From a virus, in the IMG/VR virus record IMGVR_UViG_3300025276_000003, positions 1 to 58,993 of that record: DNA of 58,993 bases. One strand, 5' to 3'. Positions 1 to 58,993 of this stretch are shown here, piece by piece (positions within the stretch are counted from its first letter, which is position 1; every line of letters starts with the position of its first letter). The notes beneath the pieces were generated by a model. It was not told the origin of the DNA, ran no database searches, and worked only from the letters and a program-made list of their open reading frames with translations. The position numbers and the translations under genes were made by a program.

Positions 1-626
1 GTGTCAGGGTTGTGTCCAATATTGTAGATGTCGGCGCAACGGCTTGGTCCCTCTTCACTAACTCCACAGACGTAAAGTTAGGCAACAACTTTAACCAAGA
101 CGGTGGTGACTTCCTTTCGTTCTATGATCCAACTGGATCGTTAGTCGTAGATACGACAGAAGGTAATAGAGAGATATTGCTTGACAACACAGACACTGTT
201 CTTTCATCTAATGAAACAATAGCAAAGATATCTTCAAAGCAGAACGACAACAGCACAGGCGCAGTATACAGCTCAATTCGTTTTGTGGCTGAAGGATCAA
301 GCGGCAATACAGCCTTAGCATTTCACACGGGCAGTGCAGGCACACCTGATACAGAAAAGGCGAGAATTAGCAACAGCGGAAGGTTTATACCCGGTGCGGA
401 TAACACTTACCCTTTAGGGTGGACAACAAGCCGATGGTCTTCAGCTTTTGTTGAGACACTTAGACCCGGAGTTGGTACATCTTTGTGGACTTCAGGTGCA
501 GGTACACCGGAGGGTTCAAAGACAGCACCCGTAGGGAGTATGTACACGGACACATCTGGTGGAGCAGGTACTACTTTATATATTAAAGAATCTGGCACCA
601 GTAATACAGGATGGGTAGCTAAATGA
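1..626 (+). CDS. Tailspike 1, 3' part only (left end of window)
   Basis: The gene is cut by the window start; the full copy is at 54204-56051. This part holds the last strands of the beta-helix and the C-terminal module, which ends in a GSMYTDTSGGAGTTLYIKE-type motif followed by NTGW and AK. A near-identical module closes the fibre protein at 48579-50315. Position 1 is the second base of a codon. An internal ATG at 12 is in frame but is not a start, as the other copy shows. The stop overlaps the next gene's start (ATGA). Confidence 0.9.
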   Translation, partial: VRVVSNIVDVGATAWSLFTNSTDVKLGNNFNQDGGDFLSFYDPTGSLVVDTTEGNREILLDNTDTVLSSNETIAKISSKQNDNSTGAVYSSIRFVAEGSSGNTALAFHTGSAGTPDTEKARISNSGRFIPGADNTYPLGWTTSRWSSAFVETLRPGVGTSLWTSGAGTPEGSKTAPVGSMYTDTSGGAGTTLYIKESGTSNTGWVAK

Positions 627-2611
627 TATTTGAAACAGTAGGACAATTAAAACTTTCTAAACTTAACATTGGTCAGATCACCAGCACCAAAGGTTACTAC
701 GTAGCTGGTGATGGTGGTGGGGCAAACTACCTAGTGGCAGCTACTCAAGCTGTAGACGGATATGGAGATCATGCGTTAGCTGGCGGGACTGTAGCTTTAT
801 TACAGGCTAAAGGTAGCGTAGATATTCGTAAGTACGGGGCTGTCGGGAATGGGTCTACAGATGATTCAGTGGCTGCACAAGCTGCTCTTGATTCAGGTAA
901 TCCTATCTTAGTGGGAGGTGGTCAGACATATAAGATCAACACTACACTCACAATGTCTTCTGACACAACCCTACAGGATTGTTTATTTGATTACAGTGCT
1001 GGGACTACCTCAACACCTTGTATTACTTCGGTAGGGACGTTAGCAAGCTCACTAGCATTGACAGGTTCAGTTGTTGCAGGAGCAGCTACCTTGACTGTAG
1101 CCAACAGCTCCTCATTGGCCGAGAATGATTGGATACTTGTTAGCTCTACAGCAGTCTATGACGCATCCTCTACTAGCCAAGCTGTTGGGGAGATTATTCA
1201 AGTCCAAAGTGCAGTAGCTGGTACGGTCACATTTCGTGGCCCCTTAATGGGATCTTACGCCACAGGGGATACAGCAATACTTAATAAGGTGTCTTTTGTA
1301 GAGAACATAACACTACGTAACGTCACTATTACTGGAAGCCAAGTAGACTCAAACGATCTTGTAGGACTAAAGTCATTCTACTCAAACAACGTACTTGTAG
1401 ATGGATGCAGCTTCTTAGATCTAACAAGAGCAGGTATTCAACTAGTCAGCTGTATTAACAGTAAGTGTACTAGCAGTTTGTTTGAAAGCTCAGTACAGCC
1501 AAACACTACGGGGTATGGGTTCTCTGTTGCAGATGCCACGCAGGACACTCGTTGCGAGAACAGTACGTTTAACTATGTACGGCACAGTTGGTCTACTAAC
1601 AACCTTTCAGGTTATCCGGGTATTCCTCGTCGTTGTATTTTTGATGGCAACACTATTACAAACTCTTCTTACGCTTTAGGTGGTTCAATGGGAGGGGGAG
1701 ATGCTATTGACACCCATAGTGCTGCCGAAGATATACATATCCTTAACAACACTTGCTACGGCTCTTCAGGACAAGGCATTAACTTTGAGTGCCGATCAGG
1801 TTCTGTTATCAACAATGCCGTTTACGATTCTCTTGATAATGGTATTGCCTACCATAACGAGTCAGACTATGACGGACAGATAATCATTTCCGGTAACACA
1901 GTTGAGGGATGCGGCGGTAAGGGAATAGCTGTGTATCAGGGAAGCAGAGGTACTGTAGCTAAAGCGACCGCTGTTGTAGTAAGTAACAACGTCATCAGGA
2001 ATAGTGCAGAGGAGGGTATAAGCTTCTTGAAAAATACAGTAAGCGGCCATTGCCGCAATGTTGTAATTACGGGTAACACGATAGAAGATTCCCTGCTGCA
2101 AGGTATAGAGGTGTCAGACGTTATTGGTGGCACAGTCTCAGATAATAGTATCTCAGGTTGTGTAGGGCAGGGGACAGACATTCGGCGCTCAGAATCTATT
2201 GTAGTTTCTGGTAATCAGATCACAGCACCATCCGGTAGCTTGGCTGCTATGTACTTTCTCGATTGCACAGGGCTCTCTGTAACAGGCAATAATCTGTACA
2301 TTCCTTTAGGTACTCGAAGGGGTGCGGAACTTCGTGGGGATTGCGCTAAGTACTCTTTTACGGGCAACACAATCCGATCTGACTCTGCGGGCATTATTAT
2401 GTACATAGATTCAACTACAGTCGGGCTGGATACCGGAGGGGTAGTCAGCGGTAATACGTTTGCTCCTGTAGGCGCATCTACCACAGAGAGAGGGCTTCAG
2501 ATTTCCAACGATGTTCACTACATCCTTGTTACTTCCAACACAGCTAGAGGTACTGGCGGTTTCTCGTTAGGCGCAGGCACAGGTAACGTAGCCGCAAACA
2601 ACATGTCATAA
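623..2611 (+). CDS. Tailspike 2, right-handed beta-helix (probable polysaccharide depolymerase)
   Basis: A 662-residue virion protein that probably binds and degrades host surface glycan. Residues about 1-70 form an adaptor (TKGYY..GDGGGANYLV, then GYGDHALAGGTVALLQ) shared with tailspikes 1 and 3. A short linker of the pectate-lyase-3 type follows (KYGAVGNGSTDDSVAAQAAL, about residues 70-90). The rest is a long parallel beta-helix with many N-N/T-x-I type turns (ISGNTVEGC, VVITGNTI, VSDNSISG). Catalytic residues cannot be assigned by eye. The start overlaps the stop of tailspike 1 and is translationally coupled. An identical copy lies at 56048-58036 because the window ends overlap. Confidence 0.85.
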   Translation: MIFETVGQLKLSKLNIGQITSTKGYYVAGDGGGANYLVAATQAVDGYGDHALAGGTVALLQAKGSVDIRKYGAVGNGSTDDSVAAQAALDSGNPILVGGGQTYKINTTLTMSSDTTLQDCLFDYSAGTTSTPCITSVGTLASSLALTGSVVAGAATLTVANSSSLAENDWILVSSTAVYDASSTSQAVGEIIQVQSAVAGTVTFRGPLMGSYATGDTAILNKVSFVENITLRNVTITGSQVDSNDLVGLKSFYSNNVLVDGCSFLDLTRAGIQLVSCINSKCTSSLFESSVQPNTTGYGFSVADATQDTRCENSTFNYVRHSWSTNNLSGYPGIPRRCIFDGNTITNSSYALGGSMGGGDAIDTHSAAEDIHILNNTCYGSSGQGINFECRSGSVINNAVYDSLDNGIAYHNESDYDGQIIISGNTVEGCGGKGIAVYQGSRGTVAKATAVVVSNNVIRNSAEEGISFLKNTVSGHCRNVVITGNTIEDSLLQGIEVSDVIGGTVSDNSISGCVGQGTDIRRSESIVVSGNQITAPSGSLAAMYFLDCTGLSVTGNNLYIPLGTRRGAELRGDCAKYSFTGNTIRSDSAGIIMYIDSTTVGLDTGGVVSGNTFAPVGASTTERGLQISNDVHYILVTSNTARGTGGFSLGAGTGNVAANNMS

Positions 2612-2622
2612 AGGAATCAAAA

Positions 2623-4158
2623 ATGTTATTTGAAACAGTAGCACAATTAAAACTTGCTACACTTACCGCAGGGCAGCTAGTATCCACTAAAGGGTACTAC
2701 GCTTCCGGTGACGGAGGTGCAGCAGATTACATAGTGGCAGCTACTCAAGCTGTAGACGGATATGGAGACCATGCGTTAGCGGGCAGTACAGTCGCTTTAT
2801 TACAGGAGGGATCTTTGGCAGACGTTAAACAGTACGGTGCTAAAGGTGATGGAACAGCAGATGACCTACCTTCCCTTCTAGCTGCTTGTGCTGTAGGTAA
2901 AGCACTGTACTTTGGCGGTGTAGCAAACAACTACCGTATCACGGATTCCATTGCAGTCACGCTAACAGCAGACTTGCACTGGGTAGCAGATGGGGCAACC
3001 ATAACAGTAGACTCAGGCGCATCAATACGGCGGGCTGTAGATGTAACGGGTGCTGGCTTTGATGTAAACATCCAAGGTAAGCTAACAATTGATTGTGACA
3101 GGAAAGCATTTACTGGTGTATACATCTACAACAACACTTCCTTTGCCGATGTAAATATCAGCCAACTCTATGTAAGAGATTGCTTCAGAGCCTCCACAAC
3201 CTTTTCAGGAGGAGATGGTATTTGGGTTAGGGGTGCTTGGGATAAAGTGGCGTTAATTGATGTAGATATACGTAACGTCACTATGGCAACAGGGGCAGGG
3301 GTATTTGGTTCGCAAGGTGTTTCTGGTATTACCGTATCGTCAGCTGGAATAGGTCTTGCGCCGCAGCGAGTAAACATTACACGAGTACATATTGATGGAG
3401 TGTATTCAGAAGATGCTACATACCAAGCTGACCAAGATGGCATCCGAATCTTCACCGAGGAAGATATAGTAGGGGATCCAAAGTTATTTGAAGGGAGCTT
3501 CCTTATTAGTGGTGGTGCCATTAACAATTGCGGTGGTAGAAGCATTAAGTCACAGATGGAACACGGTGTCATTGACGGGGTTAAGTTCTCGCGCAATTCT
3601 GTAGAAGTACCGGAGATTGTAGGTGATCGCGGTTACCCAGATATTGACTTTCAAGTAGGCGGTGGTATCGCTACAAATACAGAGTATCGGTATCTTAGTT
3701 CTGTACCTACACAGGTTGTACAGTTTAACGGTACACGACAGGCAGGTAAGTACGCTCACGGTGGAAGAGTTAATAACGCCAATGTTTCAGTAAGTGGTTC
3801 AGGTAACCTGACTCGCTTTTGTGCTGTTTCAGTGTATGAGCAAGATCCCATGTCTGTGTCTATAGCCAATGTAGAGATTACAGGATCAGACTCTTTAACC
3901 TACTTTGTTACTTGCTCTTTAAGCACAGTTGTTACAGGTGTTGAGTGCTACATTAACATAGAAAATGTACAAACAGCTATTAGTAACGCAAATACGTCCG
4001 CTTTTGTGTGGAGACTTGGAGCGGGTGATCTTGAGGTACACACAAGCGGTAGGAATCTTGTTAAGACCACAGGGTCAGCAACAGCTAACTTCTCTGGTTC
4101 TACAACAGCAGGTAACTTTACATCAGTCCTTGAGGGTAATAACGTCAGGGTGGCATAA
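2623..4158 (+). CDS. Tailspike 3, beta-helix receptor-binding protein
   Basis: A 511-residue third member of the tailspike family. The N-terminal adaptor (residues about 1-70; TKGYYASGDGGAADYIV, GYGDHALAGSTVALLQ) is very close to that of tailspikes 1 and 2. The linker KQYGAKGDGTADDLPSLLAA follows. From about residue 90 the beta-helix sequence differs completely from the other two, as expected if each recognises a different glycan. The start at 2623 has an AAGGA ribosome site and lies 11 bp after tailspike 2. Enzymatic activity is inferred from the fold only. The first 946 bases are repeated at 58048-58993. Confidence 0.8.
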   Translation: MLFETVAQLKLATLTAGQLVSTKGYYASGDGGAADYIVAATQAVDGYGDHALAGSTVALLQEGSLADVKQYGAKGDGTADDLPSLLAACAVGKALYFGGVANNYRITDSIAVTLTADLHWVADGATITVDSGASIRRAVDVTGAGFDVNIQGKLTIDCDRKAFTGVYIYNNTSFADVNISQLYVRDCFRASTTFSGGDGIWVRGAWDKVALIDVDIRNVTMATGAGVFGSQGVSGITVSSAGIGLAPQRVNITRVHIDGVYSEDATYQADQDGIRIFTEEDIVGDPKLFEGSFLISGGAINNCGGRSIKSQMEHGVIDGVKFSRNSVEVPEIVGDRGYPDIDFQVGGGIATNTEYRYLSSVPTQVVQFNGTRQAGKYAHGGRVNNANVSVSGSGNLTRFCAVSVYEQDPMSVSIANVEITGSDSLTYFVTCSLSTVVTGVECYINIENVQTAISNANTSAFVWRLGAGDLEVHTSGRNLVKTTGSATANFSGSTTAGNFTSVLEGNNVRVA

Positions 4159-4220
4159 GGAATAACAATGTTTAAAGACAGGCTAGCTTACATAGTAGTT
4201 TAACTAACACAGGAGATAGC

Positions 4221-4844
4221 ATGGCTATTAACTTTCCAAACAGTCCAGTGGGCGGCACTACTTACTCTTATTTGGGTGTAACTTACACCTACAAGAATAC
4301 TGGTAGTGGCACAGGCTTCTGGCAAATAACTGGTCCGGGAACTTACGGACTGGCAACAACAGCAGAGATAGATACAGGTACTGACGAGCTAAAGTATGTT
4401 AGTCCTGCTGGCTTAGAAGGCTCTAAGTATCAGACTCAAGCTGAAGTACAGGCAGCTATACTTGCGACAACTACTCTCTACTTTGGTGGATCTCAGAAGC
4501 TAGCAGTAACTACTAGTGGTTTAAGTGTCACTGGTGCTATTATAGCATCTGGCAACATAACTGCTTACTCTGATGAGAGACTTAAGAAGGACATCGAGCT
4601 AATACCTGATGCACTTAGTAAAGTATCTCAGCTAAGAGGAGTTACATTCACTGACATAGCTACCGAAGAAGAACGTACTGGTCTAATTGCTCAAGACTTG
4701 CAGAAGGTATTACCTGAAGCTGTCATGGTGCACGAAGGTCAGGAACACTTGTCCGTAGCTTATGGCAACACAGTAGGATTACTCGTTGAAGCTATCAAGG
4801 AATTGACAGCCAAGGTTGAGGCTCTAGAAGGAGGTGTCAAATGA
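4221..4844 (+). CDS. Tail fibre with C-terminal peptidase S74 chaperone domain
   Basis: A 207-residue protein. Residues about 1-115 are fibre-like and rich in Gly/Thr/Tyr (YSYLGVTYTYKNTGSGTGFW). The last 90 residues are an intramolecular chaperone auto-processing domain of the S74 family: SDERLKKDIELI (Ser117 is the expected self-cleavage nucleophile), then FTDI, GLIAQDLQKVLPEAV, SVAYGNTVGLLVEAI and a terminal coiled coil (KELTAKVEALE). In this family the domain drives trimer assembly and is then cut off. The ribosome site is AGGAG before 4221. The stop overlaps the next start (ATGA), so it is coupled to the 4841 gene. Confidence 0.85.
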   Translation: MAINFPNSPVGGTTYSYLGVTYTYKNTGSGTGFWQITGPGTYGLATTAEIDTGTDELKYVSPAGLEGSKYQTQAEVQAAILATTTLYFGGSQKLAVTTSGLSVTGAIIASGNITAYSDERLKKDIELIPDALSKVSQLRGVTFTDIATEEERTGLIAQDLQKVLPEAVMVHEGQEHLSVAYGNTVGLLVEAIKELTAKVEALEGGVK

Positions 4845-5428
4845 CACTTCCAACTACTGGGCCAATTAGCTTTAGCATGGTCAATGTGGAGCTAGACAAG
4901 GCAGCCACTGCTAGTGGTACTTTCAATGATGCAGACTTTAGGGGGCTAGCTGGCATACCAACTGGTGCTATATCTATGTCTGACCAGTATGGCAAGTCTA
5001 GTGCAATCGTTGGTGGCAATGACTACACTAGCTCTACTGAGAATCTTGCAGGAGGCTCTACAAGTGCCTATTTAAGGTTTGATGAAGATGGCAAAGTATG
5101 GTCTTCACCAGTATTCTCTGGAGCATCAGACTATGCACAACTAGACTGGATTGATCCAGCATCTGTTAACATAGGAGATGACTACGAGATAAAGTACAGC
5201 AGCTTGATAGACAACACAGGCTCAAATGGCTCCTACTCAGGATTCAGCACAGTCTGGCAAAGCCTTAGTTCGGCAAGCTATCCTACAGTAACTTGCAATC
5301 CAGAAGTTGTTGCAAGTATAACTTATGACTTTTCTATACGCAAAGTTGGGACCACAACTGTACTGTCTACTGACACAGCTCTTGTAAGGGCATCCTCCCT
5401 TGACACTGGAGGAGATGTAGGACCTTAG
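4841..5428 (+). CDS. Tail-fibre-associated protein, function unknown
   Basis: A 195-residue protein. It opens LPTTGPISFSMVNVELDK, then FRGLAG and ISMSDQYGKS. This start pattern is typical of small structural proteins encoded beside phage fibres. The rest is beta-rich and Ser/Thr-rich, with no enzyme motif and no membrane segment. It is the last gene of the late block; hairpins follow it within 10 bp. It could be a fibre cap, a receptor-binding tip or a minor virion protein; the sequence does not decide. Confidence 0.65.
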   Translation: MTLPTTGPISFSMVNVELDKAATASGTFNDADFRGLAGIPTGAISMSDQYGKSSAIVGGNDYTSSTENLAGGSTSAYLRFDEDGKVWSSPVFSGASDYAQLDWIDPASVNIGDDYEIKYSSLIDNTGSNGSYSGFSTVWQSLSSASYPTVTCNPEVVASITYDFSIRKVGTTTVLSTDTALVRASSLDTGGDVGP

Positions 5429-5434
5429 TAAACT

Positions 5435-5503
5435 TGCTCAATTCTTAGCCGGATTGAGCACTTATTTTAGCTTTTTAGAGGGTTTAGAGGGCTAAAATAA
5501 GTG
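5435..5503 (+). terminator. Double hairpin closing the late transcription block
   Basis: Hairpin A pairs TGCTCAAT (5435-5442) with ATTGAGCA (5453-5460). Hairpin B pairs CACTTATTTTAGC (5459-5471) perfectly with GCTAAAATAAGTG (5491-5503), 13 bp. The two stems share two bases at 5459-5460, so at their ends they compete. A run of T (5472-5476) lies inside the loop of B directly after the left arm. The location after the last late gene supports a terminator or RNA 3'-end stabiliser. Confidence 0.6.
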
Positions 5504-5755
5504 ATATAGACTCAACAGAATGATCAAAATATGTACAAGAACACTACCCTAAAGGCAAGTAGCTGGTTCGGATTTGACCCAAAATGGTGCAATCTGGCCA
5601 CTGAGTAAGGCAAAATAATAAAAAATTTTATATATATTTGAGATATTGACATCTCCTCGCAGTGCCGTGTGTATATATATGTAAAGGAGTCTCTTCTTCT
5701 AAACGTATTTACGTGTACATATATACAAACTAAACTAAGCTAAATGGAGTATGAC
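5504..5755 (+). promoter_or_regulatory. AT-rich leader of the early unit with candidate host-type promoter
   Basis: No gene is visible in these 250 bases. A perfect -35 box TTGACA lies at 5646-5651 with TATATATATG from 5672, but the spacer of about 20 bp is longer than usual. A second TATA-rich block (GTACATATATAC, about 5714-5726) lies closer to the first early gene. Position and base content fit an early promoter read by host RNA polymerase; the exact start cannot be fixed by eye. Confidence 0.4.
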
Positions 5756-6088
5756 ATGAGAACAATCAAACTTTACCATGGCACAAATGCAAGCAACTTA
5801 CTCAGCGTTATGGACTATCCGAAGGCAAGCAAGTCAATCAATGGCTTAGGCTTTTACTTGTCAACTGAGTATGATACAGCTAAGCAATACGGCAGAGATG
5901 TCATTTGTTACGTTATCTCAGTTGTAGAGTTTGACAAGCTTAGTTCAATAGTTCGTCCAATTGATCAAAGTTACATTGAGGGGATTAGGACATACGAGCA
6001 GTGCTTGGTATGTGGTGTTGAGGTAGTACTTACCCAGCACAGTGCAGACCAGCTGGCTATCAACTCAGAAGAGGTGTATGCTATATGA
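5756..6088 (+). CDS. ADP-ribosyltransferase-like early protein
   Basis: A 110-residue protein. The motif LYHGTN near the N terminus, followed by GLGFYLSTEYDTAKQYG, is the pattern of ADP-ribosyltransferase folds of the H-Y-E type (also seen in DUF3990-like proteins): His of YHGT, Tyr of GFYLS, then helix A..YG. A later YEQCLV could supply the third acidic position, but that assignment is weak. The start at 5756 has GGAG six bases upstream; an in-frame ATG at 5744 would overlap that ribosome site. It is the first gene of the predicted early unit and overlaps RNAP-1 by ATGA. T4 Alt/Mod proteins are a precedent for phage enzymes that modify host proteins early; a similar role here is inference. 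Confidence 0.55.
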   Translation: MRTIKLYHGTNASNLLSVMDYPKASKSINGLGFYLSTEYDTAKQYGRDVICYVISVVEFDKLSSIVRPIDQSYIEGIRTYEQCLVCGVEVVLTQHSADQLAINSEEVYAI

Positions 6089-8277
6089 TCAGTACTAGCT
6101 TAACTGTAGAGAGTAACACTAACTTAACTAAAGAGAGTAACACTATGAGCAACTTAACTGTAGAACAAGCACTAGTAATTGAATTCGCACGTTTGAACTT
6201 AACTAAAGAGAATACTACTATGACAATCAATGAAATCATGCAGACTATCAACTCTATCAGCTACAACGAGCAAGCAGTAGCATCACGTATTGCATCTGAC
6301 CTGTACATCAACACTGACCTAGACCTTAGTGTACAGCAGTGCTTGCTAGTAGCTACAGCATTCACCGAGAACTTGGAGAGTGTTGATGACATGGAGCACT
6401 TCATGATCCTACTCAACAGCTCATTCCAGTCACTTGACCTGACTATTATGCAGGATGGCAAGCCTGTTGCACACGCTGATGTACTTGACCGTGATGCTGA
6501 CTTCATGTCTGCACTAGTCATTGCTGACCTAGTCACTGAGGCTGGTGAGTTGGGTGACAAGCTGGGTGAGATACTGTCACTTCAGAAGACTTCATACGCT
6601 CCTGTAGCACCTGGCAGCATTGACAGACGTAAGAACTACTCACCTGTCAAGCAGAGTGCATACTTCGAGAAAGCAGTACATGTTCTTGAGTCTACTGAGT
6701 TCACAGTTGACACTATGATGATGGACATAGCTCACCAAGTAATTGGCAAGGCTAAGTACATCAACAGTGTTGAGCTTAACATGCTAGTCAATGATGACTC
6801 ATACGTGCTAGATGGCTGTGCTAAGTTAGGTGATCGTGTGTCAGTTAGTGAGTTCCATGGTGATCGTCGTGGTCGTTTGTACCAAGCTGCATGTCATGGG
6901 CCAAATGGTCAGTCATCTGATCGTTCACGCGCACTCATGAACTTAGCTGGTGTACATTACACTGAAGCTCAGATCCCTGAGATCAAAGAAGCTATCAAGG
7001 CTGAGATGCTTGACATGATATCAATCTCTGACACAGCTGACAACAACAAGCAGATAGTTGGCTTGATCAAAGCAGCAGCAGCTAACCCTGTTGACTTCAT
7101 CATAGCTGTTATGCAGTCTGACTTAGCTGGTGAGAAATCAGAGGTTAAGAAGCCTTGGTCATTCGTTAAGGCAGCCATGATCTGGGTTGACTTGGCTCGT
7201 GGTAACATGCCTTACATTGGCATGGCTGTTGGACTTGATGCTAAGTGTTCAGGACCACAGCTAGCTGCACTTATGGTTGGTGATACTAACATGGCTGTAG
7301 CAACTGGGTTCAACTTGACAGGTGAGGACAACAACAAGGATGCATACGAGCTAGCTATCGTTGAGCTTGACAAGCATCGTGAGTTCTCAGGTCTTACCAG
7401 AGCTGACATCAAGACAGCATTCATGGCTATCTTCTATGGTCAAGGTTGGGGAGCATTCACTCAGTACAATGCTGACATGAATAAGAACTTGGCCTCAATG
7501 CTTAACTTGTCTAATCCTGGAGATGCTATTGAGGATGATGTAGCTAAGAAGTTCCACAAGGTAGTATGCTCTAGCTTTGGCAAGAAGATGAATACTCTGC
7601 GTGATAACATGAAGGGATACATGGGTAAAGTATCTGGCAAGGTCAAGCACTTCATGCCTGATGGCTTCGAGGTTGCTATGAACTACAAAGTCAAGTTCAA
7701 TGCTCTTGATCAAGCTATGGAGTATGGTGTAGAAGAGACTGATGCACAAGTTGGTCACCTCAAGTTCATCAACGTCAAGCTTAACTCACACGTTGTTGAC
7801 AGTGATACATTCGCTCGCAATGGCTTCGTTAACATGATTCAAGCAACTGATGCACAGCTGGCTAGACTGATCATAGTCAACTTAAATGAGTTAGGTGCTC
7901 AGCATGTCATAGCTGTACATGACTGTTTCCGAGTCAATGTTACTGAGATGCCATTGCTTAAAGAAGCTATCAAGCTTGCATACACTCAGCTGTTCGGTGC
8001 ATCACGTAATAAGATCACCCCCGATCTTGTTAAAGGCACTGACATCTTAGGTATGTACTTCGATGGCATCAATAAGAATGTTGATCAGATGATCATCAAG
8101 CAGCAGGATGTAGACTTCAGCCAGACTGAGGAAGTGCCAGTAGCTGAGTCTAACAAGCGTACAGTATCACAGTTCACAGTTGGTGACGTGCAAGTACGTA
8201 AGCTGTCTAAGATCAAGGGTGTTAAGTTCACTGACATCGTAGACCAGCTTGGTGTTAGCTACTACTTCGCTAAGTAG
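6085..8277 (+). CDS. Single-subunit (T7-type) DNA-dependent RNA polymerase, divergent (RNAP-1)
   Basis: A 730-residue protein with every catalytic motif of the T7 RNA polymerase family: D260-R-R-G-R264-L-Y (T7 DxxGR), motif A D385-A-K-C-S-G-P-Q, motif B R439...K443...M447...Y451-G452 (same spacing as T7 R627/K631/M635/Y639/G640), PDGFEV, and motif C H612-D613-C-F. HDCF replaces the usual HDSF. It synthesises RNA from phage promoters in the host cytoplasm. T7 polymerase is 883 residues; here the N-terminal domain is shorter and the tail after motif C longer. The start is uncertain: in-frame ATGs at 6145 and 6220 each have their own GAGAG-type site, and the first 45 residues repeat an N-L-T-[VK]-E pattern. 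A second polymerase of the family is at 24456-26318. Confidence 0.85.
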   Translation: MISTSLTVESNTNLTKESNTMSNLTVEQALVIEFARLNLTKENTTMTINEIMQTINSISYNEQAVASRIASDLYINTDLDLSVQQCLLVATAFTENLESVDDMEHFMILLNSSFQSLDLTIMQDGKPVAHADVLDRDADFMSALVIADLVTEAGELGDKLGEILSLQKTSYAPVAPGSIDRRKNYSPVKQSAYFEKAVHVLESTEFTVDTMMMDIAHQVIGKAKYINSVELNMLVNDDSYVLDGCAKLGDRVSVSEFHGDRRGRLYQAACHGPNGQSSDRSRALMNLAGVHYTEAQIPEIKEAIKAEMLDMISISDTADNNKQIVGLIKAAAANPVDFIIAVMQSDLAGEKSEVKKPWSFVKAAMIWVDLARGNMPYIGMAVGLDAKCSGPQLAALMVGDTNMAVATGFNLTGEDNNKDAYELAIVELDKHREFSGLTRADIKTAFMAIFYGQGWGAFTQYNADMNKNLASMLNLSNPGDAIEDDVAKKFHKVVCSSFGKKMNTLRDNMKGYMGKVSGKVKHFMPDGFEVAMNYKVKFNALDQAMEYGVEETDAQVGHLKFINVKLNSHVVDSDTFARNGFVNMIQATDAQLARLIIVNLNELGAQHVIAVHDCFRVNVTEMPLLKEAIKLAYTQLFGASRNKITPDLVKGTDILGMYFDGINKNVDQMIIKQQDVDFSQTEEVPVAESNKRTVSQFTVGDVQVRKLSKIKGVKFTDIVDQLGVSYYFAK
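6095..6222 (+). repeat. Repeated T3/T7-promoter-like leader elements at the RNAP-1 start
   Basis: Four related elements lie in 120 bp: CTTAACTGTAGAGAGTAA (from 6098), CTTAACTAAAGAGAGTAA (from 6123), CTTAACTGTAGAACAAG (from 6152) and CTTAACTAAAGAGAATAC (from 6198). The second and fourth precede in-frame ATGs by 6-9 bases and can act as ribosome sites. The core ACTAAAGAGAG is one base from the T3 promoter core ACTAAAGGGAG. They may be promoters, ribosome sites or duplicated leaders; the sequence alone does not decide. Confidence 0.5.
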
Positions 8278-8431
8278 TTATTATAAGTAAGCTGTCAGTA
8301 TCTTGACAGGCTAGTCATAATAGCTAGAACGGGAGAAGTCTGATGCGTTCCGGTGAGTCTGGGTAGTTCAAGTTCATTAAGGGTAAAGTACAACTCACTA
8401 CGTTCGACGGGCAACACCCACAACGTATCCA

Positions 8432-8578
8432 AACCTTAATAGCTTTCATCTAGGATAGGTATGTTAGTGATGTGATGACGAGATACAACCTTAATGACTT
8501 TCATCTAGGATAGATATGAGAGTACAAAACAACGTGCTGATATGGTGGCATGAACAACCTTAATAGCTTTCATCTAGG
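8432..8578 (+). promoter_or_regulatory. Three copies of a 23-bp promoter-like repeat
   Basis: Copies start at 8432, 8487 and 8556. Each reads AACCTTAAT, then AG or GA, then CTTTCATCTAGG. Copies 1 and 2 extend through ATAG and TATG. The spacings of 55 and 69 bp are irregular and all copies have one orientation. Length, orientation and the purine start after CTA fit promoters of a single-subunit RNA polymerase, most simply RNAP-1 encoded just upstream. A weaker fifteen-base relative, TTAATCTAGGTGAC, lies at 12607-12620. Confidence 0.55.
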
Positions 8579-8735
8579 TAGACTAGTAGGTCTAGCATGA
8601 TGGGGCAAGATATGACCTAGCTTGTTAGTAGTGAGTACAAGCTACAGCTCTGTCAAGGTAGTTAGCAAGGTTCAGCGCTGGCAAGGTGTGTAGAGCATTG
8701 CACGTTTGTGTGAGTCAGTGGTAAGTTAGTGTCAA

Positions 8736-8879
8736 TGGCATGTCATGTTAGGCTTAGGTCTGGCATGTTATGGTAAGATGTGTGAGGTAATGGGGATGAT
8801 CTGGGGTTGTCAGGCGTCAAAGCTCTGGCATGTACTGTCAAGGTTCTGGCATGTACTGCTAAAGTTCTGGCACTTACTG
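8736..8879 (+). repeat. TGGCATGT boxes and three 21-bp tandem iterons
   Basis: Three contiguous 21-bp units occupy 8817-8837, 8838-8858 and 8859-8879; each contains TTCTGGCATGTACTG or a close variant. The same TGGCATGT box also occurs singly at 8736 and 8761. Tandem iterons at fixed 21-bp spacing (two helical turns) are typical of sites bound cooperatively by one protein, as at replication origins. The binding protein is unknown. Confidence 0.55.
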
Positions 8880-9155
8880 GCAATATTGCTATATACTGCT
8901 ACTCCCAATAGATCTTCTCCTTAAATATGACAGCCTGTATAGATCAGGTGATATCTGTCAGTACTAGTCAGTCTTTATCCTCTGGCTATGTATATCTGTA
9001 GTAAAGTGGTCATACCTTGACCTGTTAGACATGCACTTGGTTGTGTATGCTGTCACAGTTGTGGCAAGTGCTAGCCATCGCACTTTAAGATTAATTGGTG
9101 TAGCTCGTGTGATCCGAGCACTTATTCAAAACTAAACCTGTGTCAAGAATGGCAC

Positions 9156-9177
9156 TTTATAACTATAGAGAGAAATA
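9156..9177 (+). promoter_or_regulatory. T7-like promoter core / ribosome site before the 9180 gene
   Basis: The sequence TTTATAACTATAGAGAGAAATA ends just before the start codon. Its part ACTATAGAGAGA differs from the T7 promoter core ACTATAGGGAGA by one base. The upstream half does not match T7. GAGAG also serves as a plausible ribosome site, so the match may have either cause. Confidence 0.45.
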
Positions 9178-9179
9178 CT

Positions 9180-9635
9180 ATGTCCTTATTAAACAAAATG
9201 TCTAACCTTCGTTCAATCGCTTCTGCTACTCCTGCTGTTACTCGTACTGAGATGACTCCTGTCCAAGTAGAGCAGTGTCGTGAAGCTATCAAGCGTGACA
9301 ACCGTGGTTACAATGTTCAGCCTAACCGCTTTGATGTTGCAGTGCCTTACCGTGTTGCTATCAACTTCAACAAGCCTGCACTGGGTAAAGAAGCTGGCTG
9401 GCATAACTTTGGTAACTTCAAGTCTGTTGACGTTGCTGCTGCTATTGGCTCTATTGTCAGTGCTGCATTCTTTGGTGAGAAAGCTATTGGTGGTGAGTAT
9501 GATGCTACTGTAGTTGAGACTCACCCTGAATACACTGCATGGTTGGCTGATATCCGCAATGTTGATATTATTGCCTGTGCTATGGGTGAGTCAGTTGTAG
9601 ACTCTATGCGCGGTACTGACCAAGTACCATTCTAG
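9180..9635 (+). CDS. Hypothetical protein, first gene after the intergenic region
   Basis: A 151-residue soluble protein, not recognised. The N-terminal third is polar (MTPVQVEQCREAIKRDNRGYNVQPNR), the middle compact (FGNFKSVDVAAAIGSIVSAAFFGE). It ends GTDQVPF, which resembles the tip of single-strand-binding proteins (DDDIPF). It follows a T7-like promoter core and is closed by its own strong terminator, so it is transcribed as a single strongly expressed gene. Codons are mostly T-ending and regular, like those of the capsid genes. It could be an early host-takeover protein; no function is claimed. Confidence 0.7.
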   Translation: MSLLNKMSNLRSIASATPAVTRTEMTPVQVEQCREAIKRDNRGYNVQPNRFDVAVPYRVAINFNKPALGKEAGWHNFGNFKSVDVAAAIGSIVSAAFFGEKAIGGEYDATVVETHPEYTAWLADIRNVDIIACAMGESVVDSMRGTDQVPF

Positions 9636-9640
9636 TGAAC

Positions 9641-9671
9641 AGCCCTGTCCTTAATTGGATAGGGCTTTTTT
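9641..9671 (+). terminator. Rho-independent terminator
   Basis: AGCCCTGTCC pairs with GGATAGGGCT (one G-T pair), loop TTAATT, followed by TTTTTT. It begins 5 bp after the 9180 gene's stop codon. Confidence 0.9.
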
Positions 9672-9688
9672 GGTTCTTAGGAGTGATT

Positions 9689-9808
9689 ATGTATATATTA
9701 ATACTACCTTTAGCTATACTGTTCGCTGTCTCGTTCTGTGTGGCTATGTCAATTATAGTAGGAATCAAGACAGTGCAGATAGCTTGCAATTCAATATTCA
9801 GGAAATGA
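9689..9808 (+). CDS. Small single-span membrane protein
   Basis: A 39-residue protein starting MYILILPLAILFAVSF; nearly the whole first 26 residues are hydrophobic, followed by a basic tail (IFRK). The ribosome site AGGAG (9679-9683) lies six bases before the ATG, directly after the terminator. Too short for family assignment. A longer frame that begins at 9655 inside the terminator is not a gene in its upstream part. Confidence 0.55.
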   Translation: MYILILPLAILFAVSFCVAMSIIVGIKTVQIACNSIFRK

Positions 9809-9810
9809 CT

Positions 9811-9912
9811 ATGGTTCTGCAAAAGTATAAGTATTACAGAGCAATTGGTGTTGAGCCACTTGAAGCTCTGTTATGGGCTGGCGAAGATAGGTTATATGCT
9901 AGCAGATTGTGA
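9811..9912 (+). CDS. Small protein, 33 residues
   Basis: Starts MVLQKYKYYRAIG and continues VEPLEALLWAGEDRLY. The ATG lies 2 bp after the previous stop, with AGGAAA upstream overlapping that gene's end. The amphipathic helix pattern and tight coupling support translation. Function unknown. The next 100 bp (9913-10012) contain no gene. Confidence 0.5.
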   Translation: MVLQKYKYYRAIGVEPLEALLWAGEDRLYASRL

Positions 9913-10012
9913 AGTCCGTAGGATTTCGCGTACCGTTTTGAGTTGTTAGCCCCTACTAAGCCAGACATGTTCTGCACCTGAAGACTGGCAACTCACTTTA
10001 TTGGAGAACAGC

Positions 10013-10363
10013 ATGAACTATACCGAATATCATAACGAGGTAAGACTAATCGCAGAGGATGTCTACAAACTGGCACTGGAAGCGCACCCAGAAGATAGGG
10101 ACGAACAAGATGAGTTTGTTTATGAGCGGGTAAACGAGGTCGTAGATGGCCATATGTGGGTAATATACTACTCGTATAACTTGTCAGTACTTCAGCACAC
10201 TGCCAATCCAGAAGCCTATCAGGACATCTACAGCAACGAGGACTTAGGTTCCATAGTATCTGAGCATGGGCTTGGAGGATTGCACAGTACAATAGTGTAT
10301 TTCGCAATGGTGGCAGATATTAACGAAGCTATCTACGACACCGCAAACAAAATGGAGATGTAA
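10013..10363 (+). CDS. Hypothetical protein, acidic
   Basis: A 116-residue acidic protein, not recognised (NYTEYHNEVRLIAEDVYKLA, later VVDGHMWVIYYSYNLSVLQH). Similar small proteins with an EYHNE start and a DGHxWVIYY segment occur in T7-like and other virulent phages, without known function. The ATG at 10013 has GGAG at 10003-10006; a TTG at 10001 would overlap that site. It is followed after 2 bp by the metalloprotease gene. Confidence 0.65.
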   Translation: MNYTEYHNEVRLIAEDVYKLALEAHPEDRDEQDEFVYERVNEVVDGHMWVIYYSYNLSVLQHTANPEAYQDIYSNEDLGSIVSEHGLGGLHSTIVYFAMVADINEAIYDTANKMEM

Positions 10364-10365
10364 AA

Positions 10366-10743
10366 ATGATAGGACTTAAAGAGTTTATCATAGCAGCTGT
10401 TATGAATGTAGGGGTGGCAGATATTAACCCTCAGATAGTTGTAGCTGACCTAACAAGCGGTGTACATGGAGCAACACACTGTGCAGCATCAAAGGAGCAT
10501 GGACTTCGATGCAAGGTATGGATAGACAAGGATAGGCTAGCAGACAAAAGAAACCTGCGTGGATCTCAGTGGACAAGAGTACAGAACACAATACTTCACG
10601 AGATTTGCCACATTAAAGCTTACAAAGTAGCACGTGAAAGAGATGGCACAATCGAAAAGATAAAACCACATGGAATAGACTTTAGAAAATGTGCAAGAAA
10701 GAACAAAGTATGGCTTAGGCACAACTTAGGCATGGGACATTGA
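10366..10743 (+). CDS. SprT-like zinc metallopeptidase
   Basis: A 125-residue protein with the zinc site H78-E79-I-C-H82 and a third ligand candidate H102 in KPHGIDF, the order found in SprT/Spartan-type proteases. It is close to a minimal SprT domain. Cellular relatives cut proteins crosslinked to DNA; some phages carry them within replication blocks. Substrate here is unknown. The GGAG for the start lies within the end of the preceding gene, so the two are coupled; the stop overlaps the lipoprotein start. Confidence 0.7.
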   Translation: MIGLKEFIIAAVMNVGVADINPQIVVADLTSGVHGATHCAASKEHGLRCKVWIDKDRLADKRNLRGSQWTRVQNTILHEICHIKAYKVARERDGTIEKIKPHGIDFRKCARKNKVWLRHNLGMGH

Positions 10744-10913
10744 ACGTTGCAGTGGTAGTACTAGTACTGTCACTAGCAACAGGGTGTTCATTCATAGAAC
10801 TTACTCCCGGAAACAGCAATAGCAAGCCAAAGATAGACCTAAGAGTGGCTGAAGAGTGCAAGATACGTGTAAAAGTAAGTAAACAAGAACTTAAATGTAA
10901 GTGGAGATTCTAA
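10740..10913 (+). CDS. Small predicted lipoprotein
   Basis: A 57-residue protein from a TTG start that overlaps the previous stop. MNVAVVVLVLSLATGC is a short signal peptide with lipobox L-A-T-G-C16, so the mature chain should be anchored in a membrane by a lipidated cysteine. The mature part is about 41 residues, basic toward the end, with three more Cys. An outer-membrane spanin role is possible because lysis genes lie downstream, but the mature part is not proline-rich as Rz1 usually is. The next gene starts inside its stop codon. Confidence 0.6.
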   Translation: MNVAVVVLVLSLATGCSFIELTPGNSNSKPKIDLRVAEECKIRVKVSKQELKCKWRF

Positions 10914-11014
10914 TGAAAGATAGTATAATGTCAGCAATAACTTTAGAGCACGTAGCAGTGATTGCATCAATATACATTGTTTGCTACTGTGTTGCACATT
11001 TAAGGGGTGATTAA
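10913..11014 (+). CDS. Small single-span membrane protein
   Basis: A 33-residue protein (MKDSIMSAITLEHV start) with one hydrophobic span (VAVIASIYIVCYCVA). The ATG overlaps the lipoprotein stop (TAATG) and GGAG lies at 10902-10905. Its stop again overlaps the next ATG, so 10740, 10913 and 11014 form a coupled chain. Function unknown. Confidence 0.55.
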   Translation: MKDSIMSAITLEHVAVIASIYIVCYCVAHLRGD

Positions 11015-11184
11015 TGGGAATTAACGAGATTGATGTAAGGTTCTTCTTCGACGGACGCAACGGTTTCTTCGAGGTTCAAGAGTACGTATTTGTCACAGCA
11101 GTAGGTGAGATCACTTACGATAGACACACAGTGTTTACTAACGGTGTTAGGCAGATATGTATAACTAAGGTAATAGAAGATTAG
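11014..11184 (+). CDS. Hypothetical protein, 56 residues
   Basis: Starts MGINEIDVRFFFDGRNG; beta-rich and soluble, not recognised. AAGGGG at 11002-11007 is the ribosome site and the ATG overlaps the previous stop. The helicase gene follows after 8 bp. Confidence 0.55.
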   Translation: MGINEIDVRFFFDGRNGFFEVQEYVFVTAVGEITYDRHTVFTNGVRQICITKVIED

Positions 11185-11192
11185 GAGTTAAC

Positions 11193-12578
11193 ATGGGTAC
11201 AACAAACGCACAAGGCTTGTACCCTGATCAGGTACTCGTAGCTGAACAATTTGAGGCTTGGCTCAACGGTAAGCCAGAACTTTCAGCAGGTCTGTGGGCT
11301 AGTGCAGGGTTTGGCAAGTCTTACTCTGCCAAGTTTCTAATAGATGAGGTAATAATCAGGCAATCTAACTACAACCCAATCATAACTTCCATGACTCACT
11401 CAGCAGTTGAAGTTCTCGAAGGCTTCATTGGCAGACCTGTCACTACCTTACACGCTCTGATGGGCTGGGTTCCACAGATTAATAAGGAAACTGGAGAAGA
11501 GTACGTAAGTACACCAAAGATGCGAGACAAGTCTGCTAAGCCTAAGCTAAACAATGGCATGGTTGTGATAGTAGACGAAGCAGGATTAATGGGTCACGAA
11601 GAGTGCAGGTTACTTGAGCAAGAAGCTAGTGAAGCTAATGCAAGAATCCTGTACATAGGTGATAACAAGCAATGCTTCCCTGTAATTAAAGAAGGTGAGG
11701 AGATGTGCATACCAGCTTACAGATCTACTGGTACGTACCTAGAACTCACAATTCCTAAGCGTGTAAACACTGGCGATGCCATCTACGCACTGTCCATGGC
11801 TTACCGCAAGACTGTTGATGGTTTCAGGCAGCCTAAGCTACGCACAGTACTCAGTCCGGGATCAAGAAAAGGGGTAATAGTGTCAGATGATATCGAAGAG
11901 AATGCAATCAAAGCGTTTAAATCAGCGATCAAGGATGGCACAAGCAAGCAGGTCAAAGTGCTGGCATTCACAAACAAAAGATGCCTCAACCTCAACAGAA
12001 AAATCAGAAAGAAAGTGCTCGGACTATCCACCTCAACCCCGTTAGTAGGCGAGGAGATGGTAGCCAATGCAGGTGTGTCTAACATGCTGGGGGACAATGT
12101 ACTACTCAAGAACAACCAGAAGGTTACTGTAAAAGAGGTCGAACCTACAGAGACTCACGGCCTAAAGGGAGCTTACGTGCTGTTCATAGATGAGCTAGGT
12201 AAGACACTGCCAGAACGTGTCTTTGTTCCTGAAAGCCCTCAAAAGCTAACTGACCGACTAAAGATGATAGCCAACATTGCCAAAGAGTATGCCCAAACTG
12301 CCACAGCCACCAAAGATCAGGGTGAGGCCGAGCAGTTTAGGTTAGCAGCTAAGCAAGAATGGAGATCCTTCTTCGCACTAAAAGAAGCCTGTGCAGATAT
12401 CAGGTTTACCTACGCAATGACAGTTAACAAGTCACAGGGAACTACACTCAAACATGTGTTAGTAGATTTGTATGACATTAACAGCTGCCGTGACAAGGAA
12501 CAAGCTGCTAGGTTAGCTTACACTGCAATTACCAGAGCAACTGACAATGTAACCATTGAAGGTGAGCTGGATGGGTAA
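11193..12578 (+). CDS. Dda-like superfamily 1 DNA helicase
   Basis: A 461-residue helicase with ordered motifs: Walker A A-S-A-G-F-G-K42-S, Walker B V-D128-E-A-G, motif III G-D157-N-K-Q160, motif V NKSQGTT near residue 410, and motif VI AYTAITRA near residue 445. The length and the SQGTT/TAITRA pair match T4 Dda and related RecD2-type helicases. It would unwind DNA 5' to 3' in replication start or recombination. No DnaB/gp4-type ring helicase is visible in the genome, so this may be the main replicative helicase. Ribosome site AGGAG before 11193. Confidence 0.85.
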   Translation: MGTTNAQGLYPDQVLVAEQFEAWLNGKPELSAGLWASAGFGKSYSAKFLIDEVIIRQSNYNPIITSMTHSAVEVLEGFIGRPVTTLHALMGWVPQINKETGEEYVSTPKMRDKSAKPKLNNGMVVIVDEAGLMGHEECRLLEQEASEANARILYIGDNKQCFPVIKEGEEMCIPAYRSTGTYLELTIPKRVNTGDAIYALSMAYRKTVDGFRQPKLRTVLSPGSRKGVIVSDDIEENAIKAFKSAIKDGTSKQVKVLAFTNKRCLNLNRKIRKKVLGLSTSTPLVGEEMVANAGVSNMLGDNVLLKNNQKVTVKEVEPTETHGLKGAYVLFIDELGKTLPERVFVPESPQKLTDRLKMIANIAKEYAQTATATKDQGEAEQFRLAAKQEWRSFFALKEACADIRFTYAMTVNKSQGTTLKHVLVDLYDINSCRDKEQAARLAYTAITRATDNVTIEGELDG

Positions 12579-12622
12579 TAACAACATTTGAAAAACCCCT
12601 TTGGGATTAATCTAGGTGACTT

Positions 12623-12751
12623 ATGGATGAATTTATAGTAAAAGTGTTGCAAAAGGTTGTGTGGTCCTCAATTACAGTAATAGTAGTGTTGACTTTAATA
12701 GGGTATTTACTAGTAAGATTTGTTCAAGAAAGCATTCCCCGACAAGGATAG
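12623..12751 (+). CDS. Small single-span membrane protein
   Basis: A 42-residue protein (MDEFIVKVLQKVVW start) with one clear span (ITVIVVLTLIGYLLV) and a basic/polar tail. A TAGGTGA ribosome site at 12613-12619 precedes the ATG and overlaps the weak relative of the 23-bp promoter-like repeat. Function unknown; it might act in lysis control given the holin 700 bp downstream. Confidence 0.5.
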   Translation: MDEFIVKVLQKVVWSSITVIVVLTLIGYLLVRFVQESIPRQG

Positions 12752-12808
12752 CTGAAGAGCTGTAACCTAGTCCTGCATGCCCTGTTGGGAGTGTAGGCAC
12801 TAACACTG

Positions 12809-12862
12809 TTGACAAACAAGTAAGTAATGTAAACATAAATGTAAACAAATAGAGAAACTATT
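12809..12862 (+). promoter_or_regulatory. Possible promoter and leader before the 12863 gene
   Basis: A TTGACA box at 12809-12814 is followed by ACATAA at 12833-12838 (18-bp spacer), a weak host-type promoter match. The leader then reads AATAGAGAAACTATTATG, which resembles the leaders at 6145, 6220 and 9180 (GAGA plus an A/T/C stretch before ATG). Confidence 0.35.
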
Positions 12863-13174
12863 ATGACAAATGAAGTAATTGAAGTATTCGGACAGTACGC
12901 AGTTCAAATCAACGGTGAGCCAGCACTTTTCCCTACACAAGCAGATGCTCAAGTTGCACTAGCTGTACACAATAACGGCGCTGAGAACCTAAAGTTAGCC
13001 AAGCAGTACTGTGAGTATTTGGGATTAGATGCTTATAGCAAGAACGCTGTAGGCAAGATCAATGTAATCACAGCCTTCCTAAGCTACTGTGATGCGGGCA
13101 GTCCTAAAGCTGAGCCTGTTGCTGAATTAGAACCAATTGAGTATACATCACCAGAAGAAGAGATTGTGTTTTAG
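12863..13174 (+). CDS. Hypothetical protein with acidic C-terminal tail
   Basis: A 103-residue protein, not recognised. The first 50 residues (FGQYAVQINGEPALFPTQAD) look like a small alpha/beta domain; the end is strongly acidic and closes with a hydrophobic tip, SPEEEIVF. Such a tip recalls SSB-type interaction tails. It has its own leader with AGAGAAA before the ATG. Confidence 0.6.
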   Translation: MTNEVIEVFGQYAVQINGEPALFPTQADAQVALAVHNNGAENLKLAKQYCEYLGLDAYSKNAVGKINVITAFLSYCDAGSPKAEPVAELEPIEYTSPEEEIVF

Positions 13175-13197
13175 TAATTTGAGAGGAGTGTATTGTA

Positions 13198-13377
13198 ATG
13201 GACCGAGATAGTATAAAAGTACTTACATCACTGCTGGAAGAGAGCTATGCCTACGAAGATTATATAGTAGGCAAGCTTGAAGAAGCACTGATCTATATAG
13301 ACAACATCGAGTCTGAACTAAGACGAGCGCAAGAGACATGCATGCCATTAAATCTTAGGGAGGACTACAACCCATAA
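13198..13377 (+). CDS. Small acidic coiled-coil protein
   Basis: A 59-residue protein starting MDRDSIKVLTSLLEESYAYE; a mostly helical, acidic, heptad-like sequence follows to ELRRAQET. GAGAGGAG before the ATG is a strong ribosome site. It lies directly before the holin. Unknown function. Confidence 0.55.
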   Translation: MDRDSIKVLTSLLEESYAYEDYIVGKLEEALIYIDNIESELRRAQETCMPLNLREDYNP

Positions 13378-13386
13378 GGAATTAAC

Positions 13387-13779
13387 ATGTTATCACTAGT
13401 ATTACCATTTCTATCATCATTGGTTAGTCCTATCACTACTGTGATAAAAGGCAAGCAAGCTGTAAGAGCTGCTGTGACAAAGGCAAAGATAGATTCAATT
13501 GAGCGAGGTGAGCTATCAGAGATTCAAGCAGATACAGAAGCACGAGCAAATGCTGGTCTAATGGACGATATATCATTCTATGTATTCTTATCACCAGCAA
13601 TATTTGCATTCTGGCCACCGGCATTGCCACATATCAAGGCTGGTTTTCAAGCATTGGAAGGGATGCCACAGTGGTATCAAGCAGCCCTCGGCCTGATGCT
13701 GGCGTCAGTGTGGGGTTACCGCAAGCTTCTTTCACCTATTATACAAATGTTAGCAAAAGCCTACCTTGGAAAGAAATAA
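13387..13779 (+). CDS. Holin, 3-TM family
   Basis: A 130-residue membrane protein. A short N-terminal hydrophobic segment (MLSLVLPFLSSLVSPI), a charged helix (residues about 25-55), then two membrane spans: FYVFLSPAIFAFWPPALP and WYQAALGLMLASVWGYRKL, joined by AGFQALEGMPQ. This order and the PQWYQAALGL-type segment match the Holin_3TMs family. It should permeabilise the inner membrane and release the lysozyme encoded 20 bp downstream. Confidence 0.75.
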   Translation: MLSLVLPFLSSLVSPITTVIKGKQAVRAAVTKAKIDSIERGELSEIQADTEARANAGLMDDISFYVFLSPAIFAFWPPALPHIKAGFQALEGMPQWYQAALGLMLASVWGYRKLLSPIIQMLAKAYLGKK

Positions 13780-13799
13780 CAAATTGGAGTAAAGACGCT

Positions 13800-14273
13800 A
13801 TGAGAATAGAAGCAATATTAAAGCGTGAAGAGGGATTCAGAAGCCGACCCTATTTATGCTCAGAAGGGTATGTAACAGTTGGTTTAGGTACTAAACTACA
13901 CAGCAAGCTAGGTCAGAACCCGATGGACTTCCCCATTACTGTAACACTAGAGACAGCTGAAGAATGGCTACGCTCTAAAGTAGCAGTTATTGACATGAGA
14001 CTAAGCAACAGTGAGTACGGATTTGCATACGACCAGCTTGAGGACCAGCAGCGGGTAATAGTACTGTCAATGGCTTATCAGATGGGTACAGAAGGGGTAC
14101 TGAAGTTCAAAAATATGTGGGCAGCACTAATATCTGGTGACAACCACTTAGCAGCACGAGAAGCAATGGATAGTAAATGGGCAAGGCAGACCCCTGAACG
14201 TGCAGAGCGCCATGCACGAGTGCTCCGAGGAGAATCTTTTGAGTCAGTCTACTTCCCACCAACTAATCGATGA
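13800..14273 (+). CDS. Endolysin, T4-type lysozyme (muramidase)
   Basis: A 157-residue glycoside hydrolase 24-type lysozyme that cuts peptidoglycan. The catalytic set falls at the same numbers as in T4 lysozyme: E11, position 20 and T26 in REEGFRSRPYLCSEGYVTVG; position 20 is Cys instead of Asp, a known E-8-[DC]-5-T variant. No signal peptide, so release depends on the holin. The ATG at 13800 has GGAG at 13786-13789; a longer frame from 13671 lies inside the holin gene and is rejected. It overlaps the next gene by 35 bp. Confidence 0.85.
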   Translation: MRIEAILKREEGFRSRPYLCSEGYVTVGLGTKLHSKLGQNPMDFPITVTLETAEEWLRSKVAVIDMRLSNSEYGFAYDQLEDQQRVIVLSMAYQMGTEGVLKFKNMWAALISGDNHLAAREAMDSKWARQTPERAERHARVLRGESFESVYFPPTNR

Positions 14274-14901
14274 GTGTATAAGCTACATAAACAACAAGGA
14301 TTGCAGTTACCTCGCCAAGGAAGGCATCATAGTGTTCTACTATAGCGACACTGGTAGACCACAAGACTGTAAGTGGCACAAGCAAACTATAACTGAGACA
14401 CTGCGTATTATCCAAGCACTGTACCTCGACCATGAGTCTGCTGCTAACTTAAAGTATGGGCATTTGATATCCGCATTCCAAGAAGCTGACAGAGTGTACG
14501 AGTACGGTGCAAATTACAACAGGCATAACGTCAAAGGCAGGGTGTTCAACTATATAGAACATGCTGAGTATGACATGACCGAGATTATCATACAGCGAGT
14601 AGTTGTTGAGGTAGTACAGAGACAGTTTCCAGTACTTCTGTTAGGTGAGATTGAGAGCATCATAACAGATCTGGAGATTGCACTGGATGCCGAAAGCCTG
14701 TTCGTTGATCGTAGGGCTAAAATAGAGAACCACTTTGAGAATAATGGCTACCAAGTAAAGACAGGTTCTATGCGACCACTATTTGGTAACAGGAAACTGG
14801 GAGCTGTTGTTAGGATAGGATCATACCCAAGCGAGTTAATTGAAATAACACCAATCATGCACACAGATATTGTAAACCGGATTAAAAAGGAATTGAAATA
14901 A
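14239..14901 (+). CDS. Hypothetical protein, 220 residues
   Basis: Not recognised. Mixed alpha/beta, soluble, with EGIIVFYYSDTGRPQDCKWH near the N terminus and a helical middle (VVVEVVQRQFPVLLLGEIESI). The chosen start is TTG at 14239 with GAGGAG at 14227-14232; a GTG at 14200 is in frame but has no good ribosome site. The stop overlaps the next ATG (TAATG). It lies between lysis and primase genes. Confidence 0.6.
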   Translation: MSQSTSHQLIDECISYINNKDCSYLAKEGIIVFYYSDTGRPQDCKWHKQTITETLRIIQALYLDHESAANLKYGHLISAFQEADRVYEYGANYNRHNVKGRVFNYIEHAEYDMTEIIIQRVVVEVVQRQFPVLLLGEIESIITDLEIALDAESLFVDRRAKIENHFENNGYQVKTGSMRPLFGNRKLGAVVRIGSYPSELIEITPIMHTDIVNRIKKELK

Positions 14902-15233
14902 TGTTAGAAGAATTTAACGAAGAAAGAAGTAAAACAGAAGCTAAGGTTAGTGAACCCCACAAGGCAGCTACAATAAAAGTAGACGGTGAAGTGTATATCA
15001 GTGCAAGTACTGTCAAGTCTTGTCTTGAAGGCCTATACTGTGGCTTATTTGCTACAAGAAGTACGTTAGGCGAAGCATATGATTATGCAAACCTCTTAAT
15101 GAGGGATTCAACAGACACAAATGGTGTAGACTATTCACTAGCAATCGCTGTTGGGGTGTATCAGAACACTATATACAGAGCCATGATGGAAAACCTAGAA
15201 CTACCACTAAATGAAGATGCATCGGAGTACTAA
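14901..15233 (+). CDS. Hypothetical protein, 110 residues
   Basis: Not recognised. It starts MLEEFNEERSKTEAKVSE with a polar helical segment, then ATIKVDGEVYISASTVKSCL and further helices. Coupled at both ends: TAATG with the preceding gene, and its stop overlaps the primase start (TAATG). The tight link to primase suggests a replication role, by context only. Confidence 0.6.
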   Translation: MLEEFNEERSKTEAKVSEPHKAATIKVDGEVYISASTVKSCLEGLYCGLFATRSTLGEAYDYANLLMRDSTDTNGVDYSLAIAVGVYQNTIYRAMMENLELPLNEDASEY

Positions 15234-16060
15234 TGGCAACCGCAGTCGAGAAGCTACCATGCCCCGACTGCAATAGTAGACAATCACTTCAGGTATTTCT
15301 CAACAGAGATGAGGCACTTGGGCTAGACTTCTATAGCTCATTCTGCTTCTCAGAGTGTTGGGAAGCTAAGGGAGATCCGTACAACGGTGGACCTGCCCCT
15401 GAAGTGTATGTCAAAACCAAGGAAGACATAGCAGATGAACTAAAGACTGCAAAGAGCTGTCCCATCTTCAGCCTCAGAAGTAACTACAGGGGAATACCCA
15501 TTGAGTACTTCAAGAGTTGGGGGTGTAGGCAGTTTTTGTCAGAGTTTGACGGAGTTACTCCCTATGCTATTGGTTTTCCTCTTAGTGTTGAGGGGGAATT
15601 GGTAGGTTGGAAAGCCAGACCACTAAGAAAGAAAGACTTCTTTGGTATTGGCAAAACATCTGGTGTAGATCCTTTCGGACTAGAGAGAGCTTGGCCCTTA
15701 GCTACAGATACATTGTGGATAACAGAGGGTGAGTTTGATGCTATTGCCCTTGACTATTGCATGACACTGACTGGTAAGAGTAAGATGTACCCCGTTATAT
15801 CACTGTCACATGGTGGTGGTAGTATAAACAAAAACCTAGAGCTAATTAGAGATAGGTTAATTGAGCGCAAGATTAAAAACCTTGTATTAGTACTAGACGA
15901 CGATGAGGTTGGAAAGCTAGCTGAAAGAGCTGCTCAAAGACTTTGGGATAACGTGTACATTGTTAGCAAACCCGGCTTAGCCAAGGATGCAAACGATGCC
16001 GTATTGTTTGGTTATGAAACAGAGATGGGCAAACTAGCCCTTGGATTTAAGAATGACTGA
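15233..16060 (+). CDS. DNA primase (T7 gp4A-like primase half, no helicase domain)
   Basis: A 275-residue protein. A zinc-binding domain has C10-P-D-C13 and C38-F-S-E-C42. The TOPRIM fold follows with W-I-T-E165-G-E-F-D and V-L-D222-D-D-E-V-G, the metal-binding acidic residues of primases. T7 gp4 continues into a RecA-like ring helicase; here the protein ends after the TOPRIM domain. It would make RNA primers for lagging-strand synthesis by the 16242 polymerase. The end overlaps the small acidic gene at 16053. Confidence 0.8.
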   Translation: MATAVEKLPCPDCNSRQSLQVFLNRDEALGLDFYSSFCFSECWEAKGDPYNGGPAPEVYVKTKEDIADELKTAKSCPIFSLRSNYRGIPIEYFKSWGCRQFLSEFDGVTPYAIGFPLSVEGELVGWKARPLRKKDFFGIGKTSGVDPFGLERAWPLATDTLWITEGEFDAIALDYCMTLTGKSKMYPVISLSHGGGSINKNLELIRDRLIERKIKNLVLVLDDDEVGKLAERAAQRLWDNVYIVSKPGLAKDANDAVLFGYETEMGKLALGFKND

Positions 16061-16232
16061 TGAATTTATTTATAAAAGTATCTCAGAAGAGCTTGCAAAC
16101 AACTCGGAAGAGGATTTTAAGCCATTAACTGGCAAACTAAGCTTTAATGTAGCAGAAGGCTATATCCGTGATGGAATCTATGTCGGAGATGACATGTACA
16201 TCGAAGGGGATGACTACGAAGATTTGTTTTAG
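16053..16232 (+). CDS. Small acidic protein between primase and polymerase
   Basis: A 59-residue very acidic protein starting MTDEFIYKSISEELAN, ending EGDDYEDLF. The ATG at 16053 overlaps the primase stop in another frame. The length and charge could fit a DNA mimic or polymerase partner, but no motif supports a name. The polymerase starts 9 bp later. Confidence 0.55.
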   Translation: MTDEFIYKSISEELANNSEEDFKPLTGKLSFNVAEGYIRDGIYVGDDMYIEGDDYEDLF

Positions 16233-16241
16233 GAGAAACCA

Positions 16242-18194
16242 ATGAAATTATATGCAGCTGACACAGAATCGGATGGCCTATTGCCTACAATAACTAAGTT
16301 TTGGTGTGGGACATTTGCTGAACTAGATCATGGTATGGTCGAGAAAGGCATGGTCACGTACACAGACTACCACAATATTGGTAAAATGTTTACAAACCCT
16401 GACAACATCTTAGTAATGCACAACGGAATGGACTTTGACGCACCTGCTATAGAGAAAATAATGGGAGTTAAGGTGTTAGCCAAGGTAGTTGACACACTGT
16501 TACTGTCTTGGTACTTGTATCCACTACGCACTAGGCATGGTTTGGAGTCGTGGGGAGAAGAGTTTAACATACCAAAAGTAGAGGTTAGTGGACACGAGTG
16601 GGTTGACGGAAGTAAGGTTAAGCTATTTGTTCACCGATGTGAAGAAGATGTTAAGATACAGACATCACTGTGGCAGAAGATCTGGACAGATCTAAACAAA
16701 CTGTACAACAATGATGTAAAGGCTATCTGGCACCTTATAGATCACCTCAACTTTAAGGCTAAATGTGCTCAGTTGCAGGAGCGTACTAAGTGGAAGCTTG
16801 ACGTACCTAAAGCAGAAACTATGGAAGAGCTACTGTCTAACAAGTTTGATAAAGCTAAGGCAGAGTTAGAAGTAAACATGCCAGATGTCCCACAGTTTGC
16901 CAAAAAGAATTTCCCAAAGAAACCATTTAAGATAAACGGGGAATTGTCAGCAACTGGCTCTAAGTGGATATCTTGTGTTAAAGAGAACATTGCACCTACA
17001 GCCTACCCTTCTGGTGATCCTTTAGATTATAAAGAAGAGATAAGAGTACTGTCTGGGTACAAAAGTCCTAACGCTGGCTCACATGCACAGATCAAGTCGT
17101 GGCTTTTCAAGCTGGGATGGGTTCCAGAAAGCTTTAAGCATGAAAGGGATAAGGATACAAGAGAAGTTCGTAAGATTCCTCAAATTAAGAACCAAGAAAC
17201 GGAGGAGCTTTGCGAAAGTATTGTTCAACTTATTAGCAGTGAACCAGCACTTGAGCACTTGCGAGAGATGTCTATCGTAAAGCACAGGCTAGGAGTTGTA
17301 AAAGGCTTCCTTAGCAACGTCAACGAGGAGGGATTTGTATATGCGGCTATACAGGGACTTACCAACACGCTAAGATTTAAGCATAAGGTTTGCGTAAATC
17401 TTCCTAGTGTACGTAAGCCATATGGAGCTGACATCAGAGGGCTGCTTATTGCACGATCAGACGCAACAGAGCTGTGTGGGTCTGACATGTCTAGTGTTGA
17501 GGACAGAACCAAACAGCACTACATGTGGAAATACGATCCACAATACGTAAAAGACATGATGACTCCGGGATTTGATCCGCACTTAGATATGTGTGTATCT
17601 GCCGGCCTGATGTCTAAAGAGGATGCACAGTGGTACAAGGACTACAACCCTGACACAGACTGTCACAACAAGCACGCTAGTCTTGCTCTGATACGACATG
17701 GTGGTAAGACTACTAACTATGCTGCTACTTACGGTGCTGCACCTGACACAATTGCAAGGGCTGCTAACGTAGACTTAGCTACTGGTCAAGCACTGTGGGA
17801 TGGTTATTGGGATCGTAACAACAGTATAGCCAAGATTGCGGACAACTGTGTAGTCAAGGAGGAGTGGCTAGATAAGACTAAGACTAAGTGGCTCTGGAAT
17901 GAGGTTGCAAATATCTGGTACTATCTAAAAGCTGAGAAAGACAGGTTTAGTACACTTAACCAGAGCACTGCTACTTATGCTTTTGACCGATGGATGTTCT
18001 ACGTATTAGAAAAGAGACCCCAAATTACTGCTCAGTTTCATGATGAGGGTATTTGGGAATTGAGGGTAGGTAACAGAGAAGCAATGACTAAGATACTCAA
18101 GACTGCTATTGGACAAGTAAATGATGAGCTAAAACTCAACAGAGAGCTTGACTGTGATGTTGACTACGGAGTGTCCTATGCGGAGATTCACTAA
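16242..18194 (+). CDS. DNA polymerase, family A, with 3'-5' exonuclease
   Basis: A 650-residue replicative polymerase like T7 gp5. Proofreading domain: D7-T-E9, H-N-G-M-D64, H131-R-C-E-E-D136. Polymerase domain: motif A S-D415-M-S-S-V-E, motif B R485-x3-K489-x3-Y493-x3-Y497-G498, motif C F-H600-D601-E602. Tyr493 lies where E. coli Pol I has Phe762; T7 polymerase also has Tyr there. It is shorter than T7 gp5 (704). AGGAG precedes the ATG. The stop overlaps the membrane protein at 18194 (TAATG). Confidence 0.9.
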   Translation: MKLYAADTESDGLLPTITKFWCGTFAELDHGMVEKGMVTYTDYHNIGKMFTNPDNILVMHNGMDFDAPAIEKIMGVKVLAKVVDTLLLSWYLYPLRTRHGLESWGEEFNIPKVEVSGHEWVDGSKVKLFVHRCEEDVKIQTSLWQKIWTDLNKLYNNDVKAIWHLIDHLNFKAKCAQLQERTKWKLDVPKAETMEELLSNKFDKAKAELEVNMPDVPQFAKKNFPKKPFKINGELSATGSKWISCVKENIAPTAYPSGDPLDYKEEIRVLSGYKSPNAGSHAQIKSWLFKLGWVPESFKHERDKDTREVRKIPQIKNQETEELCESIVQLISSEPALEHLREMSIVKHRLGVVKGFLSNVNEEGFVYAAIQGLTNTLRFKHKVCVNLPSVRKPYGADIRGLLIARSDATELCGSDMSSVEDRTKQHYMWKYDPQYVKDMMTPGFDPHLDMCVSAGLMSKEDAQWYKDYNPDTDCHNKHASLALIRHGGKTTNYAATYGAAPDTIARAANVDLATGQALWDGYWDRNNSIAKIADNCVVKEEWLDKTKTKWLWNEVANIWYYLKAEKDRFSTLNQSTATYAFDRWMFYVLEKRPQITAQFHDEGIWELRVGNREAMTKILKTAIGQVNDELKLNRELDCDVDYGVSYAEIH

Positions 18195-18472
18195 TGTCAA
18201 TTATAATGGGTGGGCTAGTATTTACAGCTGCATTCTTCTCAGTATTCTTACTGGGATTAAATAGTAAAGTGTTGAGGGATGACCGCATCATGTTTGGTGC
18301 GGTCATTTCTTGGTTTATAACAGTAGCACAGTACGTTATGACTTGGGCTGTAATCCATGCAGGACTTTCACCAGTAGAGTATATCTTCTGGGCTGGTTGT
18401 GGTGGTTGTTTTGGAATAACAATTGCACAGTATTTTTACAAGTGGATGGAAACCAAGTTTAACAAGGAGTAG
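18194..18472 (+). CDS. Membrane protein, about three spans
   Basis: A 92-residue protein with three hydrophobic segments: MGGLVFTAAFFSVFLLGL, VISWFITVAQYVMTWAVI and VEYIFWAGCGGCFGITIAQY, with a basic end (KWMETKFNKE). Coupled to the polymerase by overlapping stop/start. Unknown function; superinfection control or membrane attachment of replication are possibilities without direct support. Confidence 0.6.
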   Translation: MSIIMGGLVFTAAFFSVFLLGLNSKVLRDDRIMFGAVISWFITVAQYVMTWAVIHAGLSPVEYIFWAGCGGCFGITIAQYFYKWMETKFNKE

Positions 18473-18477
18473 AGAAA

Positions 18478-18651
18478 ATGAATAAGAGAAACTTTAAAGT
18501 ACTAAAACAAACCTTTCCACATGTATCGGAAGTTTTAGACTACCTAAAAGAAAGAAACTTCCCCGTTTTGCCAGCTGTGACAGAAGAGCGCATACTGACA
18601 GCACTTTTACGTGACCTAAATGTTAAGGATGAAGGAAATGATTACTTGTAG
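18478..18651 (+). CDS. Small basic protein, 57 residues
   Basis: Starts MNKRNFKVLKQTFPHVSEVL, continues as helical segments. AAGGAGTAGAGAAA upstream gives a ribosome site inside the previous gene's end. It overlaps the next gene by about 14 bp. Not recognised. Confidence 0.5.
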   Translation: MNKRNFKVLKQTFPHVSEVLDYLKERNFPVLPAVTEERILTALLRDLNVKDEGNDYL

Positions 18652-18967
18652 CGTACCTAAAACTGGAAAAGATATGAGGACAACTGAGGCAGGTACTCGC
18701 CACAATAGTGGCAAAACCCAGCTTAGCTACATACTAGATGCTGACATAGCTATGAAAGGCATGTGCGATGTATTCGAGTTTGGCGCAAAGAAGTATGAAC
18801 GTAACAACTGGAAGAAAGGTTTAAACACTAAAGAGGTTATGGATAGCCTGCTACGTCACCTTACTTCCTATGCTAGTGGAGAAGTGCTAGATCCAGAATC
18901 AGGGCTGCCGCACATTGACCATATCACCTGTAATGCAGTGTTTCTGGCAACATTTGGAGAAAGATAG
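18638..18967 (+). CDS. dATP/dGTP diphosphohydrolase-like (DUF5664) protein
   Basis: About 109 residues. The segments RHNSGKTQLSYIL, FEFGAKKYERNNWKKGL and LLRHLTSYASGEVLDPESG-LPHIDH match the DUF5664 family, annotated as the N-terminal domain of phage dATP/dGTP diphosphohydrolases with a MazG-like helical fold. Acidic and His residues of the last helix (DPESGLPHIDH) are the likely metal ligands. It probably adjusts nucleotide pools beside the reductase at 19215. The start may be 18620, 18629 or 18638; the last has AAGGA nine bases upstream. No PurZ-like gene is present, so base-Z DNA is not implied. Confidence 0.7.
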   Translation: MITCSVPKTGKDMRTTEAGTRHNSGKTQLSYILDADIAMKGMCDVFEFGAKKYERNNWKKGLNTKEVMDSLLRHLTSYASGEVLDPESGLPHIDHITCNAVFLATFGER

Positions 18968-19206
18968 TGATCAAGCACTTAGTTGGAAAGATGCTTGAAC
19001 ACAAGGAGTGGTCAAGGACTAAGGGATTAGTTACCTTGACAATAGATACCTACGGTGACGTTGAGATGGAGAACTCTACTGGCAAGTGGTTATGTATATC
19101 ACTTTCCACCGAGGAATTGATAGGACTGAACGCAACACTTTCAGAGTTTATAGAGATGCGTAAAGAGGTAAAAGAACACGACATAAGAATTGGTATTCCA
19201 CAATAG
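18967..19206 (+). CDS. Hypothetical protein, 79 residues
   Basis: Begins at a GTG that overlaps the previous stop (TAGTG). MIKHLVGKMLEHKEWSRTKG start, then VTLTIDTYGDVEMENSTGKW, a beta-hairpin-like part, and a helix with SEFIEMRKEVKEH. Not recognised. The context is nucleotide metabolism. Confidence 0.55.
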   Translation: MIKHLVGKMLEHKEWSRTKGLVTLTIDTYGDVEMENSTGKWLCISLSTEELIGLNATLSEFIEMRKEVKEHDIRIGIPQ

Positions 19207-19214
19207 GATTAAAC

Positions 19215-21230
19215 ATGACACAAAGTTTTAGAAGTAAAGTAATAACAAGACGGACATATAACCGTCCTTTGAACGATGAAGGTACTGTGTTTGAGACATG
19301 GCCACAAACTGTTGACCGTGTTATTGGTCACCAGAAGTGGTTGTGGGAGAGAGCACTAGGTCAATCCCTAAGCTTTGGGCAACTAGAGGAACTAGAAGAA
19401 CTGCGAGATTTGATGCTGGCTAGGAAGACTTCAGTCTCTGGCCGAACTTTGTGGCTTGGCGGAACAGAAGTGTCCAAGACCTGTGAAGCATCTCAGTTCA
19501 ACTGTTCAGGTACTCGCGTAGAAGTTGTTTATGATGTAGTCGATACTATCTGGCTACTTATGCAAGGTTGTGGGGTTGGCCTAGAAGCGGTGACAGGTAA
19601 CTTAACTGGGTTCCGTAAGAAGCACAAAGTATCAGTTGTTAGGTCTACTCGTGAGTCTAAGGGCAATCCAGACAATGCTGAATATATTAATGATGGTGTA
19701 TGGACTATTAAAGTGGGTGACTCTGCTCAAGCATGGGCCAAAGCTGTTGGTAAGATTATAGTAGGCAAGAACAACGTCAGTGAGATTGTGTTGGACTTTA
19801 CTGAAATTAGACCTGCTGGATCAAGGCTGAAAGGTTATGGCTGGATATGCTCTGGTGATGAACAAGTTAGCAAAGCATTTGTAGCCATTTGTGAGTTACT
19901 GAACAACAGAGCTGACCAACTACTCAGTGATATGGACATACATGACATAGAAAATTGGCTGGGTACAATACTTTCATCACGTAGAAGTGCTGAGATCATC
20001 ACTAAGAAGTATGGTAGTGAGGATTGGGAGGGATTTGTAGCTCGTAAAACTAACTATTGGTCTTGTAACTCTTGCGGATCACACAACACTACATTAGGAG
20101 TATGTAATGATTGTGGAGCAAAAGATACCAACGATTTTAGAACCCAATCAAATAACAGCTTACTGTTTGAGTCCAAACCTAGCTACCCAGAGCTTAGAGA
20201 CATCTTTAACAGGATGGAGAGTGCTGGCGGGTCTGAACCGGGCTTTATTAATGTTGCTGCTGCAAGACTACGTGCGCCTTGGTTCGCTACACTAAACCCC
20301 TGTGCTGAGATACTGTTGCCCAACAAAGGTTTCTGTAATTTAGTAGAAATTAACTTGGCTGCATTTAGTGACAAGGAACACGGTGAGTTAGACCGCGCTA
20401 TAGAAGTTATGGCTCGTGCTAACTACAGACAAACTTGTGTGAACTTACGTGACGGAATCTTGCAAGAAGCTTGGCATACTAACAATGAGTTTCTACGCTT
20501 GTGCGGTGTTGGACTTACTGGTGTAGCTCAGCGTCCTGACATCAAAAGTCAAGAACTTGGCTCTATGAGGCAGATAGCACACAACTCTGCTAACTCTATG
20601 GCAGACGAGCTTGGGACACCTAGACCTAAGAATGTCACAACCATTAAACCCTCTGGAACTCTCAGCAAGATTATGGACTGTACTGAGGGGTTACATATAC
20701 CTTTAGGCAAGTACATCTTCAACTGGGTTGGGTTCTCATCCCACGATCCTATCGTACTAAAGCTTGTAGAAGCTGGTTACGAGTGGATGCAAAAGCCGGG
20801 TGATTCATCGACATACTTGATAAAGCTACCAGCAAGTTATGAAGGATGTAACTTTACAGATGTCAATGGCACAGAGGTAAACCTAGAATCAGCAATAGAT
20901 CAACTAGAGCGTTACAAGATGTATCAGATCAATTGGACTGATCAAAACACTTCTGTAACCATCTCCTATGACTTAACAGAAGTAGAAGATATTATTGCTT
21001 GGCTTCTAGAAAACTGGGATCACTACGTAGGCGTATCATTTATCTACAGAAATGACCCAACTAAGACAGCAAAAGACCTTGGTTACGAGTACCTTCCACA
21101 AGAAGTTACCACCAAGGAAGAGTTTGAAGCATATGTAGCAATACTAAAAGATGTAGACCTCGATGCTGTAAACTCTCACGACCAAATTGAAGGGGATGAG
21201 TGCGCCACTGGCGTCTGTCCAACTCGATAA
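19215..21230 (+). CDS. nrdJ: Class II (adenosylcobalamin-dependent) ribonucleoside-triphosphate reductase
   Basis: A 671-residue monomeric reductase that turns NTPs to dNTPs using a cobalamin radical. The residues match the Lactobacillus leichmannii enzyme: C97 (FNCSG), thiyl C363 with E365 (NPCAEILL), C374 (KGFCNL; same 11-residue spacing as C408/C419) and the C-terminal redox pair C663-x4-C668 in ECATGVCPTR. Residues about 284-300 hold a zinc-ribbon-like CNSC...CNDC motif. As a class II enzyme it needs no small subunit, which fits the absence of nrdB. It gives the phage a dNTP supply dependent on host B12. Confidence 0.88.
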   Translation: MTQSFRSKVITRRTYNRPLNDEGTVFETWPQTVDRVIGHQKWLWERALGQSLSFGQLEELEELRDLMLARKTSVSGRTLWLGGTEVSKTCEASQFNCSGTRVEVVYDVVDTIWLLMQGCGVGLEAVTGNLTGFRKKHKVSVVRSTRESKGNPDNAEYINDGVWTIKVGDSAQAWAKAVGKIIVGKNNVSEIVLDFTEIRPAGSRLKGYGWICSGDEQVSKAFVAICELLNNRADQLLSDMDIHDIENWLGTILSSRRSAEIITKKYGSEDWEGFVARKTNYWSCNSCGSHNTTLGVCNDCGAKDTNDFRTQSNNSLLFESKPSYPELRDIFNRMESAGGSEPGFINVAAARLRAPWFATLNPCAEILLPNKGFCNLVEINLAAFSDKEHGELDRAIEVMARANYRQTCVNLRDGILQEAWHTNNEFLRLCGVGLTGVAQRPDIKSQELGSMRQIAHNSANSMADELGTPRPKNVTTIKPSGTLSKIMDCTEGLHIPLGKYIFNWVGFSSHDPIVLKLVEAGYEWMQKPGDSSTYLIKLPASYEGCNFTDVNGTEVNLESAIDQLERYKMYQINWTDQNTSVTISYDLTEVEDIIAWLLENWDHYVGVSFIYRNDPTKTAKDLGYEYLPQEVTTKEEFEAYVAILKDVDLDAVNSHDQIEGDECATGVCPTR

Positions 21231-21256
21231 TTAAATTAACCTTACGGAGAATCAAA

Positions 21257-21904
21257 ATGGCTAATGCCCAAAAGAAAGAAACCTCAATTGTAACAGTAAA
21301 AGACGTTTACTTTGTATACAGTTCAGTGAGTGAGCCTCGTTCACAACTAAACCCTGATAACAAGGCTATGATGTCGGATCACGAATTGGAGGGTCATTCC
21401 TACCAAATCAGCATCCTCATGCCTGAAGATCGTTTCAAGTCTGAGCTAAAGCGCGAGTTCAAGGGCGCTAAGAACTTTCCTAACGCTAAGGAATATAGTC
21501 CTGAAGAGTGTGAAGAGTTGTTTGGAGTCTTTGTTGAAGATGACATGGTTTCAATCAAATTCTCTCAGACCTGTCTTACTGGCAAGGCAAGCAATCGTGT
21601 ACCTACTCGTCCTATCACACAGATCGGTATTAAGGGTAAAGTACAGGACATTAACGGTGTTACTATTAGCCAAGATACTAACCTGGGCTATGGCACTAAG
21701 GGTCACTTCCAATTCAATCCTTATCACAACGAGAAGAATGGATTGTACCTGTACCCACACCTAGTTTGTGTTACTGAACTAGTTGAGTACGCTGGTGGTG
21801 GTAGTGCTGAAGACTTAGATTCACTAGGTTTGGAGGAGCTTGACACTGTAGACGTAACTGAAGCTGTGGTCACTAAAGAAGAATTTGAAGATCCCAACTT
21901 TTAA
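21257..21904 (+). CDS. Single-stranded DNA-binding protein, T7 gp2.5-like
   Basis: A 215-residue protein. The core is beta-rich (DVYFVYSSVSEPRS, later GYGTKGHFQFNPYHNEKNGL and LYPHLVCVTELVEY), like gp2.5-type SSBs of phages with family A polymerases. The C terminus is acidic and ends EEFEDPNF with the aromatic last residue that in gp2.5 contacts polymerase and primase-helicase. The ATG at 21257 has GGAG upstream; the longer frame from 21200 lies inside the reductase gene. A strong terminator follows 8 bp after the stop, as expected for an abundant protein. Confidence 0.75.
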   Translation: MANAQKKETSIVTVKDVYFVYSSVSEPRSQLNPDNKAMMSDHELEGHSYQISILMPEDRFKSELKREFKGAKNFPNAKEYSPEECEELFGVFVEDDMVSIKFSQTCLTGKASNRVPTRPITQIGIKGKVQDINGVTISQDTNLGYGTKGHFQFNPYHNEKNGLYLYPHLVCVTELVEYAGGGSAEDLDSLGLEELDTVDVTEAVVTKEEFEDPNF

Positions 21905-21910
21905 CATGAG

Positions 21911-21950
21911 TAGCCCACCTTAAATAACTAGGGTGGGCTTTTTTGTTTTT
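21911..21950 (+). terminator. Rho-independent terminator after SSB
   Basis: AGCCCACC (21912-21919) pairs with GGTGGGCT (21932-21939), followed by TTTTTTGTTTTT. Confidence 0.9.
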
Positions 21951-21960
21951 GGAGAAACAT

Positions 21961-22092
21961 ATGACAACATACATGGCAGTAACAAAATCCGGGCAGACTA
22001 GCTACTTTTCTGCACGAACAGAATCAGACGCATTTCAGCAAGCAACCAGCTGGGCAGGAGATGACTTATTGGAGAGTTTCAATGTCGCTTGA
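21961..22092 (+). CDS. Small protein, 43 residues
   Basis: Starts MTTYMAVTKSGQTSYFSART and continues ESDAFQQATSWAGDD. GGAG at 21951-21954 lies directly after the terminator's T run. It overlaps the exonuclease start by 11 bp, so translation is probably coupled. A beta-hairpin followed by a helix is plausible. Unknown function. Confidence 0.5.
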   Translation: MTTYMAVTKSGQTSYFSARTESDAFQQATSWAGDDLLESFNVA

Positions 22093-23017
22093 TGACTTAG
22101 GTTTGACAGACTACGAAGCAGAAGAAGAGAAAACCCTACTAATTGACGGAGATATACTAATATACAAGCCTTGTTGCATTTATAACGAGGACGATGACTA
22201 TGATCGTAAACAGATTGAGAAGAACATCAATCACAAAATAGATCAGCTAATGGAGTTATCAGGTTGTGGCAGTTACATCATGTTTGTCACTACTAAGACA
22301 AACTTCAGAGACTTCTTAGTTGACGACTACAAAGCTAACAGAATTGACACAGTACGACCAGTCAACTTGGCGTGGGCTAAGCGGTGGGCTGTAGATACTT
22401 TCAACACACATTACCGATCAGGACTTGAAGCAGATGACCTGTTAGGCATTCACCAGACTAAAGACACAGTTATCTGGAGCTTGGACAAGGACTTGCGACA
22501 GATCTCTGGACTTCACTTGGACGATGCAACAAGCAAGGTCATTACTGTCACCGAAAATGGTGTACTGAGGAAAAAGTTAGGAGCACTAAAGAATCCTGAC
22601 ACTAATAGTAAGGCGCGCAAGGCAACCAAATATTACTTCGACGGTCTGGTAGGGCTCTACTTCCAGATGCTGACAGGTGATGATACGGATTGGATTGTTG
22701 GCTGTGGAGAACGTAAAGAGTACACTGTTAAGTCAGGTGCCAGTGCTGGACAAGTTAGATTAAAACGCTTTGGAATAGGGCCGGGTAAAGCATACGAAAT
22801 GCTTTCAGAAGCTAGAACTATTGAAGATGCGTTTGATGTAGTTTGTGAAGAGTACCGTAAGCAATACGGTGATAACTGGATAAAACACCTTGAAATACAG
22901 TCTAACTTATTGTTCATGGTGCGAGAACACAATGAAAATCTCGTGAGGCAGTGGACTTATGATGACAGAGAGCAGTGGCTTGACATAGATACTGGAGAGA
23001 CTCATGAGGTTACTTAA
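22082..23017 (+). CDS. 5'-3' exonuclease, T7 gp6-like (FEN/PIN fold)
   Basis: A 311-residue nuclease. Acidic metal-binding motifs appear in FEN order: L-I-D22-G-D24, then L-E-A-D-D-L-L-G, W-S-L-D-K-D-L and T-G-D-D-T-D-W. A helix-three-turn-helix DNA-binding motif, GIGPGKAYEML, follows. It would remove RNA primers and resect DNA ends during replication and recombination. The ATG at 22082 has GGAG at 22071-22074; the upstream in-frame start at 22061 has none. It overlaps the endonuclease VII gene by 14 bp. Confidence 0.85.
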   Translation: MSLDDLGLTDYEAEEEKTLLIDGDILIYKPCCIYNEDDDYDRKQIEKNINHKIDQLMELSGCGSYIMFVTTKTNFRDFLVDDYKANRIDTVRPVNLAWAKRWAVDTFNTHYRSGLEADDLLGIHQTKDTVIWSLDKDLRQISGLHLDDATSKVITVTENGVLRKKLGALKNPDTNSKARKATKYYFDGLVGLYFQMLTGDDTDWIVGCGERKEYTVKSGASAGQVRLKRFGIGPGKAYEMLSEARTIEDAFDVVCEEYRKQYGDNWIKHLEIQSNLLFMVREHNENLVRQWTYDDREQWLDIDTGETHEVT

Positions 23018-23369
23018 ATCATCTGACTTAGCCAACATACGAAAGAAGTACACTGCTAAGCAGCGTTACTTGTGTGCTCTGTGTGATGGTACATTGGCCG
23101 GTGGTGTTCCTATGTTGGACCACTGCCACAAGACTGGACATGTAAGGTCAACCTTATGTCGTTCATGTAACGAAGGAGAGGGTAGAGTGTTGTCAGGAAT
23201 GATGATACGCACACCCGTAACTAATTTAGCTAAGAAAGATCCTGTCAAGTGGCTGCGAAGACTCGCAGACTACTGGGAGTATCATGCTGAAAACCCGTCA
23301 GGCTTCATTCATCCAACATTTGATGTAAAGACTGGCAAACAAAAACCTGTAAAGCGGAGAAAGAAATGA
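23004..23369 (+). CDS. Recombination endonuclease VII (Holliday junction resolvase)
   Basis: A 121-residue His-Me finger endonuclease like T4 gp49. Zinc ligands C24-A-L-C27 and C52-R-S-C55; catalytic block L-D39-H40-C-H-K-T-G-H-V-R, with N56 after the second Cys pair. The tail is basic (KQKPVKRRKK). It should cut branched DNA before packaging. It sits between two exonucleases, overlapping both, as one recombination/repair set. Confidence 0.88.
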   Translation: MRLLKSSDLANIRKKYTAKQRYLCALCDGTLAGGVPMLDHCHKTGHVRSTLCRSCNEGEGRVLSGMMIRTPVTNLAKKDPVKWLRRLADYWEYHAENPSGFIHPTFDVKTGKQKPVKRRKK

Positions 23370-24253
23370 CATTATCAATAGATATGCCCAATTTCGAACC
23401 TAACGTAGACCGTCCTCATGTACAAGAAGTCATGAAGAAGACAGTCTTCCTAGATATAGAGACATCACTGTTAGAAATCTATTCATTTCGTCTAGGTATG
23501 CAGCGTCCAAACATTGACTCGTTGAAAGAAGGTTCACAGACTAAGCTACTTACAGCTGCTTGGGGTACATGGTACGACCTGTACAACAAGGGAGAGGCTG
23601 GAGTCAAGTCTGTTGGCAACCACCACCGTAAGGGTGCATTTAAGAAAGATCCCTTAGACGACACTTACGTGCTCCGTAAGATGTGGGATGTACTTGACGG
23701 TGCTGACATTATTGTAGCACACAACGCTGCATTTGACCGTGGCTGGATCGAAGGTCGGTTCATGGACTTAGGATGGAAACAACCTTCCAAGTACTACGTC
23801 TACTGTACTTACCAAACTCTTCACGGACTTAACGGTGTTAGCAAGAAGCTAGACTACTTGTCACAGAAGCTGATTGGTACTGAGAAAGTCAAGCACGAGG
23901 GTCTACCACTGTGGATAGGTTGCCAGAACGGTGACGTTGAAAGCTTTGAAAAGATGGAAGACTATAACATAGGTGACATCTATGACACTTTGTACAAGGT
24001 GTTCATGCGTACTGCACTGTATGTTAATCGAAATAAGTGTATTGACTTGGCTGGCGAAGGTATCTACTGTAACGTAACTGGTGATAGACTGGTTAAACAG
24101 GATGAAGTGTACCGTAATCGTACTACTGGCCTTAAGTACTACACCTACATCAATGAGAAGTATAACTTAGAGTACAGAGATCGTTACAACATACGCTCTA
24201 AGAAAGCCGGGGCTGGGTTTATTACTCCACTAATCGCAAATGGGTTGAAATAG
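23366..24253 (+). CDS. DEDD-type 3'-5' exonuclease (RNase H-like)
   Basis: A 295-residue protein. Residues 26-200 carry Exo I F-L-D30-I-E32-T, Exo II IIVAHNAAFDRGWIEGRF, and Exo III near YNIGDIYDT. It is separate from the proofreading domain of the polymerase. The C-terminal third (YCNVTGDRLVKQDEVYRNRT) contains no polymerase motif. Likely roles are DNA end processing or RNA degradation. Starts by ATGA-type overlap with endonuclease VII. Confidence 0.75.
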   Translation: MTLSIDMPNFEPNVDRPHVQEVMKKTVFLDIETSLLEIYSFRLGMQRPNIDSLKEGSQTKLLTAAWGTWYDLYNKGEAGVKSVGNHHRKGAFKKDPLDDTYVLRKMWDVLDGADIIVAHNAAFDRGWIEGRFMDLGWKQPSKYYVYCTYQTLHGLNGVSKKLDYLSQKLIGTEKVKHEGLPLWIGCQNGDVESFEKMEDYNIGDIYDTLYKVFMRTALYVNRNKCIDLAGEGIYCNVTGDRLVKQDEVYRNRTTGLKYYTYINEKYNLEYRDRYNIRSKKAGAGFITPLIANGLK

Positions 24254-24254
24254 T

Positions 24255-24443
24255 ATGTCAATGTCTGATGAGCAAGTGTTAGATGATGCACAAGAACTAG
24301 TACTAGAACTTGTAGCAGACTTTAGTAGCAAAAATCCTTCTCAGCAGGCCATGTTAGAGAACCTTGATGATGCACAGCGTATCTTCAAGGTCGCTATACA
24401 GGTCTTGGAGGGTATGTTAGAACCCGAACCAACTATTCACTAG
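24255..24443 (+). CDS. Small acidic helical protein, 62 residues
   Basis: Starts MSMSDEQVLDDAQELVLELV; strongly acidic with amphipathic helices. It lies 1 bp after the exonuclease and 12 bp before RNAP-2. The start may also be the ATG at 24261. Not recognised; small acidic proteins beside polymerase genes sometimes bind RNA polymerase, but nothing here proves it. Confidence 0.5.
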   Translation: MSMSDEQVLDDAQELVLELVADFSSKNPSQQAMLENLDDAQRIFKVAIQVLEGMLEPEPTIH

Positions 24444-24455
24444 TAGGGAGGCAGT

Positions 24456-26318
24456 ATGATTGAGTTAGATGGTGGCGTTGTGCTGCCAGTTCCAAAGAGA
24501 AGCAAGGGATTTACACAGCCTGATACAATCAAGAGGTTTAGGTGGGATAGTGACAAGGAGGGTAGGTGGTACAGGGCTTACATGCACTGCTTATACTCCT
24601 TAACTATACACTTGGGGCTGCCGCTACACTCAGTAGTTCCAAGACTTGCAAAAAAGATGAAGGAGGCAGACGATCCCTTTAACGTAGCTCTTAGATTTAT
24701 GGGTGAGATGGAGTTGCAAGGGTATGTTAGGTTTGATGTTAGAAGAAAGACTAACAGTGACCAAGAAGAGAGGCTGGTAATAGCAACTAAGAAGCTGCTA
24801 GCACTAGACTTAAACTTCGAGGAAGCACCATCGTCTGCTATTAAGTATCCTATACTTCCCGGATCTAGGATACCTGTATCACCCATAAGGAATGGTGTTG
24901 CATCAAATAAAAATAAACAGGTTTCTTCTATAGCTTATGAGATGGCTATGGAGAAATTCAAAATTAATAGGTATGTACTTCGTTTGCTAGAGGATTTTCC
25001 ACCAGAGTTTACAGAAGCTGGTTCGGATTACATGTATAAAAGAACTATGCACTGTGCAAACGAGATGGTTGAGGACAACTTTAGGTTTCCCTACTTCTTG
25101 GATAGTAGATCAAGAATGTATGAGGACACGACCTGCGGATTTAGCCCACAAGGTGCTGATCACGAGAAGGCGCTATGCCAACCAACTTACAAGGAAATAC
25201 TTAATGAAAGTGGATACAAAGCCCTGCTTGAAACAGCGTATGGATACTCTGAGATCAAGTGGACAGAAGATACTATTATTGACATGGCGAAGAACCCTAG
25301 GAGAACGGAGAAGGAGTGGAAGAAGGCTGACAAACCCTACTGCTTTATGGCTTGTGCTGATCTTATCCGTCAATATAGCGATAGTCCCCTATCACCTCTG
25401 TCTGGATTCATCCCACTGGACGGTAGATGTAGCGGCCTACAACACTGGTCTGCTCTTACTAAATCTCCTGCTATCACTGCTCACTTGGGCATGGAGGTAC
25501 AGGAAGCAGATTTGGATATCTATGAGAAAGTAGCAGAGGACTGGAAAGAAACACTTGAACCTGAGTGGCAGTTCATGGCTACTAGAAAGGCAGCTAAGAT
25601 CCCTGTCATGACTTGGGGTTATAATGCTACAGTAACTACATCAATGGAGTGGATGGAGAAACTGTTCGGCTCCAAGAAGAAGTGGAGTCCAGAATTAAAC
25701 GAGTACGTAATGGCTGAGGGAGGACTAGAAAAGATAGCTGCAAGGCGCAAGGGTGCTGACCTGTACAAGAACCTAAATGCTACGCTAGGCCCACTAAGGG
25801 CAGCAGTAGACTGGGTTAGTGGCTGTGCTACAAAGATTGCCACCGCTGGTAATGTCGAGATACATTGGATAACACCTGATGGGTTCGAGGCAATGCAGCG
25901 CAAGGTAAAGGGAAAGCAAAGGGACATAACTTGCACACTGAGCAACAATTCTAGAATTGACTTGGAGATACAGGACTTCTCTGTTGAGACTCCACACACA
26001 GCTAAGCACAGATCTGCTATTGCACCTAACATAATACATAGTCTTGATGCTACACATCTTAGGATGGTGGCAAGAAGACTAAATGAGTTAGGCTTGCCAA
26101 TGATATTCATTCACGACTCGTTTGCTACTCACTGCAATCATCGTGACACTTTGTACGAGATAATTGTAGACACTTTTATCGAGCTATACAGTGGTGACTA
26201 CATGAAAGAACTGTATAATTATTGGAAAGAAATGTACAACGTAGACATACCAGAACCACCTAAAGCGGGTATTTGGGAGGCCACGTCCTTAAAGGGCTGT
26301 AGCAGGTTTTTCCTCTAA
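24456..26318 (+). CDS. Single-subunit T7-type RNA polymerase, canonical (RNAP-2)
   Basis: A 620-residue polymerase. Motifs: FPYFL-D216-S-R-S-R220-M-Y with FSPQGADHEKAL, motif A L-D322-G-R-C-S-G-L-Q-H, motif B R377...K381...M385...Y389-N390 (T7 has Gly after the Tyr), PDGFEAM, motif C F-I-H553-D554-S-F. The N-terminal domain is about 200 residues shorter than in T7. It is a different protein from RNAP-1; outside the motifs the two share little that can be seen. It is the last gene before the packaging/structural block, from which it is separated by a hairpin-rich spacer with a TATAGGG core. GGGAGG precedes the ATG. Confidence 0.92.
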   Translation: MIELDGGVVLPVPKRSKGFTQPDTIKRFRWDSDKEGRWYRAYMHCLYSLTIHLGLPLHSVVPRLAKKMKEADDPFNVALRFMGEMELQGYVRFDVRRKTNSDQEERLVIATKKLLALDLNFEEAPSSAIKYPILPGSRIPVSPIRNGVASNKNKQVSSIAYEMAMEKFKINRYVLRLLEDFPPEFTEAGSDYMYKRTMHCANEMVEDNFRFPYFLDSRSRMYEDTTCGFSPQGADHEKALCQPTYKEILNESGYKALLETAYGYSEIKWTEDTIIDMAKNPRRTEKEWKKADKPYCFMACADLIRQYSDSPLSPLSGFIPLDGRCSGLQHWSALTKSPAITAHLGMEVQEADLDIYEKVAEDWKETLEPEWQFMATRKAAKIPVMTWGYNATVTTSMEWMEKLFGSKKKWSPELNEYVMAEGGLEKIAARRKGADLYKNLNATLGPLRAAVDWVSGCATKIATAGNVEIHWITPDGFEAMQRKVKGKQRDITCTLSNNSRIDLEIQDFSVETPHTAKHRSAIAPNIIHSLDATHLRMVARRLNELGLPMIFIHDSFATHCNHRDTLYEIIVDTFIELYSGDYMKELYNYWKEMYNVDIPEPPKAGIWEATSLKGCSRFFL

Positions 26319-26347
26319 AAACAGCGTACATCACGGGGTAAAGGAAA

Positions 26348-26413
26348 GACAGGCCCAACCATAGCGTTACCATCCCGCATATATAGGGTGAGTTATGGTA
26401 TTGGTAACCTGTC
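26348..26413 (+). promoter_or_regulatory. Hairpin-rich spacer with TATAGGG core before the late genes
   Basis: GACAGG (26348-26353) pairs with CCTGTC (26408-26413); inside are CCAA/TTGG and TACCAT/ATGGTA; the apex CCCGCATATATAGGG can also pair CCC/GGG. The sequence ATATATAGGGTGAG (about 26389-26402) resembles the core of T7-family promoters. Since RNAP-2 ends just upstream and the terminase genes start just downstream, a late promoter, a terminator/processing site or a packaging site are all reasonable. Confidence 0.45.
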
Positions 26414-26440
26414 TTAACCACTAATAACTAGGAGAACACC

Positions 26441-26887
26441 ATGACTGAGGTAGTAATCTCGAATGAGTTTGAGCTTATTGCTCAGGCTATGTTACAAACT
26501 CGCGGCAACTTAGCTAAGGCTTCACGCTACGACACTGTAGAATATAATGCTATGAGTCTTAGGGCTGTAGTAAAAGATAACCCAGAGATTCGTCAACGCT
26601 ACCATGAACTACTTGCTGAAGAAATGCAAGAAAAGGGATTGCACATAGCAGAACGAATCCTGAAGATGGCGGAGATGCAAGAAGAGTCCTTCGGAGGTAC
26701 TATCATTGATGGTAACGGTGAAGAACAGCATATCCCAGCAGATCCAGCTACGGCTATAAGGATCTCACAAGAAATTTCAAGGTTAATAGCTGAAGGTAAG
26801 GGTCAACCAATGTCTGGTTCGGCCACACTTATCTTAGCTGCGACCATAGATGGGAAAGAGTTACTCAAATCTTTCCTTGATGACTAG
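26441..26887 (+). CDS. Terminase small subunit (probable)
   Basis: A 148-residue mostly helical protein directly before the large subunit. The N-terminal half (FELIAQAMLQTRGNLAKASRY and YNAMSLRAVVKDNPEIRQRY) looks like a helix-turn-helix DNA-binding part; a helical oligomerisation part (QEISRLIAEGKGQP) follows. It should recognise the packaging start on phage DNA. AGGAG lies before the ATG. Confidence 0.65.
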   Translation: MTEVVISNEFELIAQAMLQTRGNLAKASRYDTVEYNAMSLRAVVKDNPEIRQRYHELLAEEMQEKGLHIAERILKMAEMQEESFGGTIIDGNGEEQHIPADPATAIRISQEISRLIAEGKGQPMSGSATLILAATIDGKELLKSFLDD

Positions 26888-26896
26888 GAGCTGACC

Positions 26897-28489
26897 ATGA
26901 GCAAGATTTCAAAGATGTCAGACCTAGAAGTAGAAGCAATAAATACCATACTAATCAATGACTTCGAGCTGTTTTCTCAGTTCTGTTTTAAGATTATGAC
27001 AGGTCAAAAGTTGCTACATGTTGATTACTACGTGATACTCTTCGAGGCAATACAACGCCTGATAGATCAAGACTGTAACCGTATGATAATCAACATACCA
27101 CCAAGAGCAGGTAAGACGCTATTAATTAGTATATTCTTACCGCTATTTGCTTGGTGTAGAAATCCCAGTGGGCAGTCAATACTTACGGGATTTAACTCTG
27201 ACGTACTAGCAGAGTGCTCTGGATACATTAGGACGATTATGTCTGATCCAGACTTCCAACGTGTGTTCCCTAATGTTGTCATAGATAACAATAAGAAATC
27301 CGTTGAGCGGCTAGGTACAATGAGTGCTGGAGTCCTCCACGCGATCCCCACTACTGGTAAGATGACAGGTAAAGGTGCAGGAGCGTTAGTGGAGGGCTTT
27401 GCAGGGATTATGGCTATCGATGATGTCATAAAACCTGACGATGCTAACTCTCCAACAGAGAGAGATAAGATTAACAGAAGGTTTAGTAACACACTTCTGT
27501 CTAGACTTGCAACAGAAACTACACCATTAGCAATCATAATGCAGAGGCTTCATGCCGATGATCTATGTGGCTTCCTTATGAAAGGTGGCTCCAACGATAC
27601 ATATGAATGGCTAAACATACCGGGTATCATTACTAAGGATACCGGCAGCAAAGAGTGGTACGACAAACAAATTGACCAGTTCGGATACACTAACGTAACT
27701 CCTATATACTATTCACTAGCTGACAGCAAGACTAGAGATTTTGAAGAGAGGGAGTTTGAGGGTGAGATGAAGCTTGTCAGTTCATTTTGGTCTGTAAGAA
27801 AGAACATTGACACACTGTTAGGTTTGCTAACTAAAGATCCATACACCTTTTACTCTCAGTACATGGGAGCACCAGTTGGTAAGGGTAGGTCAGCACTATC
27901 AATGGAGTCAATACACTCTTACACAGACCTTGAGAACTATAGAATAAGATATACCTTTATCACAGCTGACACTGCATCAACTAAGCAGTCATACTCAGAC
28001 TATACTGTAGCGTGCCATTGGGGCGTTACGACATGCAAGAAACTTATCTTGCTGGATATGGTTCGTGATAAATGGGAAGTACCTGAGCTAATCATAGCTA
28101 TGAGAGATTTCTGGAGAGAGAAGAACACATTCGATATGGATGCGCCTACTATGAAACCAGTAGCTTTCTACATGGAAGATAAGTCTTCAGGTCAGTTCTT
28201 GAATCAACAATTTTTAAAGGATGGCACTGTAAACGTGCGACCTGTTCCCAGAGATGGTACAGCAGGCAACGACAAGTTTACAAGATTCCTTAATACGGTC
28301 AGCTACTTCGATGAAGGTCGAGTACTGATCCCACGTTCACACGAACATACACATGCAATTAAGCTTGAACTGTTAGGCCAATCCGAACTAGGACCATCCA
28401 CAGGACACGATGACATTGCTGACAATTTCTCCGATGCTGTAGTAATAGCCTTTTCACAAGGGACTATGAGCTATGAAGCTTGGAGCTAG
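26897..28489 (+). CDS. terL: Terminase large subunit
   Basis: A 530-residue packaging motor. ATPase: Walker A P68-P-R-A-G-K73-T, Walker B M-A-I-D175-D176 followed by VIKPDDANSPTERDK. Nuclease: F-I-T-A-D358-T-A-S-T, MEDKSSG, and HDDIADNFSDAVVIA near the end, the RNase H-like acidic set. It pumps DNA into the prohead and makes the packaging cuts. The classic GKT Walker A with preceding PPRA is typical of large terminases. Confidence 0.92.
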   Translation: MSKISKMSDLEVEAINTILINDFELFSQFCFKIMTGQKLLHVDYYVILFEAIQRLIDQDCNRMIINIPPRAGKTLLISIFLPLFAWCRNPSGQSILTGFNSDVLAECSGYIRTIMSDPDFQRVFPNVVIDNNKKSVERLGTMSAGVLHAIPTTGKMTGKGAGALVEGFAGIMAIDDVIKPDDANSPTERDKINRRFSNTLLSRLATETTPLAIIMQRLHADDLCGFLMKGGSNDTYEWLNIPGIITKDTGSKEWYDKQIDQFGYTNVTPIYYSLADSKTRDFEEREFEGEMKLVSSFWSVRKNIDTLLGLLTKDPYTFYSQYMGAPVGKGRSALSMESIHSYTDLENYRIRYTFITADTASTKQSYSDYTVACHWGVTTCKKLILLDMVRDKWEVPELIIAMRDFWREKNTFDMDAPTMKPVAFYMEDKSSGQFLNQQFLKDGTVNVRPVPRDGTAGNDKFTRFLNTVSYFDEGRVLIPRSHEHTHAIKLELLGQSELGPSTGHDDIADNFSDAVVIAFSQGTMSYEAWS

Positions 28490-28498
28490 GAGAACACC

Positions 28499-28681
28499 AT
28501 GTTAAAGACTCGGCTTGATGGCCGTTCAGAAGAAAACAGTTCATTTGAATTAAAAGATAAGGACGGGACATTGCTTGCCACTATTAAATTAGCTAGTGGC
28601 AGCAGTGCTACTTTAGAAGTATCAACCGCAGAAGGTTTGTACATTGAAAAGCCAAGTGGTTGGAGTTCACAACGTAAATAG
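28499..28681 (+). CDS. Small beta-rich protein, 60 residues
   Basis: Starts MLKTRLDGRSEENSSFELKD, then GTLLATIKLASGSSATLEVS and GLYIEKPSG. Looks like a small beta-sandwich or hairpin protein. Its ribosome region AGGAGAACACCATG is the same as that of the terminase small subunit. A minor head or neck role is likely by position only. Confidence 0.55.
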   Translation: MLKTRLDGRSEENSSFELKDKDGTLLATIKLASGSSATLEVSTAEGLYIEKPSGWSSQRK

Positions 28682-28690
28682 GAGTTTAAT

Positions 28691-29029
28691 ATGTCTTGCT
28701 CAGATCTTCCTGAATATGATATAGAGTTATACAGTGGTGATGACAAGACGCTGAAGTTTAGATACAAGACAAGTGGTGCTGCAATTGATATCACAAGTTA
28801 CGAAATAGAGCTTGAGTGCTCTTCACCAGAGCTAGCTAAGATGGCCGTGATAGCTGACCAGACTACTAACACAGGGGAGTATTCTTTTGTGTATGTACCT
28901 GCTGATACCATTGGCCTTGAGGTTCGTCGTGTTAAATATGAAGTAGTTTTCTGGCCAACAGGGTTGACAGGAACTAAACAAACTATGTACCGTGGATCTA
29001 TACTAATAACACCGGAGCGAGTATTATGA
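28691..29029 (+). CDS. Beta-sandwich structural protein, adapter for the fibre gene
   Basis: A 112-residue protein (DIELYSGDDKTLKFRYKTSG, then SYEIELECSSPE, GEYSFVYVPADT, VKYEVVFWPTG). The pattern is that of the Ig-like/BppU N-terminal-type domains that attach fibres to phage particles. The stop overlaps the start of the collagen-like gene, suggesting that the two products assemble together. Confidence 0.5.
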   Translation: MSCSDLPEYDIELYSGDDKTLKFRYKTSGAAIDITSYEIELECSSPELAKMAVIADQTTNTGEYSFVYVPADTIGLEVRRVKYEVVFWPTGLTGTKQTMYRGSILITPERVL

Positions 29030-31137
29030 CAACTACATTAGAAATACTTGTGGATAGTGAAAGTGTTGTAGAGGTTGTTGAGTCAGGCCCATCAGGCCCG
29101 GCAGGTGCTGACTCTACTGTACCCGGCCCTCAAGGAGAGGATGGCACAGATGGCACAGATGGAATAGATGGCCAAGATGGACAAGACGGTGAAGATGGAC
29201 AAGATGGACAAGACGGTGAAGATGGACAAGATGGCCAAGATGGACAAGATGGTGAAGACGGCGAAGATGGTGAAGACGCACTATCTGAGGTGCTGGATTA
29301 CGTAGATATCTTGGGTGCGCTGGGAGAAGGTGTTTCCCCCTCTTGGGATAAGTCTACTTTCAATGCAGCAATAGCAGCTCAAGCTTGTACAGTCACTATA
29401 GTTGGGACTTCAATTGCGGTGGGTACAGCAGAGGCTGAAAACTCTAACACTTGGACAAACAAACTTAAAGAATACATTCAGTATAAGTACCCTGACGTTG
29501 TATTTACTTTTAATAACCTAGCACTGGGCGGAAGGTCTATCGTTAATTATAACAACTCAGGGTATGTAGGCTCATCAGACCCGGCAGTTGACAGCAGTGT
29601 TGGGTATTACGTCGAAGCTAACCCTGATACATGGCCTGCCGGTTCAACAGTAGGTCAATCTTGGAAGGACGCAGCACAAGCAACAGCTCCTGATTTATTT
29701 ATTATGGCTCATGGTCAGAATGATAGAGCCTATGCCTACACATATCAAAGTTACCTAAATACGGCAATCAATGACGCTTTAAGCTGGACTAAGGCACCCT
29801 CTATTGCGCTGGTATCAGAACTCTTACCTCGGTCAAATGTAGTAGGATTTGATAGGATAAGTGATATAGCAAACTACTTGCGCTGGTATGCAATGTACAA
29901 CAGCTATGGTCTTATAGATGTAAACAGAGCATGGAGAGCAGTTAGACAGAATATTGATTGCTTTAGAACAGTGGCTCAACGCCAAGACTCAGTAGCAGGT
30001 TGGACTCAGTCGGGTGCGACGGCAACTCTAACAGCTGACTCACTTACAAATACAAGTAGCACAAACGCTTTTATTACTAAGGTTGGTGACTATGGTGGGC
30101 TAAGACTTAGTTTTGATTTTACACCTACGACAAACCAAGCAGACTGGGAAATTGCAGCAAACATAGTGTCTACAGGAGACACGGACAATGGTTGTGTCTG
30201 GATACAGCGTTCTGGTTCTCTTATAAAGATAAAGAAAAGACCTATAGCAGGCAATGAACAGTCGTTCGCTATAGTGGCTCCCGTTGCTGGGACTGTGGAA
30301 AAGTGGGATGTCCGGGTAAAACGAGGAGCAATACAGATTCACCTCAATGGTCTTTTTGTTGGTAGCTTCTTTCATAAACAAACTTCTGGTAGTGGCTCTG
30401 TCCAATTTGGATTAAACACAGGTTCAGCAACAAATATAGTTTGTGACTTGGAGAACCAACCTAGAGTGTTTGCGGAAGATGTAGCAACCGACGACGAACT
30501 GTTAGGAATAACACAAGGTGCCTGGCAATCAGGTGACTACACAGTTGGTGGAAATTCAATCAACCACCCAAGTAGACTAGGTTTGAGTAGAGTTTTCGAT
30601 GTGGTTATTAGACAGTTTGTTAATGAACTACCTCTACTAGACTACAAATCTTCGGTGGCTTCTTCCAGCAGTGTAGTTCCAGTGATGTTAAACTGCTTAG
30701 CTAGATCTCCTTTAAGCATACCTTCAAACCAAGGCTGGACTGGATTACACAAGGTTGCGTACAGTACACCTGTTGTTGGTGGCACTCCTTCATGGTTTAC
30801 TCTCTCATCAGATGGGTTCTCAATTACCTTGAGTGAAGATGGAGTATACGAGCTTAGTCACAATACATTTGTTGAGACTACGCTTGGAGAACGTTCAAGT
30901 CCTAGTGCAAGGTTTTCTATTGGTGGAGTATTACAGGCAATAAGGCCAGCCACAGGATACATACGTGCATCAGCAGATCACTTTGAGTCGTCAACACACA
31001 TAGCTAACTACCTTGTAGAGCGAAGTGGAAGTGACTTAGTATTGACTGTGCCGTTAGGTAACGAATCTTTTCCCATAGCAACAAATGCCAGCATGTTAGC
31101 AGGTGAGAGTACGCTAACAATTAAGAAGATAACATAA
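29026..31137 (+). CDS. Collagen-like fibre with SGNH-type esterase and lectin-like domains
   Basis: A 703-residue modular virion protein. Residues about 21-82 are G-x-y triplets, mostly GQD/GED/GTD, forming a collagen-like trimer stalk. Residues about 120-325 look like an SGNH/GDSL hydrolase: block I V-G-T-S129, block II L-G168-G, block III H-G230-Q-N232-D; the block V His may be H514 in NHPSRLG, with the usual Asp three residues before it replaced. Residues about 330-480 resemble a concanavalin-type lectin domain between these blocks. The last 170 residues are a C1q/TNF-like jelly roll ending LTIKKIT. It probably de-esterifies host surface glycan. Placement between terminase and portal suggests a head fibre. 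Confidence 0.7.
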   Translation: MTTTLEILVDSESVVEVVESGPSGPAGADSTVPGPQGEDGTDGTDGIDGQDGQDGEDGQDGQDGEDGQDGQDGQDGEDGEDGEDALSEVLDYVDILGALGEGVSPSWDKSTFNAAIAAQACTVTIVGTSIAVGTAEAENSNTWTNKLKEYIQYKYPDVVFTFNNLALGGRSIVNYNNSGYVGSSDPAVDSSVGYYVEANPDTWPAGSTVGQSWKDAAQATAPDLFIMAHGQNDRAYAYTYQSYLNTAINDALSWTKAPSIALVSELLPRSNVVGFDRISDIANYLRWYAMYNSYGLIDVNRAWRAVRQNIDCFRTVAQRQDSVAGWTQSGATATLTADSLTNTSSTNAFITKVGDYGGLRLSFDFTPTTNQADWEIAANIVSTGDTDNGCVWIQRSGSLIKIKKRPIAGNEQSFAIVAPVAGTVEKWDVRVKRGAIQIHLNGLFVGSFFHKQTSGSGSVQFGLNTGSATNIVCDLENQPRVFAEDVATDDELLGITQGAWQSGDYTVGGNSINHPSRLGLSRVFDVVIRQFVNELPLLDYKSSVASSSSVVPVMLNCLARSPLSIPSNQGWTGLHKVAYSTPVVGGTPSWFTLSSDGFSITLSEDGVYELSHNTFVETTLGERSSPSARFSIGGVLQAIRPATGYIRASADHFESSTHIANYLVERSGSDLVLTVPLGNESFPIATNASMLAGESTLTIKKIT

Positions 31138-31149
31138 ACAGAGGCTAAT

Positions 31150-32463
31150 ATGATTGAAAAGAATGACAAGACTATGGCTTCCGTAACAATGGACGCTGTG
31201 CAAACTACTGATGGGTTGCAGAATTTAGCAACAGGTTTAGGCACTGTAAAAGACAAAGCTTTCCACAACGCTTGGAATCACTCTGGCAGAAACTATGATC
31301 ACGTATCATTGTCTGCCAGATTCCGAGAAGACTGGGTAAGCCAGAAAGTAATAAAGATAGTACCACAAGATATGACACGAGAGTGGCGTAAGCTTGAAAC
31401 TGAAGAAGCACAAGAAGCAGATGATGAGTTTGAGGTAGCACGACTGTACCGTGAAGCTTACCAGTGGGCTAGGTTGTATGGTACAAGCTTTATCATACTT
31501 GATATAGACGATGGACGAGTGACTGACAAGCCTGTAAACTGGGCCAAGCTAAAGCCCGGATGCCTGAGATCTATGCATGTAGTTGACAGAACTCGAATTA
31601 CCGTTATTGGTGACATAGACCAAGAGCCTATGAGTCCTACTTTCGGTATGCCAACACACTATCAGTTTGTAAACAGTCCTACTCCTATTCACAAGGACAG
31701 GATCATACGCTTTGAAGGAACAGAGCTGCCTATTTATGAAAGGCAACGTAACTTGTGGTACAGTGATAGTATATTGATACCACTAACCTCCCAAATAGAT
31801 AACTTTCACACTACGTCAATGGCTGCTGCACAGATGGTGCAAGAAGCTAATACTGACGTTATCTCTATTGAGGGATTGCAAAACATCCTAGCTACCGATC
31901 AAGGTACAAATGCAATGCTCAATAGGTTTACTGCTTGGAAGCAGATTAAATCTGTATTCGGCGTTTCAATACTTGATAAGAACGAAGAGTTTGACCAGAA
32001 GAAGATCCAACTCTCAGGAGTTAAGGATCTGATATGGGAATACTTAAAGACTGTTGCTGCCTCTGTAGGTATACCAGCTACAAGATTCCTATCAGCATCT
32101 CCAGATGGCATGAACGCTACTGGCGAATCTGATTTGATAAACTATGTAGAGTTCTTACAAGGGTTACAGAAAGATGTATTTGTTCCACGACTAAAAACTG
32201 TTGACTTTCTATTGGCCAAGCACTTTGCTCTGCCTGAAGAAGACTTTAAGTACGAGTGGAATTGTATATTTCCTGAATCTGCTAGTCAGAAACAGGATAG
32301 ATTAAATGTTCAAGTTGAATGGTTAGTTGCACTGACTACTGCTGGTATTATGTCCAGAGAGTCTGCCTTGCAGCAAGCAATAGATGAGGGCATTGTAACT
32401 GGGGAAGCTAAGTTGGGTGATGACCCTGCCCCGCCTCCCACTGCAATAGGAACAACTAAATGA
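31150..32463 (+). CDS. Portal protein (DUF1073 family)
   Basis: A 437-residue protein with the features of the DUF1073 portal family: FREDWVSQKVIKIVPQDMTREW near the N terminus, YQWARLYGTSFIILDIDDG, and a helical part ending in SKQ-type tail segments (ASVGIPATRFLSASPDGMNA, ESASQKQDRLNVQVEWLV). It forms the ring at the head vertex through which DNA passes. The next gene overlaps its stop (ATGA). Confidence 0.8.
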   Translation: MIEKNDKTMASVTMDAVQTTDGLQNLATGLGTVKDKAFHNAWNHSGRNYDHVSLSARFREDWVSQKVIKIVPQDMTREWRKLETEEAQEADDEFEVARLYREAYQWARLYGTSFIILDIDDGRVTDKPVNWAKLKPGCLRSMHVVDRTRITVIGDIDQEPMSPTFGMPTHYQFVNSPTPIHKDRIIRFEGTELPIYERQRNLWYSDSILIPLTSQIDNFHTTSMAAAQMVQEANTDVISIEGLQNILATDQGTNAMLNRFTAWKQIKSVFGVSILDKNEEFDQKKIQLSGVKDLIWEYLKTVAASVGIPATRFLSASPDGMNATGESDLINYVEFLQGLQKDVFVPRLKTVDFLLAKHFALPEEDFKYEWNCIFPESASQKQDRLNVQVEWLVALTTAGIMSRESALQQAIDEGIVTGEAKLGDDPAPPPTAIGTTK

Positions 32464-33569
32464 TAAAGTCAATCAGTGTAAATCTGGTAGACAGGATCGA
32501 AGTACCAACTAAGCGTGAGTTTACAGATGCGGGACAGATGATTGTTCCGTGTGCTTTTGCCCGCACTGGATCTCAACAGTACTCTGCTGGTAGCCTTGGG
32601 CTTATTGGCAAGGATGCTTCTGAGATGATTACAGTATTTCGAGATGAAGCTGACGTATTTGATTCAAAGTCAATGTCAAGCTTTCGGTCTGCACCAGTAA
32701 CAATTGGTCACCCACGCTTTGCAGATGGTAGTCCCAAGAACGTAACATCCGAGAATGCTCAAGAGCTACAGGTTGGTACACTCGAAGGAACTCCCGTCCG
32801 TGATGAAGACACACTTACAGGTACACTGGTGATAGCTAGACAAGATGCAATCGACATGATCGATGGCGGTACTGTTGAACTATCTGCTGGCTACACTTGT
32901 GACCTAATAGTAAATGACGAAGGTGAAATTTACCAACGTAACATTCGCGCTAATCACATAGCAATCGTAGACAAGGGCCGAGCTGGTTCTAGCTGTCGAA
33001 TAGCTGATGAGGAAGAAATGGATAAAGTAAATTTAGAAGATAAAGTTGAAGAGCTTGTTGAAGTTGAGGCTATCGTAGCTGACGTTGAAGAAGTTAAAGA
33101 AGAAGTTGTTGTAGTTGATGAGTTGGAAGTTTCTAAACTTGCTGTCGCTACCCTAACTGACGAGCTTGCTGTAGCACAATCTGCTGCTGCTAAGATGGAA
33201 GCTGAGCGTGATGCTTCTGTTGCTCAAGTTACCAAATTACAAGATGAGCTAGATGCCTCTGTTGGAGCATTAGTTGATGTAATCGTTATCGCTAAAGACC
33301 TGACTGACATGAAAGACTTTTCAGGTAAGACTTCTAGTGAAATCAAGATGGCCGTTGTCGTTGACAAGATGCCTGAAATGGACCTAGAATCTAAAAGTGA
33401 TGCATACGTTGAAGCCATGTTCGACATCATTGTTGATGCTGAAGGCGCTGAGACTCCAATGAGCAAGTTACTAAAGAAGGAAGCTACTGCTGTCGTTGTC
33501 GATAGTAAGCCTGTTGACTTAGTAAAAGAAGCTCGCCAAAAAATGATTGCTCGACAATCTCGCAAGTAA
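32460..33569 (+). CDS. Prohead protease (DUF2213) fused to scaffold-like region
   Basis: A 369-residue protein. Residues 1-185 are the DUF2213 protease-like domain: VTIGHPRF, GTVELSAGY and RNIRANHIAIVDKGRAGSSCRI, the last containing the His-Ser-type region of prohead proteases. From residue about 187 the chain is a charged coiled coil (EEVKEEVVVVDELEVSKLAV, then SAAAKMEAERDASVAQVTKL) typical of scaffolds, ending with a basic tail. An internal ATG at 33018 with GAGGA just upstream could give the scaffold alone, as in lambda C/Nu3. The coding region is T-ending, like that of the capsid genes. Confidence 0.75.
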   Translation: MIKSISVNLVDRIEVPTKREFTDAGQMIVPCAFARTGSQQYSAGSLGLIGKDASEMITVFRDEADVFDSKSMSSFRSAPVTIGHPRFADGSPKNVTSENAQELQVGTLEGTPVRDEDTLTGTLVIARQDAIDMIDGGTVELSAGYTCDLIVNDEGEIYQRNIRANHIAIVDKGRAGSSCRIADEEEMDKVNLEDKVEELVEVEAIVADVEEVKEEVVVVDELEVSKLAVATLTDELAVAQSAAAKMEAERDASVAQVTKLQDELDASVGALVDVIVIAKDLTDMKDFSGKTSSEIKMAVVVDKMPEMDLESKSDAYVEAMFDIIVDAEGAETPMSKLLKKEATAVVVDSKPVDLVKEARQKMIARQSRK

Positions 33570-33599
33570 TCAAACCCTAATATAAAGGAAATATTTCTA

Positions 33600-34055
33600 A
33601 TGGTCGCACAAGTTTTTAATATCTACACTGCTAAGGGTTACGCTGGTGACCTTCCCGATTCTACTTCTGCTTTAGTATCTCAGTCTGTTGTTGCAGCTGT
33701 TGAGCTAGGCTTTGGTCGTGCTGTAACTGGTACTGGCGCAATTTCTTCTGGCGGTTACGTACACGGAATCACTCGTCGTGAACTGAATCACGAAGCTGCT
33801 AACCGTCCTTCCGATGGTACTACTAACTACATCGTTGGATCTTCTGTATCTGTCCTTCGTCAAGGTTATATCTACGTTGAAGTCACTGGTCGTGCTGCTG
33901 TATCTGGTGCTGTTGCTAATGTTGTAACTGCTACTGGCGCATTCGCTGGTGGAGCTGCTGGAGCTGGCGAATCTGCTTCTACTAATGTTGTCTTCCAAGA
34001 AGCTGGCATAGTCGGATCTGTTGTTAAAGCATGGATTGAGCATCAGCCAATTTAA
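33600..34055 (+). CDS. Head decoration/capsid cement protein
   Basis: A 151-residue Gly/Ala/Val/Ser-rich beta protein (SQSVVAAVELGFGRAVTGTG, YVEVTGRAAVSGAVANVV) with the look of DUF2190-type capsid stabilising proteins, lying directly before the major capsid gene. Codons are strongly T-ending, the sign of high expression in this genome. The upstream spacer contains AATATAAAGGAAAT. Confidence 0.7.
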   Translation: MVAQVFNIYTAKGYAGDLPDSTSALVSQSVVAAVELGFGRAVTGTGAISSGGYVHGITRRELNHEAANRPSDGTTNYIVGSSVSVLRQGYIYVEVTGRAAVSGAVANVVTATGAFAGGAAGAGESASTNVVFQEAGIVGSVVKAWIEHQPI

Positions 34056-34080
34056 GCTGTTTCTCTGACCTAGTAATCAA

Positions 34081-34108
34081 ATATAAGGGAGTCTAGAAGG
34101 CTCCCCTT
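34081..34108 (+). promoter_or_regulatory. ATATAAGGGAG element with hairpin before the capsid gene
   Basis: ATATAAGGGAGTC (34081-34093) leads into a hairpin: GGGAGTC pairs with GGCTCCC (34087-34093 with 34099-34105, one G-T pair), loop TAGAA. Only TTT follows, so it is a weak terminator at most. It may be an RNA-processing or stabilising element, or a late promoter resembling AATATAAAGG at about 33580. Confidence 0.4.
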
Positions 34109-34123
34109 TAAGGAATTTAATAA

Positions 34124-35203
34124 ATGAAGACTGTAAATATTGCACTGTTTGACGAAGCTGGATTGCCAAGCGGAACTGAAGAAGTCGTACTGACTGACGC
34201 CGTTGAGATGCTTGTTGCTCAAGGCGCACTTACTACTGATAGCGAAGGTGTTTTCTTCCAACGTCAGCTCGAATACATTCAAGCTCAAAGCTTTGACGTA
34301 CTTTACCCAGATCTAATGGGTCGTGAGATCTTTGCTTTGAACACTGAAGGCGGAGAAGGGATCAACCAGATCACTTACCGTAGCTATGACAAGCGCGGCG
34401 AGACTGCGATCATTGCTGGTAAAGCAACTAACTTGCCACGTGGTGACATCGATGGTAAGGAATACACCATTGACGTTCGTACTCTTGGTAACGCTTTCGG
34501 TTACTCTCGTCAAGAATTGGCTGCTAGCCGTTTGACTGGTATGCCTCTGGAGCAGCGTAAAGCTGAAGCCACTCGTCGTTCATACGAAGAGAAAATCAAC
34601 CAGATCATCTTCTTCGGTGCTGAAGAAAACCGTATCAATGGTTTGTTCGGTGGTGTTGCTGCTGGTCCTTGGTCACAAGCTACTCGTACTGTTGTTGCTG
34701 CTGCTGCTGGTGGTGGTAACTCAACTGTCTGGGGCGTAGATAAAACTCCTGATGAAGTTATTGCTGACTTGACTGGTGCTTGTGCTCAGATGTATGCCGA
34801 CACCAAGAAATTGTTCCGTCCTAACAAGGTACTTATCTCTGTTGAGAAGAAGCAATACTTGATGAACACTCCACGTTCTATCCACAGTGATGTTAGCATC
34901 ATGGACTGGTTCATTGGTAACAACATGTTCATTACTTCTAAAGAATCTTTCATGGACATCAACGAGCTGGAAGGCATCTACACTACTGATGGTACTTCTG
35001 CATTCGATCCAGCTGGCGCTTCTGCTAATGGGTTTACTTTGTTGGCGGAGTCTGGTGAAAACATGCGTGTTCGTGAGCCATTCCCATACGTCCACTTGCC
35101 CGTACAGTACGAAGGACTTGAATTTGTAATCAACTGCTATGGCCGTTTCGCTGGTCTTGAGTTGGTTCGTCCCGGTGCTGTTCAGCATTTCGAAAACTGC
35201 TAA
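34124..35203 (+). CDS. Major capsid protein (DUF2184 family)
   Basis: A 359-residue HK97-fold type capsid protein. Recognisable segments: FFQRQLEYIQAQSFDVLYPD, GINQITYRSYDKRGETAI, GNAFGYSRQELAASRLTG and IIFFGAEENRINGLFG, in the order found in DUF2184 capsid proteins. Portal DUF1073, protease DUF2213 and capsid DUF2184 form a recurrent set in contractile-tailed phages. Codon use is extreme in its preference for T-ending codons (GCT, GGT, ACT), and it is closed by its own terminator; both fit very high expression. Confidence 0.88.
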   Translation: MKTVNIALFDEAGLPSGTEEVVLTDAVEMLVAQGALTTDSEGVFFQRQLEYIQAQSFDVLYPDLMGREIFALNTEGGEGINQITYRSYDKRGETAIIAGKATNLPRGDIDGKEYTIDVRTLGNAFGYSRQELAASRLTGMPLEQRKAEATRRSYEEKINQIIFFGAEENRINGLFGGVAAGPWSQATRTVVAAAAGGGNSTVWGVDKTPDEVIADLTGACAQMYADTKKLFRPNKVLISVEKKQYLMNTPRSIHSDVSIMDWFIGNNMFITSKESFMDINELEGIYTTDGTSAFDPAGASANGFTLLAESGENMRVREPFPYVHLPVQYEGLEFVINCYGRFAGLELVRPGAVQHFENC

Positions 35204-35209
35204 CTCTTA

Positions 35210-35238
35210 TGGCCCTGCTTGTGTGGGGCCAGCTTTTT
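35210..35238 (+). terminator. Rho-independent terminator after the capsid gene
   Basis: TGGCCC (35210-35215) pairs with GGGCCA (35226-35231), followed by GCTTTTT. It overlaps a spurious in-frame start of the next gene at 35209. Confidence 0.75.
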
Positions 35239-35250
35239 GGAGCAAGACAA

Positions 35251-35589
35251 ATGTCTCAGGCGGAAACTGTCCTTTCAGAAGTTCCTAAATGGATTACAAT
35301 GTTCATATCTGTATTTGCCGTAATTGCTACTATGGCTGTCGGGTACGGAACAACTCAGACTCGTATAGATGCTGTTGCAACTAGACAATCTGAACACTCA
35401 ACTACTATCAATACTATAGAAAGAAAAATAGTACTTGTTGAAAAAGAATTGCTACGAGATAGGATTACAATAGAATTTATACAGGGTACAATGGTTGAAT
35501 TAACTAACCAATCCTCAGAAGCTCTAGAAATTAATCGTAAAATTGTAGAATTTATTAAAAAAATTGATAACAGAGAGAATCAAAAATGA
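35251..35589 (+). CDS. Single-span membrane protein with coiled coil
   Basis: A 112-residue protein. Residues about 10-33 form one membrane span (WITMFISVFAVIATMAVGYG); the rest is a long coiled coil (TINTIERKIVLVEKELLRDR, later SSEALEINRKIVEFIKK). The ATG at 35251 has GGAG at 35239-35242. The span-plus-coiled-coil plan is that of inner-membrane spanins, but it lies among head genes. Function unknown. The start at 35209 would lie in the terminator and is rejected. Confidence 0.6.
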   Translation: MSQAETVLSEVPKWITMFISVFAVIATMAVGYGTTQTRIDAVATRQSEHSTTINTIERKIVLVEKELLRDRITIEFIQGTMVELTNQSSEALEINRKIVEFIKKIDNRENQK

Positions 35590-35879
35590 AAATTAAATCA
35601 ACTGTAGGTCATAACTTAGGTTTGTTTGCAACTTATGTAGAAGGAAAAGGTGTAGCTCAGCGAATTCAAATTGTTTCTGGATCAACTTTGGAGTTAGAAG
35701 ATTCTGTTTGGGCGATGTATGCCAAGGCAGCCTCTGGTCCTTTAGAGTCCGGTGCTCTTGTTATTGTTGAAGCTGTTAAAAAGACTGATGCTGAAGTTAA
35801 AGCTGAGAAAGATGCTGCTGTTAAAGCTGCTAAAGCTCTTATAGCTGAAGACAGTAAGCCAACTGATAAGGGAAAGTAA
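35586..35879 (+). CDS. Hypothetical head-region protein, 97 residues
   Basis: Starts MKIKSTVGHNLGLFATYVEG; a short beta part (QRIQIVSGSTLELEDSVWAM) followed by an Ala/Lys-rich charged helix (TDAEVKAEKDAAVKAAKAL). Similar short proteins often follow the capsid gene in myoviruses. Coupled by overlap with the previous gene. Confidence 0.6.
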   Translation: MKIKSTVGHNLGLFATYVEGKGVAQRIQIVSGSTLELEDSVWAMYAKAASGPLESGALVIVEAVKKTDAEVKAEKDAAVKAAKALIAEDSKPTDKGK

Positions 35880-35880
35880 T

Positions 35881-36246
35881 ATGACTGCTACAGTTGTAAG
35901 CTTTGGAACACGCTTCCCAGAATTCTGTGATGTAGATGACGATAGAGTACAACTGTTCTTGGATGATGCCGCTTTACTAATGGGTACAGACGATGGGCGA
36001 TGGTTAGACTTTTATAGTGTCGCTCATGCGTATCATGCAGCTCACTTGCTTACTGCGGGTGAAGCTTCTGAGTCTGGAGACTATGGCATTTTAGCTCCTG
36101 TCAAGAGGCAGGAAGTTGATGATGTTGTTATAGAAAGTGCTATTGGAAATATATCGGCTACTGCTGATGACTATTTCTCCACTACCTATGGTAAGCGTTA
36201 CATTCACTATCGTAAGATCTGTTTTATGGGTCCAGTGGGAGTTTAA
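35881..36246 (+). CDS. Head-tail connector/adaptor (DUF4054 family)
   Basis: A 121-residue helical protein: FGTRFPEFCDVDDDRVQLFLDDAALL at the N terminus and FYSVAHAYHAAHLLTAGEA, the DUF4054 pattern, which is the adaptor that binds the portal ring. The C-terminal part has SATADDYFSTTYGKRYIHYRK. Starts 1 bp after the previous stop. Confidence 0.75.
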   Translation: MTATVVSFGTRFPEFCDVDDDRVQLFLDDAALLMGTDDGRWLDFYSVAHAYHAAHLLTAGEASESGDYGILAPVKRQEVDDVVIESAIGNISATADDYFSTTYGKRYIHYRKICFMGPVGV

Positions 36247-36250
36247 CATT

Positions 36251-36634
36251 ATGGCTAGTATGAATATGCGTAGGGCCTTTAATAGTAAGATGCTAACAAA
36301 GATCAAAAAGTATTCTATTACTGGCGGAGCTTATGATGTAGACAACAATTGGATTCAAGGGCAGGCTTCAGTATCTAATATTTATGGTGTGATAAAAGCA
36401 GGTAATAAGTTTTCTCAATTTGATGAAGGTATATCCAAACACTTAGATGAGGGTGGCATACGTAATAGTGACTATTGGTCTTTGTACGTAGTCAATAAAT
36501 ACTCCTTAGAAATGAATGATAAGGTATACTTTCACGGCAGGTACTACAACGTTATGCAACAGTCAGATGAAAGAGAGTTCGGATTTCATTCTTACCTAGT
36601 AGAACGTGTACACAATTGGGAGCCGCCATCATGA
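36251..36634 (+). CDS. Neck/head-closure protein (probable)
   Basis: A 127-residue beta-rich protein (SITGGAYDVDNNWIQGQASV, LEMNDKVYFHGRYYNVMQQS) between the adaptor and tail terminator, the usual place of the head-closure (stopper) protein. The ATG at 36251 has GGGAG inside the previous gene's end. A longer frame from 36137 overlaps the connector gene and is rejected. Confidence 0.6.
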   Translation: MASMNMRRAFNSKMLTKIKKYSITGGAYDVDNNWIQGQASVSNIYGVIKAGNKFSQFDEGISKHLDEGGIRNSDYWSLYVVNKYSLEMNDKVYFHGRYYNVMQQSDEREFGFHSYLVERVHNWEPPS

Positions 36635-37161
36635 GGTCTGACGTAAAAGCTCTACAAGTTATGATAGATTCGATGGTCGGTATTGAAAAGTTCTCCTATC
36701 CATCAAGACAGAATGAAGCTCCAAAACCACAGGACGAGTTTGCACACATAACTCTTCTTGAGGAATATCAAATAGGTTTGCCAGTTAATGGCATACTAGA
36801 ACAAACAGATGAGATTACTACATACAGGACTATCAGTCCAGCTCGGCTTAGGCTTAGAGTTGGAGTAGTAGATACTGACGGTGTAGCCTCCTCAAAGATC
36901 ATGCATGGTTGGACATCGGAAGCTATGAAAGCTTTAATGATTTCAACTGGCTACGGTTTTATCAGCTGTCACCCACTGTCAAATGAAGATGCCAAACTTG
37001 AAAAGGAATGGGATTTTAGGCAAGGGTTTTCAGTTGAGTTGTATACTACCAGAGTCTATGATCAGACTGTAGACAACATACTACAGTTAGAGATATCTGG
37101 AGAGTTTGTCACACCGCAACTGGACACAATCCTTTTGCAAATCAATATAAACGAAAATTAA
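36631..37161 (+). CDS. Neck/tail terminator protein (probable)
   Basis: A 176-residue protein: helix at the start (LQVMIDSMVGIEKFSYPSRQ), YRTISPARLRLRVGVVDTDG, then WDFRQGFSVELYTTRVYDQT, a segment often seen in neck terminator proteins of DUF3383-sheath phages. It should cap the tail tube and join it to the head. The ATG overlaps the previous stop; GGGAG upstream. Confidence 0.65.
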   Translation: MRSDVKALQVMIDSMVGIEKFSYPSRQNEAPKPQDEFAHITLLEEYQIGLPVNGILEQTDEITTYRTISPARLRLRVGVVDTDGVASSKIMHGWTSEAMKALMISTGYGFISCHPLSNEDAKLEKEWDFRQGFSVELYTTRVYDQTVDNILQLEISGEFVTPQLDTILLQININEN

Positions 37162-37173
37162 CAAGGAACAATT

Positions 37174-38652
37174 ATGGCGATTGAAATTACTGAATTTGCC
37201 AATGTCTCTATCTCTGTATCTCCTGTTGGAGTTGGTGCTGGAAACTTTGGTATCTTAGGTTTTCTAACCTCAGATTCAGACCTTAACATTGCTGGTAAAG
37301 GTATCCTCCCAGCTGAACGTGCTAGATCTTATACTAGCTTAGCAAGTGTTGGTGGTGATTGGCAGGCTTCTTCAGAAGTCTACAAAGCTGCTACTGCCTT
37401 CTTTTCTCAGACCCCTACCCCAACTGACTTTCTAGTTAAAGTATGTTACGAAACTGCTCAGCCTTCTACTTTGGTTGGTGGCGGTTCTGACACTGCTGCT
37501 GAGTTGATTGCTGCCACTTGGAATGGTTCCGGTGAGCTTTCCATGAATATCGAAGGAGTTGATGTTGTCATCACTGACTTAGATGTATCTGGTGCTGCAA
37601 CTTCTGACTACGCTGGTGTTGCTGGCGAGCTAGAAGCTATTATCTCTGCTATTGTTGTTGGCACAACTGTTACTCACAATGGCTACCAGTTTGTAGTAAC
37701 TGCACCCACTTCTGGTGTATCTTCTACAATGACTGCTCCTGCTTCTACTGAAGCTACTGTTGCATTGGGGTTAGCTGTTCAGCTTGCTTCTGTTTCTCCT
37801 GGCATTGCCGTTGAAACTCCTGTTGATGCATTGGCTGCTACTCTTGCAAAAGGAATAGTAGATGTTGGTCTAGTTACTAACAAGAAGTGGCGTGACGTTG
37901 TTGGTGTTGCTACTGGCAGCTCAACTACTGACATTGCTATGTGGGCTGAAGGCGCTAAGCGTATCTTCTGTAACACTACTAATGATCTCACTACCCTTAC
38001 TTCTGGCACTAGTCACATTGCTGCTGACCTTAAAAGTAGAGCTTTGCGTTTTAGCTTGACTACTTTCTCTAAGGATGCTACTGCATATCCTTCAGCGTCT
38101 GTCTTTGGTCGTGCTGCATCTGTAAACTTCTCTGCGATCGGTTCAACTATCACTCTTAACCTCAAGCAGATGCCGGGTATAGCTGCTGAAAACTTGACTC
38201 CATCTGAGTTTGCTAGCATGAAGTCACACTTCTGTTCAGCTGTTGTACAGATTGGTTCAAGTGTTAGTGCATATACTGACAGCCGAATGGCTTCAGGTTC
38301 ATGGCTAGACACTACTCACGGAATATTGTGGTTAGAGAACCGTTGTGAAGCTGACATGTTTAACCTTCTGTATGTGTCTGGAACTAAGCTTCCTTATACT
38401 CAGGTAGGTATTAACACTGCTGCTGCAACTCTTGAGCGTAGCTTACAAGCTGCTGTTCGTAATGGTTTGGCTGGTCCCGGAACTTTAGCTGACGGAACAT
38501 ACTTGTCAGAGGGTTTCATTGTTGAGTCCGTATCATTGGCCAACACTCCAGTGAGCGACAAAGGTAACCGCATGTATAAGGGCTTGTCCTTTAAGATGGT
38601 TGGTGCTGGCGCAATGCATGAAGTCGAAGTTTCAGGTCAATTCTCAGAGTAA
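37174..38652 (+). CDS. Contractile tail sheath protein (DUF3383 family)
   Basis: A 492-residue protein. The N terminus FANVSISVSPVGVGAGNFG and the middle WRDVVGVATGSSTTDIAMWA, followed by FSLTTFSKDATAYPSASVFG, are typical of DUF3383 sheath proteins. The C-terminal domain (NRCEADMFNLLYVSGTKLPY; RMYKGLSFKMVGAGAMHEVE) is the usual sheath core. Strong T-ending codon preference indicates high expression. This gene defines the myovirus tail type. Confidence 0.85.
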   Translation: MAIEITEFANVSISVSPVGVGAGNFGILGFLTSDSDLNIAGKGILPAERARSYTSLASVGGDWQASSEVYKAATAFFSQTPTPTDFLVKVCYETAQPSTLVGGGSDTAAELIAATWNGSGELSMNIEGVDVVITDLDVSGAATSDYAGVAGELEAIISAIVVGTTVTHNGYQFVVTAPTSGVSSTMTAPASTEATVALGLAVQLASVSPGIAVETPVDALAATLAKGIVDVGLVTNKKWRDVVGVATGSSTTDIAMWAEGAKRIFCNTTNDLTTLTSGTSHIAADLKSRALRFSLTTFSKDATAYPSASVFGRAASVNFSAIGSTITLNLKQMPGIAAENLTPSEFASMKSHFCSAVVQIGSSVSAYTDSRMASGSWLDTTHGILWLENRCEADMFNLLYVSGTKLPYTQVGINTAAATLERSLQAAVRNGLAGPGTLADGTYLSEGFIVESVSLANTPVSDKGNRMYKGLSFKMVGAGAMHEVEVSGQFSE

Positions 38653-38668
38653 CTAATAGGAAAACATT

Positions 38669-39166
38669 ATGTACCAATATAGTTTCGCCAATGTTGACCT
38701 CATTATTGAGGCTAACTATCCAGACATGCCAGCAGGAAGCCCCTCTTCGTTTAAGATTCAGGGATTCGCAACTGGTGAAAACCTAATAAGTATTGCACGA
38801 AGAGCACCGATTGCTACACAAACTTTCGGAGCTTATGGTGATATGGTTGTTAACATGCAACGTATCCGAGCTGGTGATCTGGCTTTTCCAGTACTTCAAA
38901 ATGCTTTAGAAAACAAGTACTTGCAGGACTACGCAAACTACTTCCAACAGCAAGCTGATGACAATGGTCAGCTGGTCTTCCCTATTCAAGCTAAGTTAGT
39001 TGATAACATGGGTAAGGACACTTGCAAAATGGAAAATGGAGTTATACTTGCTATGCCTCCTATGATGCGTGGACAGACTATGTCTACTGTAAACTGGGTA
39101 CTAACATTTGAAACCGTGACTTTCAACAGAGAGCATGGCGGAGATTTAGCCCAACTGGGTGCCTAG
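38669..39166 (+). CDS. Tail tube protein (DUF3277 family)
   Basis: A 165-residue protein: SFANVDLIIEANYPDMPAGS at the N terminus, GFATGENLISIARRAPIATQ, and the end VNWVLTFETVTFNREHGGD. Size, order after the sheath and sequence fit DUF3277 tail tube proteins, which stack as hexameric rings inside the sheath. A strong terminator follows, so the next genes are expressed less. Confidence 0.82.
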   Translation: MYQYSFANVDLIIEANYPDMPAGSPSSFKIQGFATGENLISIARRAPIATQTFGAYGDMVVNMQRIRAGDLAFPVLQNALENKYLQDYANYFQQQADDNGQLVFPIQAKLVDNMGKDTCKMENGVILAMPPMMRGQTMSTVNWVLTFETVTFNREHGGDLAQLGA

Positions 39167-39186
39167 CACTTAGCTGTACAAGAATT

Positions 39187-39214
39187 GCCCAACCATCCTC
39201 GGTTGGGCTTTTTT
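39187..39214 (+). terminator. Rho-independent terminator after the tail tube gene
   Basis: GCCCAACC (39187-39194) pairs with GGTTGGGC (39201-39208), loop ATCCTC, followed by TTTTTT. Confidence 0.92.
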
Positions 39215-39233
39215 ATTTACCAAGGAGAAAACT

Positions 39234-39608
39234 ATGTCAGAAGATTATCACGCTACCTTAAGAGGTGGACAAGAGATTTACATACCAAGCTGGTCTGCAA
39301 AGGTCCAGTACAAGAACATGATGCAAGTTTGCAAGTACTTAGGTCAAGCAAATGTTGTTGCAATATCAGCCCTAGATGTACCAGCTACCGTAGTAGCTTT
39401 AATGGGTTCTGATGAACCAGATGTCACAACTGATCTGGTACTACACTTTATTCAACAGGCCCGTATTGACGGATCTAAGATTGATACAAACAAAGCTGAA
39501 GAGCTTGGCATGACACTCATAGCTGAACTATTCACACACGTAATACATTCACAGTACGCTGATTTTTTCGAATCAGGTCTAGCAAGGGACACCTCCCAGA
39601 GCACTTAG
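39234..39608 (+). CDS. Tail assembly chaperone, short product
   Basis: A 124-residue protein in the position of lambda gpG-like chaperones, between the tube and tape measure genes. It is helical (VQYKNMMQVCKYLGQANVVA, LGMTLIAELFTHVIHSQY). Near the 3' end lies T TTT TTC (39563-39569), read in frame as TTT TTC, a classical slippery heptamer. A -1 slip there continues into the frame of 39626-39826. The chaperones assist polymerisation of the tail tube on the tape measure. Confidence 0.8.
   Translation: MSEDYHATLRGGQEIYIPSWSAKVQYKNMMQVCKYLGQANVVAISALDVPATVVALMGSDEPDVTTDLVLHFIQQARIDGSKIDTNKAEELGMTLIAELFTHVIHSQYADFFESGLARDTSQST
39563..39569 (+). promoter_or_regulatory. Programmed -1 ribosomal frameshift site (TTTTTTC)
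   Basis: The heptamer has the X XXY YYZ phase relative to the 39234 gene. The -1 frame has a TGA at 39560-39562, exactly upstream, and is open from there to 39823, so the overlap fits a slip here. A bulged hairpin, CCTCCCAGA with TCTGGAGG (39592-39618), lies about 22 bases downstream and covers the ribosome site of the second frame. Confidence 0.75.
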
Positions 39609-39625
39609 CATCTGGAGGGAGTCAA

Positions 39626-39826
39626 GTGTTGCCGGTAGATTATAATAGTATCTACCCAGAACTGAATGGCTACTTGATAAAACCCTTACTAGTAAATCCT
39701 CCAATGTGTACGCTTAAGGAGTTGTCTGACGGAACGTATAACCTGTACGACTTAGAGGTTATGCACCAGATCATAGAGATCAAACAGTACAACCCTATAG
39801 TACTCGAACAAATCAAACCACAGTAA
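39626..39826 (+). CDS. Tail assembly chaperone, second frame (C-terminal extension)
   Basis: This is the gpT-like extension. By -1 frameshift at 39563-39569 the fusion runs 39234-39826 and is 197 residues long (112 from the first frame, 85 from the second), continuing FRIRSSKGHLPEHLASGGSQ before VLPVDYNSIYPELNGY. The extension ends with YDLEVMHQIIEIKQYNPIVL, a common pattern in such extensions. An independent start at GTG 39626 with GGAGGGAG upstream is also possible. The tape measure follows 15 bp later, to which the extension probably binds. Confidence 0.75.
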   Translation: MLPVDYNSIYPELNGYLIKPLLVNPPMCTLKELSDGTYNLYDLEVMHQIIEIKQYNPIVLEQIKPQ

Positions 39827-39841
39827 ATAAGGAATAGAGCT

Positions 39842-42800
39842 ATGGCTGACAAAGATAATGTAGATGGAAAGTATCCTAGCTCTAAACCTAAAAGAACATT
39901 AAGCCTTAAGGGGGGAGCAAAGAGGAAGAAGTCTGCTTACTCTGTATCACCGGGATCAATAGACGGACAGAGAGAAAGAGCACCTAAGAGTATGTCCGAA
40001 ACTATGGGCGGAAACTACGGCAAGATTAAAAAGGTTCAGCACATGCTGGACACTATGGAAATGACTGGCGGAAAACGCCAAGAGCTGTACGACATTATAG
40101 CTCACTTAGAAGAAGATGATTATGTAGATGAAATAAGCAACTCAGGTCTGGGAGACACTGGACTGACTGCAGTGGCAAGCTCAAACTACAGTGGAGATGA
40201 TGCAGTAGAGGAAGAGACATACCAAGGAATGTCAGAGTATGGCGAGACTGACACTAGTAATATACTAGCCCAAAGAGTTATGTCAATGAGCTACGGAGTG
40301 CAGGCTGCTACCTTGGGCATCATAGACGGCTCGTACAGCCCGTCAGGGAAAGATGAAATTGAGCTTACTGCTGCCATAGAGGACTTCACTAAAAGCCTAG
40401 GAGGGTCCACTACTGAGTTCGTGAGAGCTGTTAAGTCTCAGCTGCCCAGTGGTGTAAAGCCGACAAGGAGTAAACAGGACGTAAACCTTACTCTGTCGAT
40501 GATGGGAAGCAGTGCTGAGGACTACATCAAAGCTGGTGGTACTAGGCTTGATGGCCAGACAATGAGTGCAGAGGCCGAGATAATCCAAAGGTATCAGCAA
40601 GAGAAGCTCTACAATAGGATTGAGAGTCTTGCTGATACCTACTACCTCACAGATGCTACTAAGGCATCGGACATATATGGCGTAAGAAAAGCACAGGTTG
40701 TTCAGGGCTTAGCCAAACACTTTATGGATACTGATATATCTGGAATAGGAGTGAGAGGTAGTTCAGCTCTTCCACTACCCAACCAGCTTGGTATACCCGG
40801 ACTGAAGTGGACAAAATCAGTTGGCTATGACAGAGTTGGTTCCGCCTTTACTCCAATGGAACATGCTCAAGAGATTGAGAGGGTTAAGGCCAGAGGTGGG
40901 TCAGTTACTTTAAAAGAACAATGGGAGCTAATCAATAGAGGCCCAAGCGCAAAGGATACCTTCTCACCCTATGACGAATCACTGTCAAAGTTTGGGAAGA
41001 CTTCCGAAGAGATAAGAGCCATACAGAAGAGTAGGTTTGATGCAATCAACGATGATGCACTTGAGCTTCGTGACCTTCTCAGATCACAGACTGCTACCAT
41101 TGCTGATGGAAACAATGGCTTCAGATCTCGTGTCATAGGCCAATGGAATCCTAACGGGGACCAAGCTGCTGCAACAGAGTTCAGAAACTTTCATAGCGCA
41201 CAGCTTGGGATGACTGGATTGAATGAGTGGTCTGGCAGCGACGACAGTGAAACAAGACAGATGGACACTGACGCCCCAATGCACCAAGGTGGATCTAGGA
41301 AAGGTCAGGAAAGTGGTGGCATGTATGGAGCTAAGGGTATGTCTGAGCAGGAAGAAGCTGTACAGTCAGACATGGCTAGATACCAAGAGCTGATAGAGGC
41401 ATCTGGATTTAAGATGAGTTCTGATGATGCTATTGCAAGAGTGATGGAAGAGAAAGATCCTACAGCAACAAAGCCTGTCCTAAGTACTGATGGCTACTCA
41501 GCCTATGACTATTACAAGCGAAATGTAGCTGGATCTGTAACTCCTGCCCAAGGTAGTGACGAGTGGAAGTCTCAACGAACTGGTAACGTAACAGGTTCTG
41601 TTGCTAAAAAGTTGTTGCAGAAGAATGGACACGTTGCGATGGCAGTAGAAGTTGCCTCTGGTGTACTTGGTCTTGGTGGGTTTGCAGGCAATGCAGCATC
41701 TAAGCAAGGTAATGACTTTGAGGATAAGGTAAGGGATACATTCCTTGCCAGTCCTGAAGGTAAAGACATACACTGGGAAGAAGCCTTTTATGAAAGTCAT
41801 AAGGATAACTCAAGGTTTGGCGCAACTCCTGATGGAAGACTCTTTCACAAAGATGGCTCAAGTGCTGGTCTAGCTGAATTCAAGTTCTTTGGTGACAAGC
41901 ACATGAGCATAGGGAAGGCTCGTCTGGAAAAGGAAATCAACCCCCAAGTGCAGTGGCAGATGTATGTCTCTGGCGAAAGAGAGACAAGGGTAACTTGGCT
42001 CAACAGTGAAACTAACAAGTACATTCACAGCGTGATAAAAGCTGATCCTGAATTACAAAACAAGATGGCGGCTACTGCTAGAGCTTCAATTAAGATTGCA
42101 GATGAGTTGCATAGTGCATCGGAGGTACAAAAGATGAGGTTAAAATACGGAGGTGCAAAACAAGCTTCAGCAGGAGGAGGTGGTCAGGATAAGGAATTCG
42201 TTCCCAGTGATGTAGAAGCAGAAGTTCCAATGGCTGCGTTTGTAGCTGGTGATGATGTATCTTACGGAGAGGATGTATCTGACGTAGGTCCGGGTGGTCC
42301 CAAGGCACAAGCTGCAAGAGCTGAAAAAGCTAAGCTACTTGAAGAGACGATAGCTAAACCAAAAGCAGGATCACCAGAAGCTATTAAGGCAGACAAGGAA
42401 GCGGCTGATGCTGCCAAGAAGTCTGCTGCTGCACTGAATGCACTGGCTTCAACTGTCAGGAAAACTGGCGCAGTGATGGAGCAGCTGGGAAATTTGGTTC
42501 AGAAAGCTACGGACAGTGTTCTCGATGAAGACAGGTCTGCTAGACTCAATGCAATGGACACTGGAGAGCAGCGTGGCATAGCAAGGGCAATGGCGAATGC
42601 AAACGTAAGCGACTCTGCTATTTCCCAAACCCTGACTCAAGCAGGTAGTATTCAGGCTCAGTTGGGTATGGACCCAAACAATGCGCCTAACAAGTTGATG
42701 GCTATGAATGCAGGCTTGAGAGGTCCGGGTGCTACACCTGAGATGCGAGCTATAAAACTTCCTAGCAATGATGACTACTTGAGGATGGGGACTAAAGAGC

Positions 42801-43585
42801 GAATGGCTCAGGCAATGGATGCCATAAACTCTGTAGATTCTCGTGAAGAGAAACAGAGGGTGGCCAATGCTATGGGGTTTCCTCAGCTTGCTACAGCTAA
42901 CGACCTAACTGGGAATATGATACGAGAGGCTAGTAACGATCTTGTAGATGGTAGGGTTAAGGCTGCACAAGATACTGGCACAGGTTTAGCCAAGTATGAC
43001 CAAACGAAGAAGGATATTCTCGAACAAGGTTCTCAAGTGGGAGAGGAAGCGGGATTCCTTGCGGGTGGAGCTAGTGATCTTGGTGGGCTCTTACAGAAAC
43101 CTGCTGGTGGACTGGCAACAGCGAAAGCTCTTGGTGGTGCAGCTGTTGCTGCTGGTACTGTTAAGGCAGCTGCTATTGCTGCGGGAACTACTACAATGGG
43201 AGTTATCACAGCTCCTGTTACTGGTATCGCGGTCACTGGTGCTGCTGCTTCCTATGCAGCTTACAAAGCTTCTGAGGCAAATCCATTAGCTAAGGGTACT
43301 GGCGACTTCATAGGACAGGGTATTGATCAGGTAGCTTCATTCTTTGGTAGCGACGATGCTACGAAAAGGATAGAGGACATGAAGATCTTTAGGGAACAGC
43401 AAGCATTTCCCAGCATGAAGATTAGCGGTCCTGCTGTTTTAGAAGATAGGTACTACGGAGTTGGTGGCAAGCCTACTATAGAAAACATGGACATAACTTT
43501 AACCCAGAACAACGATGACATCAGTGCTCAAATTAAGTTAGATGGAGAAACGTATCAGGGTGACAACAGAGTGAGGACTAGGTAA
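39842..43585 (+). CDS. Tail tape measure protein with embedded YqaJ-like nuclease domain
   Basis: A 1247-residue protein at the tape measure position. The N-terminal 500 residues are charged and helical. Residues about 571-745 have the features of a YqaJ/lambda-exonuclease PD-(D/E)XK domain: GSDEWKSQRTGNVTGS (571-586), QGNDFED with E627, F-G-A-T-P-D664-G, A-E679-F-K681-F, and N-P-Q702-V-Q704-W-Q706-M-Y. Lambda exonuclease-type catalytic D, E, K and the trailing Gln motif are all present. Residues about 1095-1140 are hydrophobic (AAIAAGTTTMGVITAPVTGI), as in the membrane-active part of tape measures. It sets tail length and would enter the host with the DNA; the nuclease could then act on DNA in the cell, which is inference. 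Confidence 0.8.
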   Translation: MADKDNVDGKYPSSKPKRTLSLKGGAKRKKSAYSVSPGSIDGQRERAPKSMSETMGGNYGKIKKVQHMLDTMEMTGGKRQELYDIIAHLEEDDYVDEISNSGLGDTGLTAVASSNYSGDDAVEEETYQGMSEYGETDTSNILAQRVMSMSYGVQAATLGIIDGSYSPSGKDEIELTAAIEDFTKSLGGSTTEFVRAVKSQLPSGVKPTRSKQDVNLTLSMMGSSAEDYIKAGGTRLDGQTMSAEAEIIQRYQQEKLYNRIESLADTYYLTDATKASDIYGVRKAQVVQGLAKHFMDTDISGIGVRGSSALPLPNQLGIPGLKWTKSVGYDRVGSAFTPMEHAQEIERVKARGGSVTLKEQWELINRGPSAKDTFSPYDESLSKFGKTSEEIRAIQKSRFDAINDDALELRDLLRSQTATIADGNNGFRSRVIGQWNPNGDQAAATEFRNFHSAQLGMTGLNEWSGSDDSETRQMDTDAPMHQGGSRKGQESGGMYGAKGMSEQEEAVQSDMARYQELIEASGFKMSSDDAIARVMEEKDPTATKPVLSTDGYSAYDYYKRNVAGSVTPAQGSDEWKSQRTGNVTGSVAKKLLQKNGHVAMAVEVASGVLGLGGFAGNAASKQGNDFEDKVRDTFLASPEGKDIHWEEAFYESHKDNSRFGATPDGRLFHKDGSSAGLAEFKFFGDKHMSIGKARLEKEINPQVQWQMYVSGERETRVTWLNSETNKYIHSVIKADPELQNKMAATARASIKIADELHSASEVQKMRLKYGGAKQASAGGGGQDKEFVPSDVEAEVPMAAFVAGDDVSYGEDVSDVGPGGPKAQAARAEKAKLLEETIAKPKAGSPEAIKADKEAADAAKKSAAALNALASTVRKTGAVMEQLGNLVQKATDSVLDEDRSARLNAMDTGEQRGIARAMANANVSDSAISQTLTQAGSIQAQLGMDPNNAPNKLMAMNAGLRGPGATPEMRAIKLPSNDDYLRMGTKERMAQAMDAINSVDSREEKQRVANAMGFPQLATANDLTGNMIREASNDLVDGRVKAAQDTGTGLAKYDQTKKDILEQGSQVGEEAGFLAGGASDLGGLLQKPAGGLATAKALGGAAVAAGTVKAAAIAAGTTTMGVITAPVTGIAVTGAAASYAAYKASEANPLAKGTGDFIGQGIDQVASFFGSDDATKRIEDMKIFREQQAFPSMKISGPAVLEDRYYGVGGKPTIENMDITLTQNNDDISAQIKLDGETYQGDNRVRTR

Positions 43586-44553
43586 TGACAATTAAGAAGT
43601 TCGGACAGGAGGTATACTTAGAAGTTAGGGGCAAAGAAAAAGAAATGATTCTGGATGCCTCTGGACTTCGTATTGACTTTGATATAAGACAGACCAATGG
43701 TTACAACTTAGCAACCTTTACTATCTACAACTTGACACAAGAGTCAGTGAATAGCCTACTAAGCGACAGCTACAAAACTGTGTCGCTTGGAGTCTCTTTG
43801 CATGATAGCCCAATACAGTTCTTAGCTACTGAGTATTTTGTAAGTAATGTAGTGGACGAGATTGTAGTGCCAAACAGGATAGTAAAGTTGTATTGTCAAG
43901 ACAAGCTACTGCTAGATTATCTTGAGAAGCCAGTCGAGTTTGTTTCAAAGTCAAAGACTCTAAAGAGTTTAGTCAACAGCGTAACATCTCATGTTAAGTT
44001 TAAGGGAAGTGTGGAGTACAATACCTTTCCATATAACCTAGAGAACCAAGCACTGTCTGGAAGAAGTAAGAGGCCTTTTACAGGAAATATGCTGTCATGT
44101 TTAAATGAACTTGGAAATGAGTATAACTTCAATCTGTATACTAAGGATGGTAACTTGGAACTTTTGTACAAGCCCAACCTAGATAATGTGAATGGAACTA
44201 GTCTATACAAAGATCCAGTCATAAGGCTACAGTCAAACAACATGAGAACTAACCCGTCAATAGGACTGGGAAGTATGACAGTTGTGTCTAACCTTGACCC
44301 AAGGATGAGGACAGGAGCCATACTAGAGACAAGAGACTTGCTAACTGCATCTACAACTACTAGTGAAGTTGCACTTCAGACTCAAGAGAGGCTTATCTCA
44401 GAAAGTATAAATGGGTACAGCAGATACCAAATCTGGAACGTACAGCATAAAGGAAGTAACTACACAGGTGATTGGCACTCAATAGTGAATGCCTACACCC
44501 CAACTCGCGGAAAACAAATGATGACAGGAACCTCAACTTGGTTTAGGTCGTAG
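43585..44553 (+). CDS. Baseplate hub protein (probable)
   Basis: A 322-residue beta-rich protein (YLEVRGKEKEMILDASGLRI, ATFTIYNLTQESVNSLLSDS, FVSNVVDEIVVPNRIVKLYC), in the pattern of gp27/gpP-type hub proteins encoded after the tape measure. Thr/Asn-rich loops near the C terminus. The ATG overlaps the previous stop (TAATG). Confidence 0.6.
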   Translation: MTIKKFGQEVYLEVRGKEKEMILDASGLRIDFDIRQTNGYNLATFTIYNLTQESVNSLLSDSYKTVSLGVSLHDSPIQFLATEYFVSNVVDEIVVPNRIVKLYCQDKLLLDYLEKPVEFVSKSKTLKSLVNSVTSHVKFKGSVEYNTFPYNLENQALSGRSKRPFTGNMLSCLNELGNEYNFNLYTKDGNLELLYKPNLDNVNGTSLYKDPVIRLQSNNMRTNPSIGLGSMTVVSNLDPRMRTGAILETRDLLTASTTTSEVALQTQERLISESINGYSRYQIWNVQHKGSNYTGDWHSIVNAYTPTRGKQMMTGTSTWFRS

Positions 44554-44561
44554 GAGTTATA

Positions 44562-45734
44562 ATGGCGAAAGTAACGCCCGCAGCCATTACCTACACTCCA
44601 GTAGGTCAGGCTAAGACAGTACTAAAGTTTCACACTGTAGTATCGGAAGCACACCAAGCTGTATCGGAAATTACAAAGTTTCCTGTACAGTCTGGGTATG
44701 AAATAAGTAATAATGTAATACGTAAGAATAGGATACTGACAATCGAGGGAGTGATTTCTAACTTGCAGATGGCATCATCTAAAACCTATTACAAATATTC
44801 GGAGACAGATAATGCAAAAGCTGTCTTTGAGGCACTGGAGTCTTTGGTTAGTAATGGCACACCTTGTGAGGTTGTTACTAACCTAGGAAGATACAACCCA
44901 GTAGTGTTTAACAGTTTCAACACTAAGCAAGCAGCTGGCCTTATAGACTCAATGCACTTCACTATATCTGGTGAGGAGTTGCAGATAGCAAGTAACCTAA
45001 ACACTTCTGGAGCTAAGTCTCTACCATTCATAGAGTTGACAGGTGCAGAATACGAGCTTAGGGTGGAGGCACTAAAAGAAGCTAAGTTTGAGGTTTGTGG
45101 TGATGCAACCATATCTGAAGCCAGTTTTGAGTTAGGTACAGACTTCGTACTAGACGGAGTTAATGATCTTGGATTGCCAACAAAGACTTCATACATAAGC
45201 AACGGACTTGACACTGTTACTGGAGGGTATAGCTACTCAGTACATACGTCAGATGTTGACATGTACATACCAGAGGCTGACAAAGTTCTGCCAACTGGTG
45301 GCGACCTTGATGACATATCTTCTTCTGGAGGTTTTGCTCAAGTAAGTAGTTGCATGACAGATTCGGGTGCTGAGATAATAGAAGAGGCAGCCGTAGATTA
45401 TATAGACACAGCTATGGGACAGCTTGCAGAAAGTGCAAGAGGAGCACTGTACGACACAATGAACCTAAGTGGGGATGAGGTTGGGCAGTCTTTAATACAT
45501 GCTGGTGTTGGGTGCATGGCAAGGGGTTTAAATGATGTGGTGTCAGAAGCTTGGTTCTTGCCCGGAGAAGGATTGCCGACTGCCCAAGACATAGTGGACG
45601 GAGCCGTAAACTTTGGCGCAAGCTTGTTTAGCAATGATGGCGAGATACCCACAACTGATAACGAAAAGATTGTAGCAGAGATTGCAGAAAAAGCAGCTCC
45701 AGCAACAACAACTATAACTCAAGTTCAATGCTAA
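44562..45734 (+). CDS. Baseplate protein, Dit-like (probable)
   Basis: A 390-residue protein. The N-terminal 145 residues (VVSEAHQAVSEITKFPVQSG, then RKNRILTIEGVISNLQMASS, FNTKQAAGLIDSMHFTISGE) match the DUF6046/Dit-like pattern of tail proteins that form the ring between tube and hub. The C-terminal part is Ala/Gly-rich and acidic, with ALYDTMNLSGDEVGQSLIHA, and is not recognised. Confidence 0.6.
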   Translation: MAKVTPAAITYTPVGQAKTVLKFHTVVSEAHQAVSEITKFPVQSGYEISNNVIRKNRILTIEGVISNLQMASSKTYYKYSETDNAKAVFEALESLVSNGTPCEVVTNLGRYNPVVFNSFNTKQAAGLIDSMHFTISGEELQIASNLNTSGAKSLPFIELTGAEYELRVEALKEAKFEVCGDATISEASFELGTDFVLDGVNDLGLPTKTSYISNGLDTVTGGYSYSVHTSDVDMYIPEADKVLPTGGDLDDISSSGGFAQVSSCMTDSGAEIIEEAAVDYIDTAMGQLAESARGALYDTMNLSGDEVGQSLIHAGVGCMARGLNDVVSEAWFLPGEGLPTAQDIVDGAVNFGASLFSNDGEIPTTDNEKIVAEIAEKAAPATTTITQVQC

Positions 45735-45744
45735 TGGAGGCACT

Positions 45745-46404
45745 ATGGATATTGAAGACTACAGCATAATGATGCCCGGACGTATCCTAGAGTACTTTCC
45801 AGACACACAGACAGCTACAGTTAGGATAAGTGTTGAGAGGGTTTACAGTACTTCTGTATCTCTCGACAACACTATAGCTAGAACCTTGTTAGAGGATGTG
45901 CCAGTACATACCCCAAGTGGTGGTGGCTGGTCACTAACATTTCCTATTAAAGCAGGAGATACTTGCCTGATAATGTTCAGTCAGTTTGGGTACGATCACT
46001 GGATGTTCGACAACAAGGATGAGGCTGGCCTTAGAATAGATGGCGAACCAATGCCTTGGGTAAATCGAAGATTCTCCAGTTCAGATGGTTTTGCACTTGT
46101 TGGGTTTAACCCAATGCCAGTATCTATACAGAGCTACAGTGATGTCAATTCAGAGTGGCGCAACGTAGATGCTTTACAAAAGATATCCCTTAAAGAAAAT
46201 GGGGACATAGCAATAGACACACCAACCAAGGTTACAATCACAGCTCCTTTGACAGAGATCGTAGGAAACTTAACTGTTTCTGGAACTACTGTAGGTACTG
46301 GCGAGATTACTGGTATAGGTGTAGACTTATCAACACACACACACGGTCAACCAAACACAGGAGCTGACGCAACTGTACAAGGTGACACCTTAGTACCTAA
46401 CTAA
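45745..46404 (+). CDS. Baseplate spike/membrane-puncturing protein (gp138/gpV type)
   Basis: A 219-residue protein. Residues about 8-105 are an OB-fold of the Gp138 N-terminal type (ILEYFPDTQTATVRIS, VPVHTPSGGGWSLTFPIKAG). A repetitive beta-helix needle follows (KVTITAPLTEIVGNLTVSGT). The tip carries S-T-H198-T-H200-G, the H-x-H pair that binds iron at the apex of P2 gpV and phi92 gp138 spikes. It would pierce the outer membrane when the sheath contracts. Confidence 0.82.
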   Translation: MDIEDYSIMMPGRILEYFPDTQTATVRISVERVYSTSVSLDNTIARTLLEDVPVHTPSGGGWSLTFPIKAGDTCLIMFSQFGYDHWMFDNKDEAGLRIDGEPMPWVNRRFSSSDGFALVGFNPMPVSIQSYSDVNSEWRNVDALQKISLKENGDIAIDTPTKVTITAPLTEIVGNLTVSGTTVGTGEITGIGVDLSTHTHGQPNTGADATVQGDTLVPN

Positions 46405-46416
46405 TAGGGAACTTAG

Positions 46417-46767
46417 ATGCAACTAGCATTAGACAAAAGCACTGGCGATCTTATTAAGGGTGCCAGTGGTGGAGTTGAAAGAGTCACAGAAGGTAGGTTC
46501 GTAGTCCAGCAAGTACAAAGTAGGCTCCGTACTTGGCTGGGCGAGTGGGCTTTAAACCCAACAATAGGTTGGGTTAACTTCTCAGACTTTGAAAAGAACT
46601 TCGATCAATTCGATATAGAAACCCGCGCACGTAGAATCATCTTGGGAACTCAGGATGTTCTTGCCATAAACAACTTAGAGATTACTTACAGTAAACGTAA
46701 GCTAACACTCCAGTTCGAGGCATCAACAACATACGGCGCGATCTCATTAACTGTCCCTTGGGAGTAA
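46417..46767 (+). CDS. Baseplate wedge protein, gp25-like
   Basis: A 116-residue protein: RFVVQQVQSRLRTWLGEWAL, then NPTIGWVNFSDF and RARRIILGTQDVLAINNLEI, as in gp25/DUF2634 wedge proteins that start sheath assembly. Length and position before the baseplate-J gene fit. Confidence 0.78.
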   Translation: MQLALDKSTGDLIKGASGGVERVTEGRFVVQQVQSRLRTWLGEWALNPTIGWVNFSDFEKNFDQFDIETRARRIILGTQDVLAINNLEITYSKRKLTLQFEASTTYGAISLTVPWE

Positions 46768-46771
46768 AGCA

Positions 46772-47926
46772 ATGGCAGGTTTAACTAACTCAGGATTTGT
46801 TCCTGAGACACTTTTGAATATAACAAGCCGCATTCAAGGTAAGCTAGAAGCTTTCAGTCCGGGGTTTGATTTCTCTCCAGAGTCTCCTGATGGACAGCTT
46901 GTAAGCATAATGTCTTACGAGCTATACACAGCATGGACACAGCTAGATCTGGTATACAATAGCTACAATCCAAACGCTGCAACTGGTGCGGCACTTCGTA
47001 ACTTAGGATTAATTACTGGCATACCTTACGGTGCTGCACAAAGATCTACAGCAACTATAGAGCTGCAAGGAGTTTCTGGAACCATAGTACCAAGGAACTC
47101 ACTAGTGTCTGACAATGATGGCAACCTGTTTCATGTAGTGTTCGACACTACCATACCAAGCAATGCTCAGGTAATGTCAGAGGTAGCAGGAGCTTTACCA
47201 GTAGTCAGTGGATCACTTACCACTATTGTAACAGCCCTAGTTGGTTGGACAGGAATTACTCAGACAACTAATGGAACTCTTGGAAGCAAGGCACAAACTT
47301 CGACACAGTACAGAAACCTAAGACAGGCAACTGTTGTTAGGAACTACACTTCCGTAGTTGACACACTGACTGCAAGAGTTGTCGAGCTTGGCATAGAGCA
47401 AGTCTCTGTTGTAAATAACGATGACCCGGCAGTCACTCACCCTGATGGGACTCCACCTAACACTATACATGTAACTATAGGTGAGGTTGGTAGTGTGACA
47501 GACGCAGACATTGCTCAGGTAATACTTAACACTAAGCCACTAGGATGTCCTACATACTTGCACCCAACTACTGGTGTGTCTGAAACAGTGCTAGACAGCC
47601 AAGGCGTGTCACACACAATCAATTTTAGTAAGGCAGTAGAAGTGCCAATCGACATCTCTGTTAACATTACTTATCTTTCTCTTGATAATGCTGGTGCAGA
47701 AACTGAGATTAAGAACGCACTGGTCGCGCATATTAACAGCCTACTAGCAGGTGAAGATGTTATATGGTCAAGACTGTTCAGCCTAGTCACACCTTACGGT
47801 AAGGCTCAGATCAATAGCTTAACTGTAGGAAGGGTTGGAGGTAGTTTAACTGCTGGCAACGTAGTACTTACAGATGGTGAGTTTGCTTCTCAGTCTCTAG
47901 TTGACGTTGAAGTAGTGGTGGTGTAG
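46772..47926 (+). CDS. Baseplate J-like wedge protein
   Basis: A 384-residue protein: SPESPDGQLVSIMSYELYTA, ATGAALRNLGLITGIPYGAA, SGTIVPRNSLVSDNDGNLFH and TAGNVVLTDGEFASQSLVDV, the order of segments in gpJ/gp6-like baseplate proteins. The end, a beta strand after an Asp, is typical. Overlaps none; the next gene starts directly after its stop. Confidence 0.85.
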   Translation: MAGLTNSGFVPETLLNITSRIQGKLEAFSPGFDFSPESPDGQLVSIMSYELYTAWTQLDLVYNSYNPNAATGAALRNLGLITGIPYGAAQRSTATIELQGVSGTIVPRNSLVSDNDGNLFHVVFDTTIPSNAQVMSEVAGALPVVSGSLTTIVTALVGWTGITQTTNGTLGSKAQTSTQYRNLRQATVVRNYTSVVDTLTARVVELGIEQVSVVNNDDPAVTHPDGTPPNTIHVTIGEVGSVTDADIAQVILNTKPLGCPTYLHPTTGVSETVLDSQGVSHTINFSKAVEVPIDISVNITYLSLDNAGAETEIKNALVAHINSLLAGEDVIWSRLFSLVTPYGKAQINSLTVGRVGGSLTAGNVVLTDGEFASQSLVDVEVVVV

Positions 47927-48568
47927 ATGAGTTTAATATACCCACCAATAGCAGACCCTGCTAGTAGCAGCAAGGGTACTGACACAATGGACAGTATGCT
48001 GCTGATGCAATACAGAAACAAGCCAAACTTGCGAGAGTATATGCTAGCCTACATAAGTGAGATGGATCTACTGTTGAATCAGGTTGAGGAAGTGTACACT
48101 GGCAGGTTTATACACAATGCTGTAGGTGCTCAACTGGATGTTATAGGAGTAATACTAGATCAATTAAGAAACGTAGAGTTAGACAAAAATTGGTTTGGTT
48201 TTGAATATGCACTTAATGTAAAAAAGATGGCAGATGAAGCAACACCAGAAGACGGAGGTTACTTCAGAGGTGAAGAGCTAGATGGGTTTATAACTTTCCC
48301 ACTAGATGACGTTGTCTACAGGAGGCTTCTACTTGCTAAGGCTCAACTTCTGTGCAGGAGTTCTGTGGATATAAATACAGCCTACTTCGTAACCTCAATC
48401 ATACTTGGAAAAGTACCGGAGACAATGACTATAGAACTGGTAAATCCAAGGCACATGCAATTAGAGGTGTCTGCTTCTGATGTGGCAGCAATAGACCTAG
48501 CCCTTGTAAACTACTTGGGACAATACTTTGTTCCAATGGGAACTACATTCTCCACAGTGAGAGTTTAA
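47927..48568 (+). CDS. Baseplate/tail fibre connector (DUF2612 family, gpI-like)
   Basis: A 213-residue protein: DSMLLMQYRNKPNLREYMLA, GAQLDVIGVILDQLRNVEL, DDVVYRRLLLAKAQLLCRSS, as in DUF2612 proteins, which play the role of gpI in attaching fibres to baseplate wedges. Starts immediately after the baseplate-J stop. Confidence 0.75.
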   Translation: MSLIYPPIADPASSSKGTDTMDSMLLMQYRNKPNLREYMLAYISEMDLLLNQVEEVYTGRFIHNAVGAQLDVIGVILDQLRNVELDKNWFGFEYALNVKKMADEATPEDGGYFRGEELDGFITFPLDDVVYRRLLLAKAQLLCRSSVDINTAYFVTSIILGKVPETMTIELVNPRHMQLEVSASDVAAIDLALVNYLGQYFVPMGTTFSTVRV

Positions 48569-48578
48569 GGAATTAAAA

Positions 48579-50315
48579 ATGACAGATCAAACTAATTTAG
48601 ATTTAATCTGGGCATCATCCGGAGGCGTAACCGATCCGGGAGATACTAAGTATGCAACTGGTTGGGTATCTGAAATACCTTCGTACCAGAACTTTAACTT
48701 TGTATTGCAAGCCATGTCCAGCAACATCCTATCTCTTGCTGAGAAAGGAACTTACAACTGGGAAGCTGGCATAGATTACGAAGTGGGAGCAAGCGTAACT
48801 GAGTCCGGCGAGAAATTTTACTGCATAACAAGCAACCTAGGAAACGCCCCAAGTACTGACACAACTTCGTCGTACTGGATCAAAACCCCATTCTATGGAG
48901 TTCCTTCTGGAGCACCCAAGAAAGAACAGGGACTGGCATTAAGACAAGTAAACTCAAGGACTGGGACTAGTTGGACATCCTCTGACATAACCATAGACAA
49001 CGAGCAAGCTTTGATTCAACTGAACACAGCTAATGCAGGTCAGACTAACTGGCTTCTTGGTAACGTGTCTGGATCACTAGTAGCTGTAGATGCTGGAACT
49101 AGTGTTACTGCTGACGGCAGGTCTCTTGTACCTAGCACAACTTATAGCCACAAAATATTTCATGAAGGTAATTTACCAACAGCAAGTCAGATAAGTGGAG
49201 TTGTGGAAGAGGCTCCAATTGATGGCATGATCTATGGCAGAAATAATGAGCAGTGGATTGCAGTAGTAACAACTTCTGTAAGTAATGAACCACCTCCCGC
49301 TAGCGTTGGTGCTGGTACTGGTTGGTACAACCTAGCTGATGGTCACATGTACATTGACATAAATGATGGTGACAGCTCACAGTGGGTTCCTGCTAATCCT
49401 CCACAAGTTGTTGAGGGTACTGGATCTGGTGGAAGTGTTGGTCCAATACAGACAGAAGAAATTATTCTTACTGCTGGACAGACCAGCGTAGTGTTTTCAG
49501 AGTACTCAACTGAGAATTCATCTTTCTACATTAGTGGTGTGAATGTAGATTCTGGAAGACTTCCAAGCTCAGCCTTTACAGTAGTTGATGCAAGCGAGAT
49601 AACACTTACTGAGTCTTATCCAGCGGGTACTGAATTAAAGCTAGTACGCAATGAAGTGGTAGGTGAGCAGCCCGGTGTTGCATCAGAAGTAGTATCACTT
49701 ACTTCAGGTCAAAGTACTGTAGTGTTTACTAATCAGACTACAAACGGTGCTGGCTTCTACTTAAGCGGCCTAAGCGTAGACTCTGGCAGACTGTCTAGTA
49801 TAGACTACTATGTTATAGATGAAAATTCTATAGAGTTGTACCAGTCATATCCAGCAGGTACTACTGTTACCTTGCTTCGTGATACTGCTGTTGGTTCTCC
49901 CGTTCCTTCTTCAACAATGTATCAAGACAGATACCTGTTTACTGATACAGACGTAACAGTGGGTGGTGGCTCTACAGTAATAACACTTAGGAATCAAAAT
50001 TATCCGGGTACAAACCTACTTAGCTTGTATCTCAATGGTGTTAGGCAGGCAGTCAATTATGACTACACAGAGACAAGCACTCAAGTAACTATACCTGTTG
50101 AGATAGTGTCAGTAGATGTTGTAGATATTAGTACAGGCATACTTGCAGGAACTGGTGAGGTTACTGTATCCCTACTATCTTCGGGAGTTGGTAGTCCAGA
50201 GGGAGTTGTTACTGCCATAGTTGGTAGTATGTACACTGATACAACTGGTGGTGTTGGTACTACTTTGTATATAAAAGAAACAGGTTCAAGCAGTACTGGA
50301 TGGTCTGCCAAATAA
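48579..50315 (+). CDS. Tail fibre/baseplate fibre adaptor with internal repeats
   Basis: A 578-residue protein. The N-terminal part (NLDLIWASSGGVTDPGDTKY, ATGWVSEIPSYQNFNFVLQA) is a known tail-protein start. Residues about 290-440 contain two related repeats of about 75 residues (ILTAGQTSVVFSEYS... and SLTSGQSTVVFTNQT...) each with SGxxVDSGRL and SYPAGT; a weaker third follows (VGGGSTVITLRNQNYPG). The C-terminal module (VGSMYTDTTGGVGTTLYIKE, then STGWSAK) is shared with tailspike 1. It may carry the tailspikes. Confidence 0.75.
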   Translation: MTDQTNLDLIWASSGGVTDPGDTKYATGWVSEIPSYQNFNFVLQAMSSNILSLAEKGTYNWEAGIDYEVGASVTESGEKFYCITSNLGNAPSTDTTSSYWIKTPFYGVPSGAPKKEQGLALRQVNSRTGTSWTSSDITIDNEQALIQLNTANAGQTNWLLGNVSGSLVAVDAGTSVTADGRSLVPSTTYSHKIFHEGNLPTASQISGVVEEAPIDGMIYGRNNEQWIAVVTTSVSNEPPPASVGAGTGWYNLADGHMYIDINDGDSSQWVPANPPQVVEGTGSGGSVGPIQTEEIILTAGQTSVVFSEYSTENSSFYISGVNVDSGRLPSSAFTVVDASEITLTESYPAGTELKLVRNEVVGEQPGVASEVVSLTSGQSTVVFTNQTTNGAGFYLSGLSVDSGRLSSIDYYVIDENSIELYQSYPAGTTVTLLRDTAVGSPVPSSTMYQDRYLFTDTDVTVGGGSTVITLRNQNYPGTNLLSLYLNGVRQAVNYDYTETSTQVTIPVEIVSVDVVDISTGILAGTGEVTVSLLSSGVGSPEGVVTAIVGSMYTDTTGGVGTTLYIKETGSSSTGWSAK

Positions 50316-50330
50316 TTAGGAGTAAGTACA

Positions 50331-53300
50331 ATGGTTACAAAAGTAAGAGGATCAGTGGTACTTCCGGGTTCCGCAGTAACAGAGGTCCAAGAAGAAGTTC
50401 TGTCTCATTGGACGTATGATGACAGCAGTCGTAGGCTAGTGTCTGACAAAGCAATAGAAACAACACTAAACTCCCTGTACTTGGGGGAGCAACATAAGAT
50501 GTCTTCTGGCTCAGAGAACATCTACTTCACTAACTTAACTAGCGACATTAACTTCTTCCCTATGTGGGGCGGGTTAAAAGACCAAAGCATTACAGCTAAC
50601 AGAGACGGTTCAGGATTTATACCTCCCAGCGGGCGTGTGTATTCGGATATGTTTTCACTGCCTCTTGGTGGTTCTCCTGATCCACTTACTTCTGTAGGCT
50701 ATGCAGGTAATAACTACTTCGGTATTAACATCTCTGGTTTAGGTATTACTACAGTTGCGGCTGAAGAAGTTGGCACAGACGTTAGGCTTGAGTACCGCAT
50801 TACTATTTCGGGTCGTCAGGTGTATATGCAAGAGCTACCTCGAAGTGGAAGTCGATCCTCTGCTGGGTCGGTGATTTACCCAAATGACACTATTGAGTGG
50901 TTCTTTGATCATCCTGTAGATGTACACGCAGGTACTACACTGTTTGCTGAAATTCATAAAGTACGTAACTCTGATGATGTTGACTTAGGTGTATTCCAAG
51001 TTCGTCAAGGTGATACTGTTGATCCCAACACGGGTCTGCTACGTTACCAAGCAACAGTCCACAACCGACTGTACGAAGACAAAGACTTGGAGCTTATCTC
51101 TCCTTATGTAAAATACAAAGCTATGGACTTTGGTCTGGACTCTACTGGATCTACAATACTCTTAAGAGATTTATCTTTAGGAGCTGAAAGCCTGTTAGTA
51201 CCTCATGCAGTAAACACACTAGAGGCAATTGCAAACGGCACGGAGATAAAAATTAAAATCAAAGGCGGAGCTAAGATAATAGTTGAGTCTTTGCCAGTAA
51301 ACGCTGTGAGCATAAACGGATCTTTTGTAAACGCAGTGTTGAACCAAGCTGTAACTCAGCTGAATGAAATATTTACAAACACTTCGGGCTTTGCCTCAGA
51401 TGACACTTTTGTAAATTCTTTTACTTTAAGCGGCAATGACTTAACTTTGGGACTGAATGATGGGACATCATACACAACAGATATAACTAGCTTAGGGGTA
51501 GACGAAAACAACTTTGTGGCTTCAGGATCTTTGAATGGTTCTGACTTAACACTCACAATGGCAGATGCTACCACGGTTACTATTGATGCTTCAAGTCTGG
51601 CCTTAGATACAAACGACATAGTAGAGAGCGGAGTAATTAACGGAAGTGACTTAGAGCTTACACTTAGCAATGCCTCTGTAATTACTATAGATGTTTCATC
51701 TTTATCTGTAGACACTACTCTGTATGTTGAGAGTGGTGCCTTAAGCGGCAGTGACTTGATACTTACTATGAGTGATGCTTCAACTGTAACGATAGACGCT
51801 TCAAGTTTATCAGTAGACACAGACACCACAATAACAGGTGGTGAAGTCAGTGGAACTAATATACTACTAGATGTTAGTGATGGGTCAACTCTAACCATAG
51901 ACGCATCTACTTTAGGTGGTTCGGGCAGTTCAGGCAATCCTGTAGTAAGTGGCTCAGTAGTAGGTACTGACTTAGTGCTAGTTTTAGATGATGCTACTCA
52001 GATTACTATAGACGCTTCAAATATGATTAACGGCTCTACAAACTTTTCTAGTCCTGATTGGTACTACAGTTATGGAGATAGAGCTAATGAGAGCGTGAAC
52101 AATACCATTAGTGATTCAAGTTTAGGTATAGCACCAAGAGCTCCCTTTTACTTTGGTACATCTTTAGAAAGAGGTACAGAGTTTAGATGGAACTTCAACA
52201 ATAACAAAGCCTTTGTATTGGGTATATGGGATGGGGCGACACACAATCACTCAGGTACTCACAACTCTAAACAGCAAGTAAACTGGTCTACGGGCTTCTG
52301 GCGTGATACTAGTGGATTTAGAGTGGGTAGCAACACAACACTTACAAACACTACAACTTCTAGTAGATACGTACCTAGCTTTGGTGCTGCTCTAGCGCTT
52401 AGATTCCTAAATAACGGACACCTAGTACTCGTGGACTTAAGCGGAACTGCTGAGGTAGAGATAGCTAAAACAACTAATGCCTTAGTAGCTGATTCTTTTC
52501 AGTTACAATTAGGGTGTGACGCTCAGTTTATATTTCCGCAATTTGTAAGCTCAGAGTCTGAAAACCTTTGGGAGATTGTACACGACTACAACAATGTTGA
52601 AAACGGTATTCTTAACGGTGTGTTAGATCATACAGTTATAAAGAGCGGTATATCTATTGTGAAGGGTGAGAAGATGTTATTTATGTTGGACTACGTAGGT
52701 AACGGAGACAACTTCGGTACAGGGTATACCAACGCAGCTACGGGAGTTGTTACAGCAGAAGACCAACTATTAAATCATTTTAAATATCAAACTAACGAAG
52801 CTATGGTGTTTACTCAAGGTGGTGCAAATGATTGGGTAATGAGCACAGGAGCTGACGGCTATTTCTTTGCAGCTAACTTAGACCAATATCGTAATGGTGG
52901 GGGTTCAGGAACTGTACAAGGTATGTTTTCTTTAAGGTTTAACAATGACGGTAAACTTACTATCTATGACGAAGACGCAGGCCAAAAAGTAGCAACGGCT
53001 AAGTCAGACCCTGCAGAAGGTAGTTCGGTGCATTTGTATATGGGTGTAAGAGGTAATAGAACGTATTCTAAAATTCCTGTCATATCTAAACAATCACTAA
53101 GTCAAAGTAATCAGCCTAACATAAACTACGTTCCTGTGGTGGCAGATCAAACAGCTTCAGTAGAAGAGGCAGGTGTACTGAACTTTCAGGTTATAAGTTC
53201 TGATAACATAGTAAATCAGTTTGTTGAGGTTGATGCTCCTAGTTGGCTAACAATGAATCAAAACAGTGGTGTACTTAGTGGTACTGCTCCTGCATTCTTA

Positions 53301-54155
53301 GGCACAAGTGCTGACACTGTAGTAGTTACTTGTAAGGCAGGTAATGCTATTGGTGGTACTGTAGACTTTACTGTGACTGTATCTATTACTGAAGAGGCTG
53401 GTAGTTATACAAATGCCAAGTCTTTACAGTTTAATGGATCTAGTACCTTTCTGCAAGGCAACGCTACTGTTATGAATGCTATGGATAGGTCTTCAAATGG
53501 AGATGGAAATGCCTGGACTCTTAGTATGTGGTTCAAGCCTTCATCTAGTACGGCCACACAGACCCTGTTTAACTACGGTCAAGGTAGTGGTACGTCTACT
53601 GGTGCAATTACTTTGCATCAAACTGGAGGCAATCACATTACACTTCAATATGGTACGGTACACAATAAGATAGTTATTGCAGCTCTAAGCTGCTTGACTG
53701 TTGGATCTTGGAATCACTTGGTTGTTACTTTTGACGGAGGAACAACTGGGTCATCTCAGTCTGACCTTTCCGACTACTACAGTAGGTTTTCTATTGCGGT
53801 TGATGGTGCTCTTGTATCTCAGGCTGGCTCACATAGCAACTACGGATACGTTGGAGTGTTAAATGGTAATGACACAAGTGACAACATATTCAGAGTAGGT
53901 AAAGATAACAATGTTTATAACAACTATTCTGATAGTGTGATTAACCAAGTAGCTATCTGGAACAGTGATGAGACTTCTAACTTGGCTGCCATATATAATG
54001 GCGGAGCAACTCAAGACTTAAGCTTACTAAGTTCAGCTCCTACTCACTATTACGAAATAGAAAACAGTGTAACAACTATTTCTGATGTGTCAGGTAATGC
54101 TCATCTTACGGGCTACAACTTTACTAGTTCAGACTTAGTTACGGATACACCTTAA
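50331..54155 (+). CDS. Large tail fibre with tandem beta repeats, Ig-like and LamG-like domains
   Basis: A 1274-residue protein. Residues about 366-566 hold six tandem units of 34-38 residues of the form SGx(L/V)xGSDLxLTxxDAxxVTIDASSL. Residues about 600-930 are a lectin-like or fibre region with Trp/Asn-rich strands. About 935-1025 is an Ig-like/cadherin-like domain (VPVVADQTASVEEAGVLNFQ, PSWLTMNQNSGVLSGTAP). About 1030-1245 is a LamG/concanavalin-like domain (AKSLQFNGSSTFLQGNATVM, WTLSMWFKPSSS, GSWNHLVVTFDGG). It is the longest adhesin-like protein here and probably contacts the host first. A strong terminator follows. Confidence 0.78.
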   Translation: MVTKVRGSVVLPGSAVTEVQEEVLSHWTYDDSSRRLVSDKAIETTLNSLYLGEQHKMSSGSENIYFTNLTSDINFFPMWGGLKDQSITANRDGSGFIPPSGRVYSDMFSLPLGGSPDPLTSVGYAGNNYFGINISGLGITTVAAEEVGTDVRLEYRITISGRQVYMQELPRSGSRSSAGSVIYPNDTIEWFFDHPVDVHAGTTLFAEIHKVRNSDDVDLGVFQVRQGDTVDPNTGLLRYQATVHNRLYEDKDLELISPYVKYKAMDFGLDSTGSTILLRDLSLGAESLLVPHAVNTLEAIANGTEIKIKIKGGAKIIVESLPVNAVSINGSFVNAVLNQAVTQLNEIFTNTSGFASDDTFVNSFTLSGNDLTLGLNDGTSYTTDITSLGVDENNFVASGSLNGSDLTLTMADATTVTIDASSLALDTNDIVESGVINGSDLELTLSNASVITIDVSSLSVDTTLYVESGALSGSDLILTMSDASTVTIDASSLSVDTDTTITGGEVSGTNILLDVSDGSTLTIDASTLGGSGSSGNPVVSGSVVGTDLVLVLDDATQITIDASNMINGSTNFSSPDWYYSYGDRANESVNNTISDSSLGIAPRAPFYFGTSLERGTEFRWNFNNNKAFVLGIWDGATHNHSGTHNSKQQVNWSTGFWRDTSGFRVGSNTTLTNTTTSSRYVPSFGAALALRFLNNGHLVLVDLSGTAEVEIAKTTNALVADSFQLQLGCDAQFIFPQFVSSESENLWEIVHDYNNVENGILNGVLDHTVIKSGISIVKGEKMLFMLDYVGNGDNFGTGYTNAATGVVTAEDQLLNHFKYQTNEAMVFTQGGANDWVMSTGADGYFFAANLDQYRNGGGSGTVQGMFSLRFNNDGKLTIYDEDAGQKVATAKSDPAEGSSVHLYMGVRGNRTYSKIPVISKQSLSQSNQPNINYVPVVADQTASVEEAGVLNFQVISSDNIVNQFVEVDAPSWLTMNQNSGVLSGTAPAFLGTSADTVVVTCKAGNAIGGTVDFTVTVSITEEAGSYTNAKSLQFNGSSTFLQGNATVMNAMDRSSNGDGNAWTLSMWFKPSSSTATQTLFNYGQGSGTSTGAITLHQTGGNHITLQYGTVHNKIVIAALSCLTVGSWNHLVVTFDGGTTGSSQSDLSDYYSRFSIAVDGALVSQAGSHSNYGYVGVLNGNDTSDNIFRVGKDNNVYNNYSDSVINQVAIWNSDETSNLAAIYNGGATQDLSLLSSAPTHYYEIENSVTTISDVSGNAHLTGYNFTSSDLVTDTP

Positions 54156-54159
54156 AAAC

Positions 54160-54184
54160 ATCCCCCGCTACGGCGGGGTTTTTA
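54160..54184. terminator. Strong, roughly symmetrical rho-independent terminator
   Basis: CCCCGC (54163-54168) pairs with GCGGGG (54173-54178) around the very stable C(TACG)G loop, followed by TTTTT and preceded by AAAAA, so it may work on both strands. It separates the large fibre gene from the tailspike genes. Confidence 0.92.
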
Positions 54185-54203
54185 AAATATTTGGAGTTAC
54201 TAA

Positions 54204-56051
54204 ATGATATTTGAAACAGTAGCAAAAATGAAACTGGCTAAGCTAACCGCTGGCCAGATCATCAGAACCAAAGGTTACTATGTGACTGGTGATGGTGGTG
54301 GGGCAAGCTACTTAGTGGCGGCTTCACAGGCGGTTGATGGCTACGGAGATCACGTTCTAGCTGGTGGCACAGTTGCCCTATTACAGACTGGAGGTCTCGC
54401 CAACGTTAAACAGTATGGTGCTAAGAGTGATGGTACTACTGACGCTACTACTGCTATACAGGCAGCACTGGACACAACCTCTACGGAAATACACTTACCT
54501 GATGGCACTTACCGCATAGCTAGTGCCACAACATCCCCAGCTCTGACTAGCTCTGTTGCTGATCGTCGTATATACGGGACAGGTGTTATTACCGCTACAG
54601 ACCAAGTCAAGAAAGCCATACAAGTAACTGGTGCAAACACCGTTATAGATGGTCTTCACATTGACGGAAATAACTTTATAGGGTACGCCATCGAGATGGC
54701 TTCCTTAAACCCCACGGTTAGGGACTGCTACATTCACGACCTCAACGGTTTTAATAACTGGGGTGGTATCGCTATTCGACTGGACTTTGACGGCTTAGAT
54801 ACGTCAGCACTTGTCTGCAACAATGTTATCAAGAATCTGCAAGGTGTTGGTGACAGTACTGGTGGTAACGGTGTCGGAATGCAGAGGGCTATTGCCCACG
54901 AAACTGACCAAGATTGTACAAAGCAGATCTTCATCACAGGTAACGTGATTGAAGATGTTATGGGAGAAGAAGGAGATTCAATTGTTATCGCGGGTGGTAC
55001 TGCTGCTGATACAAAGTTTGTCCCCGCTGTTATTTCTAACAACACAATTAACGGCTGGTCACGAAGAGGGATTAAGATTGCGGCTAATGGAGTGACCATT
55101 TCCGGAAACTTTATGACTAACCCACTGTTGGTTACTCTTGCTTCACTGCAACGAGCTATTGACTGTACTTCAGCGTCTAATCTTGTTATTAAAGATAACG
55201 TACTAAAAGAGTGTAGGTTCCAGCTTCAGATCGCTGTCTACTTAAACTCTCCACAAGTTGGTAACGACATTGTTGTCAGCGGCAATGTAATCGAAGGAAC
55301 AGGGGCTACAGGGTCTTCCGGTCTTATTGCCATAAGAACTTACGGAACAGATGTTGTTGTTGAAGGGAATACGATTAGTTGGCCTGACCACGGTACTCGC
55401 GGAATAGAAGTACGAGAAACAGTAGGTGTCAGGGTTGTGTCCAATATTGTAGATGTCGGCGCAACGGCTTGGTCCCTCTTCACTAACTCCACAGACGTAA
55501 AGTTAGGCAACAACTTTAACCAAGACGGTGGTGACTTCCTTTCGTTCTATGATCCAACTGGATCGTTAGTCGTAGATACGACAGAAGGTAATAGAGAGAT
55601 ATTGCTTGACAACACAGACACTGTTCTTTCATCTAATGAAACAATAGCAAAGATATCTTCAAAGCAGAACGACAACAGCACAGGCGCAGTATACAGCTCA
55701 ATTCGTTTTGTGGCTGAAGGATCAAGCGGCAATACAGCCTTAGCATTTCACACGGGCAGTGCAGGCACACCTGATACAGAAAAGGCGAGAATTAGCAACA
55801 GCGGAAGGTTTATACCCGGTGCGGATAACACTTACCCTTTAGGGTGGACAACAAGCCGATGGTCTTCAGCTTTTGTTGAGACACTTAGACCCGGAGTTGG
55901 TACATCTTTGTGGACTTCAGGTGCAGGTACACCGGAGGGTTCAAAGACAGCACCCGTAGGGAGTATGTACACGGACACATCTGGTGGAGCAGGTACTACT
56001 TTATATATTAAAGAATCTGGCACCAGTAATACAGGATGGGTAGCTAAATGA
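54204..56051 (+). CDS. Tailspike 1, right-handed beta-helix (probable depolymerase)
   Basis: A 615-residue protein, complete here. Residues about 1-70 are the adaptor shared with tailspikes 2 and 3 (TKGYYVTGDGGGASYLVAAS, GYGDHVLAGGTVALLQ), then KQYGAKSDGTTDATTAIQAAL of pectate-lyase-3 type. The beta-helix runs to about residue 420 (VISNNTINGWSRRGIKIAAN). After it come ISNSGRFIPGADNTYPLGW and the C-terminal VGSMYTDTSGGAGTTLYIKE module, probably for trimer formation. GGAG before 54204. It overlaps tailspike 2 by ATGA. Confidence 0.85.
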   Translation: MIFETVAKMKLAKLTAGQIIRTKGYYVTGDGGGASYLVAASQAVDGYGDHVLAGGTVALLQTGGLANVKQYGAKSDGTTDATTAIQAALDTTSTEIHLPDGTYRIASATTSPALTSSVADRRIYGTGVITATDQVKKAIQVTGANTVIDGLHIDGNNFIGYAIEMASLNPTVRDCYIHDLNGFNNWGGIAIRLDFDGLDTSALVCNNVIKNLQGVGDSTGGNGVGMQRAIAHETDQDCTKQIFITGNVIEDVMGEEGDSIVIAGGTAADTKFVPAVISNNTINGWSRRGIKIAANGVTISGNFMTNPLLVTLASLQRAIDCTSASNLVIKDNVLKECRFQLQIAVYLNSPQVGNDIVVSGNVIEGTGATGSSGLIAIRTYGTDVVVEGNTISWPDHGTRGIEVRETVGVRVVSNIVDVGATAWSLFTNSTDVKLGNNFNQDGGDFLSFYDPTGSLVVDTTEGNREILLDNTDTVLSSNETIAKISSKQNDNSTGAVYSSIRFVAEGSSGNTALAFHTGSAGTPDTEKARISNSGRFIPGADNTYPLGWTTSRWSSAFVETLRPGVGTSLWTSGAGTPEGSKTAPVGSMYTDTSGGAGTTLYIKESGTSNTGWVAK

Positions 56052-58036
56052 TATTTGAAACAGTAGGACAATTAAAACTTTCTAAACTTAACATTGGTCA
56101 GATCACCAGCACCAAAGGTTACTACGTAGCTGGTGATGGTGGTGGGGCAAACTACCTAGTGGCAGCTACTCAAGCTGTAGACGGATATGGAGATCATGCG
56201 TTAGCTGGCGGGACTGTAGCTTTATTACAGGCTAAAGGTAGCGTAGATATTCGTAAGTACGGGGCTGTCGGGAATGGGTCTACAGATGATTCAGTGGCTG
56301 CACAAGCTGCTCTTGATTCAGGTAATCCTATCTTAGTGGGAGGTGGTCAGACATATAAGATCAACACTACACTCACAATGTCTTCTGACACAACCCTACA
56401 GGATTGTTTATTTGATTACAGTGCTGGGACTACCTCAACACCTTGTATTACTTCGGTAGGGACGTTAGCAAGCTCACTAGCATTGACAGGTTCAGTTGTT
56501 GCAGGAGCAGCTACCTTGACTGTAGCCAACAGCTCCTCATTGGCCGAGAATGATTGGATACTTGTTAGCTCTACAGCAGTCTATGACGCATCCTCTACTA
56601 GCCAAGCTGTTGGGGAGATTATTCAAGTCCAAAGTGCAGTAGCTGGTACGGTCACATTTCGTGGCCCCTTAATGGGATCTTACGCCACAGGGGATACAGC
56701 AATACTTAATAAGGTGTCTTTTGTAGAGAACATAACACTACGTAACGTCACTATTACTGGAAGCCAAGTAGACTCAAACGATCTTGTAGGACTAAAGTCA
56801 TTCTACTCAAACAACGTACTTGTAGATGGATGCAGCTTCTTAGATCTAACAAGAGCAGGTATTCAACTAGTCAGCTGTATTAACAGTAAGTGTACTAGCA
56901 GTTTGTTTGAAAGCTCAGTACAGCCAAACACTACGGGGTATGGGTTCTCTGTTGCAGATGCCACGCAGGACACTCGTTGCGAGAACAGTACGTTTAACTA
57001 TGTACGGCACAGTTGGTCTACTAACAACCTTTCAGGTTATCCGGGTATTCCTCGTCGTTGTATTTTTGATGGCAACACTATTACAAACTCTTCTTACGCT
57101 TTAGGTGGTTCAATGGGAGGGGGAGATGCTATTGACACCCATAGTGCTGCCGAAGATATACATATCCTTAACAACACTTGCTACGGCTCTTCAGGACAAG
57201 GCATTAACTTTGAGTGCCGATCAGGTTCTGTTATCAACAATGCCGTTTACGATTCTCTTGATAATGGTATTGCCTACCATAACGAGTCAGACTATGACGG
57301 ACAGATAATCATTTCCGGTAACACAGTTGAGGGATGCGGCGGTAAGGGAATAGCTGTGTATCAGGGAAGCAGAGGTACTGTAGCTAAAGCGACCGCTGTT
57401 GTAGTAAGTAACAACGTCATCAGGAATAGTGCAGAGGAGGGTATAAGCTTCTTGAAAAATACAGTAAGCGGCCATTGCCGCAATGTTGTAATTACGGGTA
57501 ACACGATAGAAGATTCCCTGCTGCAAGGTATAGAGGTGTCAGACGTTATTGGTGGCACAGTCTCAGATAATAGTATCTCAGGTTGTGTAGGGCAGGGGAC
57601 AGACATTCGGCGCTCAGAATCTATTGTAGTTTCTGGTAATCAGATCACAGCACCATCCGGTAGCTTGGCTGCTATGTACTTTCTCGATTGCACAGGGCTC
57701 TCTGTAACAGGCAATAATCTGTACATTCCTTTAGGTACTCGAAGGGGTGCGGAACTTCGTGGGGATTGCGCTAAGTACTCTTTTACGGGCAACACAATCC
57801 GATCTGACTCTGCGGGCATTATTATGTACATAGATTCAACTACAGTCGGGCTGGATACCGGAGGGGTAGTCAGCGGTAATACGTTTGCTCCTGTAGGCGC
57901 ATCTACCACAGAGAGAGGGCTTCAGATTTCCAACGATGTTCACTACATCCTTGTTACTTCCAACACAGCTAGAGGTACTGGCGGTTTCTCGTTAGGCGCA
58001 GGCACAGGTAACGTAGCCGCAAACAACATGTCATAA
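56048..58036 (+). CDS. Tailspike 2 (second copy in window)
   Basis: Identical in length (662 residues) and sequence to 623-2611; see that entry for domains. It is the same gene seen twice because the window overlaps itself. Confidence 0.85.
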   Translation: MIFETVGQLKLSKLNIGQITSTKGYYVAGDGGGANYLVAATQAVDGYGDHALAGGTVALLQAKGSVDIRKYGAVGNGSTDDSVAAQAALDSGNPILVGGGQTYKINTTLTMSSDTTLQDCLFDYSAGTTSTPCITSVGTLASSLALTGSVVAGAATLTVANSSSLAENDWILVSSTAVYDASSTSQAVGEIIQVQSAVAGTVTFRGPLMGSYATGDTAILNKVSFVENITLRNVTITGSQVDSNDLVGLKSFYSNNVLVDGCSFLDLTRAGIQLVSCINSKCTSSLFESSVQPNTTGYGFSVADATQDTRCENSTFNYVRHSWSTNNLSGYPGIPRRCIFDGNTITNSSYALGGSMGGGDAIDTHSAAEDIHILNNTCYGSSGQGINFECRSGSVINNAVYDSLDNGIAYHNESDYDGQIIISGNTVEGCGGKGIAVYQGSRGTVAKATAVVVSNNVIRNSAEEGISFLKNTVSGHCRNVVITGNTIEDSLLQGIEVSDVIGGTVSDNSISGCVGQGTDIRRSESIVVSGNQITAPSGSLAAMYFLDCTGLSVTGNNLYIPLGTRRGAELRGDCAKYSFTGNTIRSDSAGIIMYIDSTTVGLDTGGVVSGNTFAPVGASTTERGLQISNDVHYILVTSNTARGTGGFSLGAGTGNVAANNMS

Positions 58037-58047
58037 AGGAATCAAAA

Positions 58048-58993
58048 ATGTTATTTGAAACAGTAGCACAATTAAAACTTGCTACACTTACCGCAGGGCA
58101 GCTAGTATCCACTAAAGGGTACTACGCTTCCGGTGACGGAGGTGCAGCAGATTACATAGTGGCAGCTACTCAAGCTGTAGACGGATATGGAGACCATGCG
58201 TTAGCGGGCAGTACAGTCGCTTTATTACAGGAGGGATCTTTGGCAGACGTTAAACAGTACGGTGCTAAAGGTGATGGAACAGCAGATGACCTACCTTCCC
58301 TTCTAGCTGCTTGTGCTGTAGGTAAAGCACTGTACTTTGGCGGTGTAGCAAACAACTACCGTATCACGGATTCCATTGCAGTCACGCTAACAGCAGACTT
58401 GCACTGGGTAGCAGATGGGGCAACCATAACAGTAGACTCAGGCGCATCAATACGGCGGGCTGTAGATGTAACGGGTGCTGGCTTTGATGTAAACATCCAA
58501 GGTAAGCTAACAATTGATTGTGACAGGAAAGCATTTACTGGTGTATACATCTACAACAACACTTCCTTTGCCGATGTAAATATCAGCCAACTCTATGTAA
58601 GAGATTGCTTCAGAGCCTCCACAACCTTTTCAGGAGGAGATGGTATTTGGGTTAGGGGTGCTTGGGATAAAGTGGCGTTAATTGATGTAGATATACGTAA
58701 CGTCACTATGGCAACAGGGGCAGGGGTATTTGGTTCGCAAGGTGTTTCTGGTATTACCGTATCGTCAGCTGGAATAGGTCTTGCGCCGCAGCGAGTAAAC
58801 ATTACACGAGTACATATTGATGGAGTGTATTCAGAAGATGCTACATACCAAGCTGACCAAGATGGCATCCGAATCTTCACCGAGGAAGATATAGTAGGGG
58901 ATCCAAAGTTATTTGAAGGGAGCTTCCTTATTAGTGGTGGTGCCATTAACAATTGCGGTGGTAGAAGCATTAAGTCACAGATGGAACACGGTG
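58048..58993 (+). CDS. Tailspike 3, 5' part (second copy, cut by window end)
   Basis: The first 946 bases of the gene described at 2623-4158, including the whole adaptor and the first part of the beta-helix. AAGGA before the ATG. Confidence 0.85.
   Translation, partial: MLFETVAQLKLATLTAGQLVSTKGYYASGDGGAADYIVAATQAVDGYGDHALAGSTVALLQEGSLADVKQYGAKGDGTADDLPSLLAACAVGKALYFGGVANNYRITDSIAVTLTADLHWVADGATITVDSGASIRRAVDVTGAGFDVNIQGKLTIDCDRKAFTGVYIYNNTSFADVNISQLYVRDCFRASTTFSGGDGIWVRGAWDKVALIDVDIRNVTMATGAGVFGSQGVSGITVSSAGIGLAPQRVNITRVHIDGVYSEDATYQADQDGIRIFTEEDIVGDPKLFEGSFLISGGAINNCGGRSIKSQMEHG

Follow-up and report, generated by a model that had tools for sequence, protein, structure and literature searches.

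A catalytically complete nuclease domain of the lambda-exonuclease type very likely sits between the two helical arms of the tape measure protein encoded in a 58,993-nt stretch of viral DNA (IMG/VR virus record IMGVR_UViG_3300025276_000003, hereafter the window), as judged from sequence, fold and conservation. Read from sequence, the fused nuclease is a family-wide trait of Chaseviridae and their relatives, carried by every tape measure and contig that was read; a first-pass annotation had seen it as special to a single protein, a view abandoned once the same fusion appeared in all readable Chaseviridae and related contigs. The overall explanation proposed here, a tail-borne tape measure nuclease acting on genome ends at entry, is given slightly less than an even chance of being right as a whole.

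Identity of the tape measure gene

Tail genes in the window are ordered sheath, tube, chaperone, ORF 39842-43585, hub, Dit-like protein and baseplate J (Table 1); between the frameshifting chaperone and the hub and distal tail genes, no tail gene is longer than ORF 39842-43585. Its homologue was the sole long gene between chaperone and hub in all genomes read, and in sheath-related outgroup myophages the same slot encodes a protein annotated as tape measure and about 550-730 aa long. The lambda G/GT frameshift arrangement precedes tape measure genes; in the window, the chaperone heptamer at 39563 is in the correct register, and the open -1 frame ends at 39826, just ahead of the ORF. Because of this slot, the upstream slippery site, the outgroup annotation and a largely helical prediction, the ORF is taken to encode the tape measure of a Chaseviridae-like myophage, as the first-pass annotation had named it. 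The same four observations make it very improbable that the product is some other virion protein, a reading that could draw on deposited names in several records (tail fiber and T4 gp5 analogue among them) and on a transglycosylase domain in 6 homologues.

Table 1. Coordinates of features in the window (1-based; residue numbers refer to the tape measure protein)
Feature	Position	Strand	Basis
gp2.5-like ssDNA-binding/annealing protein, possible partner	21200..21904	+	phrog_112
Separate 5'-3' exonuclease, replication module	22061..23017	+	phrog_107; weak Pfam 5_3_exonuc_N, below cut-off
Endonuclease VII	23004..23369	+	Pfam Endonuclease_7, phrog_423
Tail sheath	37174..38652	+	phrog_205; 30-40% identity to Chaseviridae sheaths
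Tail tube protein	38669..39166	+	phrog_280 and position; homologous 4HA13 slot annotated tail tube
Tail assembly chaperone	39234..39608	+	Pfam Phage_TAC_15, phrog_11820
Slippery heptamer T TTT TTC	39563..39569	+	-1 reading runs to stop ending 39826; G/GT-type frameshift
Tape measure protein with embedded nuclease	39842..43585	+	ATG ORF, 1247 aa; slot between tail chaperone and hub, kept in relatives
Low-confidence stretch ahead of nuclease, residues ~418-503, probably flexible	41093..41350	+	AlphaFold pLDDT <50
YqaJ/lambda-exonuclease domain, residues ~565-765 (Pfam match 574-711)	41534..42136	+	Pfam, PHROG, family profile, AlphaFold/Foldseek
R579, lambda exonuclease Arg28 equivalent	41576..41578	+	Alignment; invariant
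E627, lambda E85 equivalent	41720..41722	+	Alignment; invariant
D664, lambda D119 equivalent	41831..41833	+	Alignment; invariant
E679-x-K681, lambda E129 and K131 equivalents	41876..41884	+	Alignment; invariant
QxQxQ helix, residues 702-706; Q702 aligned to lambda Q157	41945..41959	+	Alignment
Low-confidence linker behind nuclease, residues ~773-893	42158..42520	+	AlphaFold pLDDT <50
Gly/Ala-rich hydrophobic segment, residues 1096-1114, possible membrane segment	43127..43183	+	Hydropathy 1.52 over 19 residues
Baseplate hub	43585..44553	+	phrog_196
Dit-like tail protein	44562..45734	+	Pfam Dit_like
Baseplate J	from 46772		Pfam/PHROG scan of window

The tape measure ruler corresponds to about 0.15 nm per residue. 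At this value the full homologue of phage ST32 would span ~186 nm, and ~134 nm after subtraction of ~350 residues for the nuclease and transglycosylase domains. The ST32 protein has 1241 aa and the tail measures 132 ± 9 nm (PMC6266442); since the shorter estimate fits this tail and the longer one does not, this one data point suggests that the ruler does not include the enzyme domains.

Detection and predicted fold of the nuclease domain

Pfam YqaJ (PF09588) matched residues 574-711 with E=1.5e-8 and 35.5 bits (gathering cut-off 22), and the PHROG RecE-like exonuclease profile matched residues 565-855 with E=1.2e-16. When the window protein was searched against the PDB as a single sequence using phmmer, no match was returned and a family profile was needed; the profile of 36 homologues matched lambda exonuclease (2.7e-17) and LHK-Exo (8.6e-35). 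The AlphaFold model of the nuclease domain (pLDDT 84.9, pTM 0.80) gave as best PDB matches in Foldseek LHK-Exo (TM 0.79) and lambda exonuclease (TM 0.71), both by target length. The full-length model was largely helical, with an overall pLDDT of only 60, and in it the nuclease stood out as an alpha/beta island flanked by linkers of poor order. The domain profiles, the family profile and the predicted fold, which is that of lambda exonuclease within the PD-(D/E)XK group, thus all agree with the YqaJ/lambda-exonuclease assignment made in the first pass; its statement that no other lambda-exonuclease gene is present was also borne out, the tape measure gene giving the single YqaJ match in the record. 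A separately translated free nuclease was considered and rejected, as no consistent internal Shine-Dalgarno sequence or start was found in the tape measure gene. The hydrophobic stretch at residues 1096-1114 is of borderline hydropathy and is missing from many homologues.

Active site and conservation

The ORF and every motif quoted for it beforehand were present at the residues given: G571-S586, E627 in GNDFED, D664 in GATPDG, E679-F-K681 and Q702-V-Q-W-Q706. Across 36 nuclease domains (30% mean column identity), W575, R579, G623, E627, D664, E679, K681, Q702, Q704 and M707 were invariant, and in a full-length alignment of 28 homologues (18% mean identity) these ten columns, and no others along the protein, were invariant. 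They correspond to lambda W24, R28, G81, E85, D119, E129, K131, Q157, Q159 and M162, with lambda numbering counted by hand from the 6m9k alignment. In lambda exonuclease, mutation of Lys131 (K131A) or Arg28 (R28A) abolishes activity (PMC5758106). D664, E679 and K681 align with the lambda active site by both fold and sequence, and homologous tape measures keep these three residues without exception (28 full-length proteins, 36 domains); we infer that the predicted active site is intact, its clustering following from the fold and sequence alignments. An apparent loss of E679 in Nefertitivirinae (R in 6 rows) was traced to an alignment slip, the ExK motif there being an EVK a few columns earlier.

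Distribution of the fusion

Whole-protein tblastn in phages and a pattern search in viral contigs found no close relatives of the window tape measure, and relatives were therefore reached through the sheath, whose best matches among deposited phages were Chaseviridae (30-40% identity) with the same gene order. Chaseviridae traits taken for comparison were a 52-56 kb genome, a single-subunit RNA polymerase and ~3-kb terminal repeats; the window holds 55.4 kb of unique sequence and an exact 3568-bp end repeat, but has two RNA polymerases, and its repeat is placed elsewhere than in ZPAH14. The window phage is a distant relative of Chaseviridae, in an uncultured group close to the family.

All six Chaseviridae isolates tested first and 24 uncultured relative contigs had a YqaJ domain in the gene at the tape measure slot, as did 12 further isolates in which that gene is intact; the 7 relative contigs lacking it were, as far as examined, short or ended before the tape measure gene. 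Every genome with the fusion gave exactly one YqaJ match, and at least 10 further uncultured loci showed the same fusion in the same neighbourhood. All 28 full-length homologues matched YqaJ, and 6 also matched an SLT transglycosylase. In pAh6-C, the tape measure reading frame is broken inside the nuclease domain.

Outside this clade, the sheath-related outgroup myophages Magia, Aaphi23, vB_PsaM_M1, birk and pKp383 had no YqaJ, and outgroup SEN34 had it only as a free-standing protein of 269 aa. A wider spread of the fusion in other phages was rejected: among the matches listed, all long YqaJ ORFs belong to this clade, and the other viral YqaJ ORFs are free-standing, mostly 200-300 aa. The search of bacterial genomes for the fusion returned one match only, also free-standing. 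In a tree with long branches and a biased sample, tape-measure and free-standing nucleases were separate, bar one long-branch row; the fusion may have arisen by a single nuclease acquisition or by several.

Virion presence and probable delivery

In Escherichia phage 4HA13, gi 1735348880, annotated as tail tape measure, was among the top proteins detected by LC-MS/MS of CsCl-purified phage (PMC9699118). This entry was matched by product name and accession order to AC4HA13_0067, which carries YqaJ, so that presence of a homologue in the virion is shown for a relative of the window phage.

On infection, tape measures pass out of the tail before the DNA or together with it, and their site of action is the inner membrane. 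For lambda, this membrane is both where the tape measure works and where the defence nuclease SNIPE acts (PMC13190303); passage across membranes has been proposed to be helped by glycine-zipper segments present in some tape measures (PMC10240207). It is likely that the nuclease-bearing tape measure, built into the tail as in 4HA13, leaves with the DNA at infection, and an enzyme that degrades DNA ends thus probably enters the cell along with the genome of Chaseviridae-type phages. The tail lumen is ~4 nm wide, which is tight for a folded domain of ~200 aa, and a lambda-type trimer ring is too big for it; the nuclease may therefore be partly unfolded in the tail or placed at a wider point.

Proposed role of the nuclease

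Enzymes of the lambda-exonuclease type need a double-stranded DNA end and do not act on intact circles. A plasmid or host chromosome that is circular and unbroken would therefore be a poor first substrate, and the nearest ends would be those of the incoming linear genome. Chaseviridae have linear genomes with ~3-kb terminal repeats (PMC12842549). From enzyme type and genome architecture, it seems a reasonable though tentative proposal that the substrate is the incoming genome's own ends, with 5' resection followed by annealing and closure. The tape measure would exit the tail with the DNA at infection, bringing the nuclease to the entry site; the nuclease would resect the 5' strands of the terminal repeats, leaving 3' tails on which RecBCD could not load, and the gp2.5-like protein would anneal these tails, so that the genome becomes circular or concatemeric. 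More tentatively still, Chaseviridae-type tape measures could be regarded as carrying a pilot exonuclease, end-processing and not wall-degrading, that resects the entering ends so that repeats anneal and RecBCD is blocked.

The immediate neighbours of the nuclease are tail genes, and no Bet/RecT was found among the window ORFs scanned with Pfam and PHROG, so that the domain belongs to the nuclease family but is not part of a Red-type gene pair. The earlier statement that no Bet-like gene is present held for Bet/RecT itself, but the gp2.5-like protein, 18 kb away, is present as the only annealing candidate. With this protein, a 5'-3' exonuclease and endonuclease VII encoded, the phage has recombination functions elsewhere. 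Two of these observations count against an end-resection role: a distinct gene already provides the phage with a 5'-3' exonuclease, and a dedicated Bet/RecT partner is lacking.

A pre-early takeover or counter-defence role, in which the nuclease would attack host or resident DNA right after entry (breaks in the chromosome, plasmids that are restricted or replicating, or intermediates of defence), is rather unlikely. It would draw on the same catalytic and virion evidence, on the strictly lytic lifestyle of Chaseviridae (PMC12842549) and on the shared site of action of the lambda tape measure and SNIPE at the inner membrane (PMC13190303). A core phage function is, however, suggested by conservation of the domain across phages of Escherichia, Erwinia, Aeromonas, Vibrio, Shewanella and Proteus, and the requirement for a double-stranded end again makes intact circles unsuitable. 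We consider a late role unlikely, in which free tape measure in the producing cell would act on intermediates of recombination or packaging, or shorten DNA when heads and tails join; the gene lies in the late structural module, so that much protein would be made late, and YqaJ enzymes normally serve recombination (phrog_434), but such a role needs no fusion to a virion protein, and no separate nuclease product is apparent. That the domain mainly holds or steers the DNA end within the tail, its catalysis being of little importance, fits the conserved DNA-binding residues and the position of tape measures in the DNA path, but is improbable given that the catalytic residues are all invariant in 36 divergent homologues while most other parts of the protein drift.

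Significance and comparison with known systems

It is often unclear how linear phage genomes, on entering the cell, withstand host nucleases that degrade DNA ends and become circular within the first minutes, and a conserved tail-protein nuclease makes this testable by point mutants in E. coli phages. Phage flopper was isolated on MG1655. The domain also indicates that tape measures can carry DNA enzymes, and it corrects the annotation of this gene, now mostly tail fiber, hypothetical or virion structural protein; a few GenBank records name it exonuclease or putative endonuclease, and others tape measure. In a literature search of partial coverage, no paper was found linking a YqaJ or exonuclease domain to Chaseviridae or to tape measures. 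Enzymatic tape measures are already known, and what appears to be new is a tape measure enzymatic domain predicted to act on DNA and fixed across a whole family.

The window domain shares its fold, E-D-ExK-Q site and Arg28 equivalent with lambda exonuclease, LHK-Exo and RecE-YqaJ enzymes (PF09588), which are free-standing proteins of ~200-300 aa, whereas here the nuclease lies inside a larger virion protein, ~1200-1700 aa long and encoded in the tail module. Tape measures with peptidoglycan hydrolases or peptidases share the slot, the helical arms and the insertion of an enzyme into a tail-lumen protein, and differ in acting on the cell wall, while the present type is predicted to act on DNA; within the clade, the SLT transglycosylase is optional (6/28) and the nuclease universal among homologues. 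Closest are the Chaseviridae tape measures phiEcoM-GJ1 gp62, 4HA13 AC4HA13_0067 and ZPAH14 gp34, which have the same slot and fused domain and are alignable over their whole length; the window protein differs from the Chaseviridae isolates in its overall identity of about 13-16% and in having no detectable transglycosylase domain.

Tape measure outliers and a further tail protein

The greatest tape measure length among the homologous tape measures compared, 1735 aa, was reached at two loci (L025 and L049), where the added length lies mostly C-terminal of the nuclease and leads to the expectation of an extra domain or of longer tails. For Aeromonas phage pAh6-C (L095:4608-7741), the tape measure reading frame is interrupted within the nuclease domain and is unbroken in close relatives of this phage; the break is probably a sequencing error. 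The recorded source of phage Pel53 is Staphylococcus hyicus, yet its tape measure shares 77% identity with the one from an E. coli phage; this host label is doubtful. Elsewhere in the window, a concanavalin-like domain forms the C-terminal part of another large tail protein.

Coordinates of the features (window positions unless a locus handle is given)
Feature	Position	Basis
Exact end repeat, 3568 bp	1-3568 and 55426-58993	sequence identity of both ends
Single-subunit RNA polymerase gene 1	6085-8277	phrog_414
Single-subunit RNA polymerase gene 2	24456-26318	phrog_414
Tail protein, 1274 aa, C-terminal concanavalin-like (Laminin_G_3) domain	50331-54155	
Tape measure ORF, 1735 aa	L025:3487-8691 and L049:12638-17842	

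End repeat and RNA polymerase genes

The end repeat, which could be an assembly wrap instead of a physical terminal repeat, contains tail-spike genes, whereas the repeated region of phage ZPAH14 contains the RNA polymerase gene. Matches to two single-subunit RNA polymerase genes were likewise found in three related uncultured contigs, and Escherichia phage flopper gave one, against two in the window. Chaseviridae are described as having one such polymerase per phage (PMC12842549).
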